From assembly GCA_945860955.1 (NCBI GenBank), contig CAMATH010000027.1, positions 1-64,000 on the forward strand: a stretch of DNA of 64,000 nt, read 5' to 3'. The stretch comes from Planctomicrobium piriforme (GTDB taxonomy: Bacteria > Planctomycetota > Planctomycetia > Planctomycetales > Planctomycetaceae). Made by a program: the position numbers and the translations under genes. Numbering within the stretch: position 1 is the first letter of the stretch; the number at the start of each line of letters is the position of its first letter. Under the pieces are notes generated by a model. It saw nothing but the letters and a program-made list of their open reading frames with translations, was not told where the DNA came from and ran no database searches. Of the stretch, positions 1 through 64,000 are shown piece by piece.

Positions 1-498
1 CCGAACGCCCTGGCGCAAAAACAGGATTTTGCGGAGATGGTCGCGGAAGAAGGCGATGAACTCGGCGTTGTTGGTTTCGGCCGTCAACCGGTGCAGCGCC
101 GTGGGCGAATGAACCTGTGGGAAAAAATGCTGCCAGATCGGCTCTTCAAACGCCTCGGGACTATCGACTGTGATCTGGATCCGGTCTTTGTGGGGCCGTT
201 CGACGGGAGGGGCATTTACGGCAAATCGGTTGACGAACCGGTTCCAGAAAACCGGCGTCATGAGGAACGGAAAATCGCGGTAGCGATGTGTCGCCACTCC
301 GGGAATGCGGGCGAGCTGCTCGAGCAGAATCGTCGTCCCCGAGCGTGCCAGGCCAGTCAGAAAGATCGGCATGTCGATCCGGATCGGTTCGAGTTCGCGC
401 CGCAACCTGCGTGTTTCCCAATCACCCAGCCCCTGCAGGATTCCGCCGGCCTGGTGCGCCAGCACCGCAAGCAGGTAGTCGGATTGTCCGAGTTTCAA
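1..498 (-). CDS. Sulfotransferase family protein (C-terminus outside window)
   Basis: Transfers sulfuryl groups from PAPS to an unidentified acceptor. The reading frame holds IFLTGLARSGTT, the 5'-phosphosulfate-binding loop of sulfotransferases, about 60 residues in, followed by a hallmark aromatic stretch (FPFLMTPVFWNRF). No ATG precedes the P-loop. I place the start at TTG 498, whose TTGA overlaps the TGA stop of the upstream membrane-protein gene and which has GAGGGG a few bases upstream, so the two genes look translationally coupled. The frame is open to base 1, so the last part of the protein, including the 3'-phosphate-binding region, is not seen. It sits downstream of an arylsulfotransferase-like gene on the same strand. 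The substrate is unknown. Confidence 0.85.
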   Translation of the reverse strand, partial: MKLGQSDYLLAVLAHQAGGILQGLGDWETRRLRRELEPIRIDMPIFLTGLARSGTTILLEQLARIPGVATHRYRDFPFLMTPVFWNRFVNRFAVNAPPVERPHKDRIQITVDSPEAFEEPIWQHFFPQVHSPTALHRLTAETNNAEFIAFFRDHLRKILFLRQGVR

Positions 499-1184
499 CG
501 TCCCCTCGACTTGAGAATTAAGGCCGTTAAGCCGGAAGTGACGGTCAGCGCCAGATAGAAGAAAAACTCAAGGTCGTTCAGATAGGGCCACAACGGGTTG
601 GAGTCACCGCGGTACGGGCGAAGCACCAAATAGCCGGTGGCGTCGGTTGCCGGAAATGTTGCGAATCCAAGCATTGCCATCCCCAGTCGGCCCCATTCGG
701 TGGTGCACCATGCCGAATTGCGTCTGGGATTGGTCACCTCAAACAGCCCGGCACGACCAATGGCTACGCCGGATCCCGCAAAATCGGGAGCCGGCGCAAT
801 CGCGGACCCCGCGGAATTCGTCGTGTAAACGGCGCCTTCCGTCTCAATCTGCAGATTTTGCGCCGGGTGGACCGCCAGTTCGGTCGCGCCGCGGTTGTAG
901 ACCTCCATCACCGAGGGACCCAATAGCACCACGGTCGCGACCACGGGTGCGAACGAGGCGCCGATCTGGAGGGCGTTTCGGAACAGGTAGGCTGCCAGCA
1001 ATCGCAGCAGTCGGCCGTAATTCTTCAGAAACATATCGCCGTCGGATTGCGAAGCGAGGGCTCGGGCCAGTCCGGGGAGCGCCCCCCAGAATTCCCCGCC
1101 ACCGAATCGACGCGACACGGACCGCGAGATGCTCGCCACGCCGGCTCCCAACGCTGCGCCCACGGCCGTGGCTATCCAAAGCAT
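495..1184 (-). CDS. Membrane protein of unknown function
   Basis: About 229 residues with an N-terminal hydrophobic helix, a second hydrophobic segment near residues 75-95, a soluble central region and a C-terminal transmembrane helix (around LEFFFYLALTVTSGLTAL). I do not recognise a family. The start chosen is ATG 1184; an in-frame TTG at 1196, directly after the stop of the upstream gene, would add four residues. The gene lies between a small membrane protein and a sulfotransferase, with a 4-base overlap into the latter, so it is probably co-transcribed and may act with the sulfotransferase at the membrane. Confidence 0.75.
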   Translation of the reverse strand: MLWIATAVGAALGAGVASISRSVSRRFGGGEFWGALPGLARALASQSDGDMFLKNYGRLLRLLAAYLFRNALQIGASFAPVVATVVLLGPSVMEVYNRGATELAVHPAQNLQIETEGAVYTTNSAGSAIAPAPDFAGSGVAIGRAGLFEVTNPRRNSAWCTTEWGRLGMAMLGFATFPATDATGYLVLRPYRGDSNPLWPYLNDLEFFFYLALTVTSGLTALILKSRGR

Positions 1185-1196
1185 TTTGGGTCCCAA

Positions 1197-1487
1197 CTAG
1201 GTCGCAGCTTGATCCGGCTCGGTCGCCTGAGCCTCTTTCGGTTTGCGAAGCATCTTGCGAATGAGAGTGATCGGGTAGAGCACAAGTCCGAATATGGCGA
1301 TGAAGATCGTAACGAGAACGGCCAAGAGGCTGCCGATCATCCCCAACCCCGCACCTGGACCTACATAGGCCAGCACCTGAAGCCCACCGCCATCGTTTGC
1401 GACCAGCGGACCCGCGCAGGCGAACATGCCGAGGAAAATCGAGAGACACGCGACCACGCAGGTCGAAAACTTGAGACGGCGGGGCAC
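1197..1487 (-). CDS. Small membrane protein
   Basis: A 96-residue protein with a cleavable-looking N-terminal hydrophobic segment, a glycine-rich stretch (YVGPGAGLGMIG) and a second long hydrophobic helix, ending in a charged tail. I chose GTG 1487 because GGAGT lies about nine bases upstream; the frame stays open further upstream but gives sequence unlike a protein N-terminus. YVGPGAG is a short motif I have seen in small planctomycete membrane proteins encoded near sulfotransferase or nucleotide-processing genes, but no function is known to me. The stop abuts the next membrane-protein gene. Confidence 0.7.
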   Translation of the reverse strand: MPRRLKFSTCVVACLSIFLGMFACAGPLVANDGGGLQVLAYVGPGAGLGMIGSLLAVLVTIFIAIFGLVLYPITLIRKMLRKPKEAQATEPDQAAT

Positions 1488-1633
1488 TGCACGGACTCCG
1501 CAATAGGAGTGTCGAGAAAATCTCGGAGGGACAGCCGAACCGGGCCATTGTACATCGCGAAGAGCAAACGATACAAGATTCGAGCAAGGAATGGAGCCGC
1601 TTGTGCCGAGCGGGTCGGCAAGCAAGCGTAACT

Positions 1634-3046
1634 TCAGGGTGAACGCTGGGCGCCATTCATCTCGAACTGTGGATTCTCGACATAGAGCGCCTGGTGCGCC
1701 TTTTTCCTGCGAAGCGGGTTGGCGGGGTCGAGGTTGATGAACTCCCAGAGGACCTTCCCCGACTCGAGATCAATCTCCCAAACCACCCCCTGGTAGGTTG
1801 AAGCGATCAGAGCACGTTTGCCGGACGGATGAAGGGCGATGTGGCCTGCGCGCCACGTCTCAAATGGTTCGGGCAGAGCAACGTCGGGTTTTGGGAAGAT
1901 AGTTTGAGAGAACCGGCTTTCGAAATCAATCCGGGCGAGGCGGCTCCCTCCAGTTGCCGACCCGCCCCCTCGATTGTCGAGGAGCAAGAGTCCACCGTTG
2001 TAGACAACCGGACTGTGCTGCTGAACGAAAGATCCCACCGATGTCCACTTAATGCGGCGGGATTTTCTATCCATCACCGCCACGGTGTTGATGTTGCGGA
2101 GTGACAGGATCAGATCGCCAGGCGTCAGGAGCCCTCCTGCCTGAGTTTCGCCGGCCCTGACAAGTCGAACCGAGTTGAGATGCAGCGGATCACCCGCGTT
2201 GAAGCGCATGGCGACCCTCTCACTGTCGATTCCTTCAGCGTTAGATTCGCCACGAAACAACCCCAACAGGCCAACATCGACAAGTAGTTGAATGACAGAG
2301 ATCTCTTCACGAATCCGTCCATCGGGAGATACGATCTGAACCAGATCCTCAAGAATCTTACCGGTGGACGAATCCAGAAACGCCGTCGAATCCCCAAGTC
2401 GAACGGGTGCGTCAATTTCCCGGTGCGCGGGAGCGTAAATCGTTCCGTCCTCGTCAATCGAGAACCAGTGATGGGCGTTCCTGGCGAGGCTCCAGACGAC
2501 ATTGGAATTGCAGTCGATTTTCAGCAATCCGATTCCATACGGATTGGCTGGAAAACCCTGCAACGTGACCAACAGATCGCCGTTATCAAACACATGTGCC
2601 CCCACTGGGAAGATTCTCGCCCCGGGAGTGGTCGCTGACGTCGCGGCAATATCATCGAGCAGAGCCCGATTGTATCGCCATTCATGGACGACCGCGCCCT
2701 GTCGGTTCACGATACAACCCAGGCATCCCTCAGGTGCGGTTTCGCTCCGCATCTGGTCGGGACCGCCCAGCACAAAGACGAACTCCGCGAACGAACTCTC
2801 GTCAAAACTTCGCACCCCCGGAGGGGCGATCGGCTGCTCGTTCCGTCGAACGTACCGGTTCACATATCGCGTGTAGGCGTCGGCTTCCCCGGAATAGACG
2901 TCATTGAACGCCCGGGCGGCCAATTCTGCCTCGTTGATCCAGCGATACGGAAACACTCGAAATCGGACCACGGCCACGCCGTACCCAAAACACGCCAAAC
3001 ACAGCGATGCGATGAAGAAATATCGACTGACATTTTGCCGGTTCAT
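1634..3046 (-). CDS. Arylsulfotransferase (ASST)-like beta-propeller protein
   Basis: 470 residues: an N-terminal membrane anchor (residues about 8-28), then repeated beta-propeller-like blades carrying GAVVHEWR, NGDLLVTL, DGTIYAPAH, GDLILSLRNINTVAVMD, WTSVGSFVQQHSPVVY and a closing SGKVLWEF blade. This arrangement matches the ASST/Arylsulfotran_2 family, which in characterised members transfers sulfate between phenols without PAPS. The HSP and HLNSV histidines sit where family members keep catalytic-region histidines, but I cannot confirm them without alignment. The anchor predicts a periplasmic location. The three genes downstream on the same strand include a PAPS-type sulfotransferase. Confidence 0.8.
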   Translation of the reverse strand: MNRQNVSRYFFIASLCLACFGYGVAVVRFRVFPYRWINEAELAARAFNDVYSGEADAYTRYVNRYVRRNEQPIAPPGVRSFDESSFAEFVFVLGGPDQMRSETAPEGCLGCIVNRQGAVVHEWRYNRALLDDIAATSATTPGARIFPVGAHVFDNGDLLVTLQGFPANPYGIGLLKIDCNSNVVWSLARNAHHWFSIDEDGTIYAPAHREIDAPVRLGDSTAFLDSSTGKILEDLVQIVSPDGRIREEISVIQLLVDVGLLGLFRGESNAEGIDSERVAMRFNAGDPLHLNSVRLVRAGETQAGGLLTPGDLILSLRNINTVAVMDRKSRRIKWTSVGSFVQQHSPVVYNGGLLLLDNRGGGSATGGSRLARIDFESRFSQTIFPKPDVALPEPFETWRAGHIALHPSGKRALIASTYQGVVWEIDLESGKVLWEFINLDPANPLRRKKAHQALYVENPQFEMNGAQRSP

Positions 3047-3479
3047 GGATCGTGGGACTTCGTTTGACGTCTCAGGGCAGGCTCGATGGACAGGTCTGTC
3101 TCCGAATGTCTCGAATGAAGGCTGGTGTTGCCGCGTGTTTTATAGAATTCGGAACGAAGACTTGCAATCGACCGTATCAGCGCCTTCGTTCGGCGCTCGA
3201 CTCCTGCGAACCCGGTTCTCTGAGACCGATAGATAGGCAAAAGGGGTCGGGCTGCGTCGGCGTAAGCCGGAGGAGAGTTGCGAATGAAAAAGTCGTACAA
3301 GGTAAGACCAGGCAAGTCGCCTTGGCCCCGAGTGATGCGGTTCGTCGGGCAACCGGCGGGTCGAACCGTTCACCGGGGTACAGTCAGGCTGTGTATTGAA
3401 CTCCGAAATCATCCCTTGGTGGCGGATCTGCAACGATAGGCACTTGGCCTTCCAGCGGTTCGCGATCGCTAAATCCCGT
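3047..3479. other. Intergenic region, no gene supported
   Basis: 433 bases between the pabA stop and the start of the ASST-like gene, both on the minus strand. Several short open frames cross it, none with a recognisable motif or a convincing start. It must hold the promoter of the ASST-like gene near 3050-3150, but no clear box is visible. A weak inverted repeat (GGTTCG ... CGAACC) lies near 3340-3370. Confidence 0.5.
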
Positions 3480-4157
3480 TCACCAGTGAATCGGGCGGGC
3501 GCGCAGCATCTCGGCCAGCCGTGCCTCGTCGGGGTCCAGCGCGGGGGGACAATCTCCCGTGGGAAGTTCGCCTGGAACCAGTCCCGCGAGTTGTAAGAAG
3601 TTGGCCAGCAATCGGTGTCCCCCTTCGGTCAGAATCGATTCGGGATGGAATTGAACACCGTAGACCGGCCATTCCCGGTGTTCAATCGCCATCGGAATTC
3701 CGTCGGCCGTCGTGGCGACGATCCGCAGCGAATCCGGGAGTGTGTCCGCTTCCACGATCAGCGAATGGTACCGCGTTGCCCGGAGTGGATTCGGCAGGTC
3801 GCGGAACAGGTTGCGCCCGTGATGCTCAATCTGTGACGTCCGGCCATGGACCGGCTCGGGGGCGCGAATGACCCGGCCCCCCAGCGCCTCCCCAATCGCC
3901 TGATGTCCCAGGCAGACTCCCAACAGCGGAATCTTAGGTCCCAGTTGGCGGATGATGTCGCAACTGATTCCCGCTTCGCGTGGCGTGCAGGGACCGGGGG
4001 AGATGACGATCGCGGCGGGGGACGCGGCGGCGATCTCGGCGACCGACAGCGCGTCGTTGCGTACGACCCGCGTCTCGCAACCCAGTTCCACGAAATACCG
4101 TGCAAGGTTGTGGACGAAACTGTCGTAATTGTCGATCAACAGAATCTGAGCGGGCAT
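3480..4157 (-). CDS. pabA: Aminodeoxychorismate/anthranilate synthase glutaminase subunit
   Basis: 225 residues of class I glutamine amidotransferase. It hydrolyses glutamine and passes ammonia to the chorismate-binding partner. Visible landmarks: LLIDNYDSF at the N-terminus, the oxyanion segment ISPGPCTP, the nucleophile motif GVCLGHQ, and the catalytic HPE in FHPESI. Start ATG 4157 is one base after the stop of the preceding pabB, so the pair is co-translated. The partner carries a PIKGT motif, so p-aminobenzoate for folate is the main product. In many bacteria the same glutaminase also serves TrpE, and that dual role is possible because no other trpG is visible here. The tail of about 30 residues beyond the domain is unremarkable. 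Confidence 0.93.
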   Translation of the reverse strand: MPAQILLIDNYDSFVHNLARYFVELGCETRVVRNDALSVAEIAAASPAAIVISPGPCTPREAGISCDIIRQLGPKIPLLGVCLGHQAIGEALGGRVIRAPEPVHGRTSQIEHHGRNLFRDLPNPLRATRYHSLIVEADTLPDSLRIVATTADGIPMAIEHREWPVYGVQFHPESILTEGGHRLLANFLQLAGLVPGELPTGDCPPALDPDEARLAEMLRARPIHW

Positions 4158-4158
4158 T

Positions 4159-5574
4159 TCAGGTGAACGTCCGGAGCATGCCGGTGGCTTTGTGCAAGGT
4201 TTCATCGTATTCGTCGGCGGGGTCCGACTGGGCGACCACTCCTCCCCCCACAGGAAACACCCCCCAGCCCCGTCTGAGGCAGACCGTGCGGATCAGAATG
4301 CTGCTGTCGAGCGTGCCATCGCACCCGACATAAAACAGGCTTCCGCAATACGGGCCTCGAACCGTGGGCTCCAGTTCCGCAATGATCTCCATCGCCCGCA
4401 CTTTCGGCGCTCCGGTGATTGACCCTCCGGGAAACGCGGCGGTAAACAGATCAAACGCCGTCAGCCCCGAACGCAGCCGACCCTGAACGACCGACACCAG
4501 GTGCTGCACCGTTTCGTACGACTCGACCCGGCACAAATCGGGAACTCGAATCGAGCCCGCCTCGCAGACCCGCGACAGGTCGTTCCGCAACAGGTCGACG
4601 ATCATCACATTCTCCGCCTGGTCTTTTTCGCTCTCGCGCAATTCGTCCCGCGTGTAAAGATCCGCCTCGGGCGCGCCCCGGCGTTGCCGCGTCCCCTTAA
4701 TGGGACGGGTTTCGACCGCCTGTCGCTTGAGCGAAACAAACCGTTCCGGCGAGGAACTGGCAACAGCCCAGTCGTCGTGAGCGAAGAACCCCGCGAAGGG
4801 GGCGGGATTGCAACGACGCAAATCAAGATAGTATTCAACGGGATTCCGCGAACACGGCAGCGCCAGCCGCTGGGAGAGATTGACCTGAAAGATGTCGCCA
4901 GCTCGAATGTACTCAATCGCACGAGCGACGGCGGACAAATAGCCATCGCGAGAAAAGTTACTCGTCAGATGCGGCGCACCAGGAATGGCGTGGCGGTTTT
5001 CGGGAAGCGGGATCGTCCTGTCTCGCTGGGAACGCGTGAGCTTCGTGGAGTCTCGAGTCGAGGGATTTGTAAGTTGCTGACGGACCGCCGCAAGTCGTTC
5101 TGCCGCCCGACGTCTTCTGCGATCGGGGTCCAATTCGGGGAGACCTTGCGAAATGATCCAAGCACGTGACTGGAGATGATCCCAGGCGAGAACCCAGTCG
5201 TAGAGGCCCACCGCCAGCGCGGGGAATTCGAATTCGTTGACGCGGGCCGGAGCGATTCTCTCCCAGGAACCACCGAGTTCGTAGCTCAATAAGCCAGCGG
5301 CCCCGCCCTGAAACGGTGGAAGGTCTGGAATGGCGGGTGTTGTCCATTCCTTCATCCGCAAAGTGAGCTGCTCGAACGGATCAACACCCATGCCGGGACG
5401 GCTGACCTGGACGAATTCGACCGGATCAGCCGCCAGGAACGAATATCTGCCAAGTGATGGCCGCGGAAGCGCGCTGTCGAACAGAATCACATCGGGCCAG
5501 TCAGCGAAAGCCCGGAGCGCTTCTGCGAGACTGGGAACCGGAGCCAGCTCCTCGACGAGCGGGAATTCAGGCAC
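4159..5574 (-). CDS. pabB: Aminodeoxychorismate synthase component I
   Basis: About 471 residues of the chorismate-binding enzyme family; converts chorismate plus ammonia to 4-amino-4-deoxychorismate. The C-terminal chorismate-binding domain shows FQVNLSQR, SSSPERF, TRPIKGTR, MIVDLLRNDL and GGSITGAPK. The lysine of PIKGT is the residue that distinguishes aminodeoxychorismate synthase (covalent intermediate) from anthranilate synthase, which has PIAGT. The start is uncertain. I prefer GTG 5574, which overlaps the rfbD stop by eight bases and has GGAG upstream; ATG 5616 or TTG 5643 would give 50-77 bases of overlap. It is followed one base later by pabA. Confidence 0.92.
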   Translation of the reverse strand: MPEFPLVEELAPVPSLAEALRAFADWPDVILFDSALPRPSLGRYSFLAADPVEFVQVSRPGMGVDPFEQLTLRMKEWTTPAIPDLPPFQGGAAGLLSYELGGSWERIAPARVNEFEFPALAVGLYDWVLAWDHLQSRAWIISQGLPELDPDRRRRRAAERLAAVRQQLTNPSTRDSTKLTRSQRDRTIPLPENRHAIPGAPHLTSNFSRDGYLSAVARAIEYIRAGDIFQVNLSQRLALPCSRNPVEYYLDLRRCNPAPFAGFFAHDDWAVASSSPERFVSLKRQAVETRPIKGTRQRRGAPEADLYTRDELRESEKDQAENVMIVDLLRNDLSRVCEAGSIRVPDLCRVESYETVQHLVSVVQGRLRSGLTAFDLFTAAFPGGSITGAPKVRAMEIIAELEPTVRGPYCGSLFYVGCDGTLDSSILIRTVCLRRGWGVFPVGGGVVAQSDPADEYDETLHKATGMLRTFT

Positions 5575-6430
5575 CAGCGAGGTCTCCGCGGACTCGCAGA
5601 TACCGGGCGACTGCATCCTGCCAGGCGGGGATCGGAGCGCCAATCACACCCGCCAGCTTGCCACAATCGAGAACACTGTACGCTGGCCGCTTCGCCTTGG
5701 CGTTAAACTGCGCTGTGGTGATCGGTTGCACTTCCACGGCCAGACCTGCAAGTCGAAACGTCTCGATCGCGAGCCGACACCACGTGGTCGCGCCGGAATT
5801 TGTCGCGTGGTACAAGCCGTACTGTTCCGTTGGCAGGATCTGGCAAATCGCCCGCGCCAGATCGACGGCGGCGGTGGGGGTGCAGTGTTGATCGTCGACC
5901 ACCGAGATCCGCCCTCGTTCTTTCCCCAGTCGCAACATGGTGGCGATGAAATTCCCTTTTCCCGCCGACTCGGCCACACCGTACAGCCCGCAGGTGCGCA
6001 ATACGTAATGGCGCGAACACGCCGATCGGGCGAAATACTCACCCGTCAGTTTGCTGGCGCCATAGACCCCGGCTGGCCCGGGGGCGTCTGTTTCCTGCCA
6101 GGGGGTCGAATGAGGTTCCAATCCAAACACGTAGTCCGTGCTCACGTGGACCAGCGTCGCTCCGACCGCTTCCGACGATTGGGCGAGATTCCGAACTGCG
6201 AAGGCGTTGACCGCAAACGCCTCGGCCGGGTCGTCTTCCGCCTTGTCAACCAGATTGTACGCGGCCGCATTGATGACGACGTTGGGCTTCAGTTCCTCTA
6301 TGGCCAGTCGCACGACCGCCGGGTCATTCAGATTGAGCTGGCCCCGGTCGGGGGAGATGACTTCGGCCGACAATTCGGCGCGCAGCGCCGTCCCCAACTG
6401 GCCCCGGGCACCGATCAGTAGAATGCGCAC
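5567..6430 (-). CDS. rfbD: dTDP-4-dehydrorhamnose reductase
   Basis: 287 residues, an extended short-chain dehydrogenase. It catalyses the NAD(P)H-dependent last step of dTDP-L-rhamnose synthesis. The N-terminus has the nucleotide-binding GARGQLG, followed by NAAAYNLVDKAE, the STDYVFG strand and the catalytic YGASKLTGE (Tyr-x3-Lys). Start GTG 6430 places the Rossmann strand at the N-terminus as expected; the frame upstream is open but unlike this family. The other rhamnose genes (rfbA, B, C) are not nearby. Instead it heads a cluster with pabB and pabA, with an eight-base overlap, a functionally unexpected operon. Confidence 0.92.
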   Translation of the reverse strand: MRILLIGARGQLGTALRAELSAEVISPDRGQLNLNDPAVVRLAIEELKPNVVINAAAYNLVDKAEDDPAEAFAVNAFAVRNLAQSSEAVGATLVHVSTDYVFGLEPHSTPWQETDAPGPAGVYGASKLTGEYFARSACSRHYVLRTCGLYGVAESAGKGNFIATMLRLGKERGRISVVDDQHCTPTAAVDLARAICQILPTEQYGLYHATNSGATTWCRLAIETFRLAGLAVEVQPITTAQFNAKAKRPAYSVLDCGKLAGVIGAPIPAWQDAVARYLRVRGDLAGA

Positions 6431-6686
6431 GTGAGAGTTCTTTTCGTTGAAGTTGCGGAGTTGTCGCCCGGTCGACGGCCGGTTGTCAAGGATTCGCGGC
6501 CGACACAGGGATCTACATTGTAAGCGGGATCGAGACGAGCGGGGAGCCGCCCGCCACCAGATTTGCCATCCGTTCTGGGCACGACCGGGTGGAATGACCG
6601 TGGACGTCGATCCCTCCCGAAAAATCGATCGCGGAGGTATCGTGGTGGAAACCCGTTTCTCGCGTCCACCCGATTCGCGCCATTCC

Positions 6687-7289
6687 ATGTCCTCGAACGA
6701 TTACATCACCGCCGAACAGTTCGTCGAACATCGATTGGAATTTCCCGACGGTGGCCGGTGGGCAGAACTCGCCTCGGGACGGGTGATCACACTCTCTCCT
6801 CCAACCGCCGAGCATGGGACTGTGGTTCTCAATCTCAGCAAGTCCCTGGCGAGCTACACCCAGCGGGAAAAGAGGGGGTATGCCTGTTTCAACCTGGGAT
6901 TTCTGCTGGAACGGGAGCCCGACACGCTCCGCTTCCCTCCGATCAGCTTTTTCACGGTCGGTCGGATGTTCACGGAAACCGACCGCGTCTTCACCGACTC
7001 GCGACCGCAACTGGTTGTGGAGATCGCCTCGACGAGTGATCGCCGGCGCGGTTTGGATGAACGGGTGAGTGAATGGCTGAAGTGGGGGGCGAAGATGGTG
7101 TGGGTCATTGATCCCGACTCCCGGCAGGCGCATTCCTTCGAATCGCATCGCTCGGGTCAGCGTCTGTTTGAAGAACAGACGTTGATTGGCGGAGCCGGGA
7201 TGCTCGGCTTCGCGATCACCGTGGGGGACTTGTTCCTGGAACCGAAGTGGGCGACCAAGCCTCCGATTCCGCAGCCAAGTTCGAACTGA
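6687..7289 (+). CDS. Uma2 family (DUF820) putative endonuclease
   Basis: 200 residues of the Uma2 family, which has a PD-(D/E)XK nuclease-like fold and expanded copy numbers in cyanobacteria and planctomycetes; its in vivo role is unknown. Visible: ITAEQFVEH, WAELASGRVI, the PDTLRFPPISF acidic strand, PQLVVEIAS and the WLKWGAKMVWVIDP block. In this copy VEIASTSD and VIDPDS stand where nuclease-fold residues fall. ATG 6687 is chosen because the domain begins directly after it. The ~250 bases between it and the divergent rfbD start hold no other gene. Confidence 0.85.
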   Translation: MSSNDYITAEQFVEHRLEFPDGGRWAELASGRVITLSPPTAEHGTVVLNLSKSLASYTQREKRGYACFNLGFLLEREPDTLRFPPISFFTVGRMFTETDRVFTDSRPQLVVEIASTSDRRRGLDERVSEWLKWGAKMVWVIDPDSRQAHSFESHRSGQRLFEEQTLIGGAGMLGFAITVGDLFLEPKWATKPPIPQPSSN

Positions 7290-7338
7290 GAAATTCCACT
7301 TCAACGGCGATTCAGACCAACGGAACCAGGATTTCGCG

Positions 7339-8166
7339 ATGGATGACCGATTTCATTCCGCCCAGAAGGCAATCCAGTCGGACAATCCCGTCGAACTGGA
7401 ACAACTTTTGCGCGCCGACCCGTCGCTTGCGCGGGAGAGGTCACACGCGAAGGGAGACCACCCGACGCTGTTGTGCTGCCTCGTTATCACCATGCCACCC
7501 CGCCGTTCGTTGGACAGCCTGATTCGACTCTGCGTGGAGTTCGGTGCCGAGACAAGCGATTCACTCATCGCCGCCGCTTGTATTGACAATGTCGTGGGTG
7601 TGGAATCTCTCCTGGATCTGGGCGGGGCGATCCATGGCAACGGTAACTGGTCACCACTGGAGGAGGCTCTCTATTGGGGACATCACGCCACGGTCGATTT
7701 GTTGCTCCGGCGCGGAGCCGCTGTCGACAACTTGCGGAAATACGCCGCGCTGGGAGATCTCGCCGGCGTCCGGCGCTGTTTTGACGAGAACGGTCAACTG
7801 ACGGAGGAAGCAGGGAAGGTGGCCTGGCCGTTTGGCGACACCATCCCCGCCGCTGTCCGCCACGATCGACGTCAGATCGTCAACAACGCGCTGGTTTTCG
7901 CGGCCGCCTGGGGACAACTCGAGACTGCGGCCGAGCTGCTCGCGCACGGTGCGGAAATCAACGCGATCCCCGCGGGCTTCGACTTCGCGGGCACGCCACT
8001 GCACTACGCAGCTCTCAACGATCGGCGGGAAATGGCCGACTGGTTGCGCGCACGGGGTGCCGACCCCAAGATCCGCGACACCAAGGTCCACAACACACCC
8101 GACGGCTGGGCGGCCTACGCCAACCATCACGAACTCGCCACACACCTGCGAACCTTGTGTCGCTGA
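7339..8166 (+). CDS. Ankyrin-repeat protein
   Basis: 275 residues built from degenerate ankyrin repeats: SPLEEALYWGHHATVDLLLRRGA, NALVFAAAWGQLETAAELLAHGA and TPLHYAALNDRREMADWLRARGA keep the repeat's turn, helix and G-A signature. No signal peptide or membrane segment is seen, so the protein is cytoplasmic and probably mediates protein contacts; the partner is unknown. It starts 49 bases after the Uma2-like gene on the same strand, perhaps in one transcript. The ending DGWAAYANHHELATHL resembles the closing repeat of small bacterial ankyrin proteins. Confidence 0.85.
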   Translation: MDDRFHSAQKAIQSDNPVELEQLLRADPSLARERSHAKGDHPTLLCCLVITMPPRRSLDSLIRLCVEFGAETSDSLIAAACIDNVVGVESLLDLGGAIHGNGNWSPLEEALYWGHHATVDLLLRRGAAVDNLRKYAALGDLAGVRRCFDENGQLTEEAGKVAWPFGDTIPAAVRHDRRQIVNNALVFAAAWGQLETAAELLAHGAEINAIPAGFDFAGTPLHYAALNDRREMADWLRARGADPKIRDTKVHNTPDGWAAYANHHELATHLRTLCR

Positions 8167-8324
8167 TGGAACTCTTGCATCACGCGACGGCGATGCCGTT
8201 GACTAAACCGCGAGCGGGGTAAAGTAGGACATTCATTGAGCGACCCGTGGTGGCACCCGACTGTTAGCCACCGATCTCATTCACCTGTCGCTCAAGGGGG
8301 CAGGGGGCTCAAGCGCATTATGTC

Positions 8325-9221
8325 TCATTTGGTGCCGCGCTCGGTATTAGCCGGTGTACTCTTCGCTTTCACGCACCGCAGACCGACCGCATCGTCGGCT
8401 TCCGATTCCGAAATCGGTTCCCGATAGGCCGAACGCAGGCATTCAAAACGGTCTTTCCAGGAACCGCTGCGAACCACCCGACGGACTGCCCCCCCCGCTT
8501 CGCTCTTCGCGTCCTTGACGGCGTACGTCTCGCGCCAGATGTCGCTCGTGAATTCGCGAAGGTAGCCGTGCATGTCATAAAAGCCCCACGGATTCGGCTT
8601 TTTGGCCCCCACTGGAGGATCGTTGCCGGCGGCGTTCCCGGTGTGCCAACCGAACTCATCCAGCGCGCTCGCCTTGTTCCCCGCATCACCCGGCTTGGTT
8701 GCGCTTTCGCCAAAACTGTAGGGAGTCGACGTCCCCGCCCGGCAGCAGTATTCCCACTCGATTTCCGAAGGGAGACGAATCTCCTCGTCCTCACCAATCA
8801 ACTTCGCCTGCCGCAGCAAACGGGTTGTTTTCTGACAGAAATCGTTCGCGTCGCCCCACGTGAACATCTCGACCGAATTCCGCTTTCCCTTCCATTTGCT
8901 GGGGTTGGACCCCATGACCGCTTCCCACAGGTTTTGCGGAACCTCGTACTTCGCCATCGAAAACGGCACCGCCAACGCCACTTTGTGTTGTGGCCTCTCG
9001 GTGAACGGACCGCCGGCGGTTCCCATGAGGAATTCCGCGGGGTATTTCTCTGTCCCGGGGGTGATGTCGATGAATTCCTCCTGAAATGTCTTGAGGAGCG
9101 CCACCGTGTCGGCGGGAATGTCGGCGGCGGCGGCCCGGCTGGCGACATGACTGGCGATCGTCGCCATACACAACATCAGCGCGATTCCCGAAACCGCGTC
9201 AATCAGCATTCGACGTGTCAT
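8325..9221 (-). CDS. Formylglycine-generating-enzyme (SUMF1)-like secreted protein
   Basis: 298 residues: N-terminal signal or anchor helix (residues about 8-33), then an FGE-sulfatase domain with EFLMGT, VPQNLWEAVMGSNPSKWKG, RLPSEIEWEYCCRAGT, NPWGFYDMHGYLREF, RRVVRSGSWKD and SAYRE. True formylglycine-generating enzymes bind copper through a pair of cysteines late in the domain. Here GLYDMHGNVWEWC-type sequence becomes GFYDMHGYLREFTSD and no matching cysteine pair is visible, so this is more likely a non-catalytic or differently acting SUMF1-fold protein. Start ATG 9221 has GAGAG upstream. It is transcribed alone, away from the divergent gene at 9401. Confidence 0.85.
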   Translation of the reverse strand: MTRRMLIDAVSGIALMLCMATIASHVASRAAAADIPADTVALLKTFQEEFIDITPGTEKYPAEFLMGTAGGPFTERPQHKVALAVPFSMAKYEVPQNLWEAVMGSNPSKWKGKRNSVEMFTWGDANDFCQKTTRLLRQAKLIGEDEEIRLPSEIEWEYCCRAGTSTPYSFGESATKPGDAGNKASALDEFGWHTGNAAGNDPPVGAKKPNPWGFYDMHGYLREFTSDIWRETYAVKDAKSEAGGAVRRVVRSGSWKDRFECLRSAYREPISESEADDAVGLRCVKAKSTPANTERGTK

Positions 9222-9400
9222 CGTGAGACTCTCTTCAGGTTCCGTTCCAGCGTGAAAATTCTGAACGGATTATGGTCAAACCGGATGGATGGAAACAAGC
9301 GTTTGAGACAAGTTGAAAACAGCGGCTTGAGGATTCCACGATTCCGCCAGTAGAATCAGGCTGGTGGTGGTTCGTGGGGATTTCACCCAAGGTTCGTTCC

Positions 9401-10702
9401 ATGTCGATGCGCCTCAAACTCCTGTCGATCGCGCTCTGTTGCTGGGCCTCCACCGCCACCGCCGATTACGTGGTTCTGCGCACCGGGGGCCGACTTGCCG
9501 GTGAGATCGTGCCGAATGTGTCGGGTGAGCTCGATCCCCGGGCGGTCACGGTCAAGACGCTGTCTGGGGCGGTCGTGTCAGTCGCGCGGGATCAAATCGA
9601 GTCGGTCCACCGCCGAAAGCTGGCGTACGAGGAATACGACCGCAAGGAACCCACCGTCGAAAAGTCGGTCGAAGCCCAACTGGCAATGGCCGACTGGTGC
9701 AAACAGAACGGCCTGACCAATCAACGGGTCATTCATCTGCGGAAGGTGATCGAAATCGATCCCGAACACGCCGCCACACGCAAAGCGCTGGGATACACCC
9801 GGCACGGGAGCGAGTGGATGTCTCAAGACGAGATCATGCGCTCGAAGGGGTTCGTCAAGAACCGGGGCAAATGGATTCTGCCCCAGGAGTTGGCGATGAT
9901 CGAGCAGGCTGCACAGGATAACGAAGCCGAGCGGCAATGGTTCAAACCGGTCAAGATGTGGTACAATTGGGTGAACAGCGACGATCCGGCCAAGCAGTCT
10001 GAGGGGTTGCAAAAACTCAAGAATCTGCGAGAAGGGGAAGCCGCGCCGGCGGTGATTCGCACGTTTCAAAAAGCCCCCACCGAGCCGTTGCGATTGCTGC
10101 TGGTCGAGATTCTCTCCAAGATCGAAAGCCCGCGGGCCGTGGAGAAGTTGATCGACATGTCGCTGTGGGAGGAATTGATCTCCGTCCGCGCGGGGGCTTT
10201 GCAGGGGGTCAAGGCGCGCAGGGCCAAAGCGGCGATTCCCGTGTACGTTCGTGCCCTGAGAAATGAACGGAATCTGATCGTCAACCGGGCCGGGGCCGCC
10301 CTGGCTCAGGTGGGGGACGACTCGGCGGTCGCCCCGTTGATCGAAGCTCTGGTGACCCGACACCAGTACAAGATTCAGGTTCCCGAAAACGTGGTGGGAA
10401 TGACAGGGAACGGCCAATGGGTGCAGTCGATCGATCCCACCGCTCTCCCGCCTGAAGTCGCCGGTATGCTCGCGACCGGGCAACTCCCCAAAGGCGTCGT
10501 GATGGACTATCATCCGAACTCCGCCGCCAAGCCTCGCATGCGGACGGTCGTCATGCGGTATGACGAAAAGAACGTGGCGGTTCTCGACGCGCTCACCCTG
10601 CTGACGGGTGAGAATTTTGGATTCGACGAACCCGCCTGGCGTCGCTGGCGGTCGACTCAGCAGTCGACAATCGCCCCCGCGAAGAGTCGGAAGGGAAGTT
10701 AG
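9401..10702 (+). CDS. Secreted HEAT-repeat-like protein
   Basis: 433 residues. MRLKLLSIALCCWASTATA is a typical signal peptide, so the protein is exported. Next comes a small beta domain (DYVVLRTGGRLAGEI) of a kind common at the N-terminus of planctomycete proteins, a helical TPR-like part (VIHLRKVIEIDPEHAATRKALGY) and HEAT/Armadillo-like helical pairs (residues about 190-320: SPRAVEKLIDM, AAIPVYVRAL, SAVAPLIEAL). No catalytic motif is seen. ATG 9401 gives the cleanest signal peptide; an upstream in-frame start at 9374 is less likely. The next gene begins four bases after its stop. Confidence 0.8.
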   Translation: MSMRLKLLSIALCCWASTATADYVVLRTGGRLAGEIVPNVSGELDPRAVTVKTLSGAVVSVARDQIESVHRRKLAYEEYDRKEPTVEKSVEAQLAMADWCKQNGLTNQRVIHLRKVIEIDPEHAATRKALGYTRHGSEWMSQDEIMRSKGFVKNRGKWILPQELAMIEQAAQDNEAERQWFKPVKMWYNWVNSDDPAKQSEGLQKLKNLREGEAAPAVIRTFQKAPTEPLRLLLVEILSKIESPRAVEKLIDMSLWEELISVRAGALQGVKARRAKAAIPVYVRALRNERNLIVNRAGAALAQVGDDSAVAPLIEALVTRHQYKIQVPENVVGMTGNGQWVQSIDPTALPPEVAGMLATGQLPKGVVMDYHPNSAAKPRMRTVVMRYDEKNVAVLDALTLLTGENFGFDEPAWRRWRSTQQSTIAPAKSRKGS

Positions 10703-10706
10703 TCGC

Positions 10707-11660
10707 GTGTCGAATCCCAATGACCTGCGTCGCGCGTTGCGCCAGACGCTGGAGCTTTACCGGGGGGCGGGAATCGAACAGTTGCCACTGGTCGTGTTGC
10801 CCCCCCTCCCCGCAAGTCCTTCCGCGCCATCAGCACCGCGACCCGCCCCCGTTCCACCACGTGGCCAGCAGCCCCCGGCAACCTCGAATACTGGCTCAAC
10901 GCCCCCTTGGGCCGCTTCCCGAAGGTTCAGTGCTCCTCCAGCTCCCGAACAGCATTCTCCCGCCCCTTCACAACCGGTCCCCTCCGTCGATCCCATGTCT
11001 CCCCGCAGCGCCGCCGTCTCGACCTTCACTCCTCCCGCGCCCCCGGCGGCGCTTCCCCAAACCGCCACCCGGGAAGAACGCCTGGCGGTTCTGAATGTCC
11101 TGAATGACAAAGTGCGGGGCTGTAGCCGGTGTGCCGAATTGGCCGGTGCTCGGACGAATACCGTTTTTGGATCCGGGGACCCGGCGGCGAAGATTCTGTT
11201 TCTTGGTGAAGCCCCCGGGGCCGACGAAGACGAACAGGGAGAACCGTTCGTTGGGAAATCAGGCCAGCTTCTGACGACAATCATAGAGGCGTGCCTGCTG
11301 AAGCGGTCGGACCTCTACATCTGCAATATTCTCAAATGCCGGCCTCCCGGAAACCGCACACCACTAGAGAGTGAATGCCTCCATTGTCGCGAGTACCTGG
11401 ATGGTCAACTCGCCGCCATTGACCCCGACTACATCGTCTGCTGGGGAACGACGGCGGCTCAAAACCTGCTTCAAACGAAGCAGCCGATCGGCAAACTGCG
11501 GCGACAGTTCTTCCGCCACGGCCGGGCCAAGGTGATCTGCACGTACCACCCGTCGTATCTCATGCGCAATCCCCCCGCCAAGAAAGATGTCTGGGAGGAT
11601 ATGAAATTCTGGCGGGCCGAAATGGGGGTCGATCTCTCGGGAGTCAAGAAGGCGAACTAA
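10707..11660 (+). CDS. Uracil-DNA glycosylase, family 4 (iron-sulfur)
   Basis: 317 residues. The C-terminal ~200 form a family 4 uracil-DNA glycosylase, which removes uracil arising from cytosine deamination. Visible: CSRCAELAGARTNTVFGSGD, the catalytic-loop region GEAPGADEDEQGEPFVGKSG, ILKCRPPGNR, CLHC and the substrate-contacting HPSYLMR. The cysteines of CSRC, LKC and CLHC provide the [4Fe-4S] ligands. The first ~125 residues are a proline- and alanine-rich linker of unknown role, longer than in most family members. Start GTG 10707 lies four bases after the upstream stop with GGAAG before it. The 3' end overlaps the convergent aminotransferase gene by 17 bases. Confidence 0.92.
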   Translation: MSNPNDLRRALRQTLELYRGAGIEQLPLVVLPPLPASPSAPSAPRPAPVPPRGQQPPATSNTGSTPPWAASRRFSAPPAPEQHSPAPSQPVPSVDPMSPRSAAVSTFTPPAPPAALPQTATREERLAVLNVLNDKVRGCSRCAELAGARTNTVFGSGDPAAKILFLGEAPGADEDEQGEPFVGKSGQLLTTIIEACLLKRSDLYICNILKCRPPGNRTPLESECLHCREYLDGQLAAIDPDYIVCWGTTAAQNLLQTKQPIGKLRRQFFRHGRAKVICTYHPSYLMRNPPAKKDVWEDMKFWRAEMGVDLSGVKKAN

Positions 11661-12855
11661 GGCCGCTCAATTTCTCTTTGAGTCCCAGCAATCGCCGGCC
11701 CGCTTCGTGCAGCGTTTCGTCTTTCTTGGCGAACATGAACCGCACTTTGGTCCGGCCCAATTCGCGGGGTGAGTAAAAGCTGCTTCCCGGCACCGCCGAG
11801 ACTCCCACGAGTTCGATCATCTTTCTCACAAACGCCACATCATCGAGTCCGGTGCCGAATGAGGCGATGTCGGTCATCACGTAGTACGCCCCTTCCGGAT
11901 CGGTGAATTCGAAACCAGCCTGCCGCAGGTACGGCAGCAGAATATCGCGGCGTCGGCTGTAGTCCGATCGCAGCTTGTCGTAATAGGAGGCGGGGAGCTG
12001 CATCGCGGCCGCCCCCGCGACCTGCAACGGGTGTGGCGCACCCACGGTGAGAAAGTCGTGCGCTTTGCGAATCGCCACGCTGACGTCGGCGGGGGCGATG
12101 CAATAGCCCAGTCGCCAACCCGTGATGCTGAATGTCTTCGACAGACCGCTGATGGTCACCGTCCGGTCGGACATCCCGGGCAATGTCGCAATGCTGATGT
12201 GGGGGGTGTCGACGTGGCGGATGTATTCGTAGATCTCATCCGAAAGCGCGAACGCGTTGAATTCCTGACACAGGTCGGCGATAAGCTGGAGTTCGTCGCG
12301 TGTGAAGACCCGTCCCGTCGGGTTGTTGGGCGTGTTGAGAATGATCGCTTTGGTGCGCGGCGAAAACGCCTTGCGCAGTTCCTCGGGATCAAACCGCCAG
12401 TCCGGATCGTGCATTTTCACCCAGACCGGCGTCGCCCCGCTGAGGAGCGCGTCGGGTCCGTAGTTTTCATAGAACGGCTGGAAGATCACCACCTCATCAC
12501 CCGGATCGATGATCGCCATCATCGTCGCCATCATGCATTCGGTGGCACCGCAACAGACGGTGATCTGCGTCTCGGGATCGCAGTCGATGCCGTTGAAGAG
12601 TTTCGCCTTGGCGGCGATTGCCTGTCGCAAGGGGGGCGCGCCCCACGTGATGGCGTACTGGTTGATGCCATCGCGAATCGCCTGACAGGCCGCCTCTTTC
12701 ACCACCTCCGGCGCGTCGAAATCGGGCATTCCCTGACCGAGATTGATCGCTCCGTGGCGGTTCGCGACTCGCGTCATTTCCCGAATCACCGATTCGGTGA
12801 AATACCGCACGCGCTGGGACAGCGGGGGATGCGTTGCCGCCGAATTCACACTCAT
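11644..12855 (-). CDS. Class I/II pyridoxal-phosphate aminotransferase
   Basis: 403 residues of fold-type I aminotransferase, closest in feel to the KAT/aspartate aminotransferase group. Landmarks: INLGQGMPDFDAP, INQYAITWGAPPLRQAI, TPNNPTGRVFTRDEL, LSDEIYEYI, and the PLP-binding lysine in SGLSKTFSITGWRLGY, followed by a C-terminal substrate arginine in KVRFMFAKK. The substrate could be aspartate, kynurenine or an aromatic amino acid; sequence alone does not decide. Start ATG 12855 lies 27 bases after the stop of the YHYH gene, so the two probably share a transcript. It converges on the uracil glycosylase gene with a 17-base overlap. Confidence 0.92.
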   Translation of the reverse strand: MSVNSAATHPPLSQRVRYFTESVIREMTRVANRHGAINLGQGMPDFDAPEVVKEAACQAIRDGINQYAITWGAPPLRQAIAAKAKLFNGIDCDPETQITVCCGATECMMATMMAIIDPGDEVVIFQPFYENYGPDALLSGATPVWVKMHDPDWRFDPEELRKAFSPRTKAIILNTPNNPTGRVFTRDELQLIADLCQEFNAFALSDEIYEYIRHVDTPHISIATLPGMSDRTVTISGLSKTFSITGWRLGYCIAPADVSVAIRKAHDFLTVGAPHPLQVAGAAAMQLPASYYDKLRSDYSRRRDILLPYLRQAGFEFTDPEGAYYVMTDIASFGTGLDDVAFVRKMIELVGVSAVPGSSFYSPRELGRTKVRFMFAKKDETLHEAGRRLLGLKEKLSGLSSPS

Positions 12856-12882
12856 GGTTGAAGAGGTTTCTTTGAGAAGGAA

Positions 12883-14085
12883 TCAGTCAATCACACGAAA
12901 CGCGTCGTTCTTCTTGAACACAGTCGGCCGCGCTTCGGTGCCGAACTCCATGTGGCAGTCGACCAGTTGTCCCCGATTGGCGTCGGCGGGAACGTCGATT
13001 TCGCACGAGACGAAATTCCCCTTCCGCTCAATGTGCGTCCCTTCCCAGGGACCGATCTGAATCCAACTGGGGACTTCTTCCGGGACGGCGCGTCTTCGCG
13101 CCTTCGAGGGATCGAGTTCAAACACCACCGTGTGTTTCTTGCCCCGGGTCGCCGTTCCGGGACGGAGGGCGACGATCACCCGCTCCATTTGGCTCTCCCC
13201 TTCGGCGTTGTTTTCGATCGCCCCTTTGGCCCCCCGTCCAATGCCCCGCCCATTCGATGGCTCGGGGACGCCCGCGTATCCCCCCAGAACGTAGGGAAAG
13301 CGATTCGGAGTGACATGGTAATGGTAGCCCCGTGCGGAGTCGGTGTGACCGTTGCAGACATCGAGCGCGTGCGCGGTGCCTGCCGCACTGTCGGCACGCG
13401 AAGGAATGTCTCGCGCGAGCTGGTCTTTCGCTTCATACGGACCGTAGATCGGAAAGCCGTCGAAGGCGAAGCCGAGAACGGGCGAATGCTGTTCGCCATC
13501 GTCCCGGAAGGGGGATTTCACGCAACTGGGATACTTGTGGTAGTGATACACTCCCGTCTGCTGGGGATGCCCGCAGCACGAGTCGAGCCAGACCTCGGAG
13601 TATCCTTCGACCGCGTTCATTCCCCCCGCTTCAAACGGGTTGAAAAAGGCCACGCCGTTGATCGCCACGCCGATCGGTCCCATAGGAACGCGCGTGATCG
13701 ACTCTGCCAGTACGGGAACCAGGGGAAGTCGAAACACGAACTTTTGCACCCGGATCGTATTGGGGTTGCCACTGTTCGGAAAGACTGCCGTCGGGTGATT
13801 CGGGTAGCCCTGACTGTTCATGATCAGGTGCTTGGCGTCGTGCGTGAGTGCGATGTTGGGGATCCCGTCCTGATTCGAGTCCTTCATGTGGTACGAAAAC
13901 AGGTCGAGGTAACGCCCCGCGTCTTCGTAGAAATAGACCGGGGGATCGCCCGACTTCACGTGCCAGTGCCCGCCAATCGCCGTGAGTCCTTCGGGACGAT
14001 CGTCAGCGAGAACTCTGCCTGTTGCGAACAAAGAACACGCCAGACTCGACTGCGCGAGAAACGAACGACGGGTCAATGGAATCAT
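12883..14085 (-). CDS. YHYH-domain protein with Tat signal
   Basis: 400 residues. TRRSFLAQSSLACSLFA is a twin-arginine signal, so the folded protein is exported. The body has the two tyrosine-histidine motifs that name the family (GVYHYHKYPSCVKS and RGYHYHVTPNRFPYV) and a FAFDGFPIYGPYE segment between them. YHYH proteins are common in planctomycetes and marine heterotrophs and of unknown function; the clustered histidines suggest metal binding. Start ATG 14085 places the RR motif at residues 6-7. The next gene downstream is an aminotransferase, but no functional link is evident. Confidence 0.85.
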   Translation of the reverse strand: MIPLTRRSFLAQSSLACSLFATGRVLADDRPEGLTAIGGHWHVKSGDPPVYFYEDAGRYLDLFSYHMKDSNQDGIPNIALTHDAKHLIMNSQGYPNHPTAVFPNSGNPNTIRVQKFVFRLPLVPVLAESITRVPMGPIGVAINGVAFFNPFEAGGMNAVEGYSEVWLDSCCGHPQQTGVYHYHKYPSCVKSPFRDDGEQHSPVLGFAFDGFPIYGPYEAKDQLARDIPSRADSAAGTAHALDVCNGHTDSARGYHYHVTPNRFPYVLGGYAGVPEPSNGRGIGRGAKGAIENNAEGESQMERVIVALRPGTATRGKKHTVVFELDPSKARRRAVPEEVPSWIQIGPWEGTHIERKGNFVSCEIDVPADANRGQLVDCHMEFGTEARPTVFKKNDAFRVID

Positions 14086-14127
14086 GCGGGCTCTCGCAAA
14101 AACAAGGATCGGGTCAGTGCGATCAGC

Positions 14128-14276
14128 CCTCGTTCCCAAGCTCTGCTTGGGAACGCATCGTCGGAAGCTCTGCTTCGTGAGAGCATCGCAAAGAGTGTTG
14201 ACGCCGCCACTGATCTGTTTGCCGCCCGAAGCAGAGCTTCGGAATAGTGCGTTCCCAAGGAGACCTTGGGAACGAG
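14128..14276. repeat. 149-bp palindromic-ended dispersed repeat, copy A
   Basis: The element starts CCTCGTTCCCAAG and ends CTTGGGAACGAG. Each end is itself a short hairpin (CGTTCCCAAG ... CTTGGGAACG around a 5-6 base spacer). The reverse complement of 28211-28360 matches it along its whole length with scattered differences, by eye about 85% identical. It lies between the YHYH gene and the cobA-hemD fusion and holds no credible gene. The peptides it encodes (for example LVPKLCLGTH) recur as spurious predictions in planctomycete genomes, which supports a dispersed family. Confidence 0.85.
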
Positions 14277-14329
14277 TCTACAAAATCCACGCGGCGAAAC
14301 GAAAACTGAACGGACTGGAGTACGAACGA

Positions 14330-15850
14330 TCAACGGACTCCCCCTTCCGCCGCCGCGATCGCCGACAGGATGCCATCCCAGGTGGACTCGGTCGCCTCCG
14401 CCGAGATCTTCAACCCCACCTCTCCAGCGGCCGCGGTGGTCACCGGGCTGATGCTCACCAGTTTGGGTGTGGCCGCTCGAGAATCCGTGGCGCTGGGAAC
14501 CAGGCGGGCGATTCCCCGCGCGATCGAGGGACTGCTGAGACAGATCCAGTCGAGCGCCCCCTCGGCCAGCAACCGATTCGCCTGATCGGGGAGTTTGGCA
14601 ACATCAAGGTTCTGGTACACGACCACTTCCTCAAGCGTCGCTCCCGCTTTTCGCAACTCGGTTGGCAACACATCACGTCCCCGACTGGCCCGCGCCCACA
14701 GGACACGTCGACCGGCGACCTCCGGTGCCAGCGCCGCCGCCAGCGCCTCGGCTCGGAATGTTTCAGGAACCAGGTCCGCCTTCAGTTTCCACTGGGCGAG
14801 CGCACCCGCCGTCCCTTCACCAATCGCAGCCAGCTTCGCCCCCCCGAGACTTCGAACGTCTCTCCCTCGTTCCCAAAGCCGTCCCAATAACCCCGCAACA
14901 CCGTTGGAACTGGTGAAGACGATCCAGTCAAATGGCGTCAGTCGATCCAGCACCGCGTCGACCACGTCCCACGAATCGGGAGGACGGATCTCAATCGTCG
15001 GCATCAAAACCGGCTCACCGCCGAGTTCGACAACGCGCGGAATCAATTCCGCCCCCTGCTCGGCACCCCGCGCGATGCCAATCCGCAAGCCGAACAGCGG
15101 CCGTTTTTCGTACCATGCGATCGTCTCTCGCTGTTCAACGCACTCGCCGATGACAATCAGCGACGGAGCATGCAGACCCGCCCCCTCCACCAGATCGGGG
15201 AGCGTAGCCAGCGTTGCGGTAACAGTCCGTTGATGTGCAGTGGTCGCCCGGCTGATTACCGCGCCGAGAGTTTTTGGTTGCATGCCGGCGGCCACTAACG
15301 AACGCGCGATCTCGCGCAACCGATGCAGCCCCATGTAGAAGACCAGTGTCCCGGGGAATTTCGCGAGCGCCGCGTAATCGATCGACGTATCGGACTTCGC
15401 CGGGTCTTCGTGCCCCGTCACAAACGCGACCGCGGACGCGTGATCGCGATGGGTGAGCGAAAATCCCGCGTAGGCCCCCGCCGCCACAGCGGCCGTGATC
15501 CCCGGCACGACCTCAAACGGAATCCCAGCGGCGGCCAGCGCTTGGGCTTCTTCGCTGCCACGCCCGAACACAAACGGATCTCCTCCCTTGAGGCGAACCA
15601 CCGTCTGACCGCTGCGCGCGGCGGCAATCAGCCGGTCGTTGATTTCACGCTGTTTCAGCGAGCGGGCGGCGCGGCTTTCCCCCCGGCAGGTTCTTTCGGC
15701 GTACGCCCGCGTATGCGTCAACAACAGGGGGTTCACCAGTCCATCGTAGAGAACCAGATCGGCTCGCCGTAGACATTCCAACCCTCTCAGCGTGAGCAGC
15801 CCGGGATCCCCTGGACCCGCTCCCACCAAATAAACAATTCCCGTCTGCAT
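14330..15850 (-). CDS. cobA-hemD: Bifunctional uroporphyrinogen-III methyltransferase / uroporphyrinogen-III synthase
   Basis: 506 residues. Residues 1-245 are SUMT/CobA: YLVGAGPGDPGLLTLRG, VLYDGLVNP, the VVRLKGGDPFVFGRG active-site block, VVPGITAAVAAGAYAG and GTLVFYMGLHRL. It adds two methyls to uroporphyrinogen III on the way to sirohaem and cobalamin. Residues 255-506 are HemD-like: GLRIGIARG, DWIVFTSSNGVAGLL, KLAAIGEGTAGAL, LWARASRGRDVLP and DWICLSSPSIARGI; this half cyclises hydroxymethylbilane. Such fusions are known in several phyla. ATG 15850 is divergent from the TPR gene at 15957. Confidence 0.93.
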   Translation of the reverse strand: MQTGIVYLVGAGPGDPGLLTLRGLECLRRADLVLYDGLVNPLLLTHTRAYAERTCRGESRAARSLKQREINDRLIAAARSGQTVVRLKGGDPFVFGRGSEEAQALAAAGIPFEVVPGITAAVAAGAYAGFSLTHRDHASAVAFVTGHEDPAKSDTSIDYAALAKFPGTLVFYMGLHRLREIARSLVAAGMQPKTLGAVISRATTAHQRTVTATLATLPDLVEGAGLHAPSLIVIGECVEQRETIAWYEKRPLFGLRIGIARGAEQGAELIPRVVELGGEPVLMPTIEIRPPDSWDVVDAVLDRLTPFDWIVFTSSNGVAGLLGRLWERGRDVRSLGGAKLAAIGEGTAGALAQWKLKADLVPETFRAEALAAALAPEVAGRRVLWARASRGRDVLPTELRKAGATLEEVVVYQNLDVAKLPDQANRLLAEGALDWICLSSPSIARGIARLVPSATDSRAATPKLVSISPVTTAAAGEVGLKISAEATESTWDGILSAIAAAEGGVR

Positions 15851-15956
15851 GTCGATCGGCTTGTTCCTTTCTGTGCTGGACTTTATGGTAAACTTCCGAC
15901 GGGAGGCTGACCAGCACCCCGCCCCAGGTGATTTGAATTGGAAGAAGGACGTGGCG

Positions 15957-17354
15957 ATGAGTACCGTAGCTGCAGGCAACCCCCAAGACCACAACAAGAT
16001 CGCCGCCGACTGCTGGCGTCGCGGAAACGAAGCGGTCCAAAAGGAAAACTGGGACTACGCGATCCAGATGTACTTCACCGCAGTCAAACTCCGTCCCGAT
16101 AACCTCACCTACCGGCAATCGCTGCGGTTCGCTGAGTACAAAAAGTACAACGGCAACGGAACCGGCGCGTCAATGGCCTCGATGCGGTCGATGGGATCGA
16201 AGGGCAAGGTCAAAAAGTGCCGGATGTCGAAGGACTGGCCGGGGGTCGACGTGGCGGCGGAAGAAGGGTTGCAGGTGAATCCCTGGGATCTGGGGTTCAA
16301 TACCGACGTCGGGGACGCGGCGAAAACACTGGGATTCGCGGAGGTCGCCATCTTCGCCTATGAAGAGGTCCTGAAAAAAGATCCCGGCAACAAAGATGTG
16401 AATAAATCGCTGGCACTCGTGTTGGAAGAGCGGGGCGAGTACAAGCGGGCCGCCGACTGCTGGCGCAGAATTTTGAAGCAGGAGCCGACCAATGGAGAGG
16501 CTCGATCGAAAATCACTGGTCTCGACACCAAGGGGGTGATGGACCGGGGCGGGTACGAGGGGGCCGACTCGACGCGGGGCGTGATGGCGGCACACGAAGT
16601 GGCGCGGCGGCTCGGAGGAGACAACAAAGGGGGACCGGGGGATTCCCCACTGGCCGACCTCGAACGGCAGGTGCGAAAAGATCCCGCGAACAAAGACCTG
16701 TTGCTGAAGCTGGCCGACATGTACCGGCGTGAAGGAAGACTGGAAGAGGCCGAGCAGAATTTGACCAAGGCGCTCGAAATTTCGGGCGGTAACATGAACA
16801 TTCGAGAGGTACTGGAGGATGTTCAGCTCGATTTGATGGCCAAAGCGGTCACGGTGGCAAAGGAACAGTTCCGGGCCAATCCGACCGACGAAGTCAAAAA
16901 GCAGCAGGCGATCGCCATGGCGACCGAACACATCAATCGCGAGGTTGAGATTCTTTCCGCCCGGACGGAACGGTATCCGCAAGACATGCGAATGAAGTTT
17001 GAACTCGCCACCCGCCTGATGAAGCAGCAGAAGTGGCAGGCGGCCATTCCGTTGCTGCAACAGTCCCGCAGCGATCCGCGGGTGAAAGGGGAATCGCTGA
17101 TCAATCTGGGGAAGTGCTTCGGCTACGATAAAAAGCCCCAGCTCGCCCGTCGCCAGTTCGAGGCGGCCGTTCCCGATATCAACCACGACACCCAGCCAGA
17201 CCTGTTCAAAGATCTCTTTTATTCGCTGGGACGCCTCTGTGAGGAAATGCAGGATAAAGCCGCCGCAGAAGAGAATTACCAGAAAGTTCTGGAGGTCGAC
17301 TACAACTACCGCGACACGGTGAAGCGGCTTGATAAATTGCAGGAGTCGGCGTAA
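15957..17354 (+). CDS. Tetratricopeptide-repeat protein
   Basis: 465 residues, no signal peptide. TPR-type helix pairs occur at residues about 10-50 (AADCWRRGNEAVQKENWDYAIQMYFTAV), 120-175 (EVAIFAYEEVLKKDPGNKDV, YKRAADCWRRILKQEPTNGEA), 230-275 (LLLKLADMYRREGRLEEAEQNLTKALE) and 330-450. A glycine- and serine-rich loop (residues 60-80) separates the first and second blocks. It is a cytoplasmic scaffold of unknown partner. ATG 15957 is preceded by GAAGGA at good spacing. Distance and a shared promoter region suggest it is transcribed divergently from cobA-hemD. Confidence 0.88.
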   Translation: MSTVAAGNPQDHNKIAADCWRRGNEAVQKENWDYAIQMYFTAVKLRPDNLTYRQSLRFAEYKKYNGNGTGASMASMRSMGSKGKVKKCRMSKDWPGVDVAAEEGLQVNPWDLGFNTDVGDAAKTLGFAEVAIFAYEEVLKKDPGNKDVNKSLALVLEERGEYKRAADCWRRILKQEPTNGEARSKITGLDTKGVMDRGGYEGADSTRGVMAAHEVARRLGGDNKGGPGDSPLADLERQVRKDPANKDLLLKLADMYRREGRLEEAEQNLTKALEISGGNMNIREVLEDVQLDLMAKAVTVAKEQFRANPTDEVKKQQAIAMATEHINREVEILSARTERYPQDMRMKFELATRLMKQQKWQAAIPLLQQSRSDPRVKGESLINLGKCFGYDKKPQLARRQFEAAVPDINHDTQPDLFKDLFYSLGRLCEEMQDKAAAEENYQKVLEVDYNYRDTVKRLDKLQESA

Positions 17355-17512
17355 CGACAGGCAACCCCGGCACAATCAGAACAACCCGCGCGATCCGTCG
17401 CCCACAGAGGCAAATCCACGCGTCCCGAGCCGACCGATGTCGATTTCAGGACCGATACTGAATGCAGTATCGCCCCGAAGTTCGCCTTTCCCCGGGGTCG
17501 TGGATCACGCCC

Positions 17513-18667
17513 ATGCGACGCATCTCGCTCTGCCTCAGTGCCTGTCTGACTCTGTTTTTGGCTTACGGTCTGTTTGCCGCCGACCCGCAGGCGGTTGACT
17601 GGCACACCGACTTCGCCGAGGCTCAGGCGCAGTCCAAAGAACTCGGGCTGCCGCTCTTGCTCCACTTTTACGGCACACACTGTCCGCCGTGCAAAGTGAT
17701 GGAGCGCGAGGTCTTCGCGTCGGCGGAATTCCGCAACGCGATCCCTGGCAAATTCGTGATCGCGAAACTTGAGGCGCAACGCAACCGCGCCCTGGTCGAA
17801 CGATACGGCGTCACCAGCGTTCCCGCGGACGTGATCCTGAACTCAAAGGGGACCGTCCTGTTTCGGCGGGAAGGCTATCAGTCGGGAGGAAGTCGGATTT
17901 ATCTTTCGTCGTTGTCGAAGTACCGCGGTGAGACCGCACTGGTCGAGCGCCCGGAGATCGAAGACGAACCCCGCGTGTCACCCAAAGCCGCGACCGACAA
18001 ACTGATTGGCGTCGCTCCCAAACGTCTCGTTTCGTCCACCAACTCCGGCTCGGATTTTGCGGCCAAGCCGACCACGCGTCCCGGGGAGCGCCTTGTGCCC
18101 CCGCCGATGGACCCGGTGCGGTTGCCCGTTGATGAAGTCATTGAAGAAGCGCGGGACGACACGGCGGTCGTGGCCCAGGTGACAGTTCCCAAGGAACGCA
18201 CTCCCTCGGAACCCATCGAGTTTGCTTTGGAAGCCGATGAACCGGTTGGTCCCGTCGCGAAACCGATCCCCAAAACCATGCGCTGGGGACTCGATGGTTT
18301 TTCCCCGGTCACATTAAAGCGTGGCGGCAAGTGGATCGCCGGTTCCGATGAGTTCGTCGCCGACTATCGTGGACAGAAATTCCGATTTACTGACCGGGGC
18401 GAGCTGGAGGAATTCCAGAAGCAGCCGGATCTGTTCGTGCCCCAAGGGGCGGGATTGGATCTGGTGGTGTTTGAGGAATCCGGGAAAAACCTCCCCGGCA
18501 GCACAAAGTACGGCGCGTTCTACAACGGCCAGCTCTACCTGTTCCACAGCCTGGAATCCCGGACAACGTTCAAAAAGAACCCGGCGAAGTACGCCCAGGG
18601 GCGCGAGGGGGCGTGGAGACTGGAAGGCCAGCGTCTGGCGAGCGCGGTGAGTGTGCCAGGGAAGTAG
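17513..18667 (+). CDS. Secreted thioredoxin-like protein with YHS-like repeats
   Basis: 384 residues. A signal peptide (MRRISLCLSACLTLFLAYGLFA) leads into a thioredoxin-fold domain with the redox motif THCPPCKVMEREV and the cis-proline segment GVTSVPADVILN. A proline-rich linker (residues about 170-255) follows. The C-terminus has two copies of a YHS-like unit: GKWIAGSDEFVADYRGQKFRF and YNGQLYLFHSLESRTTFKKNPAKYA. YHS domains are typical of metal-handling proteins, so a periplasmic disulfide or metal-relay role is plausible but inferred. ATG 17513 fits the signal peptide. An inverted repeat follows the stop. Confidence 0.85.
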   Translation: MRRISLCLSACLTLFLAYGLFAADPQAVDWHTDFAEAQAQSKELGLPLLLHFYGTHCPPCKVMEREVFASAEFRNAIPGKFVIAKLEAQRNRALVERYGVTSVPADVILNSKGTVLFRREGYQSGGSRIYLSSLSKYRGETALVERPEIEDEPRVSPKAATDKLIGVAPKRLVSSTNSGSDFAAKPTTRPGERLVPPPMDPVRLPVDEVIEEARDDTAVVAQVTVPKERTPSEPIEFALEADEPVGPVAKPIPKTMRWGLDGFSPVTLKRGGKWIAGSDEFVADYRGQKFRFTDRGELEEFQKQPDLFVPQGAGLDLVVFEESGKNLPGSTKYGAFYNGQLYLFHSLESRTTFKKNPAKYAQGREGAWRLEGQRLASAVSVPGK

Positions 18668-18681
18668 GGCGCGCTCTTGTC

Positions 18682-18705
18682 GCGACGACGCTCTTGCGGC
18701 GTCGC
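18682..18705. terminator. Inverted repeat after the thioredoxin gene
   Basis: GCGACGACG and CGGCGTCGC flank a CTCTTG loop, giving a 9-bp stem with one mismatch, 15 bases past the stop codon at 18667. There is no T-run, so it is at best a weak or factor-dependent stop. CTCTTG also occurs just upstream (GCGCTCTTGTCGCG), making the region internally repetitive. The rest of 18668-18909 has no supported gene. Confidence 0.35.
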
Positions 18706-18909
18706 ATATCCGAACACGATTCTAGCATCCCAAATCGAGATTCGACGGCGGCTGCGCCGCGATGATCCCTGTAGCACGGCAGATTGGACCTTGAACAGGT
18801 ATTTAGCGAATACCAGTGCCTCGGCTTGGAGCCGCCTCCGCTTCGGGAGACGCCCGAGTTTCTCGAAACCCGCGCTATCCCTTCTGCCGGGACGCCCGTT
18901 TCCATTGGG

Positions 18910-21246
18910 CTAACGCTCCCCGCTCGCCTTGGGCGCGTAGCCTGGAGGAGACTTGGATCGCCTTGGCCCAGCGACGTTGGCGACCTCCGCTGACCGGGGA
19001 TCCTCACTCAGCGGGCCGCGAAATTGAAACGGGATCGCCAGCAGTCCTTCGACATCCAACTCGGGAGAATCAACCACCTGCGTCTCGTCCGACTGGTCGG
19101 ATTGCCACGTGACCAGCACCGTCTCTGGGGGAATCACCGAACCTTCACCGCTGACTTTCAGCCGTTTCAACCAGGCGCTGGTGTAGCGTTCGCTGAGCAG
19201 TGTGCAGACGGCGGAATTCTCGTTTCGCAAATGGAGCAGGCTGTCGCGGGCGTCGAGCGTCAGGCGAATTCCGGTCGGCGGGCCGACCTCACCCCACCAG
19301 CGAACCACCCCACCCATTTCCCGGCAGGTCACGTGCTGAAGTCGCAGCACAACTTCGCGGGTCCGCCGGGCGCTGCCCGCCAGTTCCAAAACGCACTCCT
19401 GCCCCTGATGCAGGCAATTCGTGAACTGCACCACTGAGACCGGCTGGGGAACCACCAGCGTTGCCGACCCTCCCTGAAAAACACAATCGGTGAAGACTGC
19501 TGAAGTCGGACGGGTGTCGCGATCATCAACCAACTCCCAACGCAGACTGGCGGCAACAGCCGTCGTCGACCGGCTGATCGCGCGATTCCAAACCGTGACC
19601 CCGTCCGCCGAAATGGACTGCGCCCGCAAATCAATGCACGCCGCGAGCGAGTCCTCGCGTGATCCCTCCGCCAGCGAATCGACCGCCAGCGTGACTCGCT
19701 CCAGACGCACTGTTTCAGCGACAAGTTCAAGTGGTGCGTCGAGATGGATTATGGCGGGTGTTTCCCCCTTTGTACGGATGATCAACGGCCCCACCGCGTT
19801 GATCGCCCGGCCGCGATAATGTTCCCCCGCCTCCAGCAATATCACCCCCTGGCCATCCGGATTCGGTAGCTTGGCGGTTCGACGAGCCGGTATTGATTTT
19901 GCTTCCACCGCGGCGGCGGGCACAACCGATGGACTCGATCCCCCATCCTGGTGATTGTTGTCTGGCCCTTCGTGCGAGGCCGCCACAACGGGGTCACCGT
20001 CCTCTGGTCCTCCTGCACTCTCGGAAATCGCTGGCACGGGACTGCCCGTGGGCAGCACCCCACGCATCGGCTCGGTCCACTCCGGTTTCCAGAAAAACCC
20101 GACAGTGAGGAACGCGACCACGATAGCGGTGGCGGCGACCCGGGTCGCGGTTCTGGGACCATTCGCCCGGTCGGCGAGCCGCTTCGGGTGGTCGAATTCG
20201 CGACGGAATCGATGGAGCAGTTTCGGATTCGCGGCAGCCACCGTAGTCCACTCCACAAGGACAGCGGCGACATTGGCGGGACGCTCGTGAGGTTTCGATC
20301 GTGTCAACCGAAAGATGAGATCCGCGAGACGTTCAGGAGTGTCGGGAGCGAATTGCCGAACGTCGGGAATGGACCGCGTCTGATGGGCGGCCAGTTTGAG
20401 CAGCGGATCGCCTCCCGGAAAGGGGGGACGCCCCGCCAGCAGTTGCCACAGCAGGCAGCCGAGCGAATACAAATCGCTCGGGAAATCGGCACTCCGCTGC
20501 GTACCAATCAGTTCCGGGGCCACACCGTCGAACCGGTCTGGAGGCAGTCCCGAGTGAATTGTTTGTTCGGGTTCGATGATCGCCCGAATTCCGGTGTCGA
20601 CCAGAACCACCTGACCATCGGCGTGAAGCCGAACGTTGGCGAGCCGCACGTCGGCATGATGCAGCTCCGCCAGCTCCAGCGCCGCGAGTCCCGCAGTGAG
20701 TTGTCGACCGATCTCGGCGACAATCGCGGGGGCGAACCGGCCGCGCCGTACGAGCAGGTCATGCAAGGTCGGGCCGGCGACATAGGGGCTGACCAAGACC
20801 AGTCCGCGGGGAGTTTCTTCGCAGACCTGGGGACCGCACACGGCGGGGGACTGAACCCGTTTCATCCGTTCGACCAGCCGGTGCCACGCTGGCCGGACCG
20901 TATCGGAACACGCGTGGGAGTCGGTCAGCAATTTCAGCGCGAGCCGCCGACTCGAACCTCGCAAGCGGGCGAGGTAGGTTTGCGAATCGCAATCGGTGGA
21001 AATCTGGTCCACCAGCAGGCAGGGTCCGAGGGCGATCTCGCTTGGATTCTGAGATTCGAGAATCCGGACCTGAAATGGGGTCAGCTTTCCGAGTTGTGAG
21101 AGGGCATCCAGCCAGACCGAATCAAAAGCCGGCAGGTCGGCTGCCAGACGCTGGACAATTCGGCGACAACGGCGCAAGTCCCCCGGGGAACACAAGTTGT
21201 GTTCTCGCAACAGATTCCAGAGGGGGGCGGAGATCGGCTCCAGCAC
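18910..21246 (-). CDS. Degenerate serine/threonine kinase-like membrane protein
   Basis: About 778 residues. A kinase-like domain spans residues ~60-335: LALKLLT (lysine strand), HHADVRLANV where kinases have HRDLKPEN, VDTG for DFG, APELIG for APE, and SDLYSLGCLLWQLLAG. The nucleotide-binding loop region lacks its glycines. One transmembrane helix follows (TAIVVAFLTVGFFW, about residue 385). The ~370-residue C-terminal region has repeated short beta segments and is probably an extracytoplasmic beta-helix or concanavalin-like fold. The loop loss argues for a pseudokinase or atypical kinase. Start GTG 21246 has GGAGG at good spacing; TTG 21261 is the alternative. The gene diverges from korA. 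Confidence 0.8.
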   Translation of the reverse strand: MLEPISAPLWNLLREHNLCSPGDLRRCRRIVQRLAADLPAFDSVWLDALSQLGKLTPFQVRILESQNPSEIALGPCLLVDQISTDCDSQTYLARLRGSSRRLALKLLTDSHACSDTVRPAWHRLVERMKRVQSPAVCGPQVCEETPRGLVLVSPYVAGPTLHDLLVRRGRFAPAIVAEIGRQLTAGLAALELAELHHADVRLANVRLHADGQVVLVDTGIRAIIEPEQTIHSGLPPDRFDGVAPELIGTQRSADFPSDLYSLGCLLWQLLAGRPPFPGGDPLLKLAAHQTRSIPDVRQFAPDTPERLADLIFRLTRSKPHERPANVAAVLVEWTTVAAANPKLLHRFRREFDHPKRLADRANGPRTATRVAATAIVVAFLTVGFFWKPEWTEPMRGVLPTGSPVPAISESAGGPEDGDPVVAASHEGPDNNHQDGGSSPSVVPAAAVEAKSIPARRTAKLPNPDGQGVILLEAGEHYRGRAINAVGPLIIRTKGETPAIIHLDAPLELVAETVRLERVTLAVDSLAEGSREDSLAACIDLRAQSISADGVTVWNRAISRSTTAVAASLRWELVDDRDTRPTSAVFTDCVFQGGSATLVVPQPVSVVQFTNCLHQGQECVLELAGSARRTREVVLRLQHVTCREMGGVVRWWGEVGPPTGIRLTLDARDSLLHLRNENSAVCTLLSERYTSAWLKRLKVSGEGSVIPPETVLVTWQSDQSDETQVVDSPELDVEGLLAIPFQFRGPLSEDPRSAEVANVAGPRRSKSPPGYAPKASGER

Positions 21247-21632
21247 GCCGCAGGCCTCCAATTCCGCTCAGGGGGTGACTTCGCAGTTTGACAACATCAA
21301 TGCACTCCGTGAGATGCGATATCCCAAATTTCTCGGTGTCGGGCAAGGTCCATCCTCGGGAGTGAAAAATCTCATTCGTGCGATTGCGTTGCGACTCGGC
21401 GGATTTCTGCTTGAGCCGTTTGCCATTCGCCCCTACAATCCCGGGATGCCCGCCGATTGAACCGTCAAAAAGCGGCATTCTTCGCGTACCCCCCACCCAC
21501 CAGACTTCCCCCCCCGTCAACAATCAACCGGAAACTCAGTCTGATCGATCGGACGTTCGGAACGGATTCCCCCTTGGGCATTCGGCAGAGCGGGCCAGAT
21601 CGGGAAACTGTTCTCAGGAGCCGAGACAACCC
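21247..21632. other. Divergent promoter region between kinase-like gene and korA
   Basis: 386 bases with no supported gene. It serves two divergent genes. A TTGACA lies at about 21288 with no convincing -10 at standard spacing. Homopolymer C runs occur near 21484 and 21509. GGAG at 21617 precedes the korA start. Confidence 0.4.
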
Positions 21633-23531
21633 ATGTCGTCGACGGACGTTCTTAGTCCCGAACCGACTCCCGCCGCCCCCAAGCGGCGTGAAGAGCGTGA
21701 TTCGGTCGTTATTCGCTTCTGCGGTGACAGCGGCGACGGGATGCAACTCGTCGGAACGCAGTTCACCAACGTGTCGGCATCGTTTGGCAACGACGTCAGC
21801 ACGTTGCCGGACTTTCCCGCCGAGATTCGCGCTCCCCAGGGAACGCTGGCGGGGGTCAGCGGATTTCAGTTGAACTTCTCGAGCCACGATATCTTCACCC
21901 CGGGGGACGAAGTCGACACCTTGGTGGCGATGAACCCGGCGGCCCTGAAGACCAACCTCCCCGACCTGAAGCGGGGCGGGACGCTGATCGTCAACACCGA
22001 CGAATTCGACAAGGGGAACCTGCAAAAGGCGGGTTACGCGACCAGTCCGCTGGAGGATGGCGACATCCTGTCGAAGTACCAGATTCACAAAGTCGCGATG
22101 ACCCGGCTGAACCGCGATGCGGTGAGTGGCCTGGGGTTGTCGATGAAAGACCAGGATCGCTCCCGCAACCTGTTCGCGCTGGGACTGGTTTACTGGCTGT
22201 ACGACCGCGATCGGACCCCCACCGAACAGTGGATCCAGGACAAATTCAAAAAGAAACCCGACGTTGTCGAAGCCAACCTTCGCGCCCTGCGGGGTGGATT
22301 CAATTACGGGTTTTCGACCGAGTCGTTCACCACGCATTACGCCGTCCCGAAGGCAAAGCTGTCCTCCGGCGAGTATCGAAAGATCACCGGGAACGAAGCG
22401 GTCGCCTGGGGTCTGGCGGCCGCCGCCCGGCTGGCTGGCAAGTCGCTCTTCTTTGGTGGCTACCCCATCACTCCCGCCAGCGACATTCTGCACACGCTCT
22501 CGGAGCTGAAGAATTTCGGCATCCGGACGTTTCAGGCGGAAGACGAGATCGCGGCGATGGCGTCGGTCTGCGGCGCGGCGTTCGCGGGGGAAATCGCGGT
22601 CACCGCCAGCAGCGGTCCCGGGATTTGCCTGAAGGGCGAAGCGATGGGCCTCGGTGTGATGACCGAGTTGCCGATGATTATTGTGAATGTTCAACGCGGC
22701 GGTCCCAGCACCGGGTTGCCGACGAAAACCGAGCAGTCCGATCTGTTGCTCTCGTTTTACGGACGCAACGGCGACAGTCCCATTCCGATCGTGGCGGCGA
22801 GCAGCCCGGGCGACTGTTTCCATCTGATGATCGAAGCAGTCCGTATGGCGGTCGACTTCATGACTCCGGTCGTTTTCTTGAGCGACGGCTACATCGCGAA
22901 CGGTTCGGAGCCGTGGTCGATTCCGAAGTTCGCCGACCTGAAGCCGATCGAGGTGAAGCATCCTTCAGGACGCCCTGCGGACGCCGAAGGAACTGCCGAC
23001 GACTTCCTGCCGTACCTGCGGAATGAAAAGGGAGCCCGACCGTGGGCGATTCCCGGAACGCCCGGTCTGGAACACCGGATCGGCGGTCTGGAAAAGGCCG
23101 ACATCACCGGTAACGTCGACTACTCGGCGAACAACCATCATAAGATGGTGATGAACCGGATCAACAAGGTCGCGGGCATCGCCAACCACATCCCGCTGCA
23201 AACGGTCGAAGGACCGGAGTCGGGCAAGTTGCTCATCATCAGTTGGGGTGGGACGTTCGGCGCGGTCCGCACGGCCGTTCAACAGTCGCTGAAGAACGGC
23301 AAGTCGGTCGCGCATGCCCATCTGCGGTACATGAACCCGTTCCCCAAGAATCTGGGCGAGATCGTCAAGCGTTACGAGAAGGTGTTGATTCCCGAATTGA
23401 ACGCCGGGCAGCTCAGCCTGCTGATCCGGGGTAAGTTCCTCGTTGACGCCCAGGGATTGAACAAGATTCAAGGCAAACCATTTCTCGTGTCGGAAGTCGT
23501 TCGTAAGATCGACGAGATGCTAGAGAGCTAG
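21633..23531 (+). CDS. korA: 2-oxoglutarate:ferredoxin oxidoreductase, fused gamma-alpha subunit
   Basis: 632 residues. The N-terminal third is the gamma domain ([32 protein letters not shown]-like region, [10 protein letters not shown] region); the rest is the alpha pyrimidine-binding domain ([94 protein letters not shown]). With KorB it oxidises a 2-oxoacid to an acyl-CoA and reduces ferredoxin. The fused gamma-alpha layout is typical of aerobic two-subunit 2-oxoglutarate enzymes. ATG 21633 is preceded by CAGGAG. korB follows after 24 bases. No delta (ferredoxin) subunit is present. Confidence 0.93.
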
Positions 23532-23555
23532 ACTCCTTCCAAAGCCCGGACACTC

Positions 23556-24572
23556 ATGACCGCCACACTGCCCGTTCTGACGCCCAAAGATTTCGCCAGC
23601 GATCAAGAGATTCGCTGGTGCCCGCGGTGCGGGGATTATTCGATCCTCGCGCAGATGAAGAAGGTGCTTCCCACCCTGGGAATTCCGAAGGAGAACTTCG
23701 TATTCGTCTCGGGAATCGGTTGCTCCAGCCGATTTCCGTACTACGTCGACACCTACGGCTTCCACAGCATCCACGGTCGCGCCCCCGCGATCGCTACCGG
23801 CATCAAGACCTCACGACCTGACTTGCAGGTGTGGGTGATCACCGGCGACGGTGACGCGCTGTCGATTGGTGGTAACCACCTGATGCACATGTTGCGGCGG
23901 AATGTCAACCTGAAGGTCATTCTGTTCAACAATCAGATCTACGGTCTGACCAAAGGACAATATTCGCCGACCAGCCCCGTCGGTGTGAAGACCAAGAGTT
24001 CGCCCTACGGTTCGGTTGACAACGCCCTGTCGCCGTTGTGCTACGCGATCGGGTCCGAAGCGACGTTCGTCGCCCGGGCGATCGATGTCGACATCAAGCA
24101 CCTCACCATGGTCCTGGAACGTGCCGCTCAGCATCAGGGAACCGCGTTCGTCGAGGTTTACCAGGATTGCAACGTGTTCAATCACGACGCGTTTCTGTAC
24201 GCCACCGACAAGAGTGTGAAGGGTGACCACATTCTGTACCTCGAACATGGCAAGCCGTTGACATTCGGTCAAACGGTCAAGAAGGGAATCCGTTTGAACG
24301 GGGCGACCCCGGAAGTGGTCGAGCTGGGCAAGGGAATCTCCGAAGACGACCTGCTGTTCCACGACGAAAAGTCGGCGGACCCCAGCCTGGCGTTCTTGCT
24401 GTCGCGGTTCAAGCACCCCGTGTTCCCCGAACCGTTGGGTATCTTCCGAAACGTTGTGGCCCCCGTGTACGACGATCAAGTCAACAAGCAGCTCGAAGCG
24501 GAAGTTGCCAAGAAGGGTCAAGGCGATTTCGACAAGCTGTTCCACAGCGGTGATACCTGGATCGTTGAGTAA
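23556..24572 (+). CDS. korB: 2-oxoglutarate:ferredoxin oxidoreductase, beta subunit
   Basis: 338 residues; thiamine-pyrophosphate-binding subunit of the KorAB enzyme. Visible: WCPRCGDYSIL near the N-terminus and GIGCSSRFPYY, whose cysteines belong to the [4Fe-4S] site of this two-subunit group, the ThDP motif GDGDALSIGGNH followed by VILFNNQIYGLTKGQYSPTS, and VEVYQDCNVFNHDAF. The YGLTKGQ segment is typical of 2-oxoacid rather than pyruvate-only enzymes, but substrate preference is not certain. The gene ends at a strong terminator 43 bases later, so korAB is a two-gene operon. Confidence 0.94.
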   Translation: MTATLPVLTPKDFASDQEIRWCPRCGDYSILAQMKKVLPTLGIPKENFVFVSGIGCSSRFPYYVDTYGFHSIHGRAPAIATGIKTSRPDLQVWVITGDGDALSIGGNHLMHMLRRNVNLKVILFNNQIYGLTKGQYSPTSPVGVKTKSSPYGSVDNALSPLCYAIGSEATFVARAIDVDIKHLTMVLERAAQHQGTAFVEVYQDCNVFNHDAFLYATDKSVKGDHILYLEHGKPLTFGQTVKKGIRLNGATPEVVELGKGISEDDLLFHDEKSADPSLAFLLSRFKHPVFPEPLGIFRNVVAPVYDDQVNKQLEAEVAKKGQGDFDKLFHSGDTWIVE

Positions 24573-24615
24573 CCGACGCAAGTCCGCGGTCGGGTGAGAA
24601 TAACGTAGTCCCTGC

Positions 24616-24649
24616 GGGGTGTTCCGAATTTTTGGGACACCCCGTTTTT
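24616..24649 (+). terminator. Rho-independent terminator of korAB
   Basis: GGGGTGTTCC ... GGGACACCCC forms a stem with a T-rich loop, followed by GTTTTTG. It lies 43 bases after the korB stop, in the correct orientation. Confidence 0.85.
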
Positions 24650-24679
24650 GTTTACCGCCTGCTAGGTTAAAGGACGGTT

Positions 24680-24707
24680 ACCACGAAAGGCACGAAACAC
24701 ACGAAAA
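24680..24707. repeat. Short dispersed CACGAAA repeat
   Basis: Three spaced CACGAAA/ACGAAA units (ACCACGAAAGG, CACGAAACAC, ACGAAA) form the fragment. Similar runs are found scattered in many bacterial genomes, where the reading frames give HERHETHE-type peptides. It lies in the 397-base gap between korB (24572) and the next start (24970), which apart from the terminator holds nothing else I can support. Confidence 0.5.
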
Positions 24708-24969
24708 TGGGTCACAAGAGTTGTCCCGCCCTGCCATTCGGGACTTGTTGAACCCAAGTAACTTCGATTTTTTTATTCTCCCGCCTGAGTGCCTAGATTG
24801 GCACACTCTTCGCATTCCGTAACCAAACACATTCGCACCTCCGACGCTCCCCGCACGCGGGATCGCAGGGTGTGGCCCACTTGCCTTATAGTAGAGCAGG
24901 CTTCGGTCGGTTACCCCGTTGACCCATCCCCATCAGAAGAAGCCTGTCCCTTGGCCCGGCCCCGATCGT

Positions 24970-25863
24970 ATGCCTCCGCTCCTGTCGCCGAATGTGCTGC
25001 TGCTGGGAGACGGGGCGGATCCCGAATTCGACTCGGTCGTCACCTTTCTGCGGGGATCGGTGCCACACGCCCGAATTCAAGAGGCGGCTGATCTCCCAGC
25101 GGCGCGACGCGGCAGGCCAATCAGCGCCCTGCTGCCAGATCTGGTCGTCGTCTGCCAGTCCTGGTCCAACCAGTTCTCCGCCGCCGAGATTCGCGACCTG
25201 TTGACGTGGCTCCCCTTGGCCCGAATTGTCTGCTGCTACGGTGCCTGGTGCGACTCCGACGGTCGAACTTGCGACCATTGGCCTCTGGCGGTTCGCGTCG
25301 CCGCTATTGATGGACCCTATCTTCTGTCTGCGGAACTGGCGGCATTTCATCGGGCCAATGCGAATTCCGCGCGATCACCAGTGAAAATCCACGGCGCGGA
25401 CGATCCCGTGCCCACCCAGCGCCCACTGCTCCCCTGGACCGCGTCCCGAACGGAAATCTACCAGTCCCGGTTTCCAGTTTGCGCGATGTCGAATCGGCCG
25501 ATCGACGGCCTGCGAATTGGTGTTCTGTCGCCAGATCGAGCCTGGCGACAGATGATGGAACACTTCCTGACGACGTCCGGGGGTGTGATCTCGCGCGTCG
25601 GCGAGGATAACTCGGAGGACACCCAGATTTCGGCACTGTTTTACGACGCCGACCCGTCGGATCCCCGCCAGATCGCGGAATTGATCGATCTCAAAACCCG
25701 CAGCCACGATCTCTATGTCGTGGCTGCGATCGGCTTTCTTCGTGTGGACCTCGACGAACGCCTCCGCCGGGCTGGGGCCGACGCGACCTGGGCGAAACTC
25801 TCTCCACTCACTCAATTGATCGAACTTCTTCAACCGCACTACCACCCGCAACCGGGTCGGTAA
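24970..25863 (+). CDS. Hypothetical protein, possible pseudo-receiver pair
   Basis: 297 residues, no recognised family. Two segments look alike in design: residues 5-95 (NVLLLGDGADPEFDSVVTFL ... PDLVVVCQSWSNQFSAAEIRDLL) and residues 180-290 (LRIGVLSPDRAWRQMMEHFL ... LYVVAAIGFLRVDLDERLRRAGADATW). Each has alternating hydrophobic strands and helices as in receiver or Rossmann-like domains, but without a phosphorylatable aspartate pattern. ATG 24970 is the first ATG; TTG 24919 would add 17 residues. Its end overlaps the convergent gene by 25 bases. No function is claimed. Confidence 0.65.
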   Translation: MPPLLSPNVLLLGDGADPEFDSVVTFLRGSVPHARIQEAADLPAARRGRPISALLPDLVVVCQSWSNQFSAAEIRDLLTWLPLARIVCCYGAWCDSDGRTCDHWPLAVRVAAIDGPYLLSAELAAFHRANANSARSPVKIHGADDPVPTQRPLLPWTASRTEIYQSRFPVCAMSNRPIDGLRIGVLSPDRAWRQMMEHFLTTSGGVISRVGEDNSEDTQISALFYDADPSDPRQIAELIDLKTRSHDLYVVAAIGFLRVDLDERLRRAGADATWAKLSPLTQLIELLQPHYHPQPGR

Positions 25864-26174
25864 TACTGCTGCGGATAAACGGGAACCAAGACCCGTCGGG
25901 GCTGGTACACCGGCTGAACGACCTGACCGCCAAACCCAATGGTGAATCCGTTGGTAGACAGAATCACCTGATTGCGCACCACCGGTGCCCGATAGTACCC
26001 GCCACCGTAACCTCCGCGACCATAACCTCCCCGGCCATAACCGTACGACTGGTTGTGATGGCCATGGTGATGCCCGTGATGATATTCATCATGCGCTGCT
26101 GCGGTCGAAGCCGCCGAACCCGCGAACAACGCCACACCCGCCACCACCGCCAGAACCAGCATGCACTTCTTCAT
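25839..26174 (-). CDS. Small secreted Gly/Tyr/His-rich protein
   Basis: 111 residues. A signal peptide (MKKCMLVLAVVAGVALFAGSA...) precedes a histidine-rich run (HDEYHHGHHHGHHNQ), then GYGRGG and GYYR repeats rich in glycine and tyrosine, and a tail with repeated proline-valine-tyrosine. Histidine-rich plus glycine/tyrosine-rich composition suggests metal binding or a disordered cell-surface role, but no family is known to me. The start ATG 26174 has AGATTC-type weak spacing; the gene is convergent with the 24970 gene. The 287 bases upstream are unusually A+T-rich (26290-26350). Confidence 0.7.
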   Translation of the reverse strand: MKKCMLVLAVVAGVALFAGSAASTAAAHDEYHHGHHHGHHNQSYGYGRGGYGRGGYGGGYYRAPVVRNQVILSTNGFTIGFGGQVVQPVYQPRRVLVPVYPQQYYRPGCGW

Positions 26175-26461
26175 GATCGAATCTCCAGAATCAGAACCAC
26201 CCGTGTCCCATCGCGTCCTATCAGCGATCTGAACGAGGGAAGGAATAACGCACGGGGTGTGCCAATTTGTCAGGTAACACGGACACTTCTGTCGTAATGT
26301 GCTTTGATATAAAGGGTTGTGACATTGTAGAATAATTCAAGTTCAATCCCGATCACGTCCGAAGCGAAGTCAAGTCGACGACAGTCGCGTCAATATGATG
26401 ACGAGTTGGAATTGGAGGATCTTGGCCCGTGCTGATGCGGAGTCACTGATGGGAAACACCA

Positions 26462-26878
26462 ATGACACAGAGTTCCAAGCGCTGTCCGCATTGCTGCACT
26501 GACGTGGAAGTCGGTTCCGATGTCTGCCCCGGTTGCGACCGCAAGATGACGTGGAGTACGCGCCGCTTGTCGAACCTCGACTTCGGAATCGAATCGGCGA
26601 AATGGAAGAGTCTCAGGATGACTCTGCCGGCTTCTGCTATCGCTGGTTACATCGCCTTGGTGGCGTTCACCGGCATCAAGTGGTCGCGTGGTCCCGACCG
26701 ACCGCTCGTTCTGGTTGTCGTGTGCGTTCTGCTTCCATGTTTGTATGGTGCGTTGTCCAAACGGCGATCAATCCTGGGTGAAATCACGTCCGCAGTTTGC
26801 TGGGTGATGATCTGCTGCCTGGCTTCAGTGGCGTTCGTCATCGCCCTGATTGAGTCGTGCATCCGGCGAAATCCCTGA
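26462..26878 (+). CDS. Zinc-ribbon membrane protein
   Basis: 138 residues. The N-terminus has a zinc ribbon, CPHCCTDV ... CPGCDRK (two CXXC knuckles). It is followed by a linker and three hydrophobic helices (residues about 53-69, 78-92 and 104-130) with a short charged C-terminus. Small zinc-ribbon membrane proteins of this kind are numerous in planctomycetes and lack known functions. ATG 26462 is the first start and lies just before the zinc ribbon. A second such protein is encoded at 57998-58627. Confidence 0.75.
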   Translation: MTQSSKRCPHCCTDVEVGSDVCPGCDRKMTWSTRRLSNLDFGIESAKWKSLRMTLPASAIAGYIALVAFTGIKWSRGPDRPLVLVVVCVLLPCLYGALSKRRSILGEITSAVCWVMICCLASVAFVIALIESCIRRNP

Positions 26879-27102
26879 AGCCCGTGGCAATGGCTGGTTC
26901 AAACTTTGGCGAACCCGATATTCTCACCTTGCTGTTTCCCCCATCCGTGCTGGCAAAGCCTACCGTTGCCATTTGCCGAAAAATCCGCTATCCCTCGCTC
27001 CCACGCGCTCGGCAACTCTTTCAGCCAGTCCTTTGTTGAACTGGCTGTTCTACTTGGTCTCCACCCATCACGCTTTTTTAATTTGATCGAAGGTCTGTAC
27101 TC

Positions 27103-28134
27103 ATGCCCATCGCCACACCCAAACAATACGCCGCCATGCTCGACGCCGCCCAAAAGGGGGACTACGCATACGCGGCGATCAACGTCACCTCGATCATCAC
27201 GATCAATGGGGCTCTCAAGGCATTTGCCGACAAGAAGTGCGACGGGATCATTCAGGTTTCGACCGGCGGGGGCGAATTCGCATCGGGTTTGAATGTGAAG
27301 GACGCGGCGTTTGGGGCGATCGTCCTGGCCGAGGCGGCCCATCGACTGGCGGAAAAGCACAACGTGCTGGTCGCCCTGCATACCGACCACTGCCAGCCGA
27401 AGAAAGTTGATTCGTTTATGCGTCCGCTGATCGCCGAGACGGCGCGTCGGCGGGCGGCGGGGCTGCCGAACCTGTTCCAGTCTCACATGCTGGACGCCAG
27501 TGAACTGCCACTCGCGGAGAACATGAAGCTGTCGCGCGAGCTGTTGATCGAATGTGCCAAAAACGAGATCATTCTCGAAGTCGAGGCGGGAGTAGTCGGT
27601 GGAGAAGAAGATGGCGTCGACCATTCCGGTGCCCCTCGTGAAAAACTGTACACAACACCAGAAGACATGCTGGCAGTGTACGAATCGCTCAAGGGACTGG
27701 GCCGATACATGTTCGCCGCCACATTTGGCAACGTCCACGGCCACTACAAGCCGGGGGCCGTCAAGCTGCGTCCCGACATCCTGAAGCAAGGTCAGGACGC
27801 GGTGACCAAGAAGCACGGCGCGAAAGCGGAATTCGATCTGGTGTTTCATGGGGGGTCCGGAACTCCGGTCGAAGAAATTCGCGAAACCCTGGCCTACGGG
27901 GTGGTGAAGATGAACATCGATACCGATACGCAATATGCGTTCACTCGTCCGGTCGCTGACCACATGTTCAAGAACTATGCGGGTGTTTTGAAGATCGACG
28001 GCGAAGTGGGTGACAAGAAGGCGTATGACCCGCGGGCGTACCTGAAGTTGGGGGAGAAGGGAGTCGCCGAGCGGTTGGGGTCGGCGTGCGACGACCTACT
28101 GGCCACGGGGAAGACGTTGTTCGGGAAGGTCTGA
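27103..28134 (+). CDS. fbaA: Class II fructose-bisphosphate aldolase
   Basis: 343 residues of zinc-dependent class II aldolase. It interconverts fructose-1,6-bisphosphate with dihydroxyacetone phosphate and glyceraldehyde-3-phosphate. Metal and substrate residues are visible in LHTDHCQPKK, the EVEAGVVGGEEDGV loop, FGNVHGHYKPG, LVFHGGSGTP and MNIDTDTQYAFTR. The length and DHCQPKK are typical of the FbaA-type class IIA/B proteins that use longer inserts. ATG 27103 has GAAGG at good distance. It is monocistronic, and the downstream gap contains the second copy of the 150-bp repeat. Confidence 0.95.
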   Translation: MPIATPKQYAAMLDAAQKGDYAYAAINVTSIITINGALKAFADKKCDGIIQVSTGGGEFASGLNVKDAAFGAIVLAEAAHRLAEKHNVLVALHTDHCQPKKVDSFMRPLIAETARRRAAGLPNLFQSHMLDASELPLAENMKLSRELLIECAKNEIILEVEAGVVGGEEDGVDHSGAPREKLYTTPEDMLAVYESLKGLGRYMFAATFGNVHGHYKPGAVKLRPDILKQGQDAVTKKHGAKAEFDLVFHGGSGTPVEEIRETLAYGVVKMNIDTDTQYAFTRPVADHMFKNYAGVLKIDGEVGDKKAYDPRAYLKLGEKGVAERLGSACDDLLATGKTLFGKV

Positions 28135-28210
28135 AATCCAGACGACATTTCCAGATGCGGCAGATGGACGATTCCCAGAGGGGAATTGACGTGGGATAAT
28201 GGAATTATCT

Positions 28211-28360
28211 CCTCGTTCCCAAGGTCTCCTTGGGAACGCACCCGTCCGAAGCTCTGCATCGGACGGTAAACCATTCAGTGGCGGCGTCAACACTTTTTGC
28301 GATGAACTCACGAAGCAGAGATTCGGATGATGCGTTCCCAAGCAGAGCTTGGGAACGAGG
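28211..28360. repeat. 150-bp palindromic-ended dispersed repeat, copy B
   Basis: CCTCGTTCCCAAG at one end and CTTGGGAACGAGG at the other, with each terminus also folding on itself. It is the inverted counterpart of the element at 14128-14276. It occupies most of the 430-base gap between fbaA (28134) and the Rieske gene (28565). Downstream of the element, at about 28450-28470, a C-rich/G-rich inverted repeat (CCCCCC ... GGGGG) occurs; the rest of the gap holds no supported gene and should include the promoter of the respiratory cluster. Confidence 0.85.
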
Positions 28361-28564
28361 GGTAAGCGGCGGACGAAGCAAAACGGACAACCTCCCCCGA
28401 ATTTCCCCGCCCCGGGAACTCCCTCTGGCGCGCTTCTAGCTTGTGAGAAAACCCCCCAACGTCGGGGGCGTTCCGTTGTCACGTTCGATTGGTAATGACA
28501 CAATTCCGCGACAACTCAGTGTCTAGGCAGGGGTCTGCCCAGAGAGTGACGATGCGAGGCGATT

Positions 28565-29731
28565 ATGGCGAGTGACAGTTCCGGGGGAGCCCCAAAAAAG
28601 CTCAGTACCCAGGAAATCCTGGCGAAAGCGCGGGCGGAGGCGGCGAAAAAGGCCGCAGGCGCAGAGGCTGCGCCAGCACCTGCGGCTGAACAGGCCGCCG
28701 CTCCCGAGCCGGTGGCGAAACCCGCCCCCGTCACAGAACCGGCGAAGGCCCCAGTGGCCGCTGGAGCAAAGCCCAAGTCGACTGCCGAGATTCTGGCTGC
28801 CGCTCGGGCCGCGAAGGCTGGCGCGGCGGCTCCTGCAGCCACTGCACCTGCACCGACCGCACCCAAACCGGCCCCGAAGCCGGCAGCCGCTGGCGGATCA
28901 AAGTCAACCGCCGACATTCTCGCCGCCGCGCGAGCCAACAAGGCGGGCGGGGCGGCACCACCAGCCGCCGCGACACCGGCCGCAGACAAGCCTGCCGCCA
29001 AACCAGCGGCGGCCAAGCCAGTCGTTGCCGCAGCAGCCGCTGTATCGGATGTTTCGGTCGAAGAAATGCTGGCTGCGGTCCGTCCCGGTGGCGCGGTTGC
29101 CAAAACGGTCGCCGCCGAACAGCCCGTGGCTGCCCCCAAGGTCGCTCCCCCGATGCCACCGCGTCCCGTGGTCGCGCCTAAGCCGGCCGCCAAAAAGGGC
29201 GCAGCCGAGACTCGGCGGGGATTCATGGTCGTGTTGGCGATGCTCGCATCGCCGTTCTTTATCGCGTGGGCGGCGGTCACCGCGACGGCTGGCGTCTGGA
29301 CTCTCGGCCTCGCTCGGTTCATGCTCCCCAACGTCCTGACCGAACCCCCCAGCAAGTTCAAGATTGGTCCTCCGACCGATTACGATCTGGGTACCGTCGC
29401 GACCAAATGGGTCGCCCAGTTCGGGATCTGGATCGTTCACACCGACCAGTACAAAAGCAAAAATCTGATCTACGCCCTCGCCTCGGTCTGTACCCACCTG
29501 GGTTGCACCCCGAGCTGGCTCGAGGGAGAACGCAAATTCAAGTGCCCGTGCCACGGTTCAGGTTTCTACATCACCGGGGTCAATTTTGAAGGCCCCGCAC
29601 CGCGACCCCTCGAACGTGTCGGCATTCGGCTCTCTGAAGATGGAATGCTCGAAGTCGACAAGAGCGTGAAATTCCAGGAAGAAATGGGGCAGTGGAACGA
29701 CGGCGCCTCCTTCTTCGAAGTCACCGCCTGA
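28565..29731 (+). CDS. qcrA: Rieske [2Fe-2S] protein with alanine-rich repeat extension
   Basis: 388 residues. The C-terminal half is a quinol-oxidising Rieske protein: CTHLGC (C309, H311, C314) and CPCHG (C327, C329, H330) give the cluster ligands and disulfide. A twin-arginine-like TRRGFMVVL motif and membrane helix lie at residues ~218-255. Ahead of these is a ~215-residue alanine/proline-rich extension, predicted cytoplasmic, with four copies of an STxEILAxARA motif starting at residues ~14, 72, 114 and 164. Ordinary Rieske proteins lack it. It is first gene of the respiratory cluster. ATG 28565 has GAGG upstream. Confidence 0.93.
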   Translation: MASDSSGGAPKKLSTQEILAKARAEAAKKAAGAEAAPAPAAEQAAAPEPVAKPAPVTEPAKAPVAAGAKPKSTAEILAAARAAKAGAAAPAATAPAPTAPKPAPKPAAAGGSKSTADILAAARANKAGGAAPPAAATPAADKPAAKPAAAKPVVAAAAAVSDVSVEEMLAAVRPGGAVAKTVAAEQPVAAPKVAPPMPPRPVVAPKPAAKKGAAETRRGFMVVLAMLASPFFIAWAAVTATAGVWTLGLARFMLPNVLTEPPSKFKIGPPTDYDLGTVATKWVAQFGIWIVHTDQYKSKNLIYALASVCTHLGCTPSWLEGERKFKCPCHGSGFYITGVNFEGPAPRPLERVGIRLSEDGMLEVDKSVKFQEEMGQWNDGASFFEVTA

Positions 29732-29820
29732 CCACACCCGCCACCACGAGGCGTTCTCCTCGTGCTGACAGTCACAGGCTTCCTTTCCGTCATCCCGTCC
29801 CGTACCGATAAGCCGCACCG

Positions 29821-30594
29821 ATGTCCATCGGCGAATACATCAGAGACTCGCAGATCTGGAAGAGTATCTTCCGGCATCCGGCCCCCTACGACCGCCGCAA
29901 CCGCGTGGTGGTCATGCTCACCAACTTCTTCCTGCACCTGCATCCGGTGTCAGTCAAGAAGCAAGGGATCGCGCTCTCCTACACCTGGTGCATGGGGGGA
30001 ATCACATTCTTCCTGTTCCTGGTGGAAGCGATCACCGGTGTGCTGTTGATGTTCTACTACCGGCCGACGCTGGAGTGGGCCTACAACGACATTCTCGCCC
30101 TCCGCGACGTCACCACCCTGGGGATCATGCGTGAAATCCATCGGTGGGGTGCCCACGCGATGGTGATCACCGTCTGGCTCCACATGTACCGCGTTTTTCT
30201 CACCGGCAGCTACAAGCCGCCGCGTGAGTTCAACTGGGTGGTGGGGGTGTTGCTGCTGGTGCTGACGTTGCTGCTGTCGTTCACCGGCTATCTTCTGCCG
30301 TGGGACCAGTTGGCGATCTGGGCGATCACGGTCGGGTCGAATATGGCTCGCGCGACCCCGTTCCTGGGGCATGAAGGCCCCGGGGCGCAGATTTTGAATC
30401 TGGGGGGTTACGACCTGATCACCAACGCGAGTGATGCCCGGTTCATTCTGCTGGGTGGTCGTTTTGTGGGTGAGGCGACCCTCAACCGCTTCTACATTCT
30501 GCATTGTGTGGCCATCCCGTTGGTGGTCTCGTTGTTGATCGCGATTCACTTCTGGCGAGTCCGCAAAGATGGCGGCATCAGTCAGCCTCTGTAA
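29821..30594 (+). CDS. qcrB: Cytochrome b6-type subunit of the Rieske/cytochrome b complex
   Basis: 257 residues, four predicted helices of the cytochrome b N-terminal domain. Helix-B histidines are spaced H-x13-H (EIHRWGAH ... LHMYRV), helix-D histidines H-x14-H (LHCVAI ... AIHFW); the x14 spacing is a b6 rather than bc1 trait. Cys57 in [10 protein letters not shown] aligns with the cysteine that covalently binds haem ci in b6f and Bacillus complexes. The protein binds the two b haems across the membrane. The next gene supplies the subunit-IV part, so b is split as in b6f. It starts 89 bases after the Rieske stop. Confidence 0.93.
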
Positions 30595-30624
30595 GCCGAC
30601 CCTCCAGCCTGGTTTTCCTCGAAC

Positions 30625-31959
30625 ATGAATCCGCATCCTGACCTGACGTCACAAGTCATCCGCAGCCTGGGCTGGCTGTATCTGGCGTTGTGCGCGATGA
30701 ACCTCGTTTGGACCTTCCGACTCGGAAAGGCGAAGGCGAGTGTTGCCGCGCTGGCAGTCTGGTCGTCGTATTGCACCGCCTTGGCCTTGCTCGCCATGGT
30801 GCATCTGACCAAATTCGCCGAGCCTCAGAACTTCCCGTTCTTCATGCCCCTCTCGATCAAGACTCAGATCGACGGGCTGGCGAATCCGGTGATCTTTTTC
30901 GCCGTCTCGACGCTGCTCTTTATTGCGATGATTGTCCTCCGCGAATGGTGGACAAAACCGACGATCGCCTGGCTCATTCTGAACGCCGCCATTTTGTTCA
31001 TGGCACTCAGTATGACCGACTACGACTTCCGGCAGATTGTCGGCAAACCCGACAATGTGCCGATCGTGGCGATGCTGTTCATCGTCGGCTTCTTCACTTG
31101 GCTGTTTTTCAGTCGGGCGGTGGAGAATGATCGGCGGATCGCGCTGGGCAAACCGACGGTTGAAAAGGAAGGGGACGAGAAAGTCCTCGTCTGGCCGGAT
31201 CTGGTCTATTCGGAAATGATCTGCATGATCGCCCTGACGGCGATTCTGGTGATCTGGGGCGTTGTCTTGCAGGCTCCGCTGGAAGACCCGGCGTCGTCCG
31301 TGAAGACTCCGAATCCCTCCAAGGCGCCGTGGTACTTCCTTGGTTTGCAGGAGATGCTGGTGTATTACGACCCCTGGATGGCGGGGGTGGTGTTGCCGAG
31401 CGTGATTCTGGTCGGCCTGATGGCGTTGCCGTACATCGATTTCAACAAGAATGGCAACGGTTACTACACGTTCAACCAGCGCAAGTTCTCGATCATCACG
31501 TTCCTGTTTGGCTTCATTCCGCTGTGGATTGGATTGATCATACTGGGGACGTTTCTGCGGGGACCGAACTGGAACTTCTTCGGCATCTACGAGTATTGGG
31601 ACGTCCACAAGCTCGAAGTGTTGAACAACGTCAATCTGTCCGAGTACTTCTGGATTCGTGGCCTCGACCAGCCGCTTCCCGCCGCCGGTGCCGACGCGTC
31701 GGCCCTTGTCAAAACTCTGGCGATCCTGAAGCGGGAGTGGGTCGGTTTGGCCGCTGTGCTGGCCTACCTGTTGTTGCTCCCCCCGTTGATGGCGGGGACG
31801 ATTTTCCAGAAGTTCTTCGTGAAGATGGGTTTCGTCCGGTACATGGTGCTGGCGAACCTGATCCTGTTCATGGCGGCTTTGCCGATCAAGATGGTGCTGC
31901 GGTGGGCCTTCAATCTGAAGTACATCGTCGCCATCCCCGAGTGGTTCTTCAACATCTGA
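30625..31959 (+). CDS. Enlarged cytochrome b C-terminal (subunit IV-like) protein
   Basis: 444 residues, about ten predicted membrane helices. The middle holds the subunit-IV signature region: KAPWYFLGLQEMLVYYDPWMAG aligned with the Qo-site area, then GVVLPSVILVGLMALPYID. The glutamate of the PEWY motif is replaced (APWY), as in several delta/epsilon-type complexes. Unlike b6f subunit IV (~160 residues), it carries an extra ~200-residue N-terminal set of helices (residues 1-165) and a C-terminal pair of helices (residues ~370-430). It is spaced 30 bases after the b6-type gene and 10 bases before the multihaem gene. Confidence 0.85.
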   Translation: MNPHPDLTSQVIRSLGWLYLALCAMNLVWTFRLGKAKASVAALAVWSSYCTALALLAMVHLTKFAEPQNFPFFMPLSIKTQIDGLANPVIFFAVSTLLFIAMIVLREWWTKPTIAWLILNAAILFMALSMTDYDFRQIVGKPDNVPIVAMLFIVGFFTWLFFSRAVENDRRIALGKPTVEKEGDEKVLVWPDLVYSEMICMIALTAILVIWGVVLQAPLEDPASSVKTPNPSKAPWYFLGLQEMLVYYDPWMAGVVLPSVILVGLMALPYIDFNKNGNGYYTFNQRKFSIITFLFGFIPLWIGLIILGTFLRGPNWNFFGIYEYWDVHKLEVLNNVNLSEYFWIRGLDQPLPAAGADASALVKTLAILKREWVGLAAVLAYLLLLPPLMAGTIFQKFFVKMGFVRYMVLANLILFMAALPIKMVLRWAFNLKYIVAIPEWFFNI

Positions 31960-31969
31960 CCGCGTAAAC

Positions 31970-34900
31970 ATGCCTGCCACAGAAAACGTCTGGCGCAGCC
32001 TCCCGGGAATGCACCGGGTCTTTGCCGTGAGTTCGTTGGCTCTCTTCGGAGCCACGCTGCTCATGTTCCGCGCCGACTACGCCGACGAATGGCGCAAGGT
32101 GCAGTCCGTCAATTTCAAACTGCAAACGCAGTTATTGGACGCTGACCTCGCGAGTTTGACGGACGCGCAATTCGAAGAGCAGTTGAAAACACTGCAGGCG
32201 AACGTCGAGGGAGCGCTGAAACTCGTCGAGAGCCGTCAGGGCGAGTCGGAAAAAACCGGGGTCACTGTCAAGAAACTCGACGGTGAATTTCAACGGCAGA
32301 CACAGCAGGTGCGATTCAAGCGCGCCGAACGTGACGTCGCCCGAGCCAACTACGATCTCGCGATTCGCGACCAGCTCGACGCTACCCGTCGACTTGAACT
32401 GCGTGAGAAATTCAACTCCGCCCAGGCGCTGGTTGACGACCTGGAGTCCAAGCTCCAGATTCTCGAAGGGGATTTCGCGACCGCACTGGCCGGAAAGGGA
32501 ACCATCACCAAGGAACTCGACGCCGCCAACGCGGAGTTGAAAAAACACCGCTTCGACCTCGATCGACTCAACACCGCCAAAGACAAGATCTCTCCCTCGG
32601 GAGCGATGGCGTTCAAACGCTGGTTGATGGAGTTGCCGGTCATTGAGGGGTTCAATGGGCACCTCAAAATCAGCCAGATCTGGCTGCCGAAATTGCAAAT
32701 CAACTACGGCGGCATGTCGAACGTCGCCCGGTTCGATCGCTGCACCACGTGCCACATGAACATCGACCGGGTCGGCGCGGGGAACGTCCCCTCCTTCCCG
32801 CATGACCCCAAGGGCATTTCGCCGGATAACGCCGACGACTACCTGTCGGGCAAAAAGAAACTGGTCCGTGAGGATGGATCCAAGGTGGGTTATGCTCAGC
32901 CGTATTCCACCCACCCCAATCCAGACCTCTATCTGACATCGGCCAGCCCGCACCCGCTTCAGAAGATGGGTTGTACCGCGTGCCACAATGGCTGTGGTTC
33001 GGGGACCAGTTTCCAGAACGCCTCGCACAGTCCCAACGACCCGGCGAAGCAGGATGAGTGGACCAAAAAGTACGGCTACTTCCTGAACCACCACTGGGAA
33101 TACCCGATGTTCCCAAAACGAATCGCCGAGGCGGCTTGCTTGCAGTGCCACCACAACGTGGTCGAATTGGGAGTGAATCCTCAATACGGTGCATCGGCTC
33201 CCAAGCTCGTCAAAGGGTTTGACCTGATCGCCGAATATGGCTGCTTCGGCTGCCATGAGATCAACGGCTACAACGCGGGCAAGGCGATTGGCCCCGACCT
33301 GCGGCTCGAACCCCAGACTCAAGAGGAAGCGGACCGCATCGCGGGCGACCCAAATGCCCGTGCCGGGAAAATGCGTAAAGTCGGACCGGGACTGAAGAAC
33401 TTCGCCGGCAAGGCGTCGCGTGGCTGGGCCGAGCAGTGGGTCGCGAACCCCCGCGAGTTCCGACCGGCGACCCGCATGCCCCAGTTCTTTAACCTGACGA
33501 ATCTGAAGGATGGCCACGCCCAGGCGTTGCAGCCGGTGGAAATCGCCGGTGTCGTCGAATACCTGTTCAGCAAGTCCGAGAACATCGCGCTCGATGAATG
33601 GGCCGCCGACTACACCCCCAACGCCGAACGCGGAAAGACGCTCTTCGCGCAGCGGGGCTGCGTCAACTGTCACAGTCACGAGGAATTTCCCGGCGCGACG
33701 TCAACCTTCGGTCCCGATTTGACCACGGTTCACAAAAAGATCGCGTCGACCAAATGGTTGTACACCTGGATTCGAGAACCCAAACGGCACAGCCCCCGGA
33801 CGCGAATGCCTAACCTCTACCTGGAGCCGGAAACGGTTCAAGGGGTGACCATCGATCCAGCGGCGGACATCGCCGCGTGGCTCGCGTCGAAGGGAGCCGA
33901 GAACTATCCCGAGATGACTCTTCCGGTCATCCTGGGAGCGGAACTTGATACCGACTACACTGCGGGAACCGCGAAACGTCTGGGACTCGCCGAGAATCGG
34001 GGCGTGCGAGTGAAGACAGTTTTGCCCTACGGGCCAGCGGCCCGCGCGACGGCCGTCACGAAATTCTCGAATTTGATTTCGCAGAACGGCAAAGACTTGG
34101 TCGTCGACAAGCCAGCGTTGCAGCTTGATGACGTGATTCTCGCGTGGGGCGGAGCGAACGTGAACAGCCCGGCGGAGATCGAACAACGCCTGGCAGCCGC
34201 CAAGTCGGGCGAGGTCGTCGAACTCACGATCTGGCGCGACCGTGGCGAGCGTAAAGTGGCCGTCACTCTCGACCGCGCCATCGCCGCCCTGACCCGCATG
34301 AACCTCGCCAAAGTTCTGACCGGCGAGATGGTTGAAAAGGTGATGGCCGAGCGGAAGTATCCCGAGGCCGACGCCGAGCGGTTAAAGAGTACGCCGATTA
34401 AGCCTGACGAAATCGAACTGGTTGATGGCGAATTGACTGACACGGTGTTGTTGCGATACCTCGGCCGGCGGACGATCTCCCGCTACGGCTGTTACGGCTG
34501 CCACGACATCGCCGGCTTCGAGAAAGCCCGCCCGATTGGAACCGCCCTGCAAGACTGGGGTCGCAAAGACTCCTCGAAGCTGGCGTTGGAGCACATTGAA
34601 GAATACCTGCACCACCACGGTGAGCCAGACGGGTCGAGTACCTTGAAGCGCGTTGCGAAGGCTGTCGAAGATGGCGTGAATAATCGATTCGCTACACCTG
34701 AAGTGGCGGAAACGGAGTCTTCCGCAGCCTACTTCGTCGACCAGATTCAGCACCACGGCCGGGCCGGATTCCTGTGGCAGAAACTGCGGGATCCCCGCAG
34801 CTATGACTACAAAAAGGTCGAGACCAAGGGTTACGACGAACGCTTGCGAATGCCGAAGTTCCCGTTCAAAGAGGCGGACATCGAGGCGATTGCCACGTTC

Positions 34901-36451
34901 GTCCTCGGCCTGACGGCGGAACCTCCGGCTCCCGAATATGTCTACCGTCCGGAAGGTGACGCCAAGGCGCGAATCGAAGGCGAGAAACTCATCGCCCGGT
35001 TCAACTGCGCCGGCTGTCACATGCTGGAACTGCCCGAGGTGACCTATGCCGCCGGCGCTGGCGACTTCCGATTCGATCTGAACGATGATCAGCGCGGGAA
35101 ACTGGCCGCGGGAGAGGCGTTCGTTGTCACCGAAGCCGAACGCTGGGCGAATGTCAGAGACTTCCTGGAATCTGGCCCGCAGCGAGCTTATGCCCGTGAA
35201 GTCAATGTCGCCGCCCTTCAAACAGTGGACTTGACCGGCCTTGACGTCATCACCAAGGGAATCCGGACCGCGAGTCCGTTCAAGCCCGCCGTTCCCATCG
35301 CAACATCGGTTCTGTTGGGCCTGCACGATCGGCTCAAAGCCGCAGTTCCCGCAGGGGGCGAGGAAGCGTTCTACAAGCGGTTCAATGCGTTCATCGCGAC
35401 GCTGGCGATTGTCGAACCGACTCCGGTTGACCACCCCGAGTCGTTCGACGCCTTAATGAAGAGTAAACCGCCCTTCAATGGCCATGCGGGTGCGGGCGCG
35501 ACGGCAGCCGAAACGCTGGTGAAGTTCCGTGGCTTGGTGAATTCCGTCCCAGATCCTCAAGACGACCCGGCGGACCAGGAGTTTGGTTACGACCTGTGGG
35601 AAACCCTGCAAGTTGGTAACAAGGTCCAGGTTCCAAGTTCCCGGATCACCGTACCTATGTTGAAACGGACGTCGGTCACCGCCGGTCGCGGCGGCGAGTT
35701 CGCCGAATGGCTGACGAATCACTCCATGGCCGCCGACCGTCAGCTTGACCGTTCGAAGGCACGTCAGATGGCACCTCCGCCGCTCTATAAGGAGGGGCTG
35801 AAGGTCCAGACTCCGTGGCTCTTCTCGTTCCTCAAGAATCCCGGCAAGATCCGACACACCACCCTGTTGCGGATGCCCCAGTTCACTCTCAGCGACGAAG
35901 AGGCTCAGACGTTGGCGAACTACTTCGCCGCCGTTGATGGAACCAACTTCCCGTACCAGCCGATCCCCCAAAGGGATCCTGGCTACCTCGCTGAGATGGA
36001 GCAGAAGCACGCCAAGTATCTCGACCAAAGCTGGAATTTGATCACGCTGCCGCCTCCGACGGGGCTGTGTGCCGGCTGCCACTCGGTCGGTGGACGGGAG
36101 TTCGTGGCGGGAGATCCGACCAAGGTTGTTCGTGGTCCGAACTTGGAAGGTGTCTATAATCGATTGCAGCCTGACTGGCTGGAGTTGTGGATCTACAACC
36201 CGAAGTGGGTCACACCCTACACCTCGATGCCACAAAACTTCCCGGCTGGGAAGGAACAGTTCCCTGAATTGTTCAAGGGAGACGGTCGGTTGCAGTCGGT
36301 CGGTGCCCGCGACGCCCTGATGAACTATCTGCGGATGCTGGAGCGAGTTGGAAAGCCGGCTCCGGCCCCAGCGGCTGCGGCTGTGGCGGCTCCCCCTGCG
36401 GACGGAGCGGCGGCCCCGGCAGCGGCTGCTGCCGAGGAAGGAAAGAAGTGA
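31970..36451 (+). CDS. Eight-CXXCH cytochrome c with internal PDZ domain
   Basis: 1493 residues. An N-terminal membrane helix (residues ~13-31) and a long coiled coil (about 40-210) precede eight CXXCH haem sites: residues ~258, 335, 390, 425, 564, 841, 1013 and 1367. Between haems 5 and 6 (residues ~657-767) is a PDZ-like domain (GVRVKTVLPYGPA ... DVILAWGGANV ... GEVVELTIWRD), which commonly recognises peptide tails. The C-terminus is alanine/proline-rich. It sits where c1 or f cytochrome would be expected, directly after subunit IV, so it is likely the haem-c partner of the b complex. No known c1/f protein has this build. Its stop TGA overlaps the next ATG by one base. Confidence 0.88.
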   Translation: MPATENVWRSLPGMHRVFAVSSLALFGATLLMFRADYADEWRKVQSVNFKLQTQLLDADLASLTDAQFEEQLKTLQANVEGALKLVESRQGESEKTGVTVKKLDGEFQRQTQQVRFKRAERDVARANYDLAIRDQLDATRRLELREKFNSAQALVDDLESKLQILEGDFATALAGKGTITKELDAANAELKKHRFDLDRLNTAKDKISPSGAMAFKRWLMELPVIEGFNGHLKISQIWLPKLQINYGGMSNVARFDRCTTCHMNIDRVGAGNVPSFPHDPKGISPDNADDYLSGKKKLVREDGSKVGYAQPYSTHPNPDLYLTSASPHPLQKMGCTACHNGCGSGTSFQNASHSPNDPAKQDEWTKKYGYFLNHHWEYPMFPKRIAEAACLQCHHNVVELGVNPQYGASAPKLVKGFDLIAEYGCFGCHEINGYNAGKAIGPDLRLEPQTQEEADRIAGDPNARAGKMRKVGPGLKNFAGKASRGWAEQWVANPREFRPATRMPQFFNLTNLKDGHAQALQPVEIAGVVEYLFSKSENIALDEWAADYTPNAERGKTLFAQRGCVNCHSHEEFPGATSTFGPDLTTVHKKIASTKWLYTWIREPKRHSPRTRMPNLYLEPETVQGVTIDPAADIAAWLASKGAENYPEMTLPVILGAELDTDYTAGTAKRLGLAENRGVRVKTVLPYGPAARATAVTKFSNLISQNGKDLVVDKPALQLDDVILAWGGANVNSPAEIEQRLAAAKSGEVVELTIWRDRGERKVAVTLDRAIAALTRMNLAKVLTGEMVEKVMAERKYPEADAERLKSTPIKPDEIELVDGELTDTVLLRYLGRRTISRYGCYGCHDIAGFEKARPIGTALQDWGRKDSSKLALEHIEEYLHHHGEPDGSSTLKRVAKAVEDGVNNRFATPEVAETESSAAYFVDQIQHHGRAGFLWQKLRDPRSYDYKKVETKGYDERLRMPKFPFKEADIEAIATFVLGLTAEPPAPEYVYRPEGDAKARIEGEKLIARFNCAGCHMLELPEVTYAAGAGDFRFDLNDDQRGKLAAGEAFVVTEAERWANVRDFLESGPQRAYAREVNVAALQTVDLTGLDVITKGIRTASPFKPAVPIATSVLLGLHDRLKAAVPAGGEEAFYKRFNAFIATLAIVEPTPVDHPESFDALMKSKPPFNGHAGAGATAAETLVKFRGLVNSVPDPQDDPADQEFGYDLWETLQVGNKVQVPSSRITVPMLKRTSVTAGRGGEFAEWLTNHSMAADRQLDRSKARQMAPPPLYKEGLKVQTPWLFSFLKNPGKIRHTTLLRMPQFTLSDEEAQTLANYFAAVDGTNFPYQPIPQRDPGYLAEMEQKHAKYLDQSWNLITLPPPTGLCAGCHSVGGREFVAGDPTKVVRGPNLEGVYNRLQPDWLELWIYNPKWVTPYTSMPQNFPAGKEQFPELFKGDGRLQSVGARDALMNYLRMLERVGKPAPAPAAAAVAAPPADGAAAPAAAAAEEGKK

Positions 36452-37380
36452 TGAACATGCTGAGCATGAAGAGTTGGCGCTGGGGAGGATTGCTGGCGGT
36501 CTCGCTGCTGTGCGGCTGCCCCGAGCAGCACACCGTGCAGGTCACGATGAAGAAGGGGGCCACGTCGGCCGCCGCCCCGGACGAATCGACCGAGGCGGCA
36601 CCCGTCGGCTACGGAAATCTGCATGGGGTTGTGACATTTGACGGTGATCCCAAGGCACCCAAGAAAGTGGTGGCCAAGGGGGACGCGTCGGTGAAAGACT
36701 CGGCCGTTTGTGCGGCGGAAGACGCGTTTGATGAGACGTTTCTGGTCAACTCGGCGAACAAAGGGATTCGGTTCGCGGTGGTCTACCTCGACAAGGCTCC
36801 CAAGGCGATCAAGCCCGAGTTGAAGGATCCGCCGACAGCGCCGGTTTTTTTCGACCAGAAGATGTGCCGATTCATTCCACACGTCGTCGCGTTCCGGATC
36901 GGTCAGCCGTTCAAGATTCTGTCGGACGACTCCGTCCCTCACAACACCCATACGAACCCCAATCGAAACGACGCGTTCAACCAGACGGTTCCGCCGAATG
37001 AACGGGTTGGTGTCGACTGCAAATACAAAAAGCCAGAGACGGCGCCGATTTCGGTCGTGTGTGACTTCCACGGTTGGATGAAGGCCTACCATTTCCCGGT
37101 GGACCACCCGTATTTCGCGGTCACTGACGAAAATGGCAAGTTCCGCATCGATGGGTTGCCGGCGGGTCCGCACACTTTCAATGTCTGGCATGAGTCGGCG
37201 TCCGGCGGAATGCTTGAGCGCAAGTTGACGATTGAGATCACGCCCGATAACGACACCGAGAAGAACTTCACCTATGGAGCCGCGAAGTTCGCGGCGAATT
37301 CGTCTCCCTCCCGGGGCGTCCATTTCGAACGTCTGCTGGAAGGTGGCGAGATCCATGTGACTCGTAAGGAGAGCAAGTGA
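36451..37380 (+). CDS. Cupredoxin-like lipoprotein (tandem paralogue 1)
   Basis: 309 residues. Signal ends in a lipobox (LLAVSLLCGC), so it is lipid-anchored. The domain keeps a set of likely copper ligands: VPHNTHTN (His), VVCDFHGWM (Cys, His, Met) and a later His. PHNTH and CDFHGWM resemble blue-copper sites. A carboxypeptidase-regulatory-like beta sandwich follows (GKFRIDGLPAGPHTFNVWHE). It is probably an electron carrier between the b complex and the oxidase, but copper binding is inferred. ATG 36451 is one base into the previous stop, and AAGGAAAG precedes it. The next gene is its paralogue. Confidence 0.85.
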   Translation: MNMLSMKSWRWGGLLAVSLLCGCPEQHTVQVTMKKGATSAAAPDESTEAAPVGYGNLHGVVTFDGDPKAPKKVVAKGDASVKDSAVCAAEDAFDETFLVNSANKGIRFAVVYLDKAPKAIKPELKDPPTAPVFFDQKMCRFIPHVVAFRIGQPFKILSDDSVPHNTHTNPNRNDAFNQTVPPNERVGVDCKYKKPETAPISVVCDFHGWMKAYHFPVDHPYFAVTDENGKFRIDGLPAGPHTFNVWHESASGGMLERKLTIEITPDNDTEKNFTYGAAKFAANSSPSRGVHFERLLEGGEIHVTRKESK

Positions 37381-38303
37381 TGACTCTGAATTCAGCGAAT
37401 CGTGGATGGCGGATCGCCGCCTGGGCCAGCGGCTACACCCTGGCCATCGCCGGCGGTGTCGCCTGGCTGGTTGCTCCGGTTCAGTCCGCCAAGGCGGACC
37501 GGGGTATTGATATCGTTCAGACGGCTGTCGCGGTCGACGCGGTGCATCCGGTCGTCGCTGCGTCGGCGGTCAATTTCGCCGAGGGGACGACCTTCAAGGG
37601 GACTGTCGTCTATACCGACGAGTTCAAGACGTTGGCTCCGCTTGTCAAGAAGGGCCAGGCGGATGTGAAAGACCCGGCGGTTTGCGCAGCGGCTGATGTC
37701 CCGAACGAAGAGATGGTTGTCAACGCCGACAACAAAGGTGTCGCCGACGTCTTCATTTACCTGAGCAAGGCCCCCGCCGGATACAAGGTGGCAAAACCCG
37801 AAGGGGATGTGGTTTTCGACCAAAAGGGTTGCCAGTTCCTCCCGCACTCGCTGTGTGTACAGATCGGACAAACGGTCACCGTGCTGTCCGACGATCCGAT
37901 CCCCCACAACACGCACACCAATCCGATCCGCAACACCGGTTTCAATCAGACAATCGCTCCCAACGACCGGACCGGTGTGGCGCTGAAGTACACCAAGGCG
38001 GAAAAGACTCCGATTGAGGTCAAGTGCGACTTCCACACCTGGATGAAGGCGTACCACCTGATTCTTGACCATCCATTCATGGCCGTCACGGACGCCGATG
38101 GCAAATTCGAAATCAAGGATTTGCCCCCCGGAAAGCACGAGTTCATGGTCTGGCACTCGAAGAAGGGTTTCCTCGATCGCAAGTATGTGGTCGACGCCAA
38201 GGCGGGAGCCGCCACAGAAGTCACGATTAAGTACGGTGCCAAGAACTTCATGGCGTTTGACGGCCCCCGACCGAAGTCGGTGGTTGTCTCGCTGAGCAAG
38301 TAG
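37380..38303 (+). CDS. Cupredoxin-like secreted protein (tandem paralogue 2)
   Basis: 307 residues, clearly paralogous to the previous gene product: shared IPHNTHTNPIRN, GFNQT, KYTKAEKTPI, VKCDFHTWMKAYH, ADGKFEIKDLPPGKH and a YGAKNF end. The N-terminus is a signal or anchor (residues ~10-36) rather than a lipobox. The likely copper-ligand histidines, cysteine and methionine are retained (CDFHTWM). ATG 37380 overlaps the stop of gene 1 by one base (TGATG). A tandem duplicate of this type within a respiratory operon suggests two carriers with different partners. A terminator follows at 38316. Confidence 0.85.
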   Translation: MTLNSANRGWRIAAWASGYTLAIAGGVAWLVAPVQSAKADRGIDIVQTAVAVDAVHPVVAASAVNFAEGTTFKGTVVYTDEFKTLAPLVKKGQADVKDPAVCAAADVPNEEMVVNADNKGVADVFIYLSKAPAGYKVAKPEGDVVFDQKGCQFLPHSLCVQIGQTVTVLSDDPIPHNTHTNPIRNTGFNQTIAPNDRTGVALKYTKAEKTPIEVKCDFHTWMKAYHLILDHPFMAVTDADGKFEIKDLPPGKHEFMVWHSKKGFLDRKYVVDAKAGAATEVTIKYGAKNFMAFDGPRPKSVVVSLSK

Positions 38304-38315
38304 GTCTTGAAGCGA

Positions 38316-38350
38316 CTCCCGGCCGCAGTCGGCGGCCGGGAGGATTTTTT
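38316..38350 (+). terminator. Terminator or attenuator inside the respiratory cluster
   Basis: Perfect 11-bp stem CTCCCGGCCGC / GCGGCCGGGAG around the loop AGTCG, followed by GATTTTTT. It lies 13 bases after the second cupredoxin stop and before the dihaem cytochrome gene, so the b-complex part may be transcribed at a different level from the oxidase part. Confidence 0.85.
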
Positions 38351-38383
38351 CCTGCGATTGAACACACCCGAAAGGGTCATGAC

Positions 38384-39619
38384 GTGCGGTTCTCCAGTCT
38401 GTCAATCATCTGTCTCGGTGGAATGTCGCTGGCCCTCGCGGGCTGTGGACAGCCTCCCGAACCTCTGTTCGCTCCGAGCGCCAAGGCGACGGTGCTGGTT
38501 CCTGCCGCGCAGAGTCTCGTTTCCGAGTCTCTGGTCGAGAACTTTGGGACGCCGAACAAACTGGTCGCTTGGCAGCAATTCCCCATCAACTACGGTTCCG
38601 CGGAACCCACGGCTTCGGATGCGGGACGTCACGACGAAGGGTGGCGACTGCGCGAAGGACGCAATCTGTACATGGTCCACTGCCTCCACTGTCACGGCGT
38701 CGCCGGGGACGGTGCCGGCTCCACCTCCAGGTTCCTGAATCCTCGTCCCCGCGATTACCGCCAGGGGGTCTTTAAGTTCAAGTCGACTGCGGGCGGCATG
38801 AAGCCCTCGACCGCCGATTTGCACCGGACTCTCGTGGAAGGGATACCCGGAACCTACATGCCCTCGTTCGTCTTGTTGGGTCAAGAGCAGATTGGGTTGC
38901 TCGCGGATTACGTGAAGTGGTTGAGTATCCGTGGCGAATTCGAGGAGAAACTGGCGGGCGGGATGGGCAAAGCCGGAGCGACCAGCGAGGAGTTGCGTAA
39001 GTCGTACAAGGACAAGAGGGAGTCGGATAAGTCAATCACCTACGAAGCGGTTGAGAACGAGATTCTCGATGACATTCGGAAGGAGCTTCCGGAGACATTG
39101 ACCGAGAGGGCTCAGGATCTGACCGATGATTGGCTGGCCGGAGAGAATCCAGAGAACGCCACCTTCCCAAAGGCGAAGCGGGTTCTGCCGGATGCTGCGT
39201 CGATCGCTCGTGGACGGGAACTGTTCCTGAGCAAAGACGTGAAATGCAGCGACTGTCACGGTCCAACCGGACGTGGTGACGGCCCGATGACCGAGCAGTT
39301 CATCAAGATTACCGATTCGGACCGCAGTTACGACACACCAGGATTCCGGGACTTTTGGGGACAGCCCATCGTTCCTCGAAATCTGACGCGCGGTGTCTAT
39401 CGGTTCGGTCGCCGTCCCATTGATCTGTACCGCAAGGTGAAAAACGGAATCCACGGAACCCCCATGCCTGCGATCAGCAACCGGGTGACAGAAGAGCAGA
39501 TTTGGGACGTCGTGAACTTTGTCATGAGCCTTCCGTTTGGTGGCAAAGAGTCGGCGTCGCCGGGAGAGGCTGACAGGGATGATGGGGAGGCCAAGGTGGC
39601 GGAAGCCGCTGGAAGCTGA
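38384..39619 (+). CDS. Dihaem c-type cytochrome lipoprotein
   Basis: 411 residues. GTG start with AAAGGG upstream; signal ends in LALAGCGQ (lipobox). Two class I-like cytochrome c domains: CLHCHGVAGDG (around residue 102) and CSDCHGPTGRGDG (around residue 287), each followed by methionine-containing distal segments (TYMPSFV; GTPMPAISNRV). A helical segment joins them. It is anchored on the outer face of the cytoplasmic membrane, placed for CuA of the oxidase encoded next. The stop-to-start distance to the COX II gene is 105 bases. Confidence 0.9.
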   Translation: MRFSSLSIICLGGMSLALAGCGQPPEPLFAPSAKATVLVPAAQSLVSESLVENFGTPNKLVAWQQFPINYGSAEPTASDAGRHDEGWRLREGRNLYMVHCLHCHGVAGDGAGSTSRFLNPRPRDYRQGVFKFKSTAGGMKPSTADLHRTLVEGIPGTYMPSFVLLGQEQIGLLADYVKWLSIRGEFEEKLAGGMGKAGATSEELRKSYKDKRESDKSITYEAVENEILDDIRKELPETLTERAQDLTDDWLAGENPENATFPKAKRVLPDAASIARGRELFLSKDVKCSDCHGPTGRGDGPMTEQFIKITDSDRSYDTPGFRDFWGQPIVPRNLTRGVYRFGRRPIDLYRKVKNGIHGTPMPAISNRVTEEQIWDVVNFVMSLPFGGKESASPGEADRDDGEAKVAEAAGS

Positions 39620-39724
39620 CAACATCGTTGGAATCTGCCAATGCCATTCGGGCATTTTGGCCGGATCAACCCCTGAATCGCGTCATTCCAGACAGTTGCG
39701 TCATCCCCTCGAAGGGTTGAGATT

Positions 39725-40519
39725 GTGAATCGTTTCTGGTGTCTGTTCTTCGTCGCGTCGGCCGTTCTGGCCGTCGTGGTATTCTCCATCGGTCCCGCGT
39801 GTGGCTGGTGGTTCCCTGGTGTCGCCGCCTCTCCGCTAGGTCAACAGATCGATGATCTGTTTTATCTGATCTTGGCGATCACCGGTGTGACCTTCATCGG
39901 TGTGCATGCGGTGCTGGGTTACATCCTGTGGAAATTCACGGGCAAAGACGGGAAGCGGGCCGACTTTCAGCACGGCAGCCACACTCTGGAAGTCGTCTGG
40001 AGCATTGTGCCCGCTGGGGTTCTGCTCTTCATCGCCCTGTACCAGATGGATGTCTGGGCCGCGTTTCGGATGAAGTCCCGGTTTGATCAAGAGGCTCTGG
40101 CCAATCCGATCGCGGAAGTGACCGCCCGACAGTTCGAATGGCGAATCCGCTATCCCGCCCCAGGCAAGGTGTTGCAGGACACGCCTCAGCCCGACGATTT
40201 GTACACCGTGAACGATCTGCACGCGCCGGCCGGCAAGCCTGTGGTGATCAAGCTCCGCAGCGAAGATGTGCTGCATTCGTTCTTCCTGCCTCACTTGCGG
40301 GTCAAGCAGGACGCCGTACCGGGGTTGGTGATTCCGGTTTGGTTCGAAGCGAATGAGCCGAAAGCGTATGATCTTGTCTGTGCCGAGCTGTGCGGCTGGG
40401 GACACTACAAAATGCGTGGCCAGTTGACCGCGCAACCCCAGGCCGATTTCGACGCCTACATGCAGAAGCTGAAAGAAACCCAATTCGACGACGGCTTCAA
40501 AGAAGCCGCCGGCGAGTAG
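39725..40519 (+). CDS. coxB: Cytochrome c oxidase subunit II
   Basis: 264 residues: two N-terminal membrane helices (residues ~5-25 and ~40-67, the second a COX2 TM) and a cupredoxin CuA domain. CuA ligands are His184 (VLHSFFLPHL), Cys219, Cys223, His227 and Met230 in CAELCGWGHYKM, with Glu between the cysteines. ARQFEWRIRYP is the aromatic electron-entry strand. It has no fused haem-c domain, unlike caa3-type subunit II; the separate dihaem cytochrome upstream may supply that role. Start GTG 39725. Confidence 0.95.
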   Translation: MNRFWCLFFVASAVLAVVVFSIGPACGWWFPGVAASPLGQQIDDLFYLILAITGVTFIGVHAVLGYILWKFTGKDGKRADFQHGSHTLEVVWSIVPAGVLLFIALYQMDVWAAFRMKSRFDQEALANPIAEVTARQFEWRIRYPAPGKVLQDTPQPDDLYTVNDLHAPAGKPVVIKLRSEDVLHSFFLPHLRVKQDAVPGLVIPVWFEANEPKAYDLVCAELCGWGHYKMRGQLTAQPQADFDAYMQKLKETQFDDGFKEAAGE

Positions 40520-40625
40520 CGTCCCTCGGGGTGCCCCCCGCCAGCGACGCTGGTGCTTTGAATTGACTACGTGAAGCGTCTGGCCGACGATTGTCCGACG
40601 CGTTCCAACCGACTGAGGATGAGTT

Positions 40626-42461
40626 GTGAGCACACTGAACCCGACCGCTGGAACCCTCGCCGGGCATGGTCATGGCGATGGCCACTCCCATGGCGCGCAT
40701 CACAATCCCGGTTTCATCAGCAAGTACATCTTCTCGACCGATCATAAGGTGATCGGGATCCAGTTTCTGATCACCACGCTGCTGATGCTGTTTGTCGGCG
40801 GGGGATTGGCGCTGGGAGTGCGGTGGCAGCTCGCGTTTCCGTGGCGGGAGCTGCCGATTTTCGGCCGACTGCTGTTCGGATCGCAGGGGGCCGGAATTTC
40901 CCCCGAGTTCTACACGATGATGTTCACGATGCACGCCACCGTGATGATCTTCCTCGTGATCATTCCGATTCTCGCCGGCGCGTTCGGGAACTTTCTGATC
41001 CCGCTCCAGATCGGTGCCGACGATATGGCGTTCCCGGTACTCAACATGTTGAGCTACTGGTTCATGTGGCCGGCGATCTTCCTGTTCGGGGCCAGTTTCT
41101 TTGTGGAAGGGGGCGCGGCCGCCGGCGGCTGGACTTCGTATCCTCCCCTCTCCGGCATTCAGCAGGCGGCTCCCGCCTCGGGCATGGGACAAACGCTGTG
41201 GCTGCTGGCTGTCACGTGCGTCGGTGTCTCCTCGATGATGGGGTCGGTCAACTACATGACCACCATCATCAACATGCGGGCTCCCGGTTTGACGTTGTTC
41301 CGACTCCCCATGACCATTTGGGGGATGTTCATCACCGCGATTCTGCAGGCGTTCGCTCTCCCCGTGTTGACGGCGGCTGGCTTCATGCTGGTGTTTGACC
41401 GCCTGCTGGGAACCACGTTCTTCGTCCCGGGCGGCTTGGTCGTCAACAACGCGGCTCCCACTGTGGGGGGTGGACAGGCCCTGCTCTGGCAGCACCTGTT
41501 CTGGTTCTATTCGCACCCCGCCGTTTACATCATGCTGCTCCCCGCGATGGGCATGGTGTCCGACATTCTGGCCTGCTTCAGTCGGAAACCATTGTTCGGA
41601 TACCGCCCCATGGTTTACTCCATGGCGGCGATTGCCGGCTTGGGCTTCATCGTTTGGGGACACCACATGTTCACCAGTGGTATGAACCCGGCGCTCGGGA
41701 TGACGTTCATGGTCTCGACGATGATGATCGCACTGCCATCGGCGGTGAAGACGTTCAACTGGTTGGGGACGATGTGGGGGGGTAACATCCAGTTCACCGT
41801 CCCGATGATCAATGCGATCGCCTTCGTCTCGATGTTTGTGGTCGGGGGCTTGTCGGGGATCTGGATGGCTTCGGTTCCGACCGACATCTACTTCCACGAT
41901 ACCTACTACATCGTCGCCCACTTCCACTACGTGCTGTTCGGGGCGACGTTGTTTGGGGTGTTTGGATCGATCCAGTTCTGGTTCCCCAAGATGTTCGGCC
42001 GGATGATGAGCGAACGGTTGGGCAAACTGCACTTCATCCTGACATTCATCGGATTCAATGGCACGTTCTTTCCGATGCACCTGTTGGGGATCGCCGGCTT
42101 CCCCCGGCGGTTGGCTGACCCGTATCAGTACCCGGTGTTCGAACACTTGCGTCCCTTGAATCAGGGGATGACCTACTTCGCGATTCTGATGGGATTCGCC
42201 CAGTTCATCCTGCTGTTCAACTTCTTCTACAGTATGTTCAAGGGGAAGAAGGCGGGCCGGAATCCGTGGAATGCCAACGGACTCGAATGGACTGCTCCCT
42301 CGCCTCCAGGACATGGTAATTTCGAATCGGTACCGGTCGTCTATCGGGGTCCGTACGAATACGCTTCGCCCCTGGTGGAAGCCGACTACCTGATGCAGAC
42401 CACGTTCGTCGCTCACGAAGACCGCCACGTCGATCCCGATCAGATCGAACACCACGCCTGA
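40626..42461 (+). CDS. coxA: Cytochrome c oxidase subunit I (A2-type)
   Basis: 611 residues, 12 predicted helices; catalytic subunit reducing oxygen and pumping protons. Low-spin haem and binuclear-site histidines lie in TMHATVMIFL, WFYSHPAVYIMLLPAMG, WGHHMFTSG and HFHYVLFG. The sequence YSHPAVY (not GHPEVY) replaces the E-channel glutamate with Tyr-Ser, marking a type A2 oxidase. The N-terminus (residues ~13-29) is histidine-rich, GHGHGDGHSHGAHH, which is unusual for this subunit. Start GTG 40626 with GAGGATGAG upstream; ctaA starts three bases after the stop. Confidence 0.96.
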   Translation: MSTLNPTAGTLAGHGHGDGHSHGAHHNPGFISKYIFSTDHKVIGIQFLITTLLMLFVGGGLALGVRWQLAFPWRELPIFGRLLFGSQGAGISPEFYTMMFTMHATVMIFLVIIPILAGAFGNFLIPLQIGADDMAFPVLNMLSYWFMWPAIFLFGASFFVEGGAAAGGWTSYPPLSGIQQAAPASGMGQTLWLLAVTCVGVSSMMGSVNYMTTIINMRAPGLTLFRLPMTIWGMFITAILQAFALPVLTAAGFMLVFDRLLGTTFFVPGGLVVNNAAPTVGGGQALLWQHLFWFYSHPAVYIMLLPAMGMVSDILACFSRKPLFGYRPMVYSMAAIAGLGFIVWGHHMFTSGMNPALGMTFMVSTMMIALPSAVKTFNWLGTMWGGNIQFTVPMINAIAFVSMFVVGGLSGIWMASVPTDIYFHDTYYIVAHFHYVLFGATLFGVFGSIQFWFPKMFGRMMSERLGKLHFILTFIGFNGTFFPMHLLGIAGFPRRLADPYQYPVFEHLRPLNQGMTYFAILMGFAQFILLFNFFYSMFKGKKAGRNPWNANGLEWTAPSPPGHGNFESVPVVYRGPYEYASPLVEADYLMQTTFVAHEDRHVDPDQIEHHA

Positions 42462-42464
42462 TTC

Positions 42465-43454
42465 ATGTCCAGTACCTCTTCCACAAGCTATCGCGCAGTT
42501 CCGCACGCCGCGGCCGTCATGACGGCTCTGCTGGCGTTGCTGCCGATCGCGCTGGGGGCGCAGACCACGACCAAGGCTGCGGGCATGGCGTTTCCCGACT
42601 GGCCGACGTCGGATGGTCACGGGATGTTGAGCTATCCCTGGTTCGCGTCCACCGGGGCCAAGTTCCTGGAGCATGGACATCGACTGGCAGGCGTGTTGAT
42701 CGGTGTTTCGAGTATTGTGCTGGCGGCGGCATTGTGGTTCGGCGACAGTCGTAGATGGGTTCGCCACCTGGGACTGGTGGTCGTGTTCCTGGTTGTCGTT
42801 CAGGGAATCCTCGGGGGACAGCGGGTGCTGCTGGATGCCCGGGGGTTGGCATTTATCCACGGTTCCACGGCGGCGCTGGTGTTCAGTTACATGTGGGGAA
42901 TCGCGGTTGTGACAAGTCGCGGTTGGTTTACACCAGCGGTGAGTGAAGAATCGAGTTCTCCGTCCCCAACACTGAGCTGGCTGTCGATTTTGACCTATGT
43001 CGCCGTCTACATTCAGTATGTAATGGGCGGACTCGTGCGGCATCAGGGGCAGGCATTGGTCGAGCATCTGATATTCGCCTTCGTCGCCGCCCTGGCGATT
43101 TTGGTCCTGGTGGTGTCGGCTGCGTCGACCGGCCAGAAATGGCTGCTGTTCCCCTCCCTTGCGTCGGGCGTATTGATGCTCGTGCAACTTGTCTTGGGTG
43201 CGGGAACCTGGGTGACCAAGTACGGCTTCGGTGACGCGGGAAATCCGGTTTACGGATCGACCGAGCAGGTCGCCTTCCGGACCACGCATGTCCTCAACGG
43301 GATGCTGCTGTTCGCATCGGTTTCCGTTCTGGTGTTTCGCATCCAGCGCCTGCGGTGGCTGGCGACTGCGGCGACCACTCCGGTGAGCGGACCCGTTTCC
43401 GAACATGGGTTTCCACTCGCCGGGGGCATTGCCACGCCGGGAGGTGCCCGATGA
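42465..43454 (+). CDS. ctaA: Haem A synthase (COX15/CtaA family)
   Basis: 329 residues, seven to eight predicted helices. It oxidises haem O to haem A for the oxidase. The histidines of the family are visible: EHGHRLAGVLIG, LAFIHGSTAALVF, GGLVRHQGQAL and FRTTHVLNGMLLF. The N-terminal half keeps FPDWPTSDGHGM, typical of COX15/CtaA. Planctomycete CtaA proteins often deviate from the Bacillus type in the extracytoplasmic cysteine pairs, and no conserved pair is seen here. It lies three bases after coxA, and its stop overlaps the ctaB ATG (ATGA). Confidence 0.9.
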   Translation: MSSTSSTSYRAVPHAAAVMTALLALLPIALGAQTTTKAAGMAFPDWPTSDGHGMLSYPWFASTGAKFLEHGHRLAGVLIGVSSIVLAAALWFGDSRRWVRHLGLVVVFLVVVQGILGGQRVLLDARGLAFIHGSTAALVFSYMWGIAVVTSRGWFTPAVSEESSSPSPTLSWLSILTYVAVYIQYVMGGLVRHQGQALVEHLIFAFVAALAILVLVVSAASTGQKWLLFPSLASGVLMLVQLVLGAGTWVTKYGFGDAGNPVYGSTEQVAFRTTHVLNGMLLFASVSVLVFRIQRLRWLATAATTPVSGPVSEHGFPLAGGIATPGGAR

Positions 43455-44434
43455 AGAGTGTGTCAACTACAACGGCGGCTTCGTTCACAGCGCCGGCTCA
43501 GATCGCTTTAGGTGAAGTGTCTCTGGGTGAGGTGGCGCTCTCCGAAATTCCCGTGACGACGCGCATGACGGCCCGACTGGCGGATTACGCGACATTGGGG
43601 AAGCCCCGGATCGCGGTGATGTCGCTGGTCGTTGTCGCTGCGGGCTATGCGCTGGGACGGTCTGAAGTCGGCGTGGCCGCCCCGTTAATTCATGCGTTGA
43701 TTGGAATCGCACTGGTGGCGATTTCTTCGAGCGCATTGAATCAGGTGTTTGAGCGGGTGACCGACGGACTGATGAAGCGGACCGTCAACCGTCCGCTGCC
43801 CGCCGGCCGGCTCTCCTCGGGCGAGGCGCTGACTTTCGGCGCAGTGTGTGGGGTCGCGGGTGTCGGTTACCTGCTGGCATTTGTCAATCAGCCGACCGCT
43901 GTCTGGTCGGGCATTACACTGGTTTTGTACGCGTTCGTTTACACGCCACTCAAGCGGGTGCTTCCCTTGGCGACCGCGATTGGTGCGATCCCGGGGGCGA
44001 TGCCTCCGGTGCTTGGCTGGCTGGCGGCCGGCCGATCGATCGATGTGGGAGCATTCGCGCTGTTTGGAATTCTGTTCCTGTGGCAATTCCCGCATTTCCT
44101 GGCGATCGCCTGGATTTACCGTGAAGATTACGCCCGGGCCGGGTTGAAGATGTTGCCCACCCGCACAGAGATTCCACGCGTCACGGGAACCCTGGCGTTC
44201 GCGTATTCTGTCGCGCTGCTTCCGATCAGCCTGTTTCCGTCGTTTTGTGGATTGGCTGGCAGGGCCTACCTGGTGGGAGCCTTGCTGTTGAGTCTGTGGT
44301 ACCTGGCGGCGTCGTTGCGATTCGCTTTGGTGGAAGAACGCGATTCCGCCCGAATGGTGTTGCGGACGTCTCTGGTGTACCTGCCCGCGCTGTTGGCTCT
44401 CTTGGTGTGGGATCATTACCGGCTGCTCGGCTGA
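43451..44434 (+). CDS. ctaB: Haem O synthase (protohaem IX farnesyltransferase)
   Basis: 327 residues, UbiA superfamily, about nine helices. It adds a farnesyl tail to haem B. The first aspartate-rich loop is ALNQVFERVTDGLMKRTVNRPLPAG, with N and D placements changed relative to the usual NDxxDxxxD; the second loop keeps YREDYARAGLKMLP. WQFPHFLAIAWIY is typical of CtaB. The N-terminal ~45 residues are a hydrophilic extension. ATG 43451 overlaps the ctaA stop by four bases. Loop variants should be checked before activity is assumed, but context strongly supports the call. Confidence 0.93.
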   Translation: MKSVSTTTAASFTAPAQIALGEVSLGEVALSEIPVTTRMTARLADYATLGKPRIAVMSLVVVAAGYALGRSEVGVAAPLIHALIGIALVAISSSALNQVFERVTDGLMKRTVNRPLPAGRLSSGEALTFGAVCGVAGVGYLLAFVNQPTAVWSGITLVLYAFVYTPLKRVLPLATAIGAIPGAMPPVLGWLAAGRSIDVGAFALFGILFLWQFPHFLAIAWIYREDYARAGLKMLPTRTEIPRVTGTLAFAYSVALLPISLFPSFCGLAGRAYLVGALLLSLWYLAASLRFALVEERDSARMVLRTSLVYLPALLALLVWDHYRLLG

Positions 44435-44480
44435 GAGTCGCCGGCCCCTTCGACTGATTTCCTGACACGTTGATTCGATC

Positions 44481-45542
44481 ATGACCCACGGTTCTCATGC
44501 CCCGGCCCATAGCCCCCCTCTGAAAATGGGGGTGCCGATCCCGAACGGAAAGCTCGGGATGTGGCTTTTCCTGGGGACGGAAATCATGTTTTTCACGGCG
44601 TTCATCGGCACGTACATTGTGCTGCGGATGGGCTCCGATGGTTGGCCGACCGACCCGAATGTCACGCATATCCGCGTCGCGCTGGGGGCAATCAACACGT
44701 TCGTGCTGATTTGTTCCAGCGTGTCGGTGGTGCTGGCGCACGAGGCGATGGGACTGCGGAACTATCAGCGGGCGACTCGCTGGTTGGGCATTACAACGGT
44801 TCTCGCCTTCGTGTTCCTCGGCATCAAGAGCGTCGAGTACGCCGGCAAGTTCGAACACGACATCCTCCCCGGCCATGTCTCGGAATCGCAGGAGGCGGCT
44901 CGCGACAAGCTGTACAAGGAGCTCGACAAAGCGTGCGGTGCCACGGCGCTCCGTTCCGAGCAGGCGAAGATCCGCAATGCGAGTGCCGGCGGAAAAGGGG
45001 CTGACGGTCGTTTGGCGGGAATTGACGCCCGATTGACCGAGCTCGGAAAAGTCGAAGCGTCGTACGGACCACTCAAGAATGACCTGAAAGCCGGAACAGT
45101 CACGTTGCTGGAGTCCCGAGGTCGGTTGGCGGCACTCAAGGATTTCTTCAGCGGCCACACAGTACACCTCGAGACGCACGATGCGCACGAAGTTGAGGTG
45201 ATCGAGGCGGCGCGTAAGAAAGAGACTGAAGCGCTGACCGCCCGGATCTCCGAAGAAGATAAGGCGCTGTTCCGCAAGAACTACGCCGACATCTTTACGG
45301 GAGTTCATGATCCTCACGTGATCGTTTACGGAAACACGTTCGCGTCGATCTATTTCACCATGACCGGTTTCCACGCGATCCACGTGATCGTGGGAATGAT
45401 CATGTTTGGAATGCTGTTGTTCCGTGGCGTGACCAACACGCTCGGTCCCGATCAGGAATTGTTCGTCGAGAATGCCGGCCTGTACTGGCACTTCGTCGAC
45501 TTGGTGTGGATTTTCCTGTTCCCTATGCTGTACATCATCTAA
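44481..45542 (+). CDS. coxC: Cytochrome c oxidase subunit III with large insertion
   Basis: 353 residues, against about 200 for the usual short bacterial form. Helices: [22 protein letters not shown], a pair at ~70-90 and ~103-120, then a soluble, charged, coiled-coil-like insertion from residue ~133 to ~275, followed by [21 protein letters not shown] and [17 protein letters not shown]. The subunit's hallmark TGFHAxHV and YWHFVDLVW are intact. The N-terminus is histidine-rich (THGSHAPAH). The insertion lies in a loop between the third and fourth helices, on the same side as other loops of unknown contact. Confidence 0.92.
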
Positions 45543-45552
45543 TACCAGCGCC

Positions 45553-46002
45553 ATGACACATACCCCCGCGACAACTCACGGCGATTCTCACGCCGCCGGC
45601 GCTCATCACGCCCATCCCAACTACATCGCGATCTTCGGGATTCTCATCCTTCTGACGCTCGCGTCGGTCGTCGCCGACTCGGTCGGCGGAACGATTGGCA
45701 AGGTCATGGTCGGGCTGATCGTGCTAGTCATCGCCAGTCTGAAGGCGATGTGCGTGATGATGTACTTCATGCACCTCAAGTTTGAAGGGGCCTGGAAGTA
45801 TGCGTTGCTCGCCCCGACGATCATATTGGCCCTCGCTGTTCCCGCGGCGCTCTCCCCCGATATCGCCTTCAAGTATTACGACTTGCAGGTGCCGCAGCAA
45901 AAGGCGAAGGTGGAACAGGATGCCGAACATGCCGCCGGCGCGAAGCATCCGGGCGAAGGCGAAGAGGTCAAGCACCCGGAAACGCCGAAGCCGGCGCATT
46001 AG
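45553..46002 (+). CDS. coxD: Cytochrome c oxidase subunit IV (caa3-type)
   Basis: 149 residues, three membrane helices (residues ~24-44, ~52-72 and ~80-105), with the YFMHLKFEGAWKYALLAPTI motif of the COX4_pro/caa3 subunit IV family. The N-terminus is histidine-rich (HGDSHAAGAHHAHPN) and the C-terminus is a charged, histidine-containing tail (residues ~115-149). It is the small structural subunit of the oxidase. Start ATG 45553 lies 10 bases after the coxC stop. Confidence 0.92.
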   Translation: MTHTPATTHGDSHAAGAHHAHPNYIAIFGILILLTLASVVADSVGGTIGKVMVGLIVLVIASLKAMCVMMYFMHLKFEGAWKYALLAPTIILALAVPAALSPDIAFKYYDLQVPQQKAKVEQDAEHAAGAKHPGEGEEVKHPETPKPAH

Positions 46003-46545
46003 TTCCGGTTGGTGCGCTGAGCTGCGGGGCGATTGCTACCTGCCGAGTCACGGTGCTTGTCAGTTTTACAGCGGACGGTGGTTGCCAAACCCACGGCGAC
46101 GTTTGATTTTTAGGCATCAACTCCGAAGTCCGATGGGAATTCTTGAAGCGGTGCCGCGAATTACACGTCCGGGAGGAATCATGCGACATTCATCCGGAGA
46201 CGCCATCCGGCTTGTCCGGATGGTGAACAAGATCGGCGGCTAGAAAAATCTCGAATTCGCGCTAGACCCCATCCACCTCGGGTGGATGGTGAATCAGATC
46301 TTCGCTCTGTCGATCAAGTTTGATGGGTGTTGGTCAACGCGTGATAAACGCCATCATTGAATTCGGGAGAAAACTTGTCGTTTCGATCATTCAACCGAAG
46401 CGTGTCTGACGGAGCGAAGATCTTGTTCACCAATTCACGAAAGGTGGATGGGGTGTCGATTGCTGCCCGGAGAACTCCGTTCCTACGAAGAACGAACAGC
46501 GGCGGCTCGGCAGGAGCCTCGCCCTCCCGTGGGGTTGGTCGCTGC
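46003..46545. other. Intergenic repeat region before the Sco gene
   Basis: 543 bases with no supported gene. Two hairpins, CCATCCGG-CTTGT-CCGGATGG (46203-46223) and CCATCCAC-CTCGG-GTGGATGG (46269-46289), are each followed by TGAA(C/T)(A/C)AGATC. A degenerate copy in reverse orientation occupies about 46413-46453. The last part (about 46466-46536) holds a GC-rich fragment whose reverse frame reads REGEAPAEPP, a peptide well known from spurious planctomycete annotations. A minus-strand frame crosses the region but is antisense to the next gene and is rejected. Confidence 0.6.
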
Positions 46546-47721
46546 ATGATCACGGGCTGGCGCTCGCTTCTGGTGTGCTGCGTCGCGGTGTTCTTCGCGC
46601 TCGCGTCACCTCGTTCCGCGACAGCGCAGACGCCGCGGTGGGATCCGAATGGGCTGCCGGATTTCGAACTGGCAGAATGCCGGGGCCGGACGGTCTCGAA
46701 GGCGGATTTGCTCGGGCAGCCATGGTTGGCGGCGTTCACTTTCACGCGTTGCGCGGGACCATGTCCCATCGTCAATGCGGAGATGAAGAAGCTGCAGGAG
46801 GCGACCCGCGACATCCCACTTCGGCTGGTCTCGATCACCGTCGACCCGGCTCGCGACACGCCCGACGTTCTCAAGTTTCACGCCGATCAACTGGGTGCCG
46901 ACCCGGATCGTTGGTGGTTTCTGACGGGTGACAAGACTGACATCTTCAAGCTCATCACGGGCGGTTTTCGCGTGCGGGTGGAAGATGATCCCAACCCGAA
47001 ACCCGGCTTTGAGGTGATTCACAGCATCGAAATCATGCACGTGAATGAACAGGGAGTTGTCGTCGGACGTTACAACGCCAGAGATGATGTGCAGATGGCC
47101 CGACTGAAACGGGTCGTGCTGGGGAAGCTGACTCCCGAAGAGGCGCAGCGGCTGAATGACGCGCCCGTGGCACCGAAATCGGATCATGCAGGACCAACAT
47201 CCGGTGCCGAAGATCCTTCCGATTCCGAACCCGTCGGGGTCGAGATTCAGACTCTTCCGCGTCCGGTCCCCGAATGGGTTTTGCGACTTCCTTCGGTGAA
47301 TGCCCTGCTGAACGGATTAGCGACACTCTGTCTGATTGTGGGCTATGTGTTGATTCGTCGAGGTGCCCGATCGGCCCACGCGTCGGCGATGATCTCGGCG
47401 TTCATTACTTCCGCGGTCTTTCTCGGAACCTACCTCACCTATCATATCGCATTGCGTCACTACACGGGCAGCGGTTCCCAGCCCTACCAGGGGCCAGAAT
47501 CCCTCCGAATCCCGTACTACTGCATCCTAATCCCGCACATCGCGCTCGCCCCGTTCGCCACCGGTTTGGCCTTGGTGACGTTGAAAGAGGCCTGGAAGAA
47601 GAACTGGCCCCAGCACCGTTGGCTGGCACGGATCACGTTCCCGATCTGGCTGTACGTTTCGGTGACGGGCGTTATCATTTACCTGATGGTCTACCACCTC
47701 CCCCGGCAGTCGCCGGTCTAG
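46546..47721 (+). CDS. Sco1/SenC copper chaperone fused to a DUF420-like membrane domain
   Basis: 391 residues. The signal-anchor (MITGWRSLLVCCVAVFFAL) and a thioredoxin-fold Sco domain (residues ~40-215) carry CAGPCP, the copper CXXXC site, and a distal histidine in EVIHSIEIMHVNEQG. Sco delivers copper to CuA. Residues ~245-390 form four membrane helices (AMISAFITSAVFLGTYLTYH, YYCILIPHIALAPFATGLALVTL, ARITFPIWLYVSVTGVIIYLMVY), a DUF420/CtaM-like module linked to caa3 assembly in Bacillus. Fusing both in one polypeptide is uncommon. ATG 46546 gives the best signal sequence. Confidence 0.88.
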   Translation: MITGWRSLLVCCVAVFFALASPRSATAQTPRWDPNGLPDFELAECRGRTVSKADLLGQPWLAAFTFTRCAGPCPIVNAEMKKLQEATRDIPLRLVSITVDPARDTPDVLKFHADQLGADPDRWWFLTGDKTDIFKLITGGFRVRVEDDPNPKPGFEVIHSIEIMHVNEQGVVVGRYNARDDVQMARLKRVVLGKLTPEEAQRLNDAPVAPKSDHAGPTSGAEDPSDSEPVGVEIQTLPRPVPEWVLRLPSVNALLNGLATLCLIVGYVLIRRGARSAHASAMISAFITSAVFLGTYLTYHIALRHYTGSGSQPYQGPESLRIPYYCILIPHIALAPFATGLALVTLKEAWKKNWPQHRWLARITFPIWLYVSVTGVIIYLMVYHLPRQSPV

Positions 47722-47765
47722 AGGCGATTCACACTCCCTGTGGATCCACTGGAAGGAAGATTCCC

Positions 47766-48071
47766 ATGAACCTGATTCGTCGCTTTGCGTTCCTCGCTTC
47801 GGCGCTCTTCGTGCTGACCTGCCTCCCCGCGATCGCGTCGGCCTGTCCGATGTGCAATCAGTCGATTCAAGAAGACAAGTCGCTCCCCATGGCGTACCAG
47901 GCAAGCATCATCTTCATGCTCGCCACCCCGTTCACGGTACTGGGGGGCTTGGGCGGGCTGATCTGCTACAAGTTCCGACAGCACGAAAAAGCGTTCCGCG
48001 CGGCGTACGCCCTGCAGATGACCCAGCCCCCGGCCACGCCCGAAACGGGCGATCGCGGCTTGCGGATCTGA
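47766..48071 (+). CDS. Small CXXC membrane protein at the end of the respiratory cluster
   Basis: 101 residues. An N-terminal signal-like helix is followed by SACPMCNQSIQ, a CXXC motif (residues ~27-30), a second hydrophobic helix (SIIFMLATPFTVLGGLGGLICYKF) and a short tail. Similar small proteins end oxidase clusters in other planctomycetes as far as I recall; the CXXC facing the extracytoplasmic side may hold copper or a thiol. ATG 47766 has GGAAG upstream, and it starts 44 bases after the Sco-DUF420 stop. Function unknown. Confidence 0.8.
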   Translation: MNLIRRFAFLASALFVLTCLPAIASACPMCNQSIQEDKSLPMAYQASIIFMLATPFTVLGGLGGLICYKFRQHEKAFRAAYALQMTQPPATPETGDRGLRI

Positions 48072-48178
48072 CCCGACGGTTACGTGCGAATCCGCCCAGT
48101 CGGGGCTTCACCTCTTCGCCGCGACCCGAAACCCCTCAATCGCATCTCAGACCTCTGCCACGTCCTGTGGCAGGTGAA

Positions 48179-49405
48179 CTAAATCCGTGGCACCACGTCC
48201 ACCCCATTCGCGACCTGATCACCCGGGTGAACGATCACCTGATCTTCGTCGTCCAACCCTTCCAGCACCTCGGCTCGCAGTCCATTCTTGTGTCCGATTT
48301 TCACGGGACACAATTCCGCCTTTCCTTCCCGCACTCGAAAGACCGCCCAGCCCCCCTGTCGGCGGAACAGGGCGCTCATGGGCACCTGCAGTACGTCGCC
48401 CGCTTCCCATGTGACGATTCTCGCTTCGACCCGAAACTGATCGCCCAGCTCCACCGGAATCTTTGACCGGTCGGGAAAGTCGATGATCACGTTGACGCGT
48501 TGTTCTTCGACCCCCAGTGCCGAGATCTTTAAAAACCCGGCAGGCTCGACCAGACGCACGCGTCCCTCCAGTGGCTCTTCGCCTCCCCATTGTTCCAGAA
48601 ACACCCGGGCACCCGGGTGGACCTTCACCGCGTCGGCCGACAGCACATCGACTTCGACCTCCAGATCCGAAGGATCTCCCAGTTCCAACACGGTTTGACC
48701 AGGAGAGACGACCGACTCACTCTCCTGCATCACGCGCAGCACCTGGAATTCGCCACCAGGCAAAGACGCCGGCGGCGCACGCAGTTCGAATAGAAATTCG
48801 TCCATGGGCGACGCCCCGTTGATCGGAGGGCGCGTCCGGACCAATGCCCCTTCAGCCAGTTCCAATTCAAACTCGGCGATTTCTTTGGAATGCCGGGCGG
48901 CTCGATAGTCTTCCACCCGGGTCCGCCGAAGCATGACGCGCATGTCGAAGTCGGTGGGTGAAATCGCCTTTTTGCCACGCAACTCCTCGGCCCGCGCGTA
49001 CTCGCTCTCGGCGTGATCGAGCGCGACCTTCGCACTCTCGAGGCTGGAGACCGCCCGGTCAATCGCGCTGCGGGCGGCTTTGACCCGCGCTTCGGCCTGC
49101 GCCAATGCGCGGGGATCCAATAACGCCGGATCCGATGGCTCAATCGCAGCGACCACCTCGCCCGGTTTGACTCGCGCGCCTGGTTTCAGTCGCACCCGGG
49201 AGAGCTTTCCCGACAAGGGAGCCGACACGATGTACCGATCGCGAATGCGCGTCCGGCCATCTTCCTCAACGGCGACCAATAACGGTCGGCGGGTCACCCG
49301 GTCGAAATCGACCGGGACCGGCTTGGGAAGAAAGGCGTAGCCAATCCCTCCCACCAGCCCCGCCACAAGCAGGAGGCCGAAAATCTTTTTGATCCAGCGT
49401 TTCAC
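48179..49405 (-). CDS. HlyD-family efflux adaptor
   Basis: 408 residues. An N-terminal membrane anchor (KIFGLLLVAGLVGGIGYAF) precedes a barrel/lipoyl domain (SAPLSGKLSRVRLKPGARVKPGEVVA), a coiled-coil hairpin (residues ~85-155) and beta-barrel domains (GQTVLELGDPSDLEVEVDVL, WEAGDVLQVPMSALFRR). It is the periplasmic bridge of the ABC exporter encoded with it, by analogy with MacA/DevB proteins. Start GTG 49405 is eight bases after the permease stop. Substrate unknown. Confidence 0.92.
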   Translation of the reverse strand: MKRWIKKIFGLLLVAGLVGGIGYAFLPKPVPVDFDRVTRRPLLVAVEEDGRTRIRDRYIVSAPLSGKLSRVRLKPGARVKPGEVVAAIEPSDPALLDPRALAQAEARVKAARSAIDRAVSSLESAKVALDHAESEYARAEELRGKKAISPTDFDMRVMLRRTRVEDYRAARHSKEIAEFELELAEGALVRTRPPINGASPMDEFLFELRAPPASLPGGEFQVLRVMQESESVVSPGQTVLELGDPSDLEVEVDVLSADAVKVHPGARVFLEQWGGEEPLEGRVRLVEPAGFLKISALGVEEQRVNVIIDFPDRSKIPVELGDQFRVEARIVTWEAGDVLQVPMSALFRRQGGWAVFRVREGKAELCPVKIGHKNGLRAEVLEGLDDEDQVIVHPGDQVANGVDVVPRI

Positions 49406-49412
49406 AATGTCA

Positions 49413-51788
49413 TCACTCCCGTGTCTTCAGCACGGCGATCAGGTCGAGTTCATCCAGACGCCGTCGCACGACCAGTCCCGAGACGATCGCGGCGACAACC
49501 ACCACCAGCACCGACATCCCCAGTGTCTTCGCGGTGATCACAAACGGAATGCGGTACATTTCGGAGTTGAGAAAATGGCAGACCAACTTCACCAGAATCA
49601 GGCCGCAGCCAATCCCAAACGGAATCGCCGCCAACGTCAACACCGCCAATTCTCCCAGCAGAATGAAACTGATCTCGCCCCGCGTCAGCCCCAGTACCCG
49701 CAAGCTCGCGAGTTCACGTCCCCGTTCGGAGAGGGCGATTCGGGCGGTGTTGTATACGACTCCAAACGCGATCACACACGCGAAGATGACGTTAAAGAAC
49801 TGCATTTGCAGCATGTTGTCCATCACTGTCCGGCGGAAGCTGTCGACAGAGACCTGCTTGACCGCGACGTTCGCCGCCCGGGGAGTTTTCTTGATCTGCT
49901 CGTACAACTGATCGTACTGATCCAGATCGGCCGACAGATTGACCTCGGAGAAGGAATTCCCCTCCTGCATCAGCCGGTTGAGAGCCCGCAGGTTCATGTA
50001 AGCGAACGTCCCCAGGTTTTCAGAAATCAGTCGGGTCACGGGGACTTCCACGGTTTGCCGGGTTCCTTGCAGAAACTGAATCGTCACGGTGTCGTCAAGT
50101 TTCAATCCGAGAACCGAAGCGAGCTTGGCGTTCATCACCACCCCCTCTTCAGGAAGTTCGACGGTTCGCCCCTGTTCGTCAATCAGATTGTTCAACACCG
50201 GTTCATCGACCAGTCCCTGGATCAGCGTCCGTCGGGTGATGTGGCCGTTTTTGAACCGAACCAAAACCATCTTCCGGGGCTCAACCCGCAGGACGCCCGG
50301 CAGATGCTGCAGCTCGTAGACTCCCTGCCACGACGCCGACTCGTACAGCGTGATCCGTAAATCCTGCCGCTCGCTCACATGAAACTGCAGTTCCAGCAAA
50401 TGCCCCAGCGAGTCCGCGGGAAAGCGACCCAGAAGCTGAACGGCGATCGCCATCGCGATGCCGAACATCGAGAAGAACGACTTGAGTGGCCGGCGTTCGA
50501 TGTGGCGCAGAATCATTCTGGCCGGTTGCGAGAACCAGCTCGCGAAACCAAGTCGCTCCAGGATCGTGGGGCGATACGACGTGGGAGGTTCCGGTCGCAT
50601 CGCTTCCGCTGGCGGCAGCTTCACCGCCTTGCGGATCACTCCCAGTGTTCCAATCGCGGCGGCGACCAGACTCACCAGGAACGCCAAAACAATCACCTTC
50701 GCGGGGAGCGAAAACAGCAGGATCGGAAACTTGTAGAACTTGGCGTACATCGTCGTCATATGCCGACCGAGAAGGCAACCGACCCCGCACCCCGTAGCGA
50801 CCCCCAGCACCACAACGACCAGCACCAGCTTCATGTAGTGCAAACCGACTTCGAAGTTGCTGTAACCAAACGCCTTCAGGGCGGCGATCTGATCACGCTG
50901 CAGAGCGATGATCCGCGACAACACGACATTTAACAGGAAGGCGGCCACCGACAGAAACAGCGAGGGAACGATTGTCCCCATCCGTTCGAGCTGTTTGATT
51001 TCGTCCGACACGAACCGATGCGAAATCTGGTCCCGCCGACCATGTGCGCCCATTCCGCCGTATTGTTCAATCAACCGGTCGACCCGGTCGATCACTTCCT
51101 GCTCGTCGGCCCCGTGCATCAGATCGAGTGCGATATCGTTGAACGCCCCTTCCATGTCGAACGCGGCGGAGATCGACCGCTCTCCCATCCACATGATGGC
51201 AAAGCGTTTGTCATCGGGAACGAGCGACCCGAGACGGATGGTGTAAATATACTCGGGGGAGAGGACCGTTCCGACAATTCTCAACTGCCGCCGACGACCG
51301 TTGATGATGGCGGTCACCCGGTCTCCGGGATGAAAGCCATGCGCCACCGCGAACCCGTCGGTCACCAGAACTTCGTCATCGCGACCCGGTTCAATGTACC
51401 GCCCCGATCGCAGGTGCAACGCGTTGAGATCGATCCGCTCGACCTCCGGAATCGAGATCAGGCGGCCGGCGGCGGGTTCGGGAAGCCCCGGCACGTCGAG
51501 GATGACATCGCGGGCCACACGGGTTTGCACATGGGCGACGCCGGGAATCTCGGCCAGTCGCGGAATCAGCGTGTTGGGGGCGCGTTTCAGGTAGGCGAAG
51601 ACGTCGGCGAAACGGTAGCGGTCGTAGTAGGCCTCCTGCGTGGTCCGCAGTGCCTCCAGCGCGGTCAGCGACATGACAAACGTCGCGACGCCGCAGGCAA
51701 TCACCGAAATGATCGCCGTCATCTGTCCCTTCAGGTGCCAGATGTCCCGGACGAGCTTGCGATCGATCGCCCGCAGGAATCGAAACAT
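49413..51788 (-). CDS. ABC transporter permease, FtsX type
   Basis: 791 residues. An N-terminal helix (AIISVIACGVATFVMSLTAL), a large extracytoplasmic domain, three helices at ~280-400 (FQRDQIAALKAFG in the coupling region), a second extracytoplasmic domain and three C-terminal helices (LASLRVLGLTRGEISFILLGELAV). Two FtsX modules in one chain make it a duplicated form that can act as a complete transmembrane part. ATG 51788 overlaps the ATPase stop (TGATG). It works with the ATPase and the HlyD adaptor in the same operon. Confidence 0.93.
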   Translation of the reverse strand: MFRFLRAIDRKLVRDIWHLKGQMTAIISVIACGVATFVMSLTALEALRTTQEAYYDRYRFADVFAYLKRAPNTLIPRLAEIPGVAHVQTRVARDVILDVPGLPEPAAGRLISIPEVERIDLNALHLRSGRYIEPGRDDEVLVTDGFAVAHGFHPGDRVTAIINGRRRQLRIVGTVLSPEYIYTIRLGSLVPDDKRFAIMWMGERSISAAFDMEGAFNDIALDLMHGADEQEVIDRVDRLIEQYGGMGAHGRRDQISHRFVSDEIKQLERMGTIVPSLFLSVAAFLLNVVLSRIIALQRDQIAALKAFGYSNFEVGLHYMKLVLVVVVLGVATGCGVGCLLGRHMTTMYAKFYKFPILLFSLPAKVIVLAFLVSLVAAAIGTLGVIRKAVKLPPAEAMRPEPPTSYRPTILERLGFASWFSQPARMILRHIERRPLKSFFSMFGIAMAIAVQLLGRFPADSLGHLLELQFHVSERQDLRITLYESASWQGVYELQHLPGVLRVEPRKMVLVRFKNGHITRRTLIQGLVDEPVLNNLIDEQGRTVELPEEGVVMNAKLASVLGLKLDDTVTIQFLQGTRQTVEVPVTRLISENLGTFAYMNLRALNRLMQEGNSFSEVNLSADLDQYDQLYEQIKKTPRAANVAVKQVSVDSFRRTVMDNMLQMQFFNVIFACVIAFGVVYNTARIALSERGRELASLRVLGLTRGEISFILLGELAVLTLAAIPFGIGCGLILVKLVCHFLNSEMYRIPFVITAKTLGMSVLVVVVAAIVSGLVVRRRLDELDLIAVLKTRE

Positions 51789-52543
51789 CACCACGCCAGC
51801 TCCGAGGGGGCCTGCTTGTGCGTGTTGACGCGAACCTGCGCGATCCGGCCATCGGCGACGGAGACAATCCGGTCGGCCATTCCGGAGATAGCCGCGTTGT
51901 GCGTGATCACCGCGGTCGTGGTCCCCAGCTCCCGATTCACCCGCTCGATGGCGTCCAGAACCAGAATCCCCGTTTCAATATCGAGGGCCCCGGTCGGTTC
52001 GTCGCACAGAAGCACATCGGGACGCTTCGAGATCGCCCGGGCGATGGCGACCCGCTGCTGCTCTCCGCCTGAGAGTTGAGCCGGGAAGTGATCGAGACGA
52101 TGACTCATCCCCACCAGTCCCAGTGCCTCTTCCGGCGTCATTGGATGCGCGGCGATCTCGGTGACGAGCGCCACATTCTCTCGTGCGGTGAGACTGGGAA
52201 TCAGGTTGTAAAACTGGAAGACGAAACCGACATGCTTGCGGCGATAACCGGTCAGATGCGCGTCGTCGTCCTTCGTGAGATCGTGATCGCGGTACCGCAC
52301 GCTGCCACTGGTGGGAACATCCAGCCCTCCCAGAATGTTGAGCAGCGTCGACTTGCCGCTCCCCGAAGGCCCCAGCAGGACGACAAATTCCCCTTCGAAC
52401 AGGTCGAGATCAACACCCCGGAGCGCGGGGACTTCCACCTCGCCCATGCGATAGATTTTTGTGATCCCCCGCGCTTCGAAGACGGCGTACGGCTGCGCTA
52501 CGGAGGGTACCGTACTCTGAGCTGGAATGGGACGGGTCGACAT
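51788..52543 (-). CDS. ABC transporter ATP-binding protein (LolD/MacB type)
   Basis: 251 residues. Walker [11 protein letters not shown]-loop [10 protein letters not shown], signature [14 protein letters not shown], Walker [13 protein letters not shown] and the switch histidine in VITHN. The family exports lipoproteins, peptides or macrolides, usually with FtsX permeases. ATG 52543 is preferred; a TTG at 52579 would add twelve residues. First gene of the ATPase-permease-HlyD operon. Confidence 0.94.
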
Positions 52544-52757
52544 GAGATGCGCCGGGCAGAAATGCGGTGCGCGAGACAACGAAGTATACTGACCGCACTC
52601 AGGGGCGGATCATTCACCGCCTGTCGATTCTCTGTTCCCGGAAAACCCGGGCCCGCTGAGGGGGGAATCATGGTCCCGGTCGTTCCAGGGATCAGGAACG
52701 ACTTTTGCGAACATCAGTCCCAGTCCACCAAGTCCCCTCAAAATCTCCTCCTCCACT

Positions 52758-53222
52758 TTGTCCACTGAAGTTGCCGCGGGCGAAATCGAGAAACTGCCGG
52801 AATTCTCGAGGGAATGCGGTGAGTGTACCGCCTGCTGCACGTTGCTGGCGGTTGTCGAACTGCAGAAACCGGGGCGATTCGCCTGCGATCACGTTTGCCG
52901 GTCCGGGTGTCAAATCTATGAAACCCGCCCCGAAAACTGCCGGCAGTTTCATTGTGCCTGGATTCGTGGTGGTGTTCCGACCGGCCCGGAGTGGCGGCCC
53001 GATCGACTGGGAGTGATGGTCGATTCATGGATTGATCGCAAGACAGGCGAACGCCGCGTGGTGATGTTTGAGATGTGGCGAGGTTCGTGCGACGCTCCTG
53101 AGGTCGTGGCGTGGCGGAATGAACGGCTGAAAACCGACGCGATTGACGTCTCGTTTCGGGATGGAACCTGGACCACATATTCCCAAACGATCACAAAGGA
53201 CTCCGCTATCACTCCAACCTGA
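52758..53222 (+). CDS. YkgJ-like cysteine-cluster protein
   Basis: 154 residues. Eight cysteines are arranged as CGECTACC, CDHVCRSGC, RPENCRQFHC: the metal- or cluster-binding YkgJ (CxxxCxxCC) pattern, which in other members binds zinc or a [4Fe-4S] cluster. The C-terminal half is a small alpha/beta domain. Only a TTG start at 52758 is available without losing the domain, and no clear ribosome site is upstream, so the start is uncertain. The role of the family is unknown. It stands alone between the divergent ABC operon and the ROK gene. Confidence 0.8.
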   Translation: MSTEVAAGEIEKLPEFSRECGECTACCTLLAVVELQKPGRFACDHVCRSGCQIYETRPENCRQFHCAWIRGGVPTGPEWRPDRLGVMVDSWIDRKTGERRVVMFEMWRGSCDAPEVVAWRNERLKTDAIDVSFRDGTWTTYSQTITKDSAITPT

Positions 53223-53377
53223 CCAGACACCCTCAAGCCGGGTTGACACATGGACACGGGGACGCGTCGTTCGGGTTTGTGGATTGAGACACTTCGGACC
53301 ACTAGAATCTTCCAGGCACCGCGCCCTTCGCAAGCTTTTCGGTGCCACCCACCTTCCACTTCGAGAAGATTTCGCGA

Positions 53378-54382
53378 ATGTCGCTGTTTTTGGGGATCGA
53401 AGTCGGCGGTTCCAAGCTCCAGCTCGCGATTGCGGATGGGACCGGGAACCCGTTTCGGGCGCTGGTGCGAATGTCAGTGAGCGCGCCGGGAAAAGCCGCC
53501 GAGATTCAACGGCAGATCCTGGCCGGCGTGACTCAGGTTCTCGCGGATGCGAATGTTCCTCGGGACCAGATTGCCGGTATTGGGATTGGTTTTGGCGGTC
53601 CCGTTAATTCCGCCGCTGGCACCATCGTCACCAGTCATCAGGTGTCGGGATGGGATCAGTTTCCGATTGTCAACTGGCTGACAGAGCAGACCGGCTGGCG
53701 CGCGGTTCTGCATAACGACGCCGACGCTGCGGCGTTCGCCGAGGCCAAATTCGGTGCCGGCCGCGGGTTCGACCCGGTCTGCTATGTCACCGTCGGTTCG
53801 GGGATCGGTGGGGGGCTGATCGTCGACGGCAAGGTGTATCGCGGTCAGGGGGCCGGGGCACTTGAGATCGGGCACCTGCGTCCCGGGTACATCCCGACCC
53901 ATGTTCCGCTGCCGGGGACGACTGTGGAGTCGATCGCATCGGGCTTTGGAATCACCGATCGGGCCCGCAGAATTGTCCAGAATCCGGAACTTGCGAACGA
54001 TTATCAGGCACCGCACCCTTCGCGGCTGATTGAGCTGTGCAAGGGGGATCCGATGATGATCAACACCCAGTTGATCGCCCAAGCCGCCCGGGCGGGTGAC
54101 CGACTTTGTCTGGGATTGCTGAACGACGCGATCGACACACTGGGCTGGGCGCTGGCGCAGGCCATCACGCTGATCAACCCGGCACGAATTGTCATCGGTG
54201 GTGGCGTGGCGTTGATGGGAGAAAAGGAATTTCTGTCCCCGGTTCGCAGGGCATGCCGGCGGAATTGCTTTCCTCCGTTTGTCGATCTCGCGGAGATCGT
54301 TCCCGCGGCGCTTGAGGAAGAGGTTGTCGTCCACGGGGCGCTCGCATTGGCGCGCGCCGAGTTTGCGTCATTGGGAACGTAG
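53378..54382 (+). CDS. ROK-family sugar kinase
   Basis: 334 residues. The N-terminal phosphate loop is GIEVGGSKLQLAIAD, where the usual D of DxGGT is E. Other landmarks are GIGIGFGGPVNS, VLHNDADAAAFAEAKFGAG, CYVTVGSGIGGGLIVDGKVY, ALEIGHLRPG and VIGGGVALMG. The zinc motif (CxCGxxGCxE) of many ROK kinases is missing; GAGALEIGHL is retained. Glucokinase-like activity is the best guess; N-acetylhexosamine kinase is an alternative. ATG 53378 is chosen; an upstream GTG at 53342 could extend it. It converges on the luciferase-like gene. Confidence 0.88.
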   Translation: MSLFLGIEVGGSKLQLAIADGTGNPFRALVRMSVSAPGKAAEIQRQILAGVTQVLADANVPRDQIAGIGIGFGGPVNSAAGTIVTSHQVSGWDQFPIVNWLTEQTGWRAVLHNDADAAAFAEAKFGAGRGFDPVCYVTVGSGIGGGLIVDGKVYRGQGAGALEIGHLRPGYIPTHVPLPGTTVESIASGFGITDRARRIVQNPELANDYQAPHPSRLIELCKGDPMMINTQLIAQAARAGDRLCLGLLNDAIDTLGWALAQAITLINPARIVIGGGVALMGEKEFLSPVRRACRRNCFPPFVDLAEIVPAALEEEVVVHGALALARAEFASLGT

Positions 54383-54406
54383 GATTCGCACCAGTCAGTT
54401 CCCGAT

Positions 54407-55513
54407 TCATCCCGCGAGTGCGCGATTCAGCCGTGGCATCAGTTCCATTGCGAACAGTTCCATGCTCCGCAACCAGCTTGTCTTGTCGTCCCAGTCGTAG
54501 CTCATCAGAACCAGGGTACCGAAGGGGCCGGTCTCTTCCACCATTCGCATCAGTCGCCGGAAGACTTCGTCCACATCCCCCGCGATGATCTGTTCGTTCA
54601 TCAGATAATCGAGATTCGCCTCGGCATCGGGCATTGCGAGGTCGCGTTTGTAGATTCTGCGCCCCAGCCCTTTGTCGAAGAGTCGGCCGATGTATTCGTA
54701 GTTCTGCCCCAGAGAATTCGACCGTGCCCGGGAGACGGCTTCGCGGGTCGTGTCGGCGAGGAAGATCGAGCGTGCGACCTTCAATTCGGACCGGTTGGCC
54801 GGGCGTCCCACCTCCGCACACCCGCTCGCGTAACTCGCCCAGTTGTCGGCGATCACATTGGCCGGAACCAGACAGTGGCAAAACGGTTGAAATCCTCTTC
54901 GGCCGGCCAGTCGCATGCTCGGGGAATTTCGGCTCATTCCCGGAATGGCGATCGGCGGGTACGGCAACTGGAACGGCTTGGGGATGTAGCCAATGAGTGT
55001 TTCGGTGTCGACATTTTTCACCAGGTCGAAATTCCAGAACTTTCCGTGACAATGATACGGCGGATCACTCGTCCACAGTTTCAGGATCATCTCGGTCGCC
55101 TCCTCGACCATCGCGGACCCATTTTTCGGATCGGCTCCGTACAGCTCCTGGTCGGCCGTCACGCTGCCCGACCCAAAGCAGAGGTTCAGCCGGCCTTTTG
55201 ACAAATGGTCAAGAAACGCAAGGCGGGCGGCGACGTGTGCCGGGTGGTGTTGATTGAGACAACAGGGAGCCGGCCCGAGGCGAATCGACTCGGTCATCCC
55301 GAGCGCCCGCGCGATGAAGATCTCGGGCATCACGATGTTCTCGTACCGCATCGTGTGGTGTTCGCCCACCCAGAACTCACGAAACCCCAGGCGCTCGCAG
55401 TGCTGCACCAGTTCCAGATCTTCGTCGAGACTCTGAGCCACCGGCTTGGTGGGGGGATGGTAAGGCATGATGAACATGCCGTAATCGATTCGAGAAACGG
55501 ACGTTCCATCCAT
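54407..55513 (-). CDS. Luciferase-like (LLM class) flavin-dependent monooxygenase
   Basis: 368 residues of the bacterial luciferase superfamily, a TIM barrel using reduced FMN: FWVGEHHTMRYENIVMPEIF, RLGPAPCCLNQHHPAHVAARLAFLDHLSKGRLNLCFGSG and PYPPIAIPGMSRNSPSMRLAG. It lacks obvious substrate markers, so the substrate is unknown. ATG 55513 is preferred because GAGG lies nine bases upstream; ATG 55522 would add three residues. Transcribed alone. Confidence 0.92.
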   Translation of the reverse strand: MDGTSVSRIDYGMFIMPYHPPTKPVAQSLDEDLELVQHCERLGFREFWVGEHHTMRYENIVMPEIFIARALGMTESIRLGPAPCCLNQHHPAHVAARLAFLDHLSKGRLNLCFGSGSVTADQELYGADPKNGSAMVEEATEMILKLWTSDPPYHCHGKFWNFDLVKNVDTETLIGYIPKPFQLPYPPIAIPGMSRNSPSMRLAGRRGFQPFCHCLVPANVIADNWASYASGCAEVGRPANRSELKVARSIFLADTTREAVSRARSNSLGQNYEYIGRLFDKGLGRRIYKRDLAMPDAEANLDYLMNEQIIAGDVDEVFRRLMRMVEETGPFGTLVLMSYDWDDKTSWLRSMELFAMELMPRLNRALAG

Positions 55514-56009
55514 CCGAGGCATCCTCAGGTGTGCGAGCGCGATGACACGAGCAGCTAGCCCAGACCCTAAGGCACCAGAATCCGCGAGTCAACTCCGCGG
55601 AGTTTCGTGAATGTCACCAATCGGCAGTGTTGGTGCCGCGTGACATTCCGCTCCGGCAAGTGCCCGAATTTCAGATTTCCTCGTGATGCTTGCGGCCCGG
55701 CGAGAAATGCGTTTCCGACTGGCTGGTTGGTCAGCCTGCCATCACAGGATGCCAATTCACGGACGGTCCCTCTCAGTGTTTTCCTGATGCCGTCGACGAC
55801 CTTTCGCCTGATGTGTCGTGAGTGATTTTTCCGCGACAAAATCCGCAATCGCCCGATTCATTTCGACTTCTCCAACGTCAGAATGGAGCCGTTCAGTCAA
55901 CGCACTTGGCGACGAATTCCAGTCGCGAGGCGTTGGTCGCGAGGTTGCGACAGTGAGCCTGTTTGAGTTTCCCGTTTTTCTGAGTTCTCCTGTGAAGGAC
56001 ACACCCACC
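55514..56009. other. Divergent intergenic region with a 14-bp palindrome
   Basis: 496 bases between the luciferase-like gene (minus) and the PEP-CTERM gene (plus). AACTCCGCGGAGTT at 55591-55604 is a perfect palindrome about 80 bases upstream of the luciferase-like start and could be an operator. GAAGGA at about 55995 is the PEP-CTERM ribosome site. A frame extending the PEP-CTERM gene upstream lacks signal-peptide character. No other gene is supported. Confidence 0.5.
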
Positions 56010-56642
56010 ATGAAGAAGTTTTTGTTTGCGACCGCGGCTGCCCTGTTCCTCGTCCCCGGCGTGGCATCGGCCGGACCTGCGCATTCGCTGAATGTCAACG
56101 ACGGAACCGCCTCGGACTGGGAAAGCGTCGGGACGGTACACATTGGCGATAAGATCTTCACATACATCTCTGAGTCCGGATTGGATTCCAATGTGAACGC
56201 CGAGTTTCACGAGGTGATTCAGAATTATGTCTACAACTTCCAGTTGCATGAACTGGAAACCGGCCCAGTGGGTAATTGGAACCTGAGGTTCAAAGTGGAA
56301 GTCGACCCCATGATTTCTCCAAACTCCATCTTCGGCAACGATCTTGATACCAACAAGGTGCTGAGTTCGACGAATGTGACGGCCCAGATCTATAGTGATG
56401 CAGCATTCTCGTCCCTCATCACGACATTGACGAGCGTGGACGGTAACGCCAATGGTGTTGTTTACTACACCCCCGCGGTCAATGCGATCTGGGTCGATTT
56501 GACCGGCACATTGACGGGGGGAGGCCAGTTGAGCGACGTCAACCTGGAAATCAGCCAGACGCCGGAACCGAGTTCGTTCGTACTCGTCGGTATCGCCGCC
56601 GTCGGCGGCTTGGTCTACAGCCGACGTCGCACCAAGGCCTGA
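56010..56642 (+). CDS. PEP-CTERM sorted secreted protein
   Basis: 210 residues. Signal peptide MKKFLFATAAALFLVPGVASA, then a beta-rich domain with many Thr/Asn/Ser (residues ~25-175), and a C-terminal PEP-CTERM tag: TPEPSSFVLVGIAAVGGLVYSRRR (PEP, helix, arginine cluster). Such proteins are processed by exosortase (EpsH/archaeosortase family) and linked to exopolysaccharide. No exosortase is seen in the window. ATG 56010 has GAAGGA upstream. Function of the domain is unknown. Confidence 0.88.
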   Translation: MKKFLFATAAALFLVPGVASAGPAHSLNVNDGTASDWESVGTVHIGDKIFTYISESGLDSNVNAEFHEVIQNYVYNFQLHELETGPVGNWNLRFKVEVDPMISPNSIFGNDLDTNKVLSSTNVTAQIYSDAAFSSLITTLTSVDGNANGVVYYTPAVNAIWVDLTGTLTGGGQLSDVNLEISQTPEPSSFVLVGIAAVGGLVYSRRRTKA

Positions 56643-56682
56643 TTTGTTCACTGGTCCAAACGGCCGCCATACGAGTCGGACT

Positions 56683-56714
56683 GAGAGAATCACCCTGAGT
56701 CAGGTGATTCTCTC
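56683..56714 (+). terminator. Hairpin after the PEP-CTERM gene
   Basis: GAGAGAATCACC and GGTGATTCTCTC pair perfectly around CTGAGTCA. No T-run follows, so it may be an RNA-stabilising hairpin or a bidirectional stop; a stronger hairpin lies 48 bases on. Confidence 0.6.
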
Positions 56715-56761
56715 GGAGTACGAGGCTGGGCGACACTGAGGAACCGAAACCGATCGACTGC

Positions 56762-56801
56762 CAGCGGCCGCTCTGAAAAGGGCGGCCGCTGTTTCGTGTT
56801 T
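56762..56801 (+). terminator. Rho-independent terminator of the PEP-CTERM gene
   Basis: CAGCGGCCGC and GCGGCCGCTG form a perfect 10-bp stem around TCTGAAAAGG, followed by TTTCGTGTTTT. It is well placed about 120 bases after the stop. Confidence 0.75.
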
Positions 56802-57169
56802 TGACCCGATTGCTATTCAGTCGGAGACGTCAGCACTTTCGGGCGACGCAGCGTACCTGACGTCCCTAGAGGGCGGGAGCGGGTCATCCGCGGTGACGAC
56901 GCAGTGGGCCGCAGCGGCCCTCGGATTCGTTGTATGTGGGCCAAAGGGTCATTCCGCAGGCGCGCCGGGCCGCCTGCCCCTGCGTGGAAAGTGAAACTTG
57001 TTCGCTGTGCGGTGGTCAATTCGAAATCAATTGAGTCGCTTTTTGATTGTTTTTTACAGTAGACGCGCGTACAATGGTGGTCAAGCCGATCGGTTCTCAC
57101 GCCAGAGGCTATTCACCCATCGTCTAGAGTGGAGTTGCCGCCATCGCAGCCGCCCCGCGCGTTCACTAG
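56802..57169. promoter_or_regulatory. Intergenic region with a candidate promoter for the response regulator
   Basis: 368 bases without a supported gene. A promoter-like pair TTGAGT (57031-57036) and TACAGT (57055-57060), 18 bases apart, lies about 110 bases before the response-regulator coding region. A G-C rich segment with GACGTCAG and CTGACGTC about 30 bases apart lies near 56826-56870. Support is sequence pattern only. Confidence 0.35.
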
Positions 57170-57823
57170 GTTCTGATTGTTGACGATCACCCCATCGTTC
57201 GTCAGGGGTTGCGTGCGCTACTTGAGACGCAACCGGATTTTTGTGTCTGCGGTGAAGCCGAGGACATTCGTACCACGCTTCAGGAATTGGAGCGAATCAC
57301 ACCGGCGGTCATCGTTGTCGATATCGCGCTCAAAGACTGCAGCGGTCTGGTGTTGATTCACAGAATCCGTGCGAAGAATCTGACGATTCCGATCCTGGTC
57401 GTGTCAATGTATGACGAAAAGCTGTTCGCCGAACGGTCGCTGGCAGCGGGGGCGCAGGGATACCTCAGCAAACAACAGGCCCCTGAAACCGTTGTGACGG
57501 CATTGCGACAGGTTCTCTCGGGGCGACTGTTTGTCAGCCCCGAATTGACGTCGCAGTTGCTCACCCGCGCGGTCACGGGCAAGGCGGCGGTCGCGGGGCC
57601 GCGGGTCGCGTCGCTTTCGGATCGAGAACTGGAGGTTTACGAACAGATCGGCCAGGGACTGACCACCAGCGAAATCGCTGATCGCCTGAAGCTGAGCGGC
57701 AAGACCATTGAAACGCACCGCTTGCATATCCGCGAGAAGCTCAATCTGGCCGACAACTCCAAGCTGATTTGCGACGCGACGCAATGGGTTTTGGAAAAAC
57801 GCGCGGGGGGAACTTCGAATTAG
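57170..57823 (+). CDS. NarL/FixJ-type response regulator, start disrupted
   Basis: Receiver domain plus LuxR-type helix-turn-helix. The frame gives VLIVDDHPIVRQG from 57170, VVDIALKDCSG (phosphorylatable Asp), VVSMYD and YLSKQQ (conserved lysine); the C-terminus has LSDRELEVYEQIGQGLTTSEIADRLKLSGKTIETHR. The N-terminal strand of the receiver begins at a TAG stop, with only CTG or ATT as possible starts, and TTG 57209 would remove the acidic pocket. The sequence before it in the neighbouring frame (TTG 57135 onward) reads as a plausible N-terminus that would join with one inserted base. So either a frameshift or a sequencing error is suspected. No sensor kinase is adjacent. Confidence 0.75.
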   Translation, partial: VLIVDDHPIVRQGLRALLETQPDFCVCGEAEDIRTTLQELERITPAVIVVDIALKDCSGLVLIHRIRAKNLTIPILVVSMYDEKLFAERSLAAGAQGYLSKQQAPETVVTALRQVLSGRLFVSPELTSQLLTRAVTGKAAVAGPRVASLSDRELEVYEQIGQGLTTSEIADRLKLSGKTIETHRLHIREKLNLADNSKLICDATQWVLEKRAGGTSN

Positions 57824-57997
57824 GCTACCGCCGAGGGTTGAGCCAGCCACCGAACCGTCGTCGCGGCGCAATGTGTCACGGCCGGGGAGGTGTACAAGAC
57901 GAACACCCCCAGGGAGCGATACCCCTCGTACTCGCCAGTCGCGCGTACGAACGGGGGATTCTCCAATCGCCACAATTGAAACTGGACTGGTGCCCGA

Positions 57998-58627
57998 CTA
58001 CTCCCCGGGAAACTCAGGAAATCGTTCCAGATACTCCGGGTGAGCTCCGCGGAGGTAGACGTAGTCGTCGGTGATTTTTGCGGGGGTGACGATGGCCGAC
58101 AGGGTGGAACCGCAGATTCCCGCGACAATCAGCAGCAAAAACCCGGCGATGATCATCAAGGGTCCGGTCGGGTTGTTGCCGTTCCTGGAATTTGCCGCGA
58201 ACCCGATTCCGAAAACGACGAGTGCGATCGACGCGAATCCCAGCAGCCACGCCGTTGTGAGCGTCCAGAAGCGACGCTTCGAACGCTGTTCGCACAGCCC
58301 GACTTCAATGGTCGCCCGTTTCTGCACGATCAACGCGACGATGATGTAAATGATCGGGCTGAAGAGTGTCAAGTAGATCGCGGGATGGTGCCACGACAGT
58401 TTGCGTTTGAGCCACCGGTCGGCAGGCTGGTTGGTTTTGACGCAAACATACGGCAGTTTCGCATCTTTTGCCATGACCAGCAGGTGTCCATCCTGCCAGA
58501 TGTCCATCGTGGATCCCGATTCGTCCCCCGAAAACAACTCGCCGCAATACCGGCACTTCTGCGCCGCCGCCTTCACGGTTTCACCGCACATCGGGCACCG
58601 TTTCGTTTCCGCACCGTCGGTCGACAT
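57998..58627 (-). CDS. Zinc-ribbon membrane protein
   Basis: 209 residues. A double zinc-ribbon N-terminus (CPMCGE ... CRYCGE) is followed by a linker, two long hydrophobic helices near residues ~75-105 (YLTLFSPIIYIIVALIV) and two more near 125-175 (TTAWLLGFASIALVVFGIGF; MIIAGFLLLIVAGICGS). The tail reads YVYLRGAHPEYLERFPEF. It resembles planctomycete zinc-ribbon membrane proteins of unknown function. ATG 58627 is chosen; extension upstream to 58684 is possible but gives unrelated sequence. The 291 bases upstream hold no supported gene. Confidence 0.78.
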   Translation of the reverse strand: MSTDGAETKRCPMCGETVKAAAQKCRYCGELFSGDESGSTMDIWQDGHLLVMAKDAKLPYVCVKTNQPADRWLKRKLSWHHPAIYLTLFSPIIYIIVALIVQKRATIEVGLCEQRSKRRFWTLTTAWLLGFASIALVVFGIGFAANSRNGNNPTGPLMIIAGFLLLIVAGICGSTLSAIVTPAKITDDYVYLRGAHPEYLERFPEFPGE

Positions 58628-58918
58628 TCGGGAGACTCCACACAGAATTTTCAAACAATCGAGGCGTGCCGCCACTGGCGGCACATCACCACAACTTCAC
58701 GATCGGTTACGAATAGCAGAAACTGCGGGGCAGGAAAACCGAATCCGTCCGATGGAACTTCGGATTGAAGGCTCGACTCGCGCAACTTGGCCGCGACTCC
58801 GCTCTGTTCCGAACCAACGGGCCGTCGGTTTCGGCGAACCGATCGCGTGATTGCCACTGTCGGTTGTGGTTCCGCTTCGCGGGAACCGCGACCGGAACGC
58901 CGCTGCGGAGCGTCGTCG

Positions 58919-59422
58919 CTACAAAATGGACTGCCCCGCATCGGTCCGCGGAGCCGAAAATTGAAATGTCCGAACCGGCTGCGCCACACGGAGGTAATCC
59001 GCCACCTGCATGATGATCGAGTCGGTCAGCGAGCCCGCGTTGAAGGCGATCTTGTCGTTCACCAAAATCGCCGAATCGACATGCAGCGCGTACGGAAGGA
59101 TTGGTTCGCCAAACGGCGGAACACAGCCGGGGACCAGTCCGGTCTGCTCGTTCAATTCTTCAGGGGTCGCGAACCGCAGTTTTTTACAGGCGATGGTCTT
59201 TCGAATTGCGGCGGAGTCGAGTTTTCGGTCGGCGGGCAACACAAACAGTCCAAACGTCAGGTCGCACCGCAGCAAGAGCGCCTTGCCACCGGTGTTCAGC
59301 GCTTCCCCCCGGGCCGCCGCCGACTCTTCCGAGGTGAATGTGGGAGCATGGTGTCGCTCGTCAAACGGGACACCTTGCGTGATGAGCCAACTGCGAATCG
59401 CGGCGAGAACGGGGTGAGACAT
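58919..59422 (-). CDS. YbaK/EbsC-type aminoacyl-tRNA deacylase
   Basis: 167 residues of the YbaK/ProX superfamily, editing domains that hydrolyse mischarged tRNA. Visible: GVPFDERHHAPTFTSEESAAARG, the GGKALLLRCD strand with a key lysine, RKLDSAAIRKTIACKKLRFATPEEL, TGLVPGCVPPFG and NAGSLTDSIIM. The GxxPPFG and KxxRFA features are typical. Which tRNA it edits cannot be read from sequence. It lies nine bases from the rhomboid gene on the same strand. Confidence 0.9.
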   Translation of the reverse strand: MSHPVLAAIRSWLITQGVPFDERHHAPTFTSEESAAARGEALNTGGKALLLRCDLTFGLFVLPADRKLDSAAIRKTIACKKLRFATPEELNEQTGLVPGCVPPFGEPILPYALHVDSAILVNDKIAFNAGSLTDSIIMQVADYLRVAQPVRTFQFSAPRTDAGQSIL

Positions 59423-59431
59423 GGTCGCAGT

Positions 59432-60418
59432 CTACCTTCTTCGGCGACGGATCAGAACGGGGGCGATTCCCCAGACCGCGCCAATCACCAGTCCCGAAAA
59501 GTGGGCGGCATTGGCGATCTTGAGTCCTCCCACTCCCACCATGCAGACGACCAACCACAGCAGCATGATGAAGATCGTGTTCGGTGCCAAGCGAAAGCCG
59601 GCGGCCGGGTCGTACGAACCGCGCATCCAGGCGAACCCGAACAGGGCGTACACGACTCCCGACATTCCCCCAAACATTGGGCCGGAATAGAGGTATTGCG
59701 CGACATTGCTGAACACCGCCGACAGCAACACGAACAGAAGCAGCCAGCGCCCCCCGTAGCGTCCTTCGAGCATCTTCCCGATCCATGCGAGCGACAGCAT
59801 GTTGAACGCGATGTGCTGGACGCTGAAATGCAGAAAGATGGGTGTCACCAATCGCCAGACTTCCCCCCGGGCCACTTCCGAATAGCGGCTGAACAGGGGG
59901 AATTGAAAAATGGGAGCCCGAGACTGTGGACCGGCATCCGCGTTAATGACGTACCGTTGAATGGTCAGGTACTGGGTCGGAACGGTGACTGGTCCCGTTA
60001 GCAGGGCGTTCGCCTCATTTCTCCGCGCGATGGTCGCGGAGGGCCGGTCCAGTGATATTCCCATCGTCACCGCGACCGAAATCGCGATCAGGATCCAGGT
60101 GACTGCGGGGGAATTCGCGGGACGGTTCCACCGTTCCCCCAGCGAGATCACCTGCCGACGGGTTTGCCTTTCCCGTTGCGCCGCGGCGGTCCGCAGTTGC
60201 TTCGCTTCCCGGGCGGCGTTCGCGTACTTGGGATTGGCGGGCTGTTGCTGAAACTCGATCACCTCGCTCTTCGCCTCGGCGATCCGGTCTTCGTCATAGG
60301 CCCATAGAACAAAGCCTTCCGGTTCCTGGTCGGAGTGCGTTCGAATTCCCAGCGTCAACAGGTAATCCGTGATTCGCTCGAGGTCGGCCGCGTTCTCAAT
60401 CGTACCGATTTGCCGCAT
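59432..60418 (-). CDS. Rhomboid-family intramembrane serine protease
   Basis: 328 residues. The cytoplasmic N-terminal ~130 residues match the rhomboid N domain. Six core helices follow: the first near residue 115, then PIFLHFSVQHIAFNMLSLAW, LLLFVLLSAVFSNVAQY, the serine loop FGGMSGVVYALFG (GxSG), IFIMLLWLVVCMVGV and the histidine helix NAAHFSGLVIGAVWG. Serine and histidine dyad are intact, so it is likely active; substrates are unknown. ATG 60418 fits the domain. A run of nine G (60431-60439) lies 13 bases upstream of the start. Confidence 0.92.
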   Translation of the reverse strand: MRQIGTIENAADLERITDYLLTLGIRTHSDQEPEGFVLWAYDEDRIAEAKSEVIEFQQQPANPKYANAAREAKQLRTAAAQRERQTRRQVISLGERWNRPANSPAVTWILIAISVAVTMGISLDRPSATIARRNEANALLTGPVTVPTQYLTIQRYVINADAGPQSRAPIFQFPLFSRYSEVARGEVWRLVTPIFLHFSVQHIAFNMLSLAWIGKMLEGRYGGRWLLLFVLLSAVFSNVAQYLYSGPMFGGMSGVVYALFGFAWMRGSYDPAAGFRLAPNTIFIMLLWLVVCMVGVGGLKIANAAHFSGLVIGAVWGIAPVLIRRRRR

Positions 60419-60430
60419 GGAGGCTGCTCT

Positions 60431-60439
60431 GGGGGGGGG
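60431..60439. repeat. Nine-base G homopolymer near the rhomboid start
   Basis: A G9 tract (C9 on the coding strand) occurs 13-21 bases upstream of ATG 60418, in the 5' leader of the rhomboid gene. Tracts of this length can slip during replication. Confidence 0.8.
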
Positions 60440-60478
60440 GTGTCGAGAGTCAAGATTAGCGTTTGGCGGGATTGTCAG

Positions 60479-60570
60479 CCAATCCACACAAGGTGGTTGG
60501 GGCCTGGACCGCGCAGTGTGGTTTGGGACGATCCATCGATCTTTCTCCCCATCCGCTCAAGGCGGATTGG
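60479..60570. repeat. Two CCATCC-type hairpins
   Basis: CCAATCCAC-ACAAG-GTGGTTGG (60479-60500) and CCATCCGC-TCAAG-GCGGATTGG (60549-60570). Both have 5-base loops and the same stem style as the hairpins at 46203-46289. They lie in the ~300-base gap between the phosphofructokinase and rhomboid genes (both minus strand), which holds no gene. Confidence 0.6.
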
Positions 60571-60717
60571 GCCGTCGCCATCACGAGCCGCCAAACCGCT
60601 TTCCCAAGACTCCATCCGGCTCGAGAGCAATGTCCCGTTTTCGGCCGCGTGGAGAAACACCTTGGTTTTCGGTCCGATCGAGTATCAAGTGATCATCGGA
60701 CCGCGCCGATTGGGTGT

Positions 60718-62100
60718 CTAAGACTCCAGGTACCGGATCCGCTTCTGAACGTCGACATTGACACTCTGGTATGCCTGTCGCAGGTTGCCCGGGTGAAACA
60801 GGTTGACTCGCACCGCCTCCATGTCTTCACCACCGATCGCGTTGGTGAAGATTGGCATCAGGTACTTTTCGCCGATCGCGGAGGGCTGAAAGTGTTGCGG
60901 GTTATAAAATGACGTGTGCATCTGCCGGGGGTGGATCCCTCCGTACTGATCTCGCAGCCGGTTCGCGGCGATCGAATCGACGTAGAACCCCTTCGCCTGA
61001 TTCCACTGCAGCGTCGCGACGTAGTTGGAAGCGCCCGAGTGCAGCAGGTCGACCGCTTTACCTCCCAGTTGCATCGCCTGGAACCGGTCGAATTGAATGG
61101 GGCGGCCCCCCCGCTGCGTGTGCCCCAGTTTTCTGGTGAAAATCGCCGACTCCGCCGACTCATTCCGACGGCGGGTTGTGAAGAACGAATCCTCGAGCCG
61201 CTCGATGAGCGCGTTTCGAATCACCTCGGAAGCGCCACTGAGAATCGGTTTCCCCGAGGGATCGGTCTGTTTCATTTCGTCACCCAGCAAAGTCCCATCT
61301 TGGGTGACAACCCCTTCGCCGACCACCATGACGACATGTTTCTGGAGGTCGTACAGTTCTTTCACTCGCGTGGTGATGCTTTCCAGATCGATCGCGTATT
61401 CCGGGAGCAGAATGATATCGGGCTGGCCGTACGCCGACCCCAGCGCGATGTACCCCGAATCGCGCCCCATCACCTCAATGATCGCGATCCGCCGGTGGCT
61501 CTCGGCGGTTGTGCGAATGCGTTCGATCCCGGTGGCGGCGACATAGACGGCCGTCGCGTAACCCGGGGTCGCGTAGTTGATGATCTCGTCGAGTTCAATC
61601 TCGCGGTTCTTCTTCACCCGGCGATAACGTGGCTTGCCCGACGCTTCGTCGGCCTCACGAATCCACTCATTCGCCTCTTCGGGGTAATTGAGTCCCAGAT
61701 CGTTGTCGATCGTTTTCGGAGCCAGCACCACGGGAAGGTAGTCGGCCAGCGGCTGCATGCCGTTGATCGTTCCATCACCACCGATGCAGATCAATCCATC
61801 GATTTTAAGCGCCTTCAGCCGCATCGCCACCGCGTCGAGCGCCGCCTTGTCGTGGCCATCGACATAGGTTCGCGACGCCCCCAGAATTGTCCCGCCGAGG
61901 CAGGGATTCAATTCGGGGATCGAATGAAACAGCGGATTGAGTTCCAGGTGTGGAAACTGCGGGTTGAGCAAGCCCGAGAACCCTTTGATGATTCCAAACA
62001 CACGAATCTGCAGCGCGTTGGCCCGTGTCACCGCCCCCGCGATGGTGGCGTTGAGTGCGGGGGTATCGCCACCGGCGGTCAGAATCGCAATCCGTTTCAT
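60718..62100 (-). CDS. pfkA: 6-phosphofructokinase
   Basis: 460 residues. Phosphorylates fructose 6-phosphate. ILTAGGDTPALNATI, GLICIGGDGTINGMQPLAD, PKTIDNDLGLNYP, VEVMGRDSGYIALG-type loop and KLGHTQRGGRP are visible. The donor-specific sites read GGDGT (glycine, as in ATP enzymes) and PKTIDND (lysine, as in pyrophosphate enzymes). This G/K combination occurs in ATP-dependent group III-like enzymes, so the donor is probably ATP, but this should be tested. ATG 62100 has GGAG upstream; upstream extension to 62184 is unlikely. Confidence 0.92.
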   Translation of the reverse strand: MKRIAILTAGGDTPALNATIAGAVTRANALQIRVFGIIKGFSGLLNPQFPHLELNPLFHSIPELNPCLGGTILGASRTYVDGHDKAALDAVAMRLKALKIDGLICIGGDGTINGMQPLADYLPVVLAPKTIDNDLGLNYPEEANEWIREADEASGKPRYRRVKKNREIELDEIINYATPGYATAVYVAATGIERIRTTAESHRRIAIIEVMGRDSGYIALGSAYGQPDIILLPEYAIDLESITTRVKELYDLQKHVVMVVGEGVVTQDGTLLGDEMKQTDPSGKPILSGASEVIRNALIERLEDSFFTTRRRNESAESAIFTRKLGHTQRGGRPIQFDRFQAMQLGGKAVDLLHSGASNYVATLQWNQAKGFYVDSIAANRLRDQYGGIHPRQMHTSFYNPQHFQPSAIGEKYLMPIFTNAIGGEDMEAVRVNLFHPGNLRQAYQSVNVDVQKRIRYLES

Positions 62101-62209
62101 GTCGTGTGTCGCTCCTGGGGTGCCTCGGTCCGAAATCGGCTCTTGAGACGATTCGAGGAAAGATTTATACCATTCCTCAGGCACCCGCGCCAGTGGAGAG
62201 AATGATCCA

Positions 62210-63472
62210 GTGGAGAGGATGATGTGGAAGTACTGTGTGAGCTGTCTGTTGTCCGCGGTTGTGGGGGGCGTGATGGTCGCGTTCCTGGTCGATCACAAGC
62301 CGCTCTTGGATTCCGCCTATGGTGACGAGCCGGCCCCTCGGGGGGGCCGACCTGTCGTCGATGGCCCGCGCCCGGGATTAGATGAAGCCCCGTTGGGAGG
62401 CCGCCGGGGGAGACTCTCCGAGCCGGACACGCACCCGGATCACAACCAAGAGAGTCTGTTCGGGGCCGATGGACTCACCGCCGAAGAACGCGTCAATATC
62501 GTCGTCTACGAGACCGGCAATCGCAGCGTCGCCCACATCACCACCAAGGGGACACGGGAAACCGGTTTGTTCGCTCTGGAGGTTCCGACCGAAGGGTCAG
62601 GTTCGGGAAGCGTGCTGGACAAGTCGGGGAACATCCTCACGAACAACCACGTGATCGAGGGCGCTCGGCAAGTCGCGGTGACACTGTTCGATGGCAAGTC
62701 GTACGAAGCGAAATTCGTGGGAGCCGATCCAGTCAATGACGTCGCCGTGATCCGTATCGACGCCCCGCCAGAGATCCTGCATCCCGTGGAATTGGGAGAT
62801 TCGCGGGAACTCAAAGTGGGGATGCGGGTCTTCGCCATCGGGAATCCGTTCGGACTCGAACGTACCCTGACGACTGGCATCATCTCCAGTTTGAACCGCA
62901 CATTGCAGGTGCATGAAACCCGCACCATCAAGTCGATCATTCAAATTGACGCCGCGATCAACCCGGGGAACTCCGGCGGGCCACTGCTCGACGCCCATGG
63001 CCGACTGATCGGAATCACCACGGCGATCGCCAGCAAAACCGGCCAAAGTGCCGGTGTCGGTTTCGCGATCCCAGTGAGCCTGGTCTCGCGGATTGTCCCC
63101 CAGCTTCTGGAACGGGGGCGAATCGTTCGTCCCGAGATCGGCATCGCCAAAGTCTTCGAAACGGAACTGGGACTGTTGATCTACCGGTTGGTTCCCAACG
63201 GGCCGGCGGAACGGGCCGGACTGCGCGGTCCGCAGATGGCCACCCGGCGGAAGGGACCGCTGGTGTTTGAAACCGAAGACCGGTCGGCCGCCGACCTGAT
63301 CGTGGGACTCGATGGTGAACGGGTCAAAACCGCCGACGATTTTCTGTCCGTCATCGAATCAAAACGCCCGGGCGATCGGGTCACCATCAGCGTGATGCGC
63401 GGGGGAAAAGAGCTGCGGATTCCGGTCGTTCTGGGTGGCGAAGAGCCGGCTGGCGGTCGGGGGAAAAACTGA
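62210..63472 (+). CDS. HtrA/DegP-like serine protease with PDZ
   Basis: 420 residues. A signal-anchor (YCVSCLLSAVVGGVMVAFLV), a disordered acidic linker, and a trypsin-like domain with NNHVIEG (His), NDVAVIRID (Asp) and NPGNSGGPLL (Ser) give a full catalytic triad. A single C-terminal PDZ domain (LGLLIYRLVPNGPAERAGL ... SAADLIVGLDGERVKTADDF) ends the protein. It is a periplasmic quality-control protease. The start may be GTG 62210 (GGAGAG at ten bases upstream) or ATG 62219/62222; the region repeats CAGTGGAGAG twice, giving tandem start sites. Confidence 0.92.
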   Translation: MERMMWKYCVSCLLSAVVGGVMVAFLVDHKPLLDSAYGDEPAPRGGRPVVDGPRPGLDEAPLGGRRGRLSEPDTHPDHNQESLFGADGLTAEERVNIVVYETGNRSVAHITTKGTRETGLFALEVPTEGSGSGSVLDKSGNILTNNHVIEGARQVAVTLFDGKSYEAKFVGADPVNDVAVIRIDAPPEILHPVELGDSRELKVGMRVFAIGNPFGLERTLTTGIISSLNRTLQVHETRTIKSIIQIDAAINPGNSGGPLLDAHGRLIGITTAIASKTGQSAGVGFAIPVSLVSRIVPQLLERGRIVRPEIGIAKVFETELGLLIYRLVPNGPAERAGLRGPQMATRRKGPLVFETEDRSAADLIVGLDGERVKTADDFLSVIESKRPGDRVTISVMRGGKELRIPVVLGGEEPAGGRGKN

Positions 63473-63568
63473 CCATTCCGAAACACGGGTTTGTGATTCC
63501 GCAGCGGATGCGGTAAGGTGAACATCAGTGTCTGATTCGACGTCGTGTTCCACGAGACCGCAGCCTCC

Positions 63569-64000
63569 ATGACCAAGTCGGCCCGGGAAGAAAGCCCGGA
63601 AAACAACCGCCCCATCTGCACCAACCGCAAGGCGAAGCACAATTACGAGATTCTATCGCAATTGGAATGCGGAGTCATGCTGCAGGGGAGCGAAGTGAAA
63701 AGCATCCGCAGTGGCAAAGTGTCGCTCGATGAGGCGTACGCCAGGATGCGCGAGGGGGCGCTGTGGCTGTTGAGCTGCGACATCGCGGTCTATCCTCAGG
63801 CCAGCATCTTGAATCACGAGCCGCGCCGTCCGCGGAAGCTGCTGCTGCACCGTCGCGAATTGCGAAAATTCGCCGAGCAGGCCGACCATAAAGGACTGAC
63901 GCTGATCCCGCTCTCGATGTACATCAAGCAGGGGAAAATCAAGGTGGCGGTCGCGGTCGCGCGCGGCAAGAAACTGCACGACAAGCGCGAGACCCTGAAG
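63569..64000 (+). CDS. smpB: SsrA-binding protein SmpB (C-terminus outside window)
   Basis: 144 codons to the window edge without a stop. SmpB binds tmRNA and rescues stalled ribosomes. Visible: NRKAKHNYEIL, LECGVMLQGSEVKSIRSGKVSLDEAYARM, ASILNHEPRRPRKLLLHRREL, GLTLIPLSMYIKQGKIKVAVAVARGKKLHDKRE. The family's C-terminal tail (about 10-20 residues after KRE) is probably cut off. ATG 63569 follows AGCCTCC; it is the first start after the upstream protease gene. Confidence 0.95.
   Translation, partial: MTKSAREESPENNRPICTNRKAKHNYEILSQLECGVMLQGSEVKSIRSGKVSLDEAYARMREGALWLLSCDIAVYPQASILNHEPRRPRKLLLHRRELRKFAEQADHKGLTLIPLSMYIKQGKIKVAVAVARGKKLHDKRETLK

Follow-up and report, generated by a model that had tools for sequence, protein, structure and literature searches.

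The window, i.e. the whole stretch of DNA analysed (64,000 nucleotides), harbours a series of respiratory genes on its forward strand. Among them, the gene of an octahaem c-type cytochrome with an internal PDZ domain, called P0001 here, directly follows those coding for a Rieske protein, a cytochrome b and a subunit-IV-like protein. The genes of this region are the following.

28565..29731, forward strand: Rieske iron-sulfur protein with a long Ala/Pro-rich N-terminal extension (Pfam Rieske 7e-8; NCBIfam b6f PetC 6.9e-17, below cut-off).
29821..30594, forward strand: b6-like cytochrome b (Pfam Cytochrome_B 2.7e-40; NCBIfam ExtP 6.7e-78 and cytochrome b6 1.5e-53, both below cut-off).
30625..31959, forward strand: subunit-IV-like membrane protein with an extra N-terminal region (Pfam Cytochrom_B_C 1.7e-5; NCBIfam ExtQ 4.8e-15 and b6f subunit IV 1.3e-5, both below cut-off).
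31970..36451, forward strand: P0001, octahaem c-type cytochrome with internal PDZ, 1493 aa (open reading frame, CXXCH count, homologues).
36448..37380, forward strand: X1, cupredoxin plus transthyretin-like domain, a lipoprotein as judged by eye from a Cys after the hydrophobic start (profiles, alignment, fold match).
37377..38303, forward strand: X2, a paralogue of X1 (profiles, alignment).
38384..39619, forward strand: dihaem c-type cytochrome (Pfam Cytochrom_C 3.2e-19; two CXXCH).
39725..46002, forward strand: oxidase genes COX2, COX1, CtaA, CtaB, COX3 and COX4, probably of aa3 type, judging from CtaA and CtaB.

The reading frame of P0001 begins with ATG and runs uninterrupted through 1493 codons. 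It encodes eight CXXCH motifs, versus a mean of 0.0045 and a maximum of 1 in 2000 shuffled versions of the protein. The features of P0001 are listed below, the Met ligands being inferred.

32012..32074, forward strand: single N-terminal membrane anchor, predicted at about residues 15-35 (the top-scoring hydrophobic 19-mer begins at residue 17).
32102..32584, forward strand: long helical or coiled-coil-like stretch, about residues 45-205 (composition; weak Pfam hits in relatives).
32741..32755, forward strand: haem 1, CTTCH, residue 258 (motif).
32972..32986, forward strand: haem 2, CTACH, residue 335 (motif).
33137..33151, forward strand: haem 3, CLQCH, residue 390 (motif).
33242..33256, forward strand: haem 4, CFGCH, residue 425 (motif); probable Met ligand M503.
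33659..33673, forward strand: haem 5, CVNCH, residue 564 (motif); probable Met ligand M613.
33917..34279, forward strand: residues 650-770, PDZ of the HtrA/DegP PDZ1 type, set within the linker that joins the domains of haems 5 and 6 (profiles and structure model).
34490..34504, forward strand: haem 6, CYGCH, residue 841 (motif); probable Met ligand M961.
35006..35020, forward strand: haem 7, CAGCH, residue 1013 (motif); probable Met ligand M1302.
36068..36082, forward strand: haem 8, CAGCH, residue 1367 (motif); probable Met ligand M1420.

Residues 45-205 are 34% charged and contain no proline, and coiled-coil-type Pfam models match the corresponding stretch weakly in three relatives (L048, L049 and L051). 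The same architecture is found in L044, which is 74% identical to P0001 over the match, and in L007, a cut copy 96% identical to P0001 with seven haems, as far as it reaches. The layout is thus not an assembly artefact. The original prediction had described eight haem sites, an N-terminal anchor, a long coiled coil and a PDZ domain between haems 5 and 6, encoded next to the b-complex, and our analyses of the sequence confirm both this layout and the gene context.

We collected 108 homologues, all from the Planctomycetota. Exactly eight haems are present in 102 of them, and the other six are cut sequences. The candidate distal histidines H315, H328 and H353 (P0001 numbering) are each conserved in 102/102 proteins, and the candidate Met ligands nearly as well (M503 in 102, M961 and M1420 in 100 each, M613 in 98 and M1302 in 96 of the 102). 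A single peptide-pattern scan of genome contigs yielded eight loci, all labelled as planctomycete. As judged from this sample, the eight-haem core and its conserved candidate ligands occur widely within the phylum.

The haem parts fit class I cytochrome c models. Among the matches listed for P0001 in Pfam (E up to 0.1) or NCBIfam (E up to 0.01), there is no model of cytochrome f or c1, and the actinobacterial dihaem QcrC model matches it weakly (1.7e-6, far under cut-off). In the published Rieske/cytochrome b complex Kustd1480-1485 of Kuenenia stuttgartiensis, cytochrome f is replaced by a large c-type subunit with many haems, whose model shows long helices wrapped around the complex (PMC12954380). 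Such a subunit, a b6-like cytochrome b and a subunit-IV-like protein are common to that complex and the one encoded in the window, but cupredoxins and an oxidase are encoded in the window operon instead of an NAD(P) oxidoreductase. Between 28565 and 46002, no scanned ORF codes for an NAD(P) oxidoreductase, and we therefore consider that the window complex shares only the octahaem subunit type with the anammox complex. In the locus of the octahaem homologue L129, the gene order is cytochrome b, an NAD(P) oxidoreductase-like ORF, subunit IV and the eight-haem protein. The assignment of P0001 to the Kustd1485 type was made through stand-ins, namely L129 and L130, which are homologous to P0001, L129 also having a similar neighbourhood; P0001 has the eight CXXCH motifs of this type, and genes for a Rieske protein, a b6-like cytochrome b and a subunit-IV-like protein lie alongside. 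Thus, by sequence, the core of P0001 seems to be an octahaem subunit common among planctomycetes that takes the position of cytochrome f, as in anammox bacteria. The term PDZ is absent from the main text of the Kuenenia paper (PMC12954380).

We then determined the conservation of the neighbourhood, counting for each gene only the loci with room for it on the contig. In the family of the window protein, the Rieske and both cytochrome b genes are found upstream of the octahaem gene at 54/54 loci, and a cupredoxin (30/30), a dihaem cytochrome (30/30) and oxidase genes (8/8) are found downstream. Outside this family, the counts are 29/32 for cytochrome b, 20/31 for cupredoxin, 6/31 for the dihaem cytochrome and 3/8 for the oxidase. 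In an alignment of 28 X proteins, C205 and H208 are invariant, and H165 and M211 are present in at least 90% of the rows. There is a match to amicyanin (E 9.2e-5), and the fold matches include cupredoxin 4hcg (Z 10.6) and plastocyanin 7pcy (Z 9.8, rmsd 1.8 over 85). By their fold and candidate Cu ligands (His, Cys, His and Met), X1 and X2 thus qualify as predicted type-1 cupredoxins. They share fold and ligand pattern with the copper proteins amicyanin and plastocyanin, but they are fused to a transthyretin-like domain and encoded beside an octahaem gene. One octahaem frame, that of L041, ends in a domain in which the cupredoxin pattern of X can be recognized by eye.

These data are consistent with a model in which P0001, anchored by one N-terminal helix, would perform the job of cytochrome f or c1 in a planctomycete b6f-like Rieske/cytochrome b complex. 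It would receive electrons from the Rieske protein and conduct them along haems 1-3, which are probably bis-His, and then haems 4-8, probably in His/Met class-I-type domains. The electrons might leave P0001 towards the cupredoxins, the dihaem cytochrome and the aa3-type oxidase of the same operon. This path need not hold outside the family, because the dihaem and oxidase genes there are mostly not adjacent.

To our knowledge, no characterised respiratory cytochrome has a PDZ-type interaction domain. In the whole-protein scan, the Pfam PDZ_2 model (PF13180) matches P0001 with an E value of 3.2e-5 (24.6 bits, under the 27-bit cut-off); it scores above cut-off in the family search of the protein's own genome (29.6 bits) and in relatives, the best being L050 (E 6.7e-16). 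The NCBIfam Do-protease model also matches the segment (3.3e-8), far under its full-length cut-off, as expected since the segment corresponds to one domain only. A profile built from 17 relatives matches the solved DegQ structure (2.2e-14). In the AlphaFold model, most of the PDZ has a pLDDT above 90, apart from a loop of low confidence around residues 691-710, and a second fold comparison ranks MucD first for residues 650-770 (Z 15.1, rmsd 1.2 over 96 residues). On sequence and model, the segment 650-770 is therefore a genuine PDZ domain, closest to HtrA/DegP PDZ1. The span first proposed, about residues 657-767, was correct within a few residues, and the profile search by which the prediction could have failed did return PDZ profiles. 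This PDZ shares fold and sequence with HtrA/DegP/MucD PDZ1, but it is inserted in a cytochrome and has no protease domain beside it. The hydrophobic-Gly-hydrophobic loop of PDZ domains has a role in carboxylate binding; this motif, read from the alignment, is retained in 13/13 PDZ rows.

A PDZ domain is present in 27/108 homologues, between haems 5 and 6 in 19 proteins, haems 6 and 7 in six, and haems 1 and 2 in two, and never twice in the same protein (0/108). This tally was made with the family profile, L041 and L063 being added from Pfam matches; separate Pfam scans of all 108 rows gave the same total (10/28, 6/40 and 11/40). Profile and Pfam detected no PDZ in the other 81. These include L042, which is cut where the domain might lie; its start had been suspected to be a cut PDZ from its resemblance to L041, but it has no Pfam match, and we dropped it from the count. 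The trees were built from five haem-centred blocks (quick LG+G4, SH-aLRT support only), with long branches flagged, above all L063, so the numbers of gains and losses are rough. Well-supported branches force at least four changes for the 5-6 site, and neighbouring clades retain the PDZ at one of two sites. The two proteins with a PDZ between haems 1 and 2, both outside the window's family, are paired in one block tree and apart in the other. By these phylogenies, the PDZ has been gained, lost or moved several times. The family profile scores 48.8 bits against the 6-7 PDZ of L097, and ordinary PDZ proteins of the window's own genome reach up to 61.9 bits, so the scores do not prove that the 6-7 PDZ derives from the one at the 5-6 site.

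Such patchiness might indicate that the PDZ is a tolerated passenger, with a structural role or none and binding no peptide, in a surface linker that accepts folded inserts. We regard this as a serious possibility, albeit somewhat unlikely. Other inserts do share these linkers, with weakly matching PPIC-like segments between haems 6 and 7 in L049 and L166, an unassigned insert at this position in L189, and, in L167 and L195, inserts in the 5-6 linker; no PDZ match was found in the long inserts of L117, L167, L189 and L195. In addition, in 5/5 pairs of proteins conservation is lower in the PDZ than in the haem-1-4, haem-5 and haem-6-7 segments, so that the PDZ evolves faster than the haem domains. 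However, its dN/dS values are well under 1 (0.07, 0.10, 0.29 and 0.30 in four pairs, the fifth being saturated), and as judged from these ratios it is under purifying selection. Retention of the groove-loop motif in all 13 rows, the clades that keep the domain at one of two sites and the two out-of-family proteins with a 1-2 PDZ also argue against a mere passenger.

The kinship with HtrA/DegP PDZ1 raises another hypothesis, namely that the PDZ serves as a handle in assembly or quality control, either by recruiting a folding factor or an HtrA-type protease or by sensing unfolded subunit tails during haem attachment. The PPIC-type prolyl-isomerase-like segments would fit this idea, but their matches (E 0.0012 for L049 and 0.034 for L166) are under the Pfam cut-off and constitute a lead only. 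An HtrA-like protease is encoded within the window. However, at a distance of about 26 kb its gene carries little weight, because the genome has 33 PDZ_2 matches, many of them in other proteins, and P0001 itself has no attached protease domain. We consider this role rather improbable.

The combination of PDZ and c-haems also occurs in the magnetosome proteins MamP and MamE (PMC3971196), and P0001 might by analogy form a metal-oxidising site as in MamP. These proteins resemble P0001 in joining PDZ and CXXCH haems in a single membrane-anchored protein, but they have tiny magnetochrome haem units and a magnetosome function, and no Rieske/b complex. Up to an E value of 0.1, the matches listed for P0001 include no magnetochrome (MCR) model, and the single match among relatives, in L041, is sub-threshold (E 0.067), so the magnetochrome reading was rejected. 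Given also the fit of the haem parts to class I cytochrome c models and the Rieske/b operon setting, metal oxidation appears highly improbable.

Regarding possible ligands, the PDZ had been proposed to dock the C-terminal tail of a partner, for instance one of the alanine-rich tails encoded here, and so to hold a supercomplex. We compared the last residues of nine classes of operon proteins between 13 loci with and 13 without PDZ, some loci lacking some of the genes, and found the C-termini to be alike, which lends no support to docking of alanine-rich tails. In the window, the C-terminal residues are K for the octahaem protein, K for both cupredoxins, S for the dihaem cytochrome, E for COX2 and A for COX1, and the Ala/Pro-rich stretch of the Rieske protein is N-terminal, not C-terminal. 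Hydrophobic last residues, with versus without PDZ, were found in 1/13 versus 0/13 octahaem proteins, 0/11 versus 0/10 dihaem cytochromes, 0/10 versus 0/10 COX2, 3/12 versus 5/11 Rieske proteins and 0/20 versus 3/17 cupredoxins, and the two cytochrome b parts have hydrophobic tails identical in type with or without PDZ. Thus, none of the nine classes gains a hydrophobic C-terminus alongside the PDZ; the largest difference ran the opposite way (X2, p 0.05; X1 and X2 pooled, p 0.088, uncorrected). Nor did cupredoxin gene number co-vary with the PDZ, two copies being encoded with 6/22 PDZ and 7/34 PDZ-less proteins (p 0.75), and the five independent pairs being too few for significance.

Some docking use nevertheless appears to be the most likely role of the PDZ. 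Our preferred reading, to which we give about an even chance, is that P0001 is the octahaem subunit of a b6f-like complex whose HtrA-PDZ1-like domain, set in the linker between two haem domains and contributing no haem, would serve as an exchangeable docking module for an electron-transfer or assembly partner outside the cytoplasmic membrane. More tentatively, and with clear reservations, we propose that these bacteria took up, lost and shifted an HtrA-like PDZ between three loops, with the result that different partners, such as cupredoxin, oxidase, envelope or assembly proteins, might be tethered in different lineages. Large multihaem subunits in the place of cytochrome f are already known from anammox bacteria. 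About a quarter of the octahaem proteins analysed here have a PDZ, and the window's family encodes blue-copper-type proteins and an aa3-type oxidase alongside. If lineage-specific tethering is true, it would represent a modular wiring of complex III-type enzymes to their electron acceptors, and if the PDZ tethers a partner, these planctomycetes would offer a testable case of a respiratory chain wired through a swappable docking module.

P0001, the octahaem c-type cytochrome, is encoded by a single uninterrupted ORF of 1493 codons that begins after a gap of 10 bases downstream of the subunit-IV-like ORF and runs 4 bases into the next ORF. Upstream are the genes for the Rieske protein, the b6-like cytochrome b and the subunit-IV-like protein; downstream are those for X1, X2, a dihaem cytochrome, COX2, COX1, CtaA, CtaB, COX3 and COX4. 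The ORFs of the window considered here include the following.

1634-3046 (-), arylsulfotransferase-like (ASST) ORF
29821-31959, two cytochrome b parts, best matched in NCBIfam by the sub-cut-off models ExtP and ExtQ, named for selenite/tellurite reduction operons
31970-36451 (+), P0001
36448-37380 (+), X1, a cupredoxin fused to a transthyretin-like domain
37377-38303 (+), X2, a paralogue of X1 with the same fusion
44481-45542, COX3 ORF, with an apparent long hydrophilic stretch separating two Pfam-matched parts
46357-47721, SCO1/SenC and DUF420 domains in one ORF
62210-63472, HtrA-like protease with trypsin and PDZ domains

The CXXCH motifs of P0001 are found at residues 258, 335, 390, 425, 564, 841, 1013 and 1367, and 2000 shuffles of the protein gave a mean of 0.0045 motifs and a maximum of 1. 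The best hydrophobic stretch of the protein is in its N-terminal vicinity; residues 45-205 are devoid of proline and contain many charged residues. We compared 108 octahaem homologues from the phylum (rows hereafter, two identical pairs included), the shortest chains being of ~950 residues (L129 and L130). Exactly eight CXXCH motifs are present in 102 of them, and the other six (L007, L038, L042, L107, L116 and L122) are truncated at contig ends and, in the case of L007, at unread bases too. The Pfam Cytochrom_C model matches all rows in each of three sets (28/28, 40/40 and 40/40). Across the 102 eight-motif rows, H315, H328 and H353 are invariant, as is M503 (102/102), and M961 and M1420 (each 100/102), M613 (98/102, with four gaps) and M1302 (96/102) are kept in most. 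From this conservation we infer that haems 1-3 are bis-His coordinated and that haems 4-8 sit in class-I-type domains, each with a Met ligand.

The original prediction of an internal PDZ domain was borne out by concordant Pfam, NCBIfam, DegQ and MucD matches. Residues 679-767 match Pfam PDZ_2: when the whole protein was scanned, the match (E value 3.2e-5) fell slightly short of the curated cut-off, and in the own-genome family search it reached 29.6 bits, above the cut-off. The NCBIfam Do-protease model matches the domain at 3.3e-8, and solved DegQ is matched by the segment itself at 6.2e-6 (phmmer) and by a profile from 17 relatives at 2.2e-14. In the predicted structure of residues 552-850, the pLDDT of the PDZ domain is mostly >90 except for a low-confidence loop around residues 691-710, and the haem-5 domain is badly predicted. 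HtrA-family chains run through all of the 50 Foldseek matches listed for this model, and a second-look alignment of its residues 650-770 with MucD gave a Z score of 15.1 and an rmsd of 1.2 over 96 residues. In HtrA PDZ domains, a hydrophobic-Gly-hydrophobic loop grips the carboxylate of the ligand; the loop of this type that opens the domain is kept in 13/13 PDZ-containing rows of the alignment.

We determined the distribution of the domain with a profile made of eight PDZ segments (these match it by construction, and seven were checked individually with Pfam), supplemented with Pfam for L041 and L063. The PDZ lies between haems 5 and 6 in 19/108 rows, between haems 6 and 7 in 6/108 (L097, L177, L179, L182, L198 and L199) and between haems 1 and 2 in 2/108 (L041 and L063), and none of the 108 rows has two. 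Pfam PDZ_2 at an E value of 0.01 gave 10/28, 6/40 and 11/40 rows, equal to the assignments above for these sets, both 40-row sets being scanned over the haem region only. Single-row Pfam values were 6.7e-16 (L050) for the 5-6 site, 1.2e-12 (L198), 6.7e-10 (L177) and 5.8e-7 (L097) for the 6-7 site, and 1.1e-9 (L063, PDZ_6) and 1.9e-4 (L041, under the cut-off) for the 1-2 site. The haem 6-7 linker also carries a weak PPIC-type prolyl isomerase likeness in L049:10123-10917 and L166:6107-6901 (E 0.0012 and 0.034), and a distinct insert with no Pfam name in L189:3132-3941.

In a kinship comparison covering L097, L063 and L041, with general PDZ domains from one genome, that of the window, the L097 domain is closest to the 5-6 PDZ domains of other rows, and that of L063 to the general ones. 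The 6-7 and 5-6 domains likely share descent, which falls short of proof because one general PDZ outscores L097 against the profile (61.9 vs 48.8 bits; the 5-6 rows of the same scan, at least 77.6). A tree was built for 72 of the 108 rows from haem-centred blocks with the PDZ excluded; it requires six changes for the 5-6 PDZ, at least four of them forced by well-supported branches. The 6-7 rows form one clade nested in a 22-row clade with 12 5-6 PDZ rows and four without PDZ. The closest well-supported clade to the window (eight rows) comprises two rows with the domain and six without, including two identical pairs. The domain may have been gained, lost and moved from one site to another, in an order that the tree does not give.

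The domain is under constraint, with dN/dS values of 0.07, 0.10, 0.29 and 0.30 in four pairs, the fifth being saturated. We favour a docking module, because the groove loop is kept, the domain is selected and a PDZ is retained at alternative sites. Counting against docking, most relatives have no PDZ, and the domain changes faster than the haem parts: in 5/5 pairs its conservation is below that of the haem-1-4, haem-5 and haem-6-7 segments, although the coil and the post-haem-7 loop evolve even faster in some pairs. A comparison of operon C-termini also found no protein tail that matches the presence of the PDZ. The alanine-rich tails encoded nearby, proposed earlier as possible docked partners to hold a supercomplex, have last residues that differ from those typical of PDZ ligands and are alike in PDZ-less species, and that proposal is not supported. 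The PDZ may instead be a passenger or serve as a handle for assembly.

Literature searches on planctomycete Rieske complexes led to one study only, published in 2025 on Kuenenia stuttgartiensis (PMC12954380). In this organism, two Rieske/b complexes are described, each with a b6-like cytochrome b and subunit-IV-like proteins, in which a hexa- or octahaem cytochrome replaces cytochrome f and an NAD(P) oxidoreductase is present; the larger cytochrome, Kustd1485, has modelled long helices that wrap the complex. The L129 locus has an NAD(P) oxidoreductase-like ORF between its cytochrome b and subunit IV genes, followed by the gene of an eight-haem P0001 homologue, and we infer that P0001 is homologous to Kustd1485. 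The likeness to the anammox type is limited to the octahaem subunit, since no NAD(P) oxidoreductase was found among the scanned operon ORFs of the window. In the open-access literature, mostly titles and abstract beginnings and hence no proof of absence from print, we found no subunit of this kind described with a PDZ; the term PDZ domain occurs once in PMC4837345, and a paper on magnetochromes (PMC3971196) covers MamP and MamE, which likewise unite PDZ and c-type haems.

P0001 matches were found in 35/40 relatives at an E value of 0.001, many weak ones being other cytochromes, in 103/294 genomes of the phylum at 1e-15 and in 123/160 genomes of the family (Planctomycetaceae) at 1e-60; a scan of genome contigs matched eight loci. 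As 37/160 family genomes, including the same-genus G001, have no match at 1e-60, this type of protein is widespread, though not universal.

X1 and X2 (36448-38303), beside the Rieske/b complex genes, are probably type-1 copper proteins. In 28 aligned rows C205 and H208 never vary, H165 and M211 are almost always kept, the closest solved sequence is amicyanin (9.2e-5), and the closest folds are cupredoxins and the carboxypeptidase D transthyretin-like domain. A third copy is present on contig C16 of the same genome. The octahaem frame of L041 (9986-15424) ends in a domain without Pfam match that shows by eye an X-like cupredoxin pattern, a possible natural fusion, which suggests, short of proof, that X is part of the same complex as the octahaem protein.

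Among relatives with enough flanking sequence, 54/54 family loci carry a Rieske gene and both cytochrome b genes ahead of the octahaem gene, and the cupredoxin (30/30), dihaem (30/30) and oxidase (8/8) genes follow it. Outside the family, cytochrome b is found by the octahaem gene in 29/32 cases (28 with Rieske), the cupredoxin in 20/31, the dihaem gene in 6/31 and the oxidase in 3/8. The oxidase link, 8/8 inside vs 3/8 outside, is therefore a trait mainly of this family. Judging from gene context and candidate ligands, electrons would pass from the Rieske protein along the haem wire toward the oxidase side. The same genome encodes three more cytochrome b relatives and a second haem-copper oxidase (contigs C53, C46, C26 and C142), so the chain of the window is not the sole such chain in this organism.
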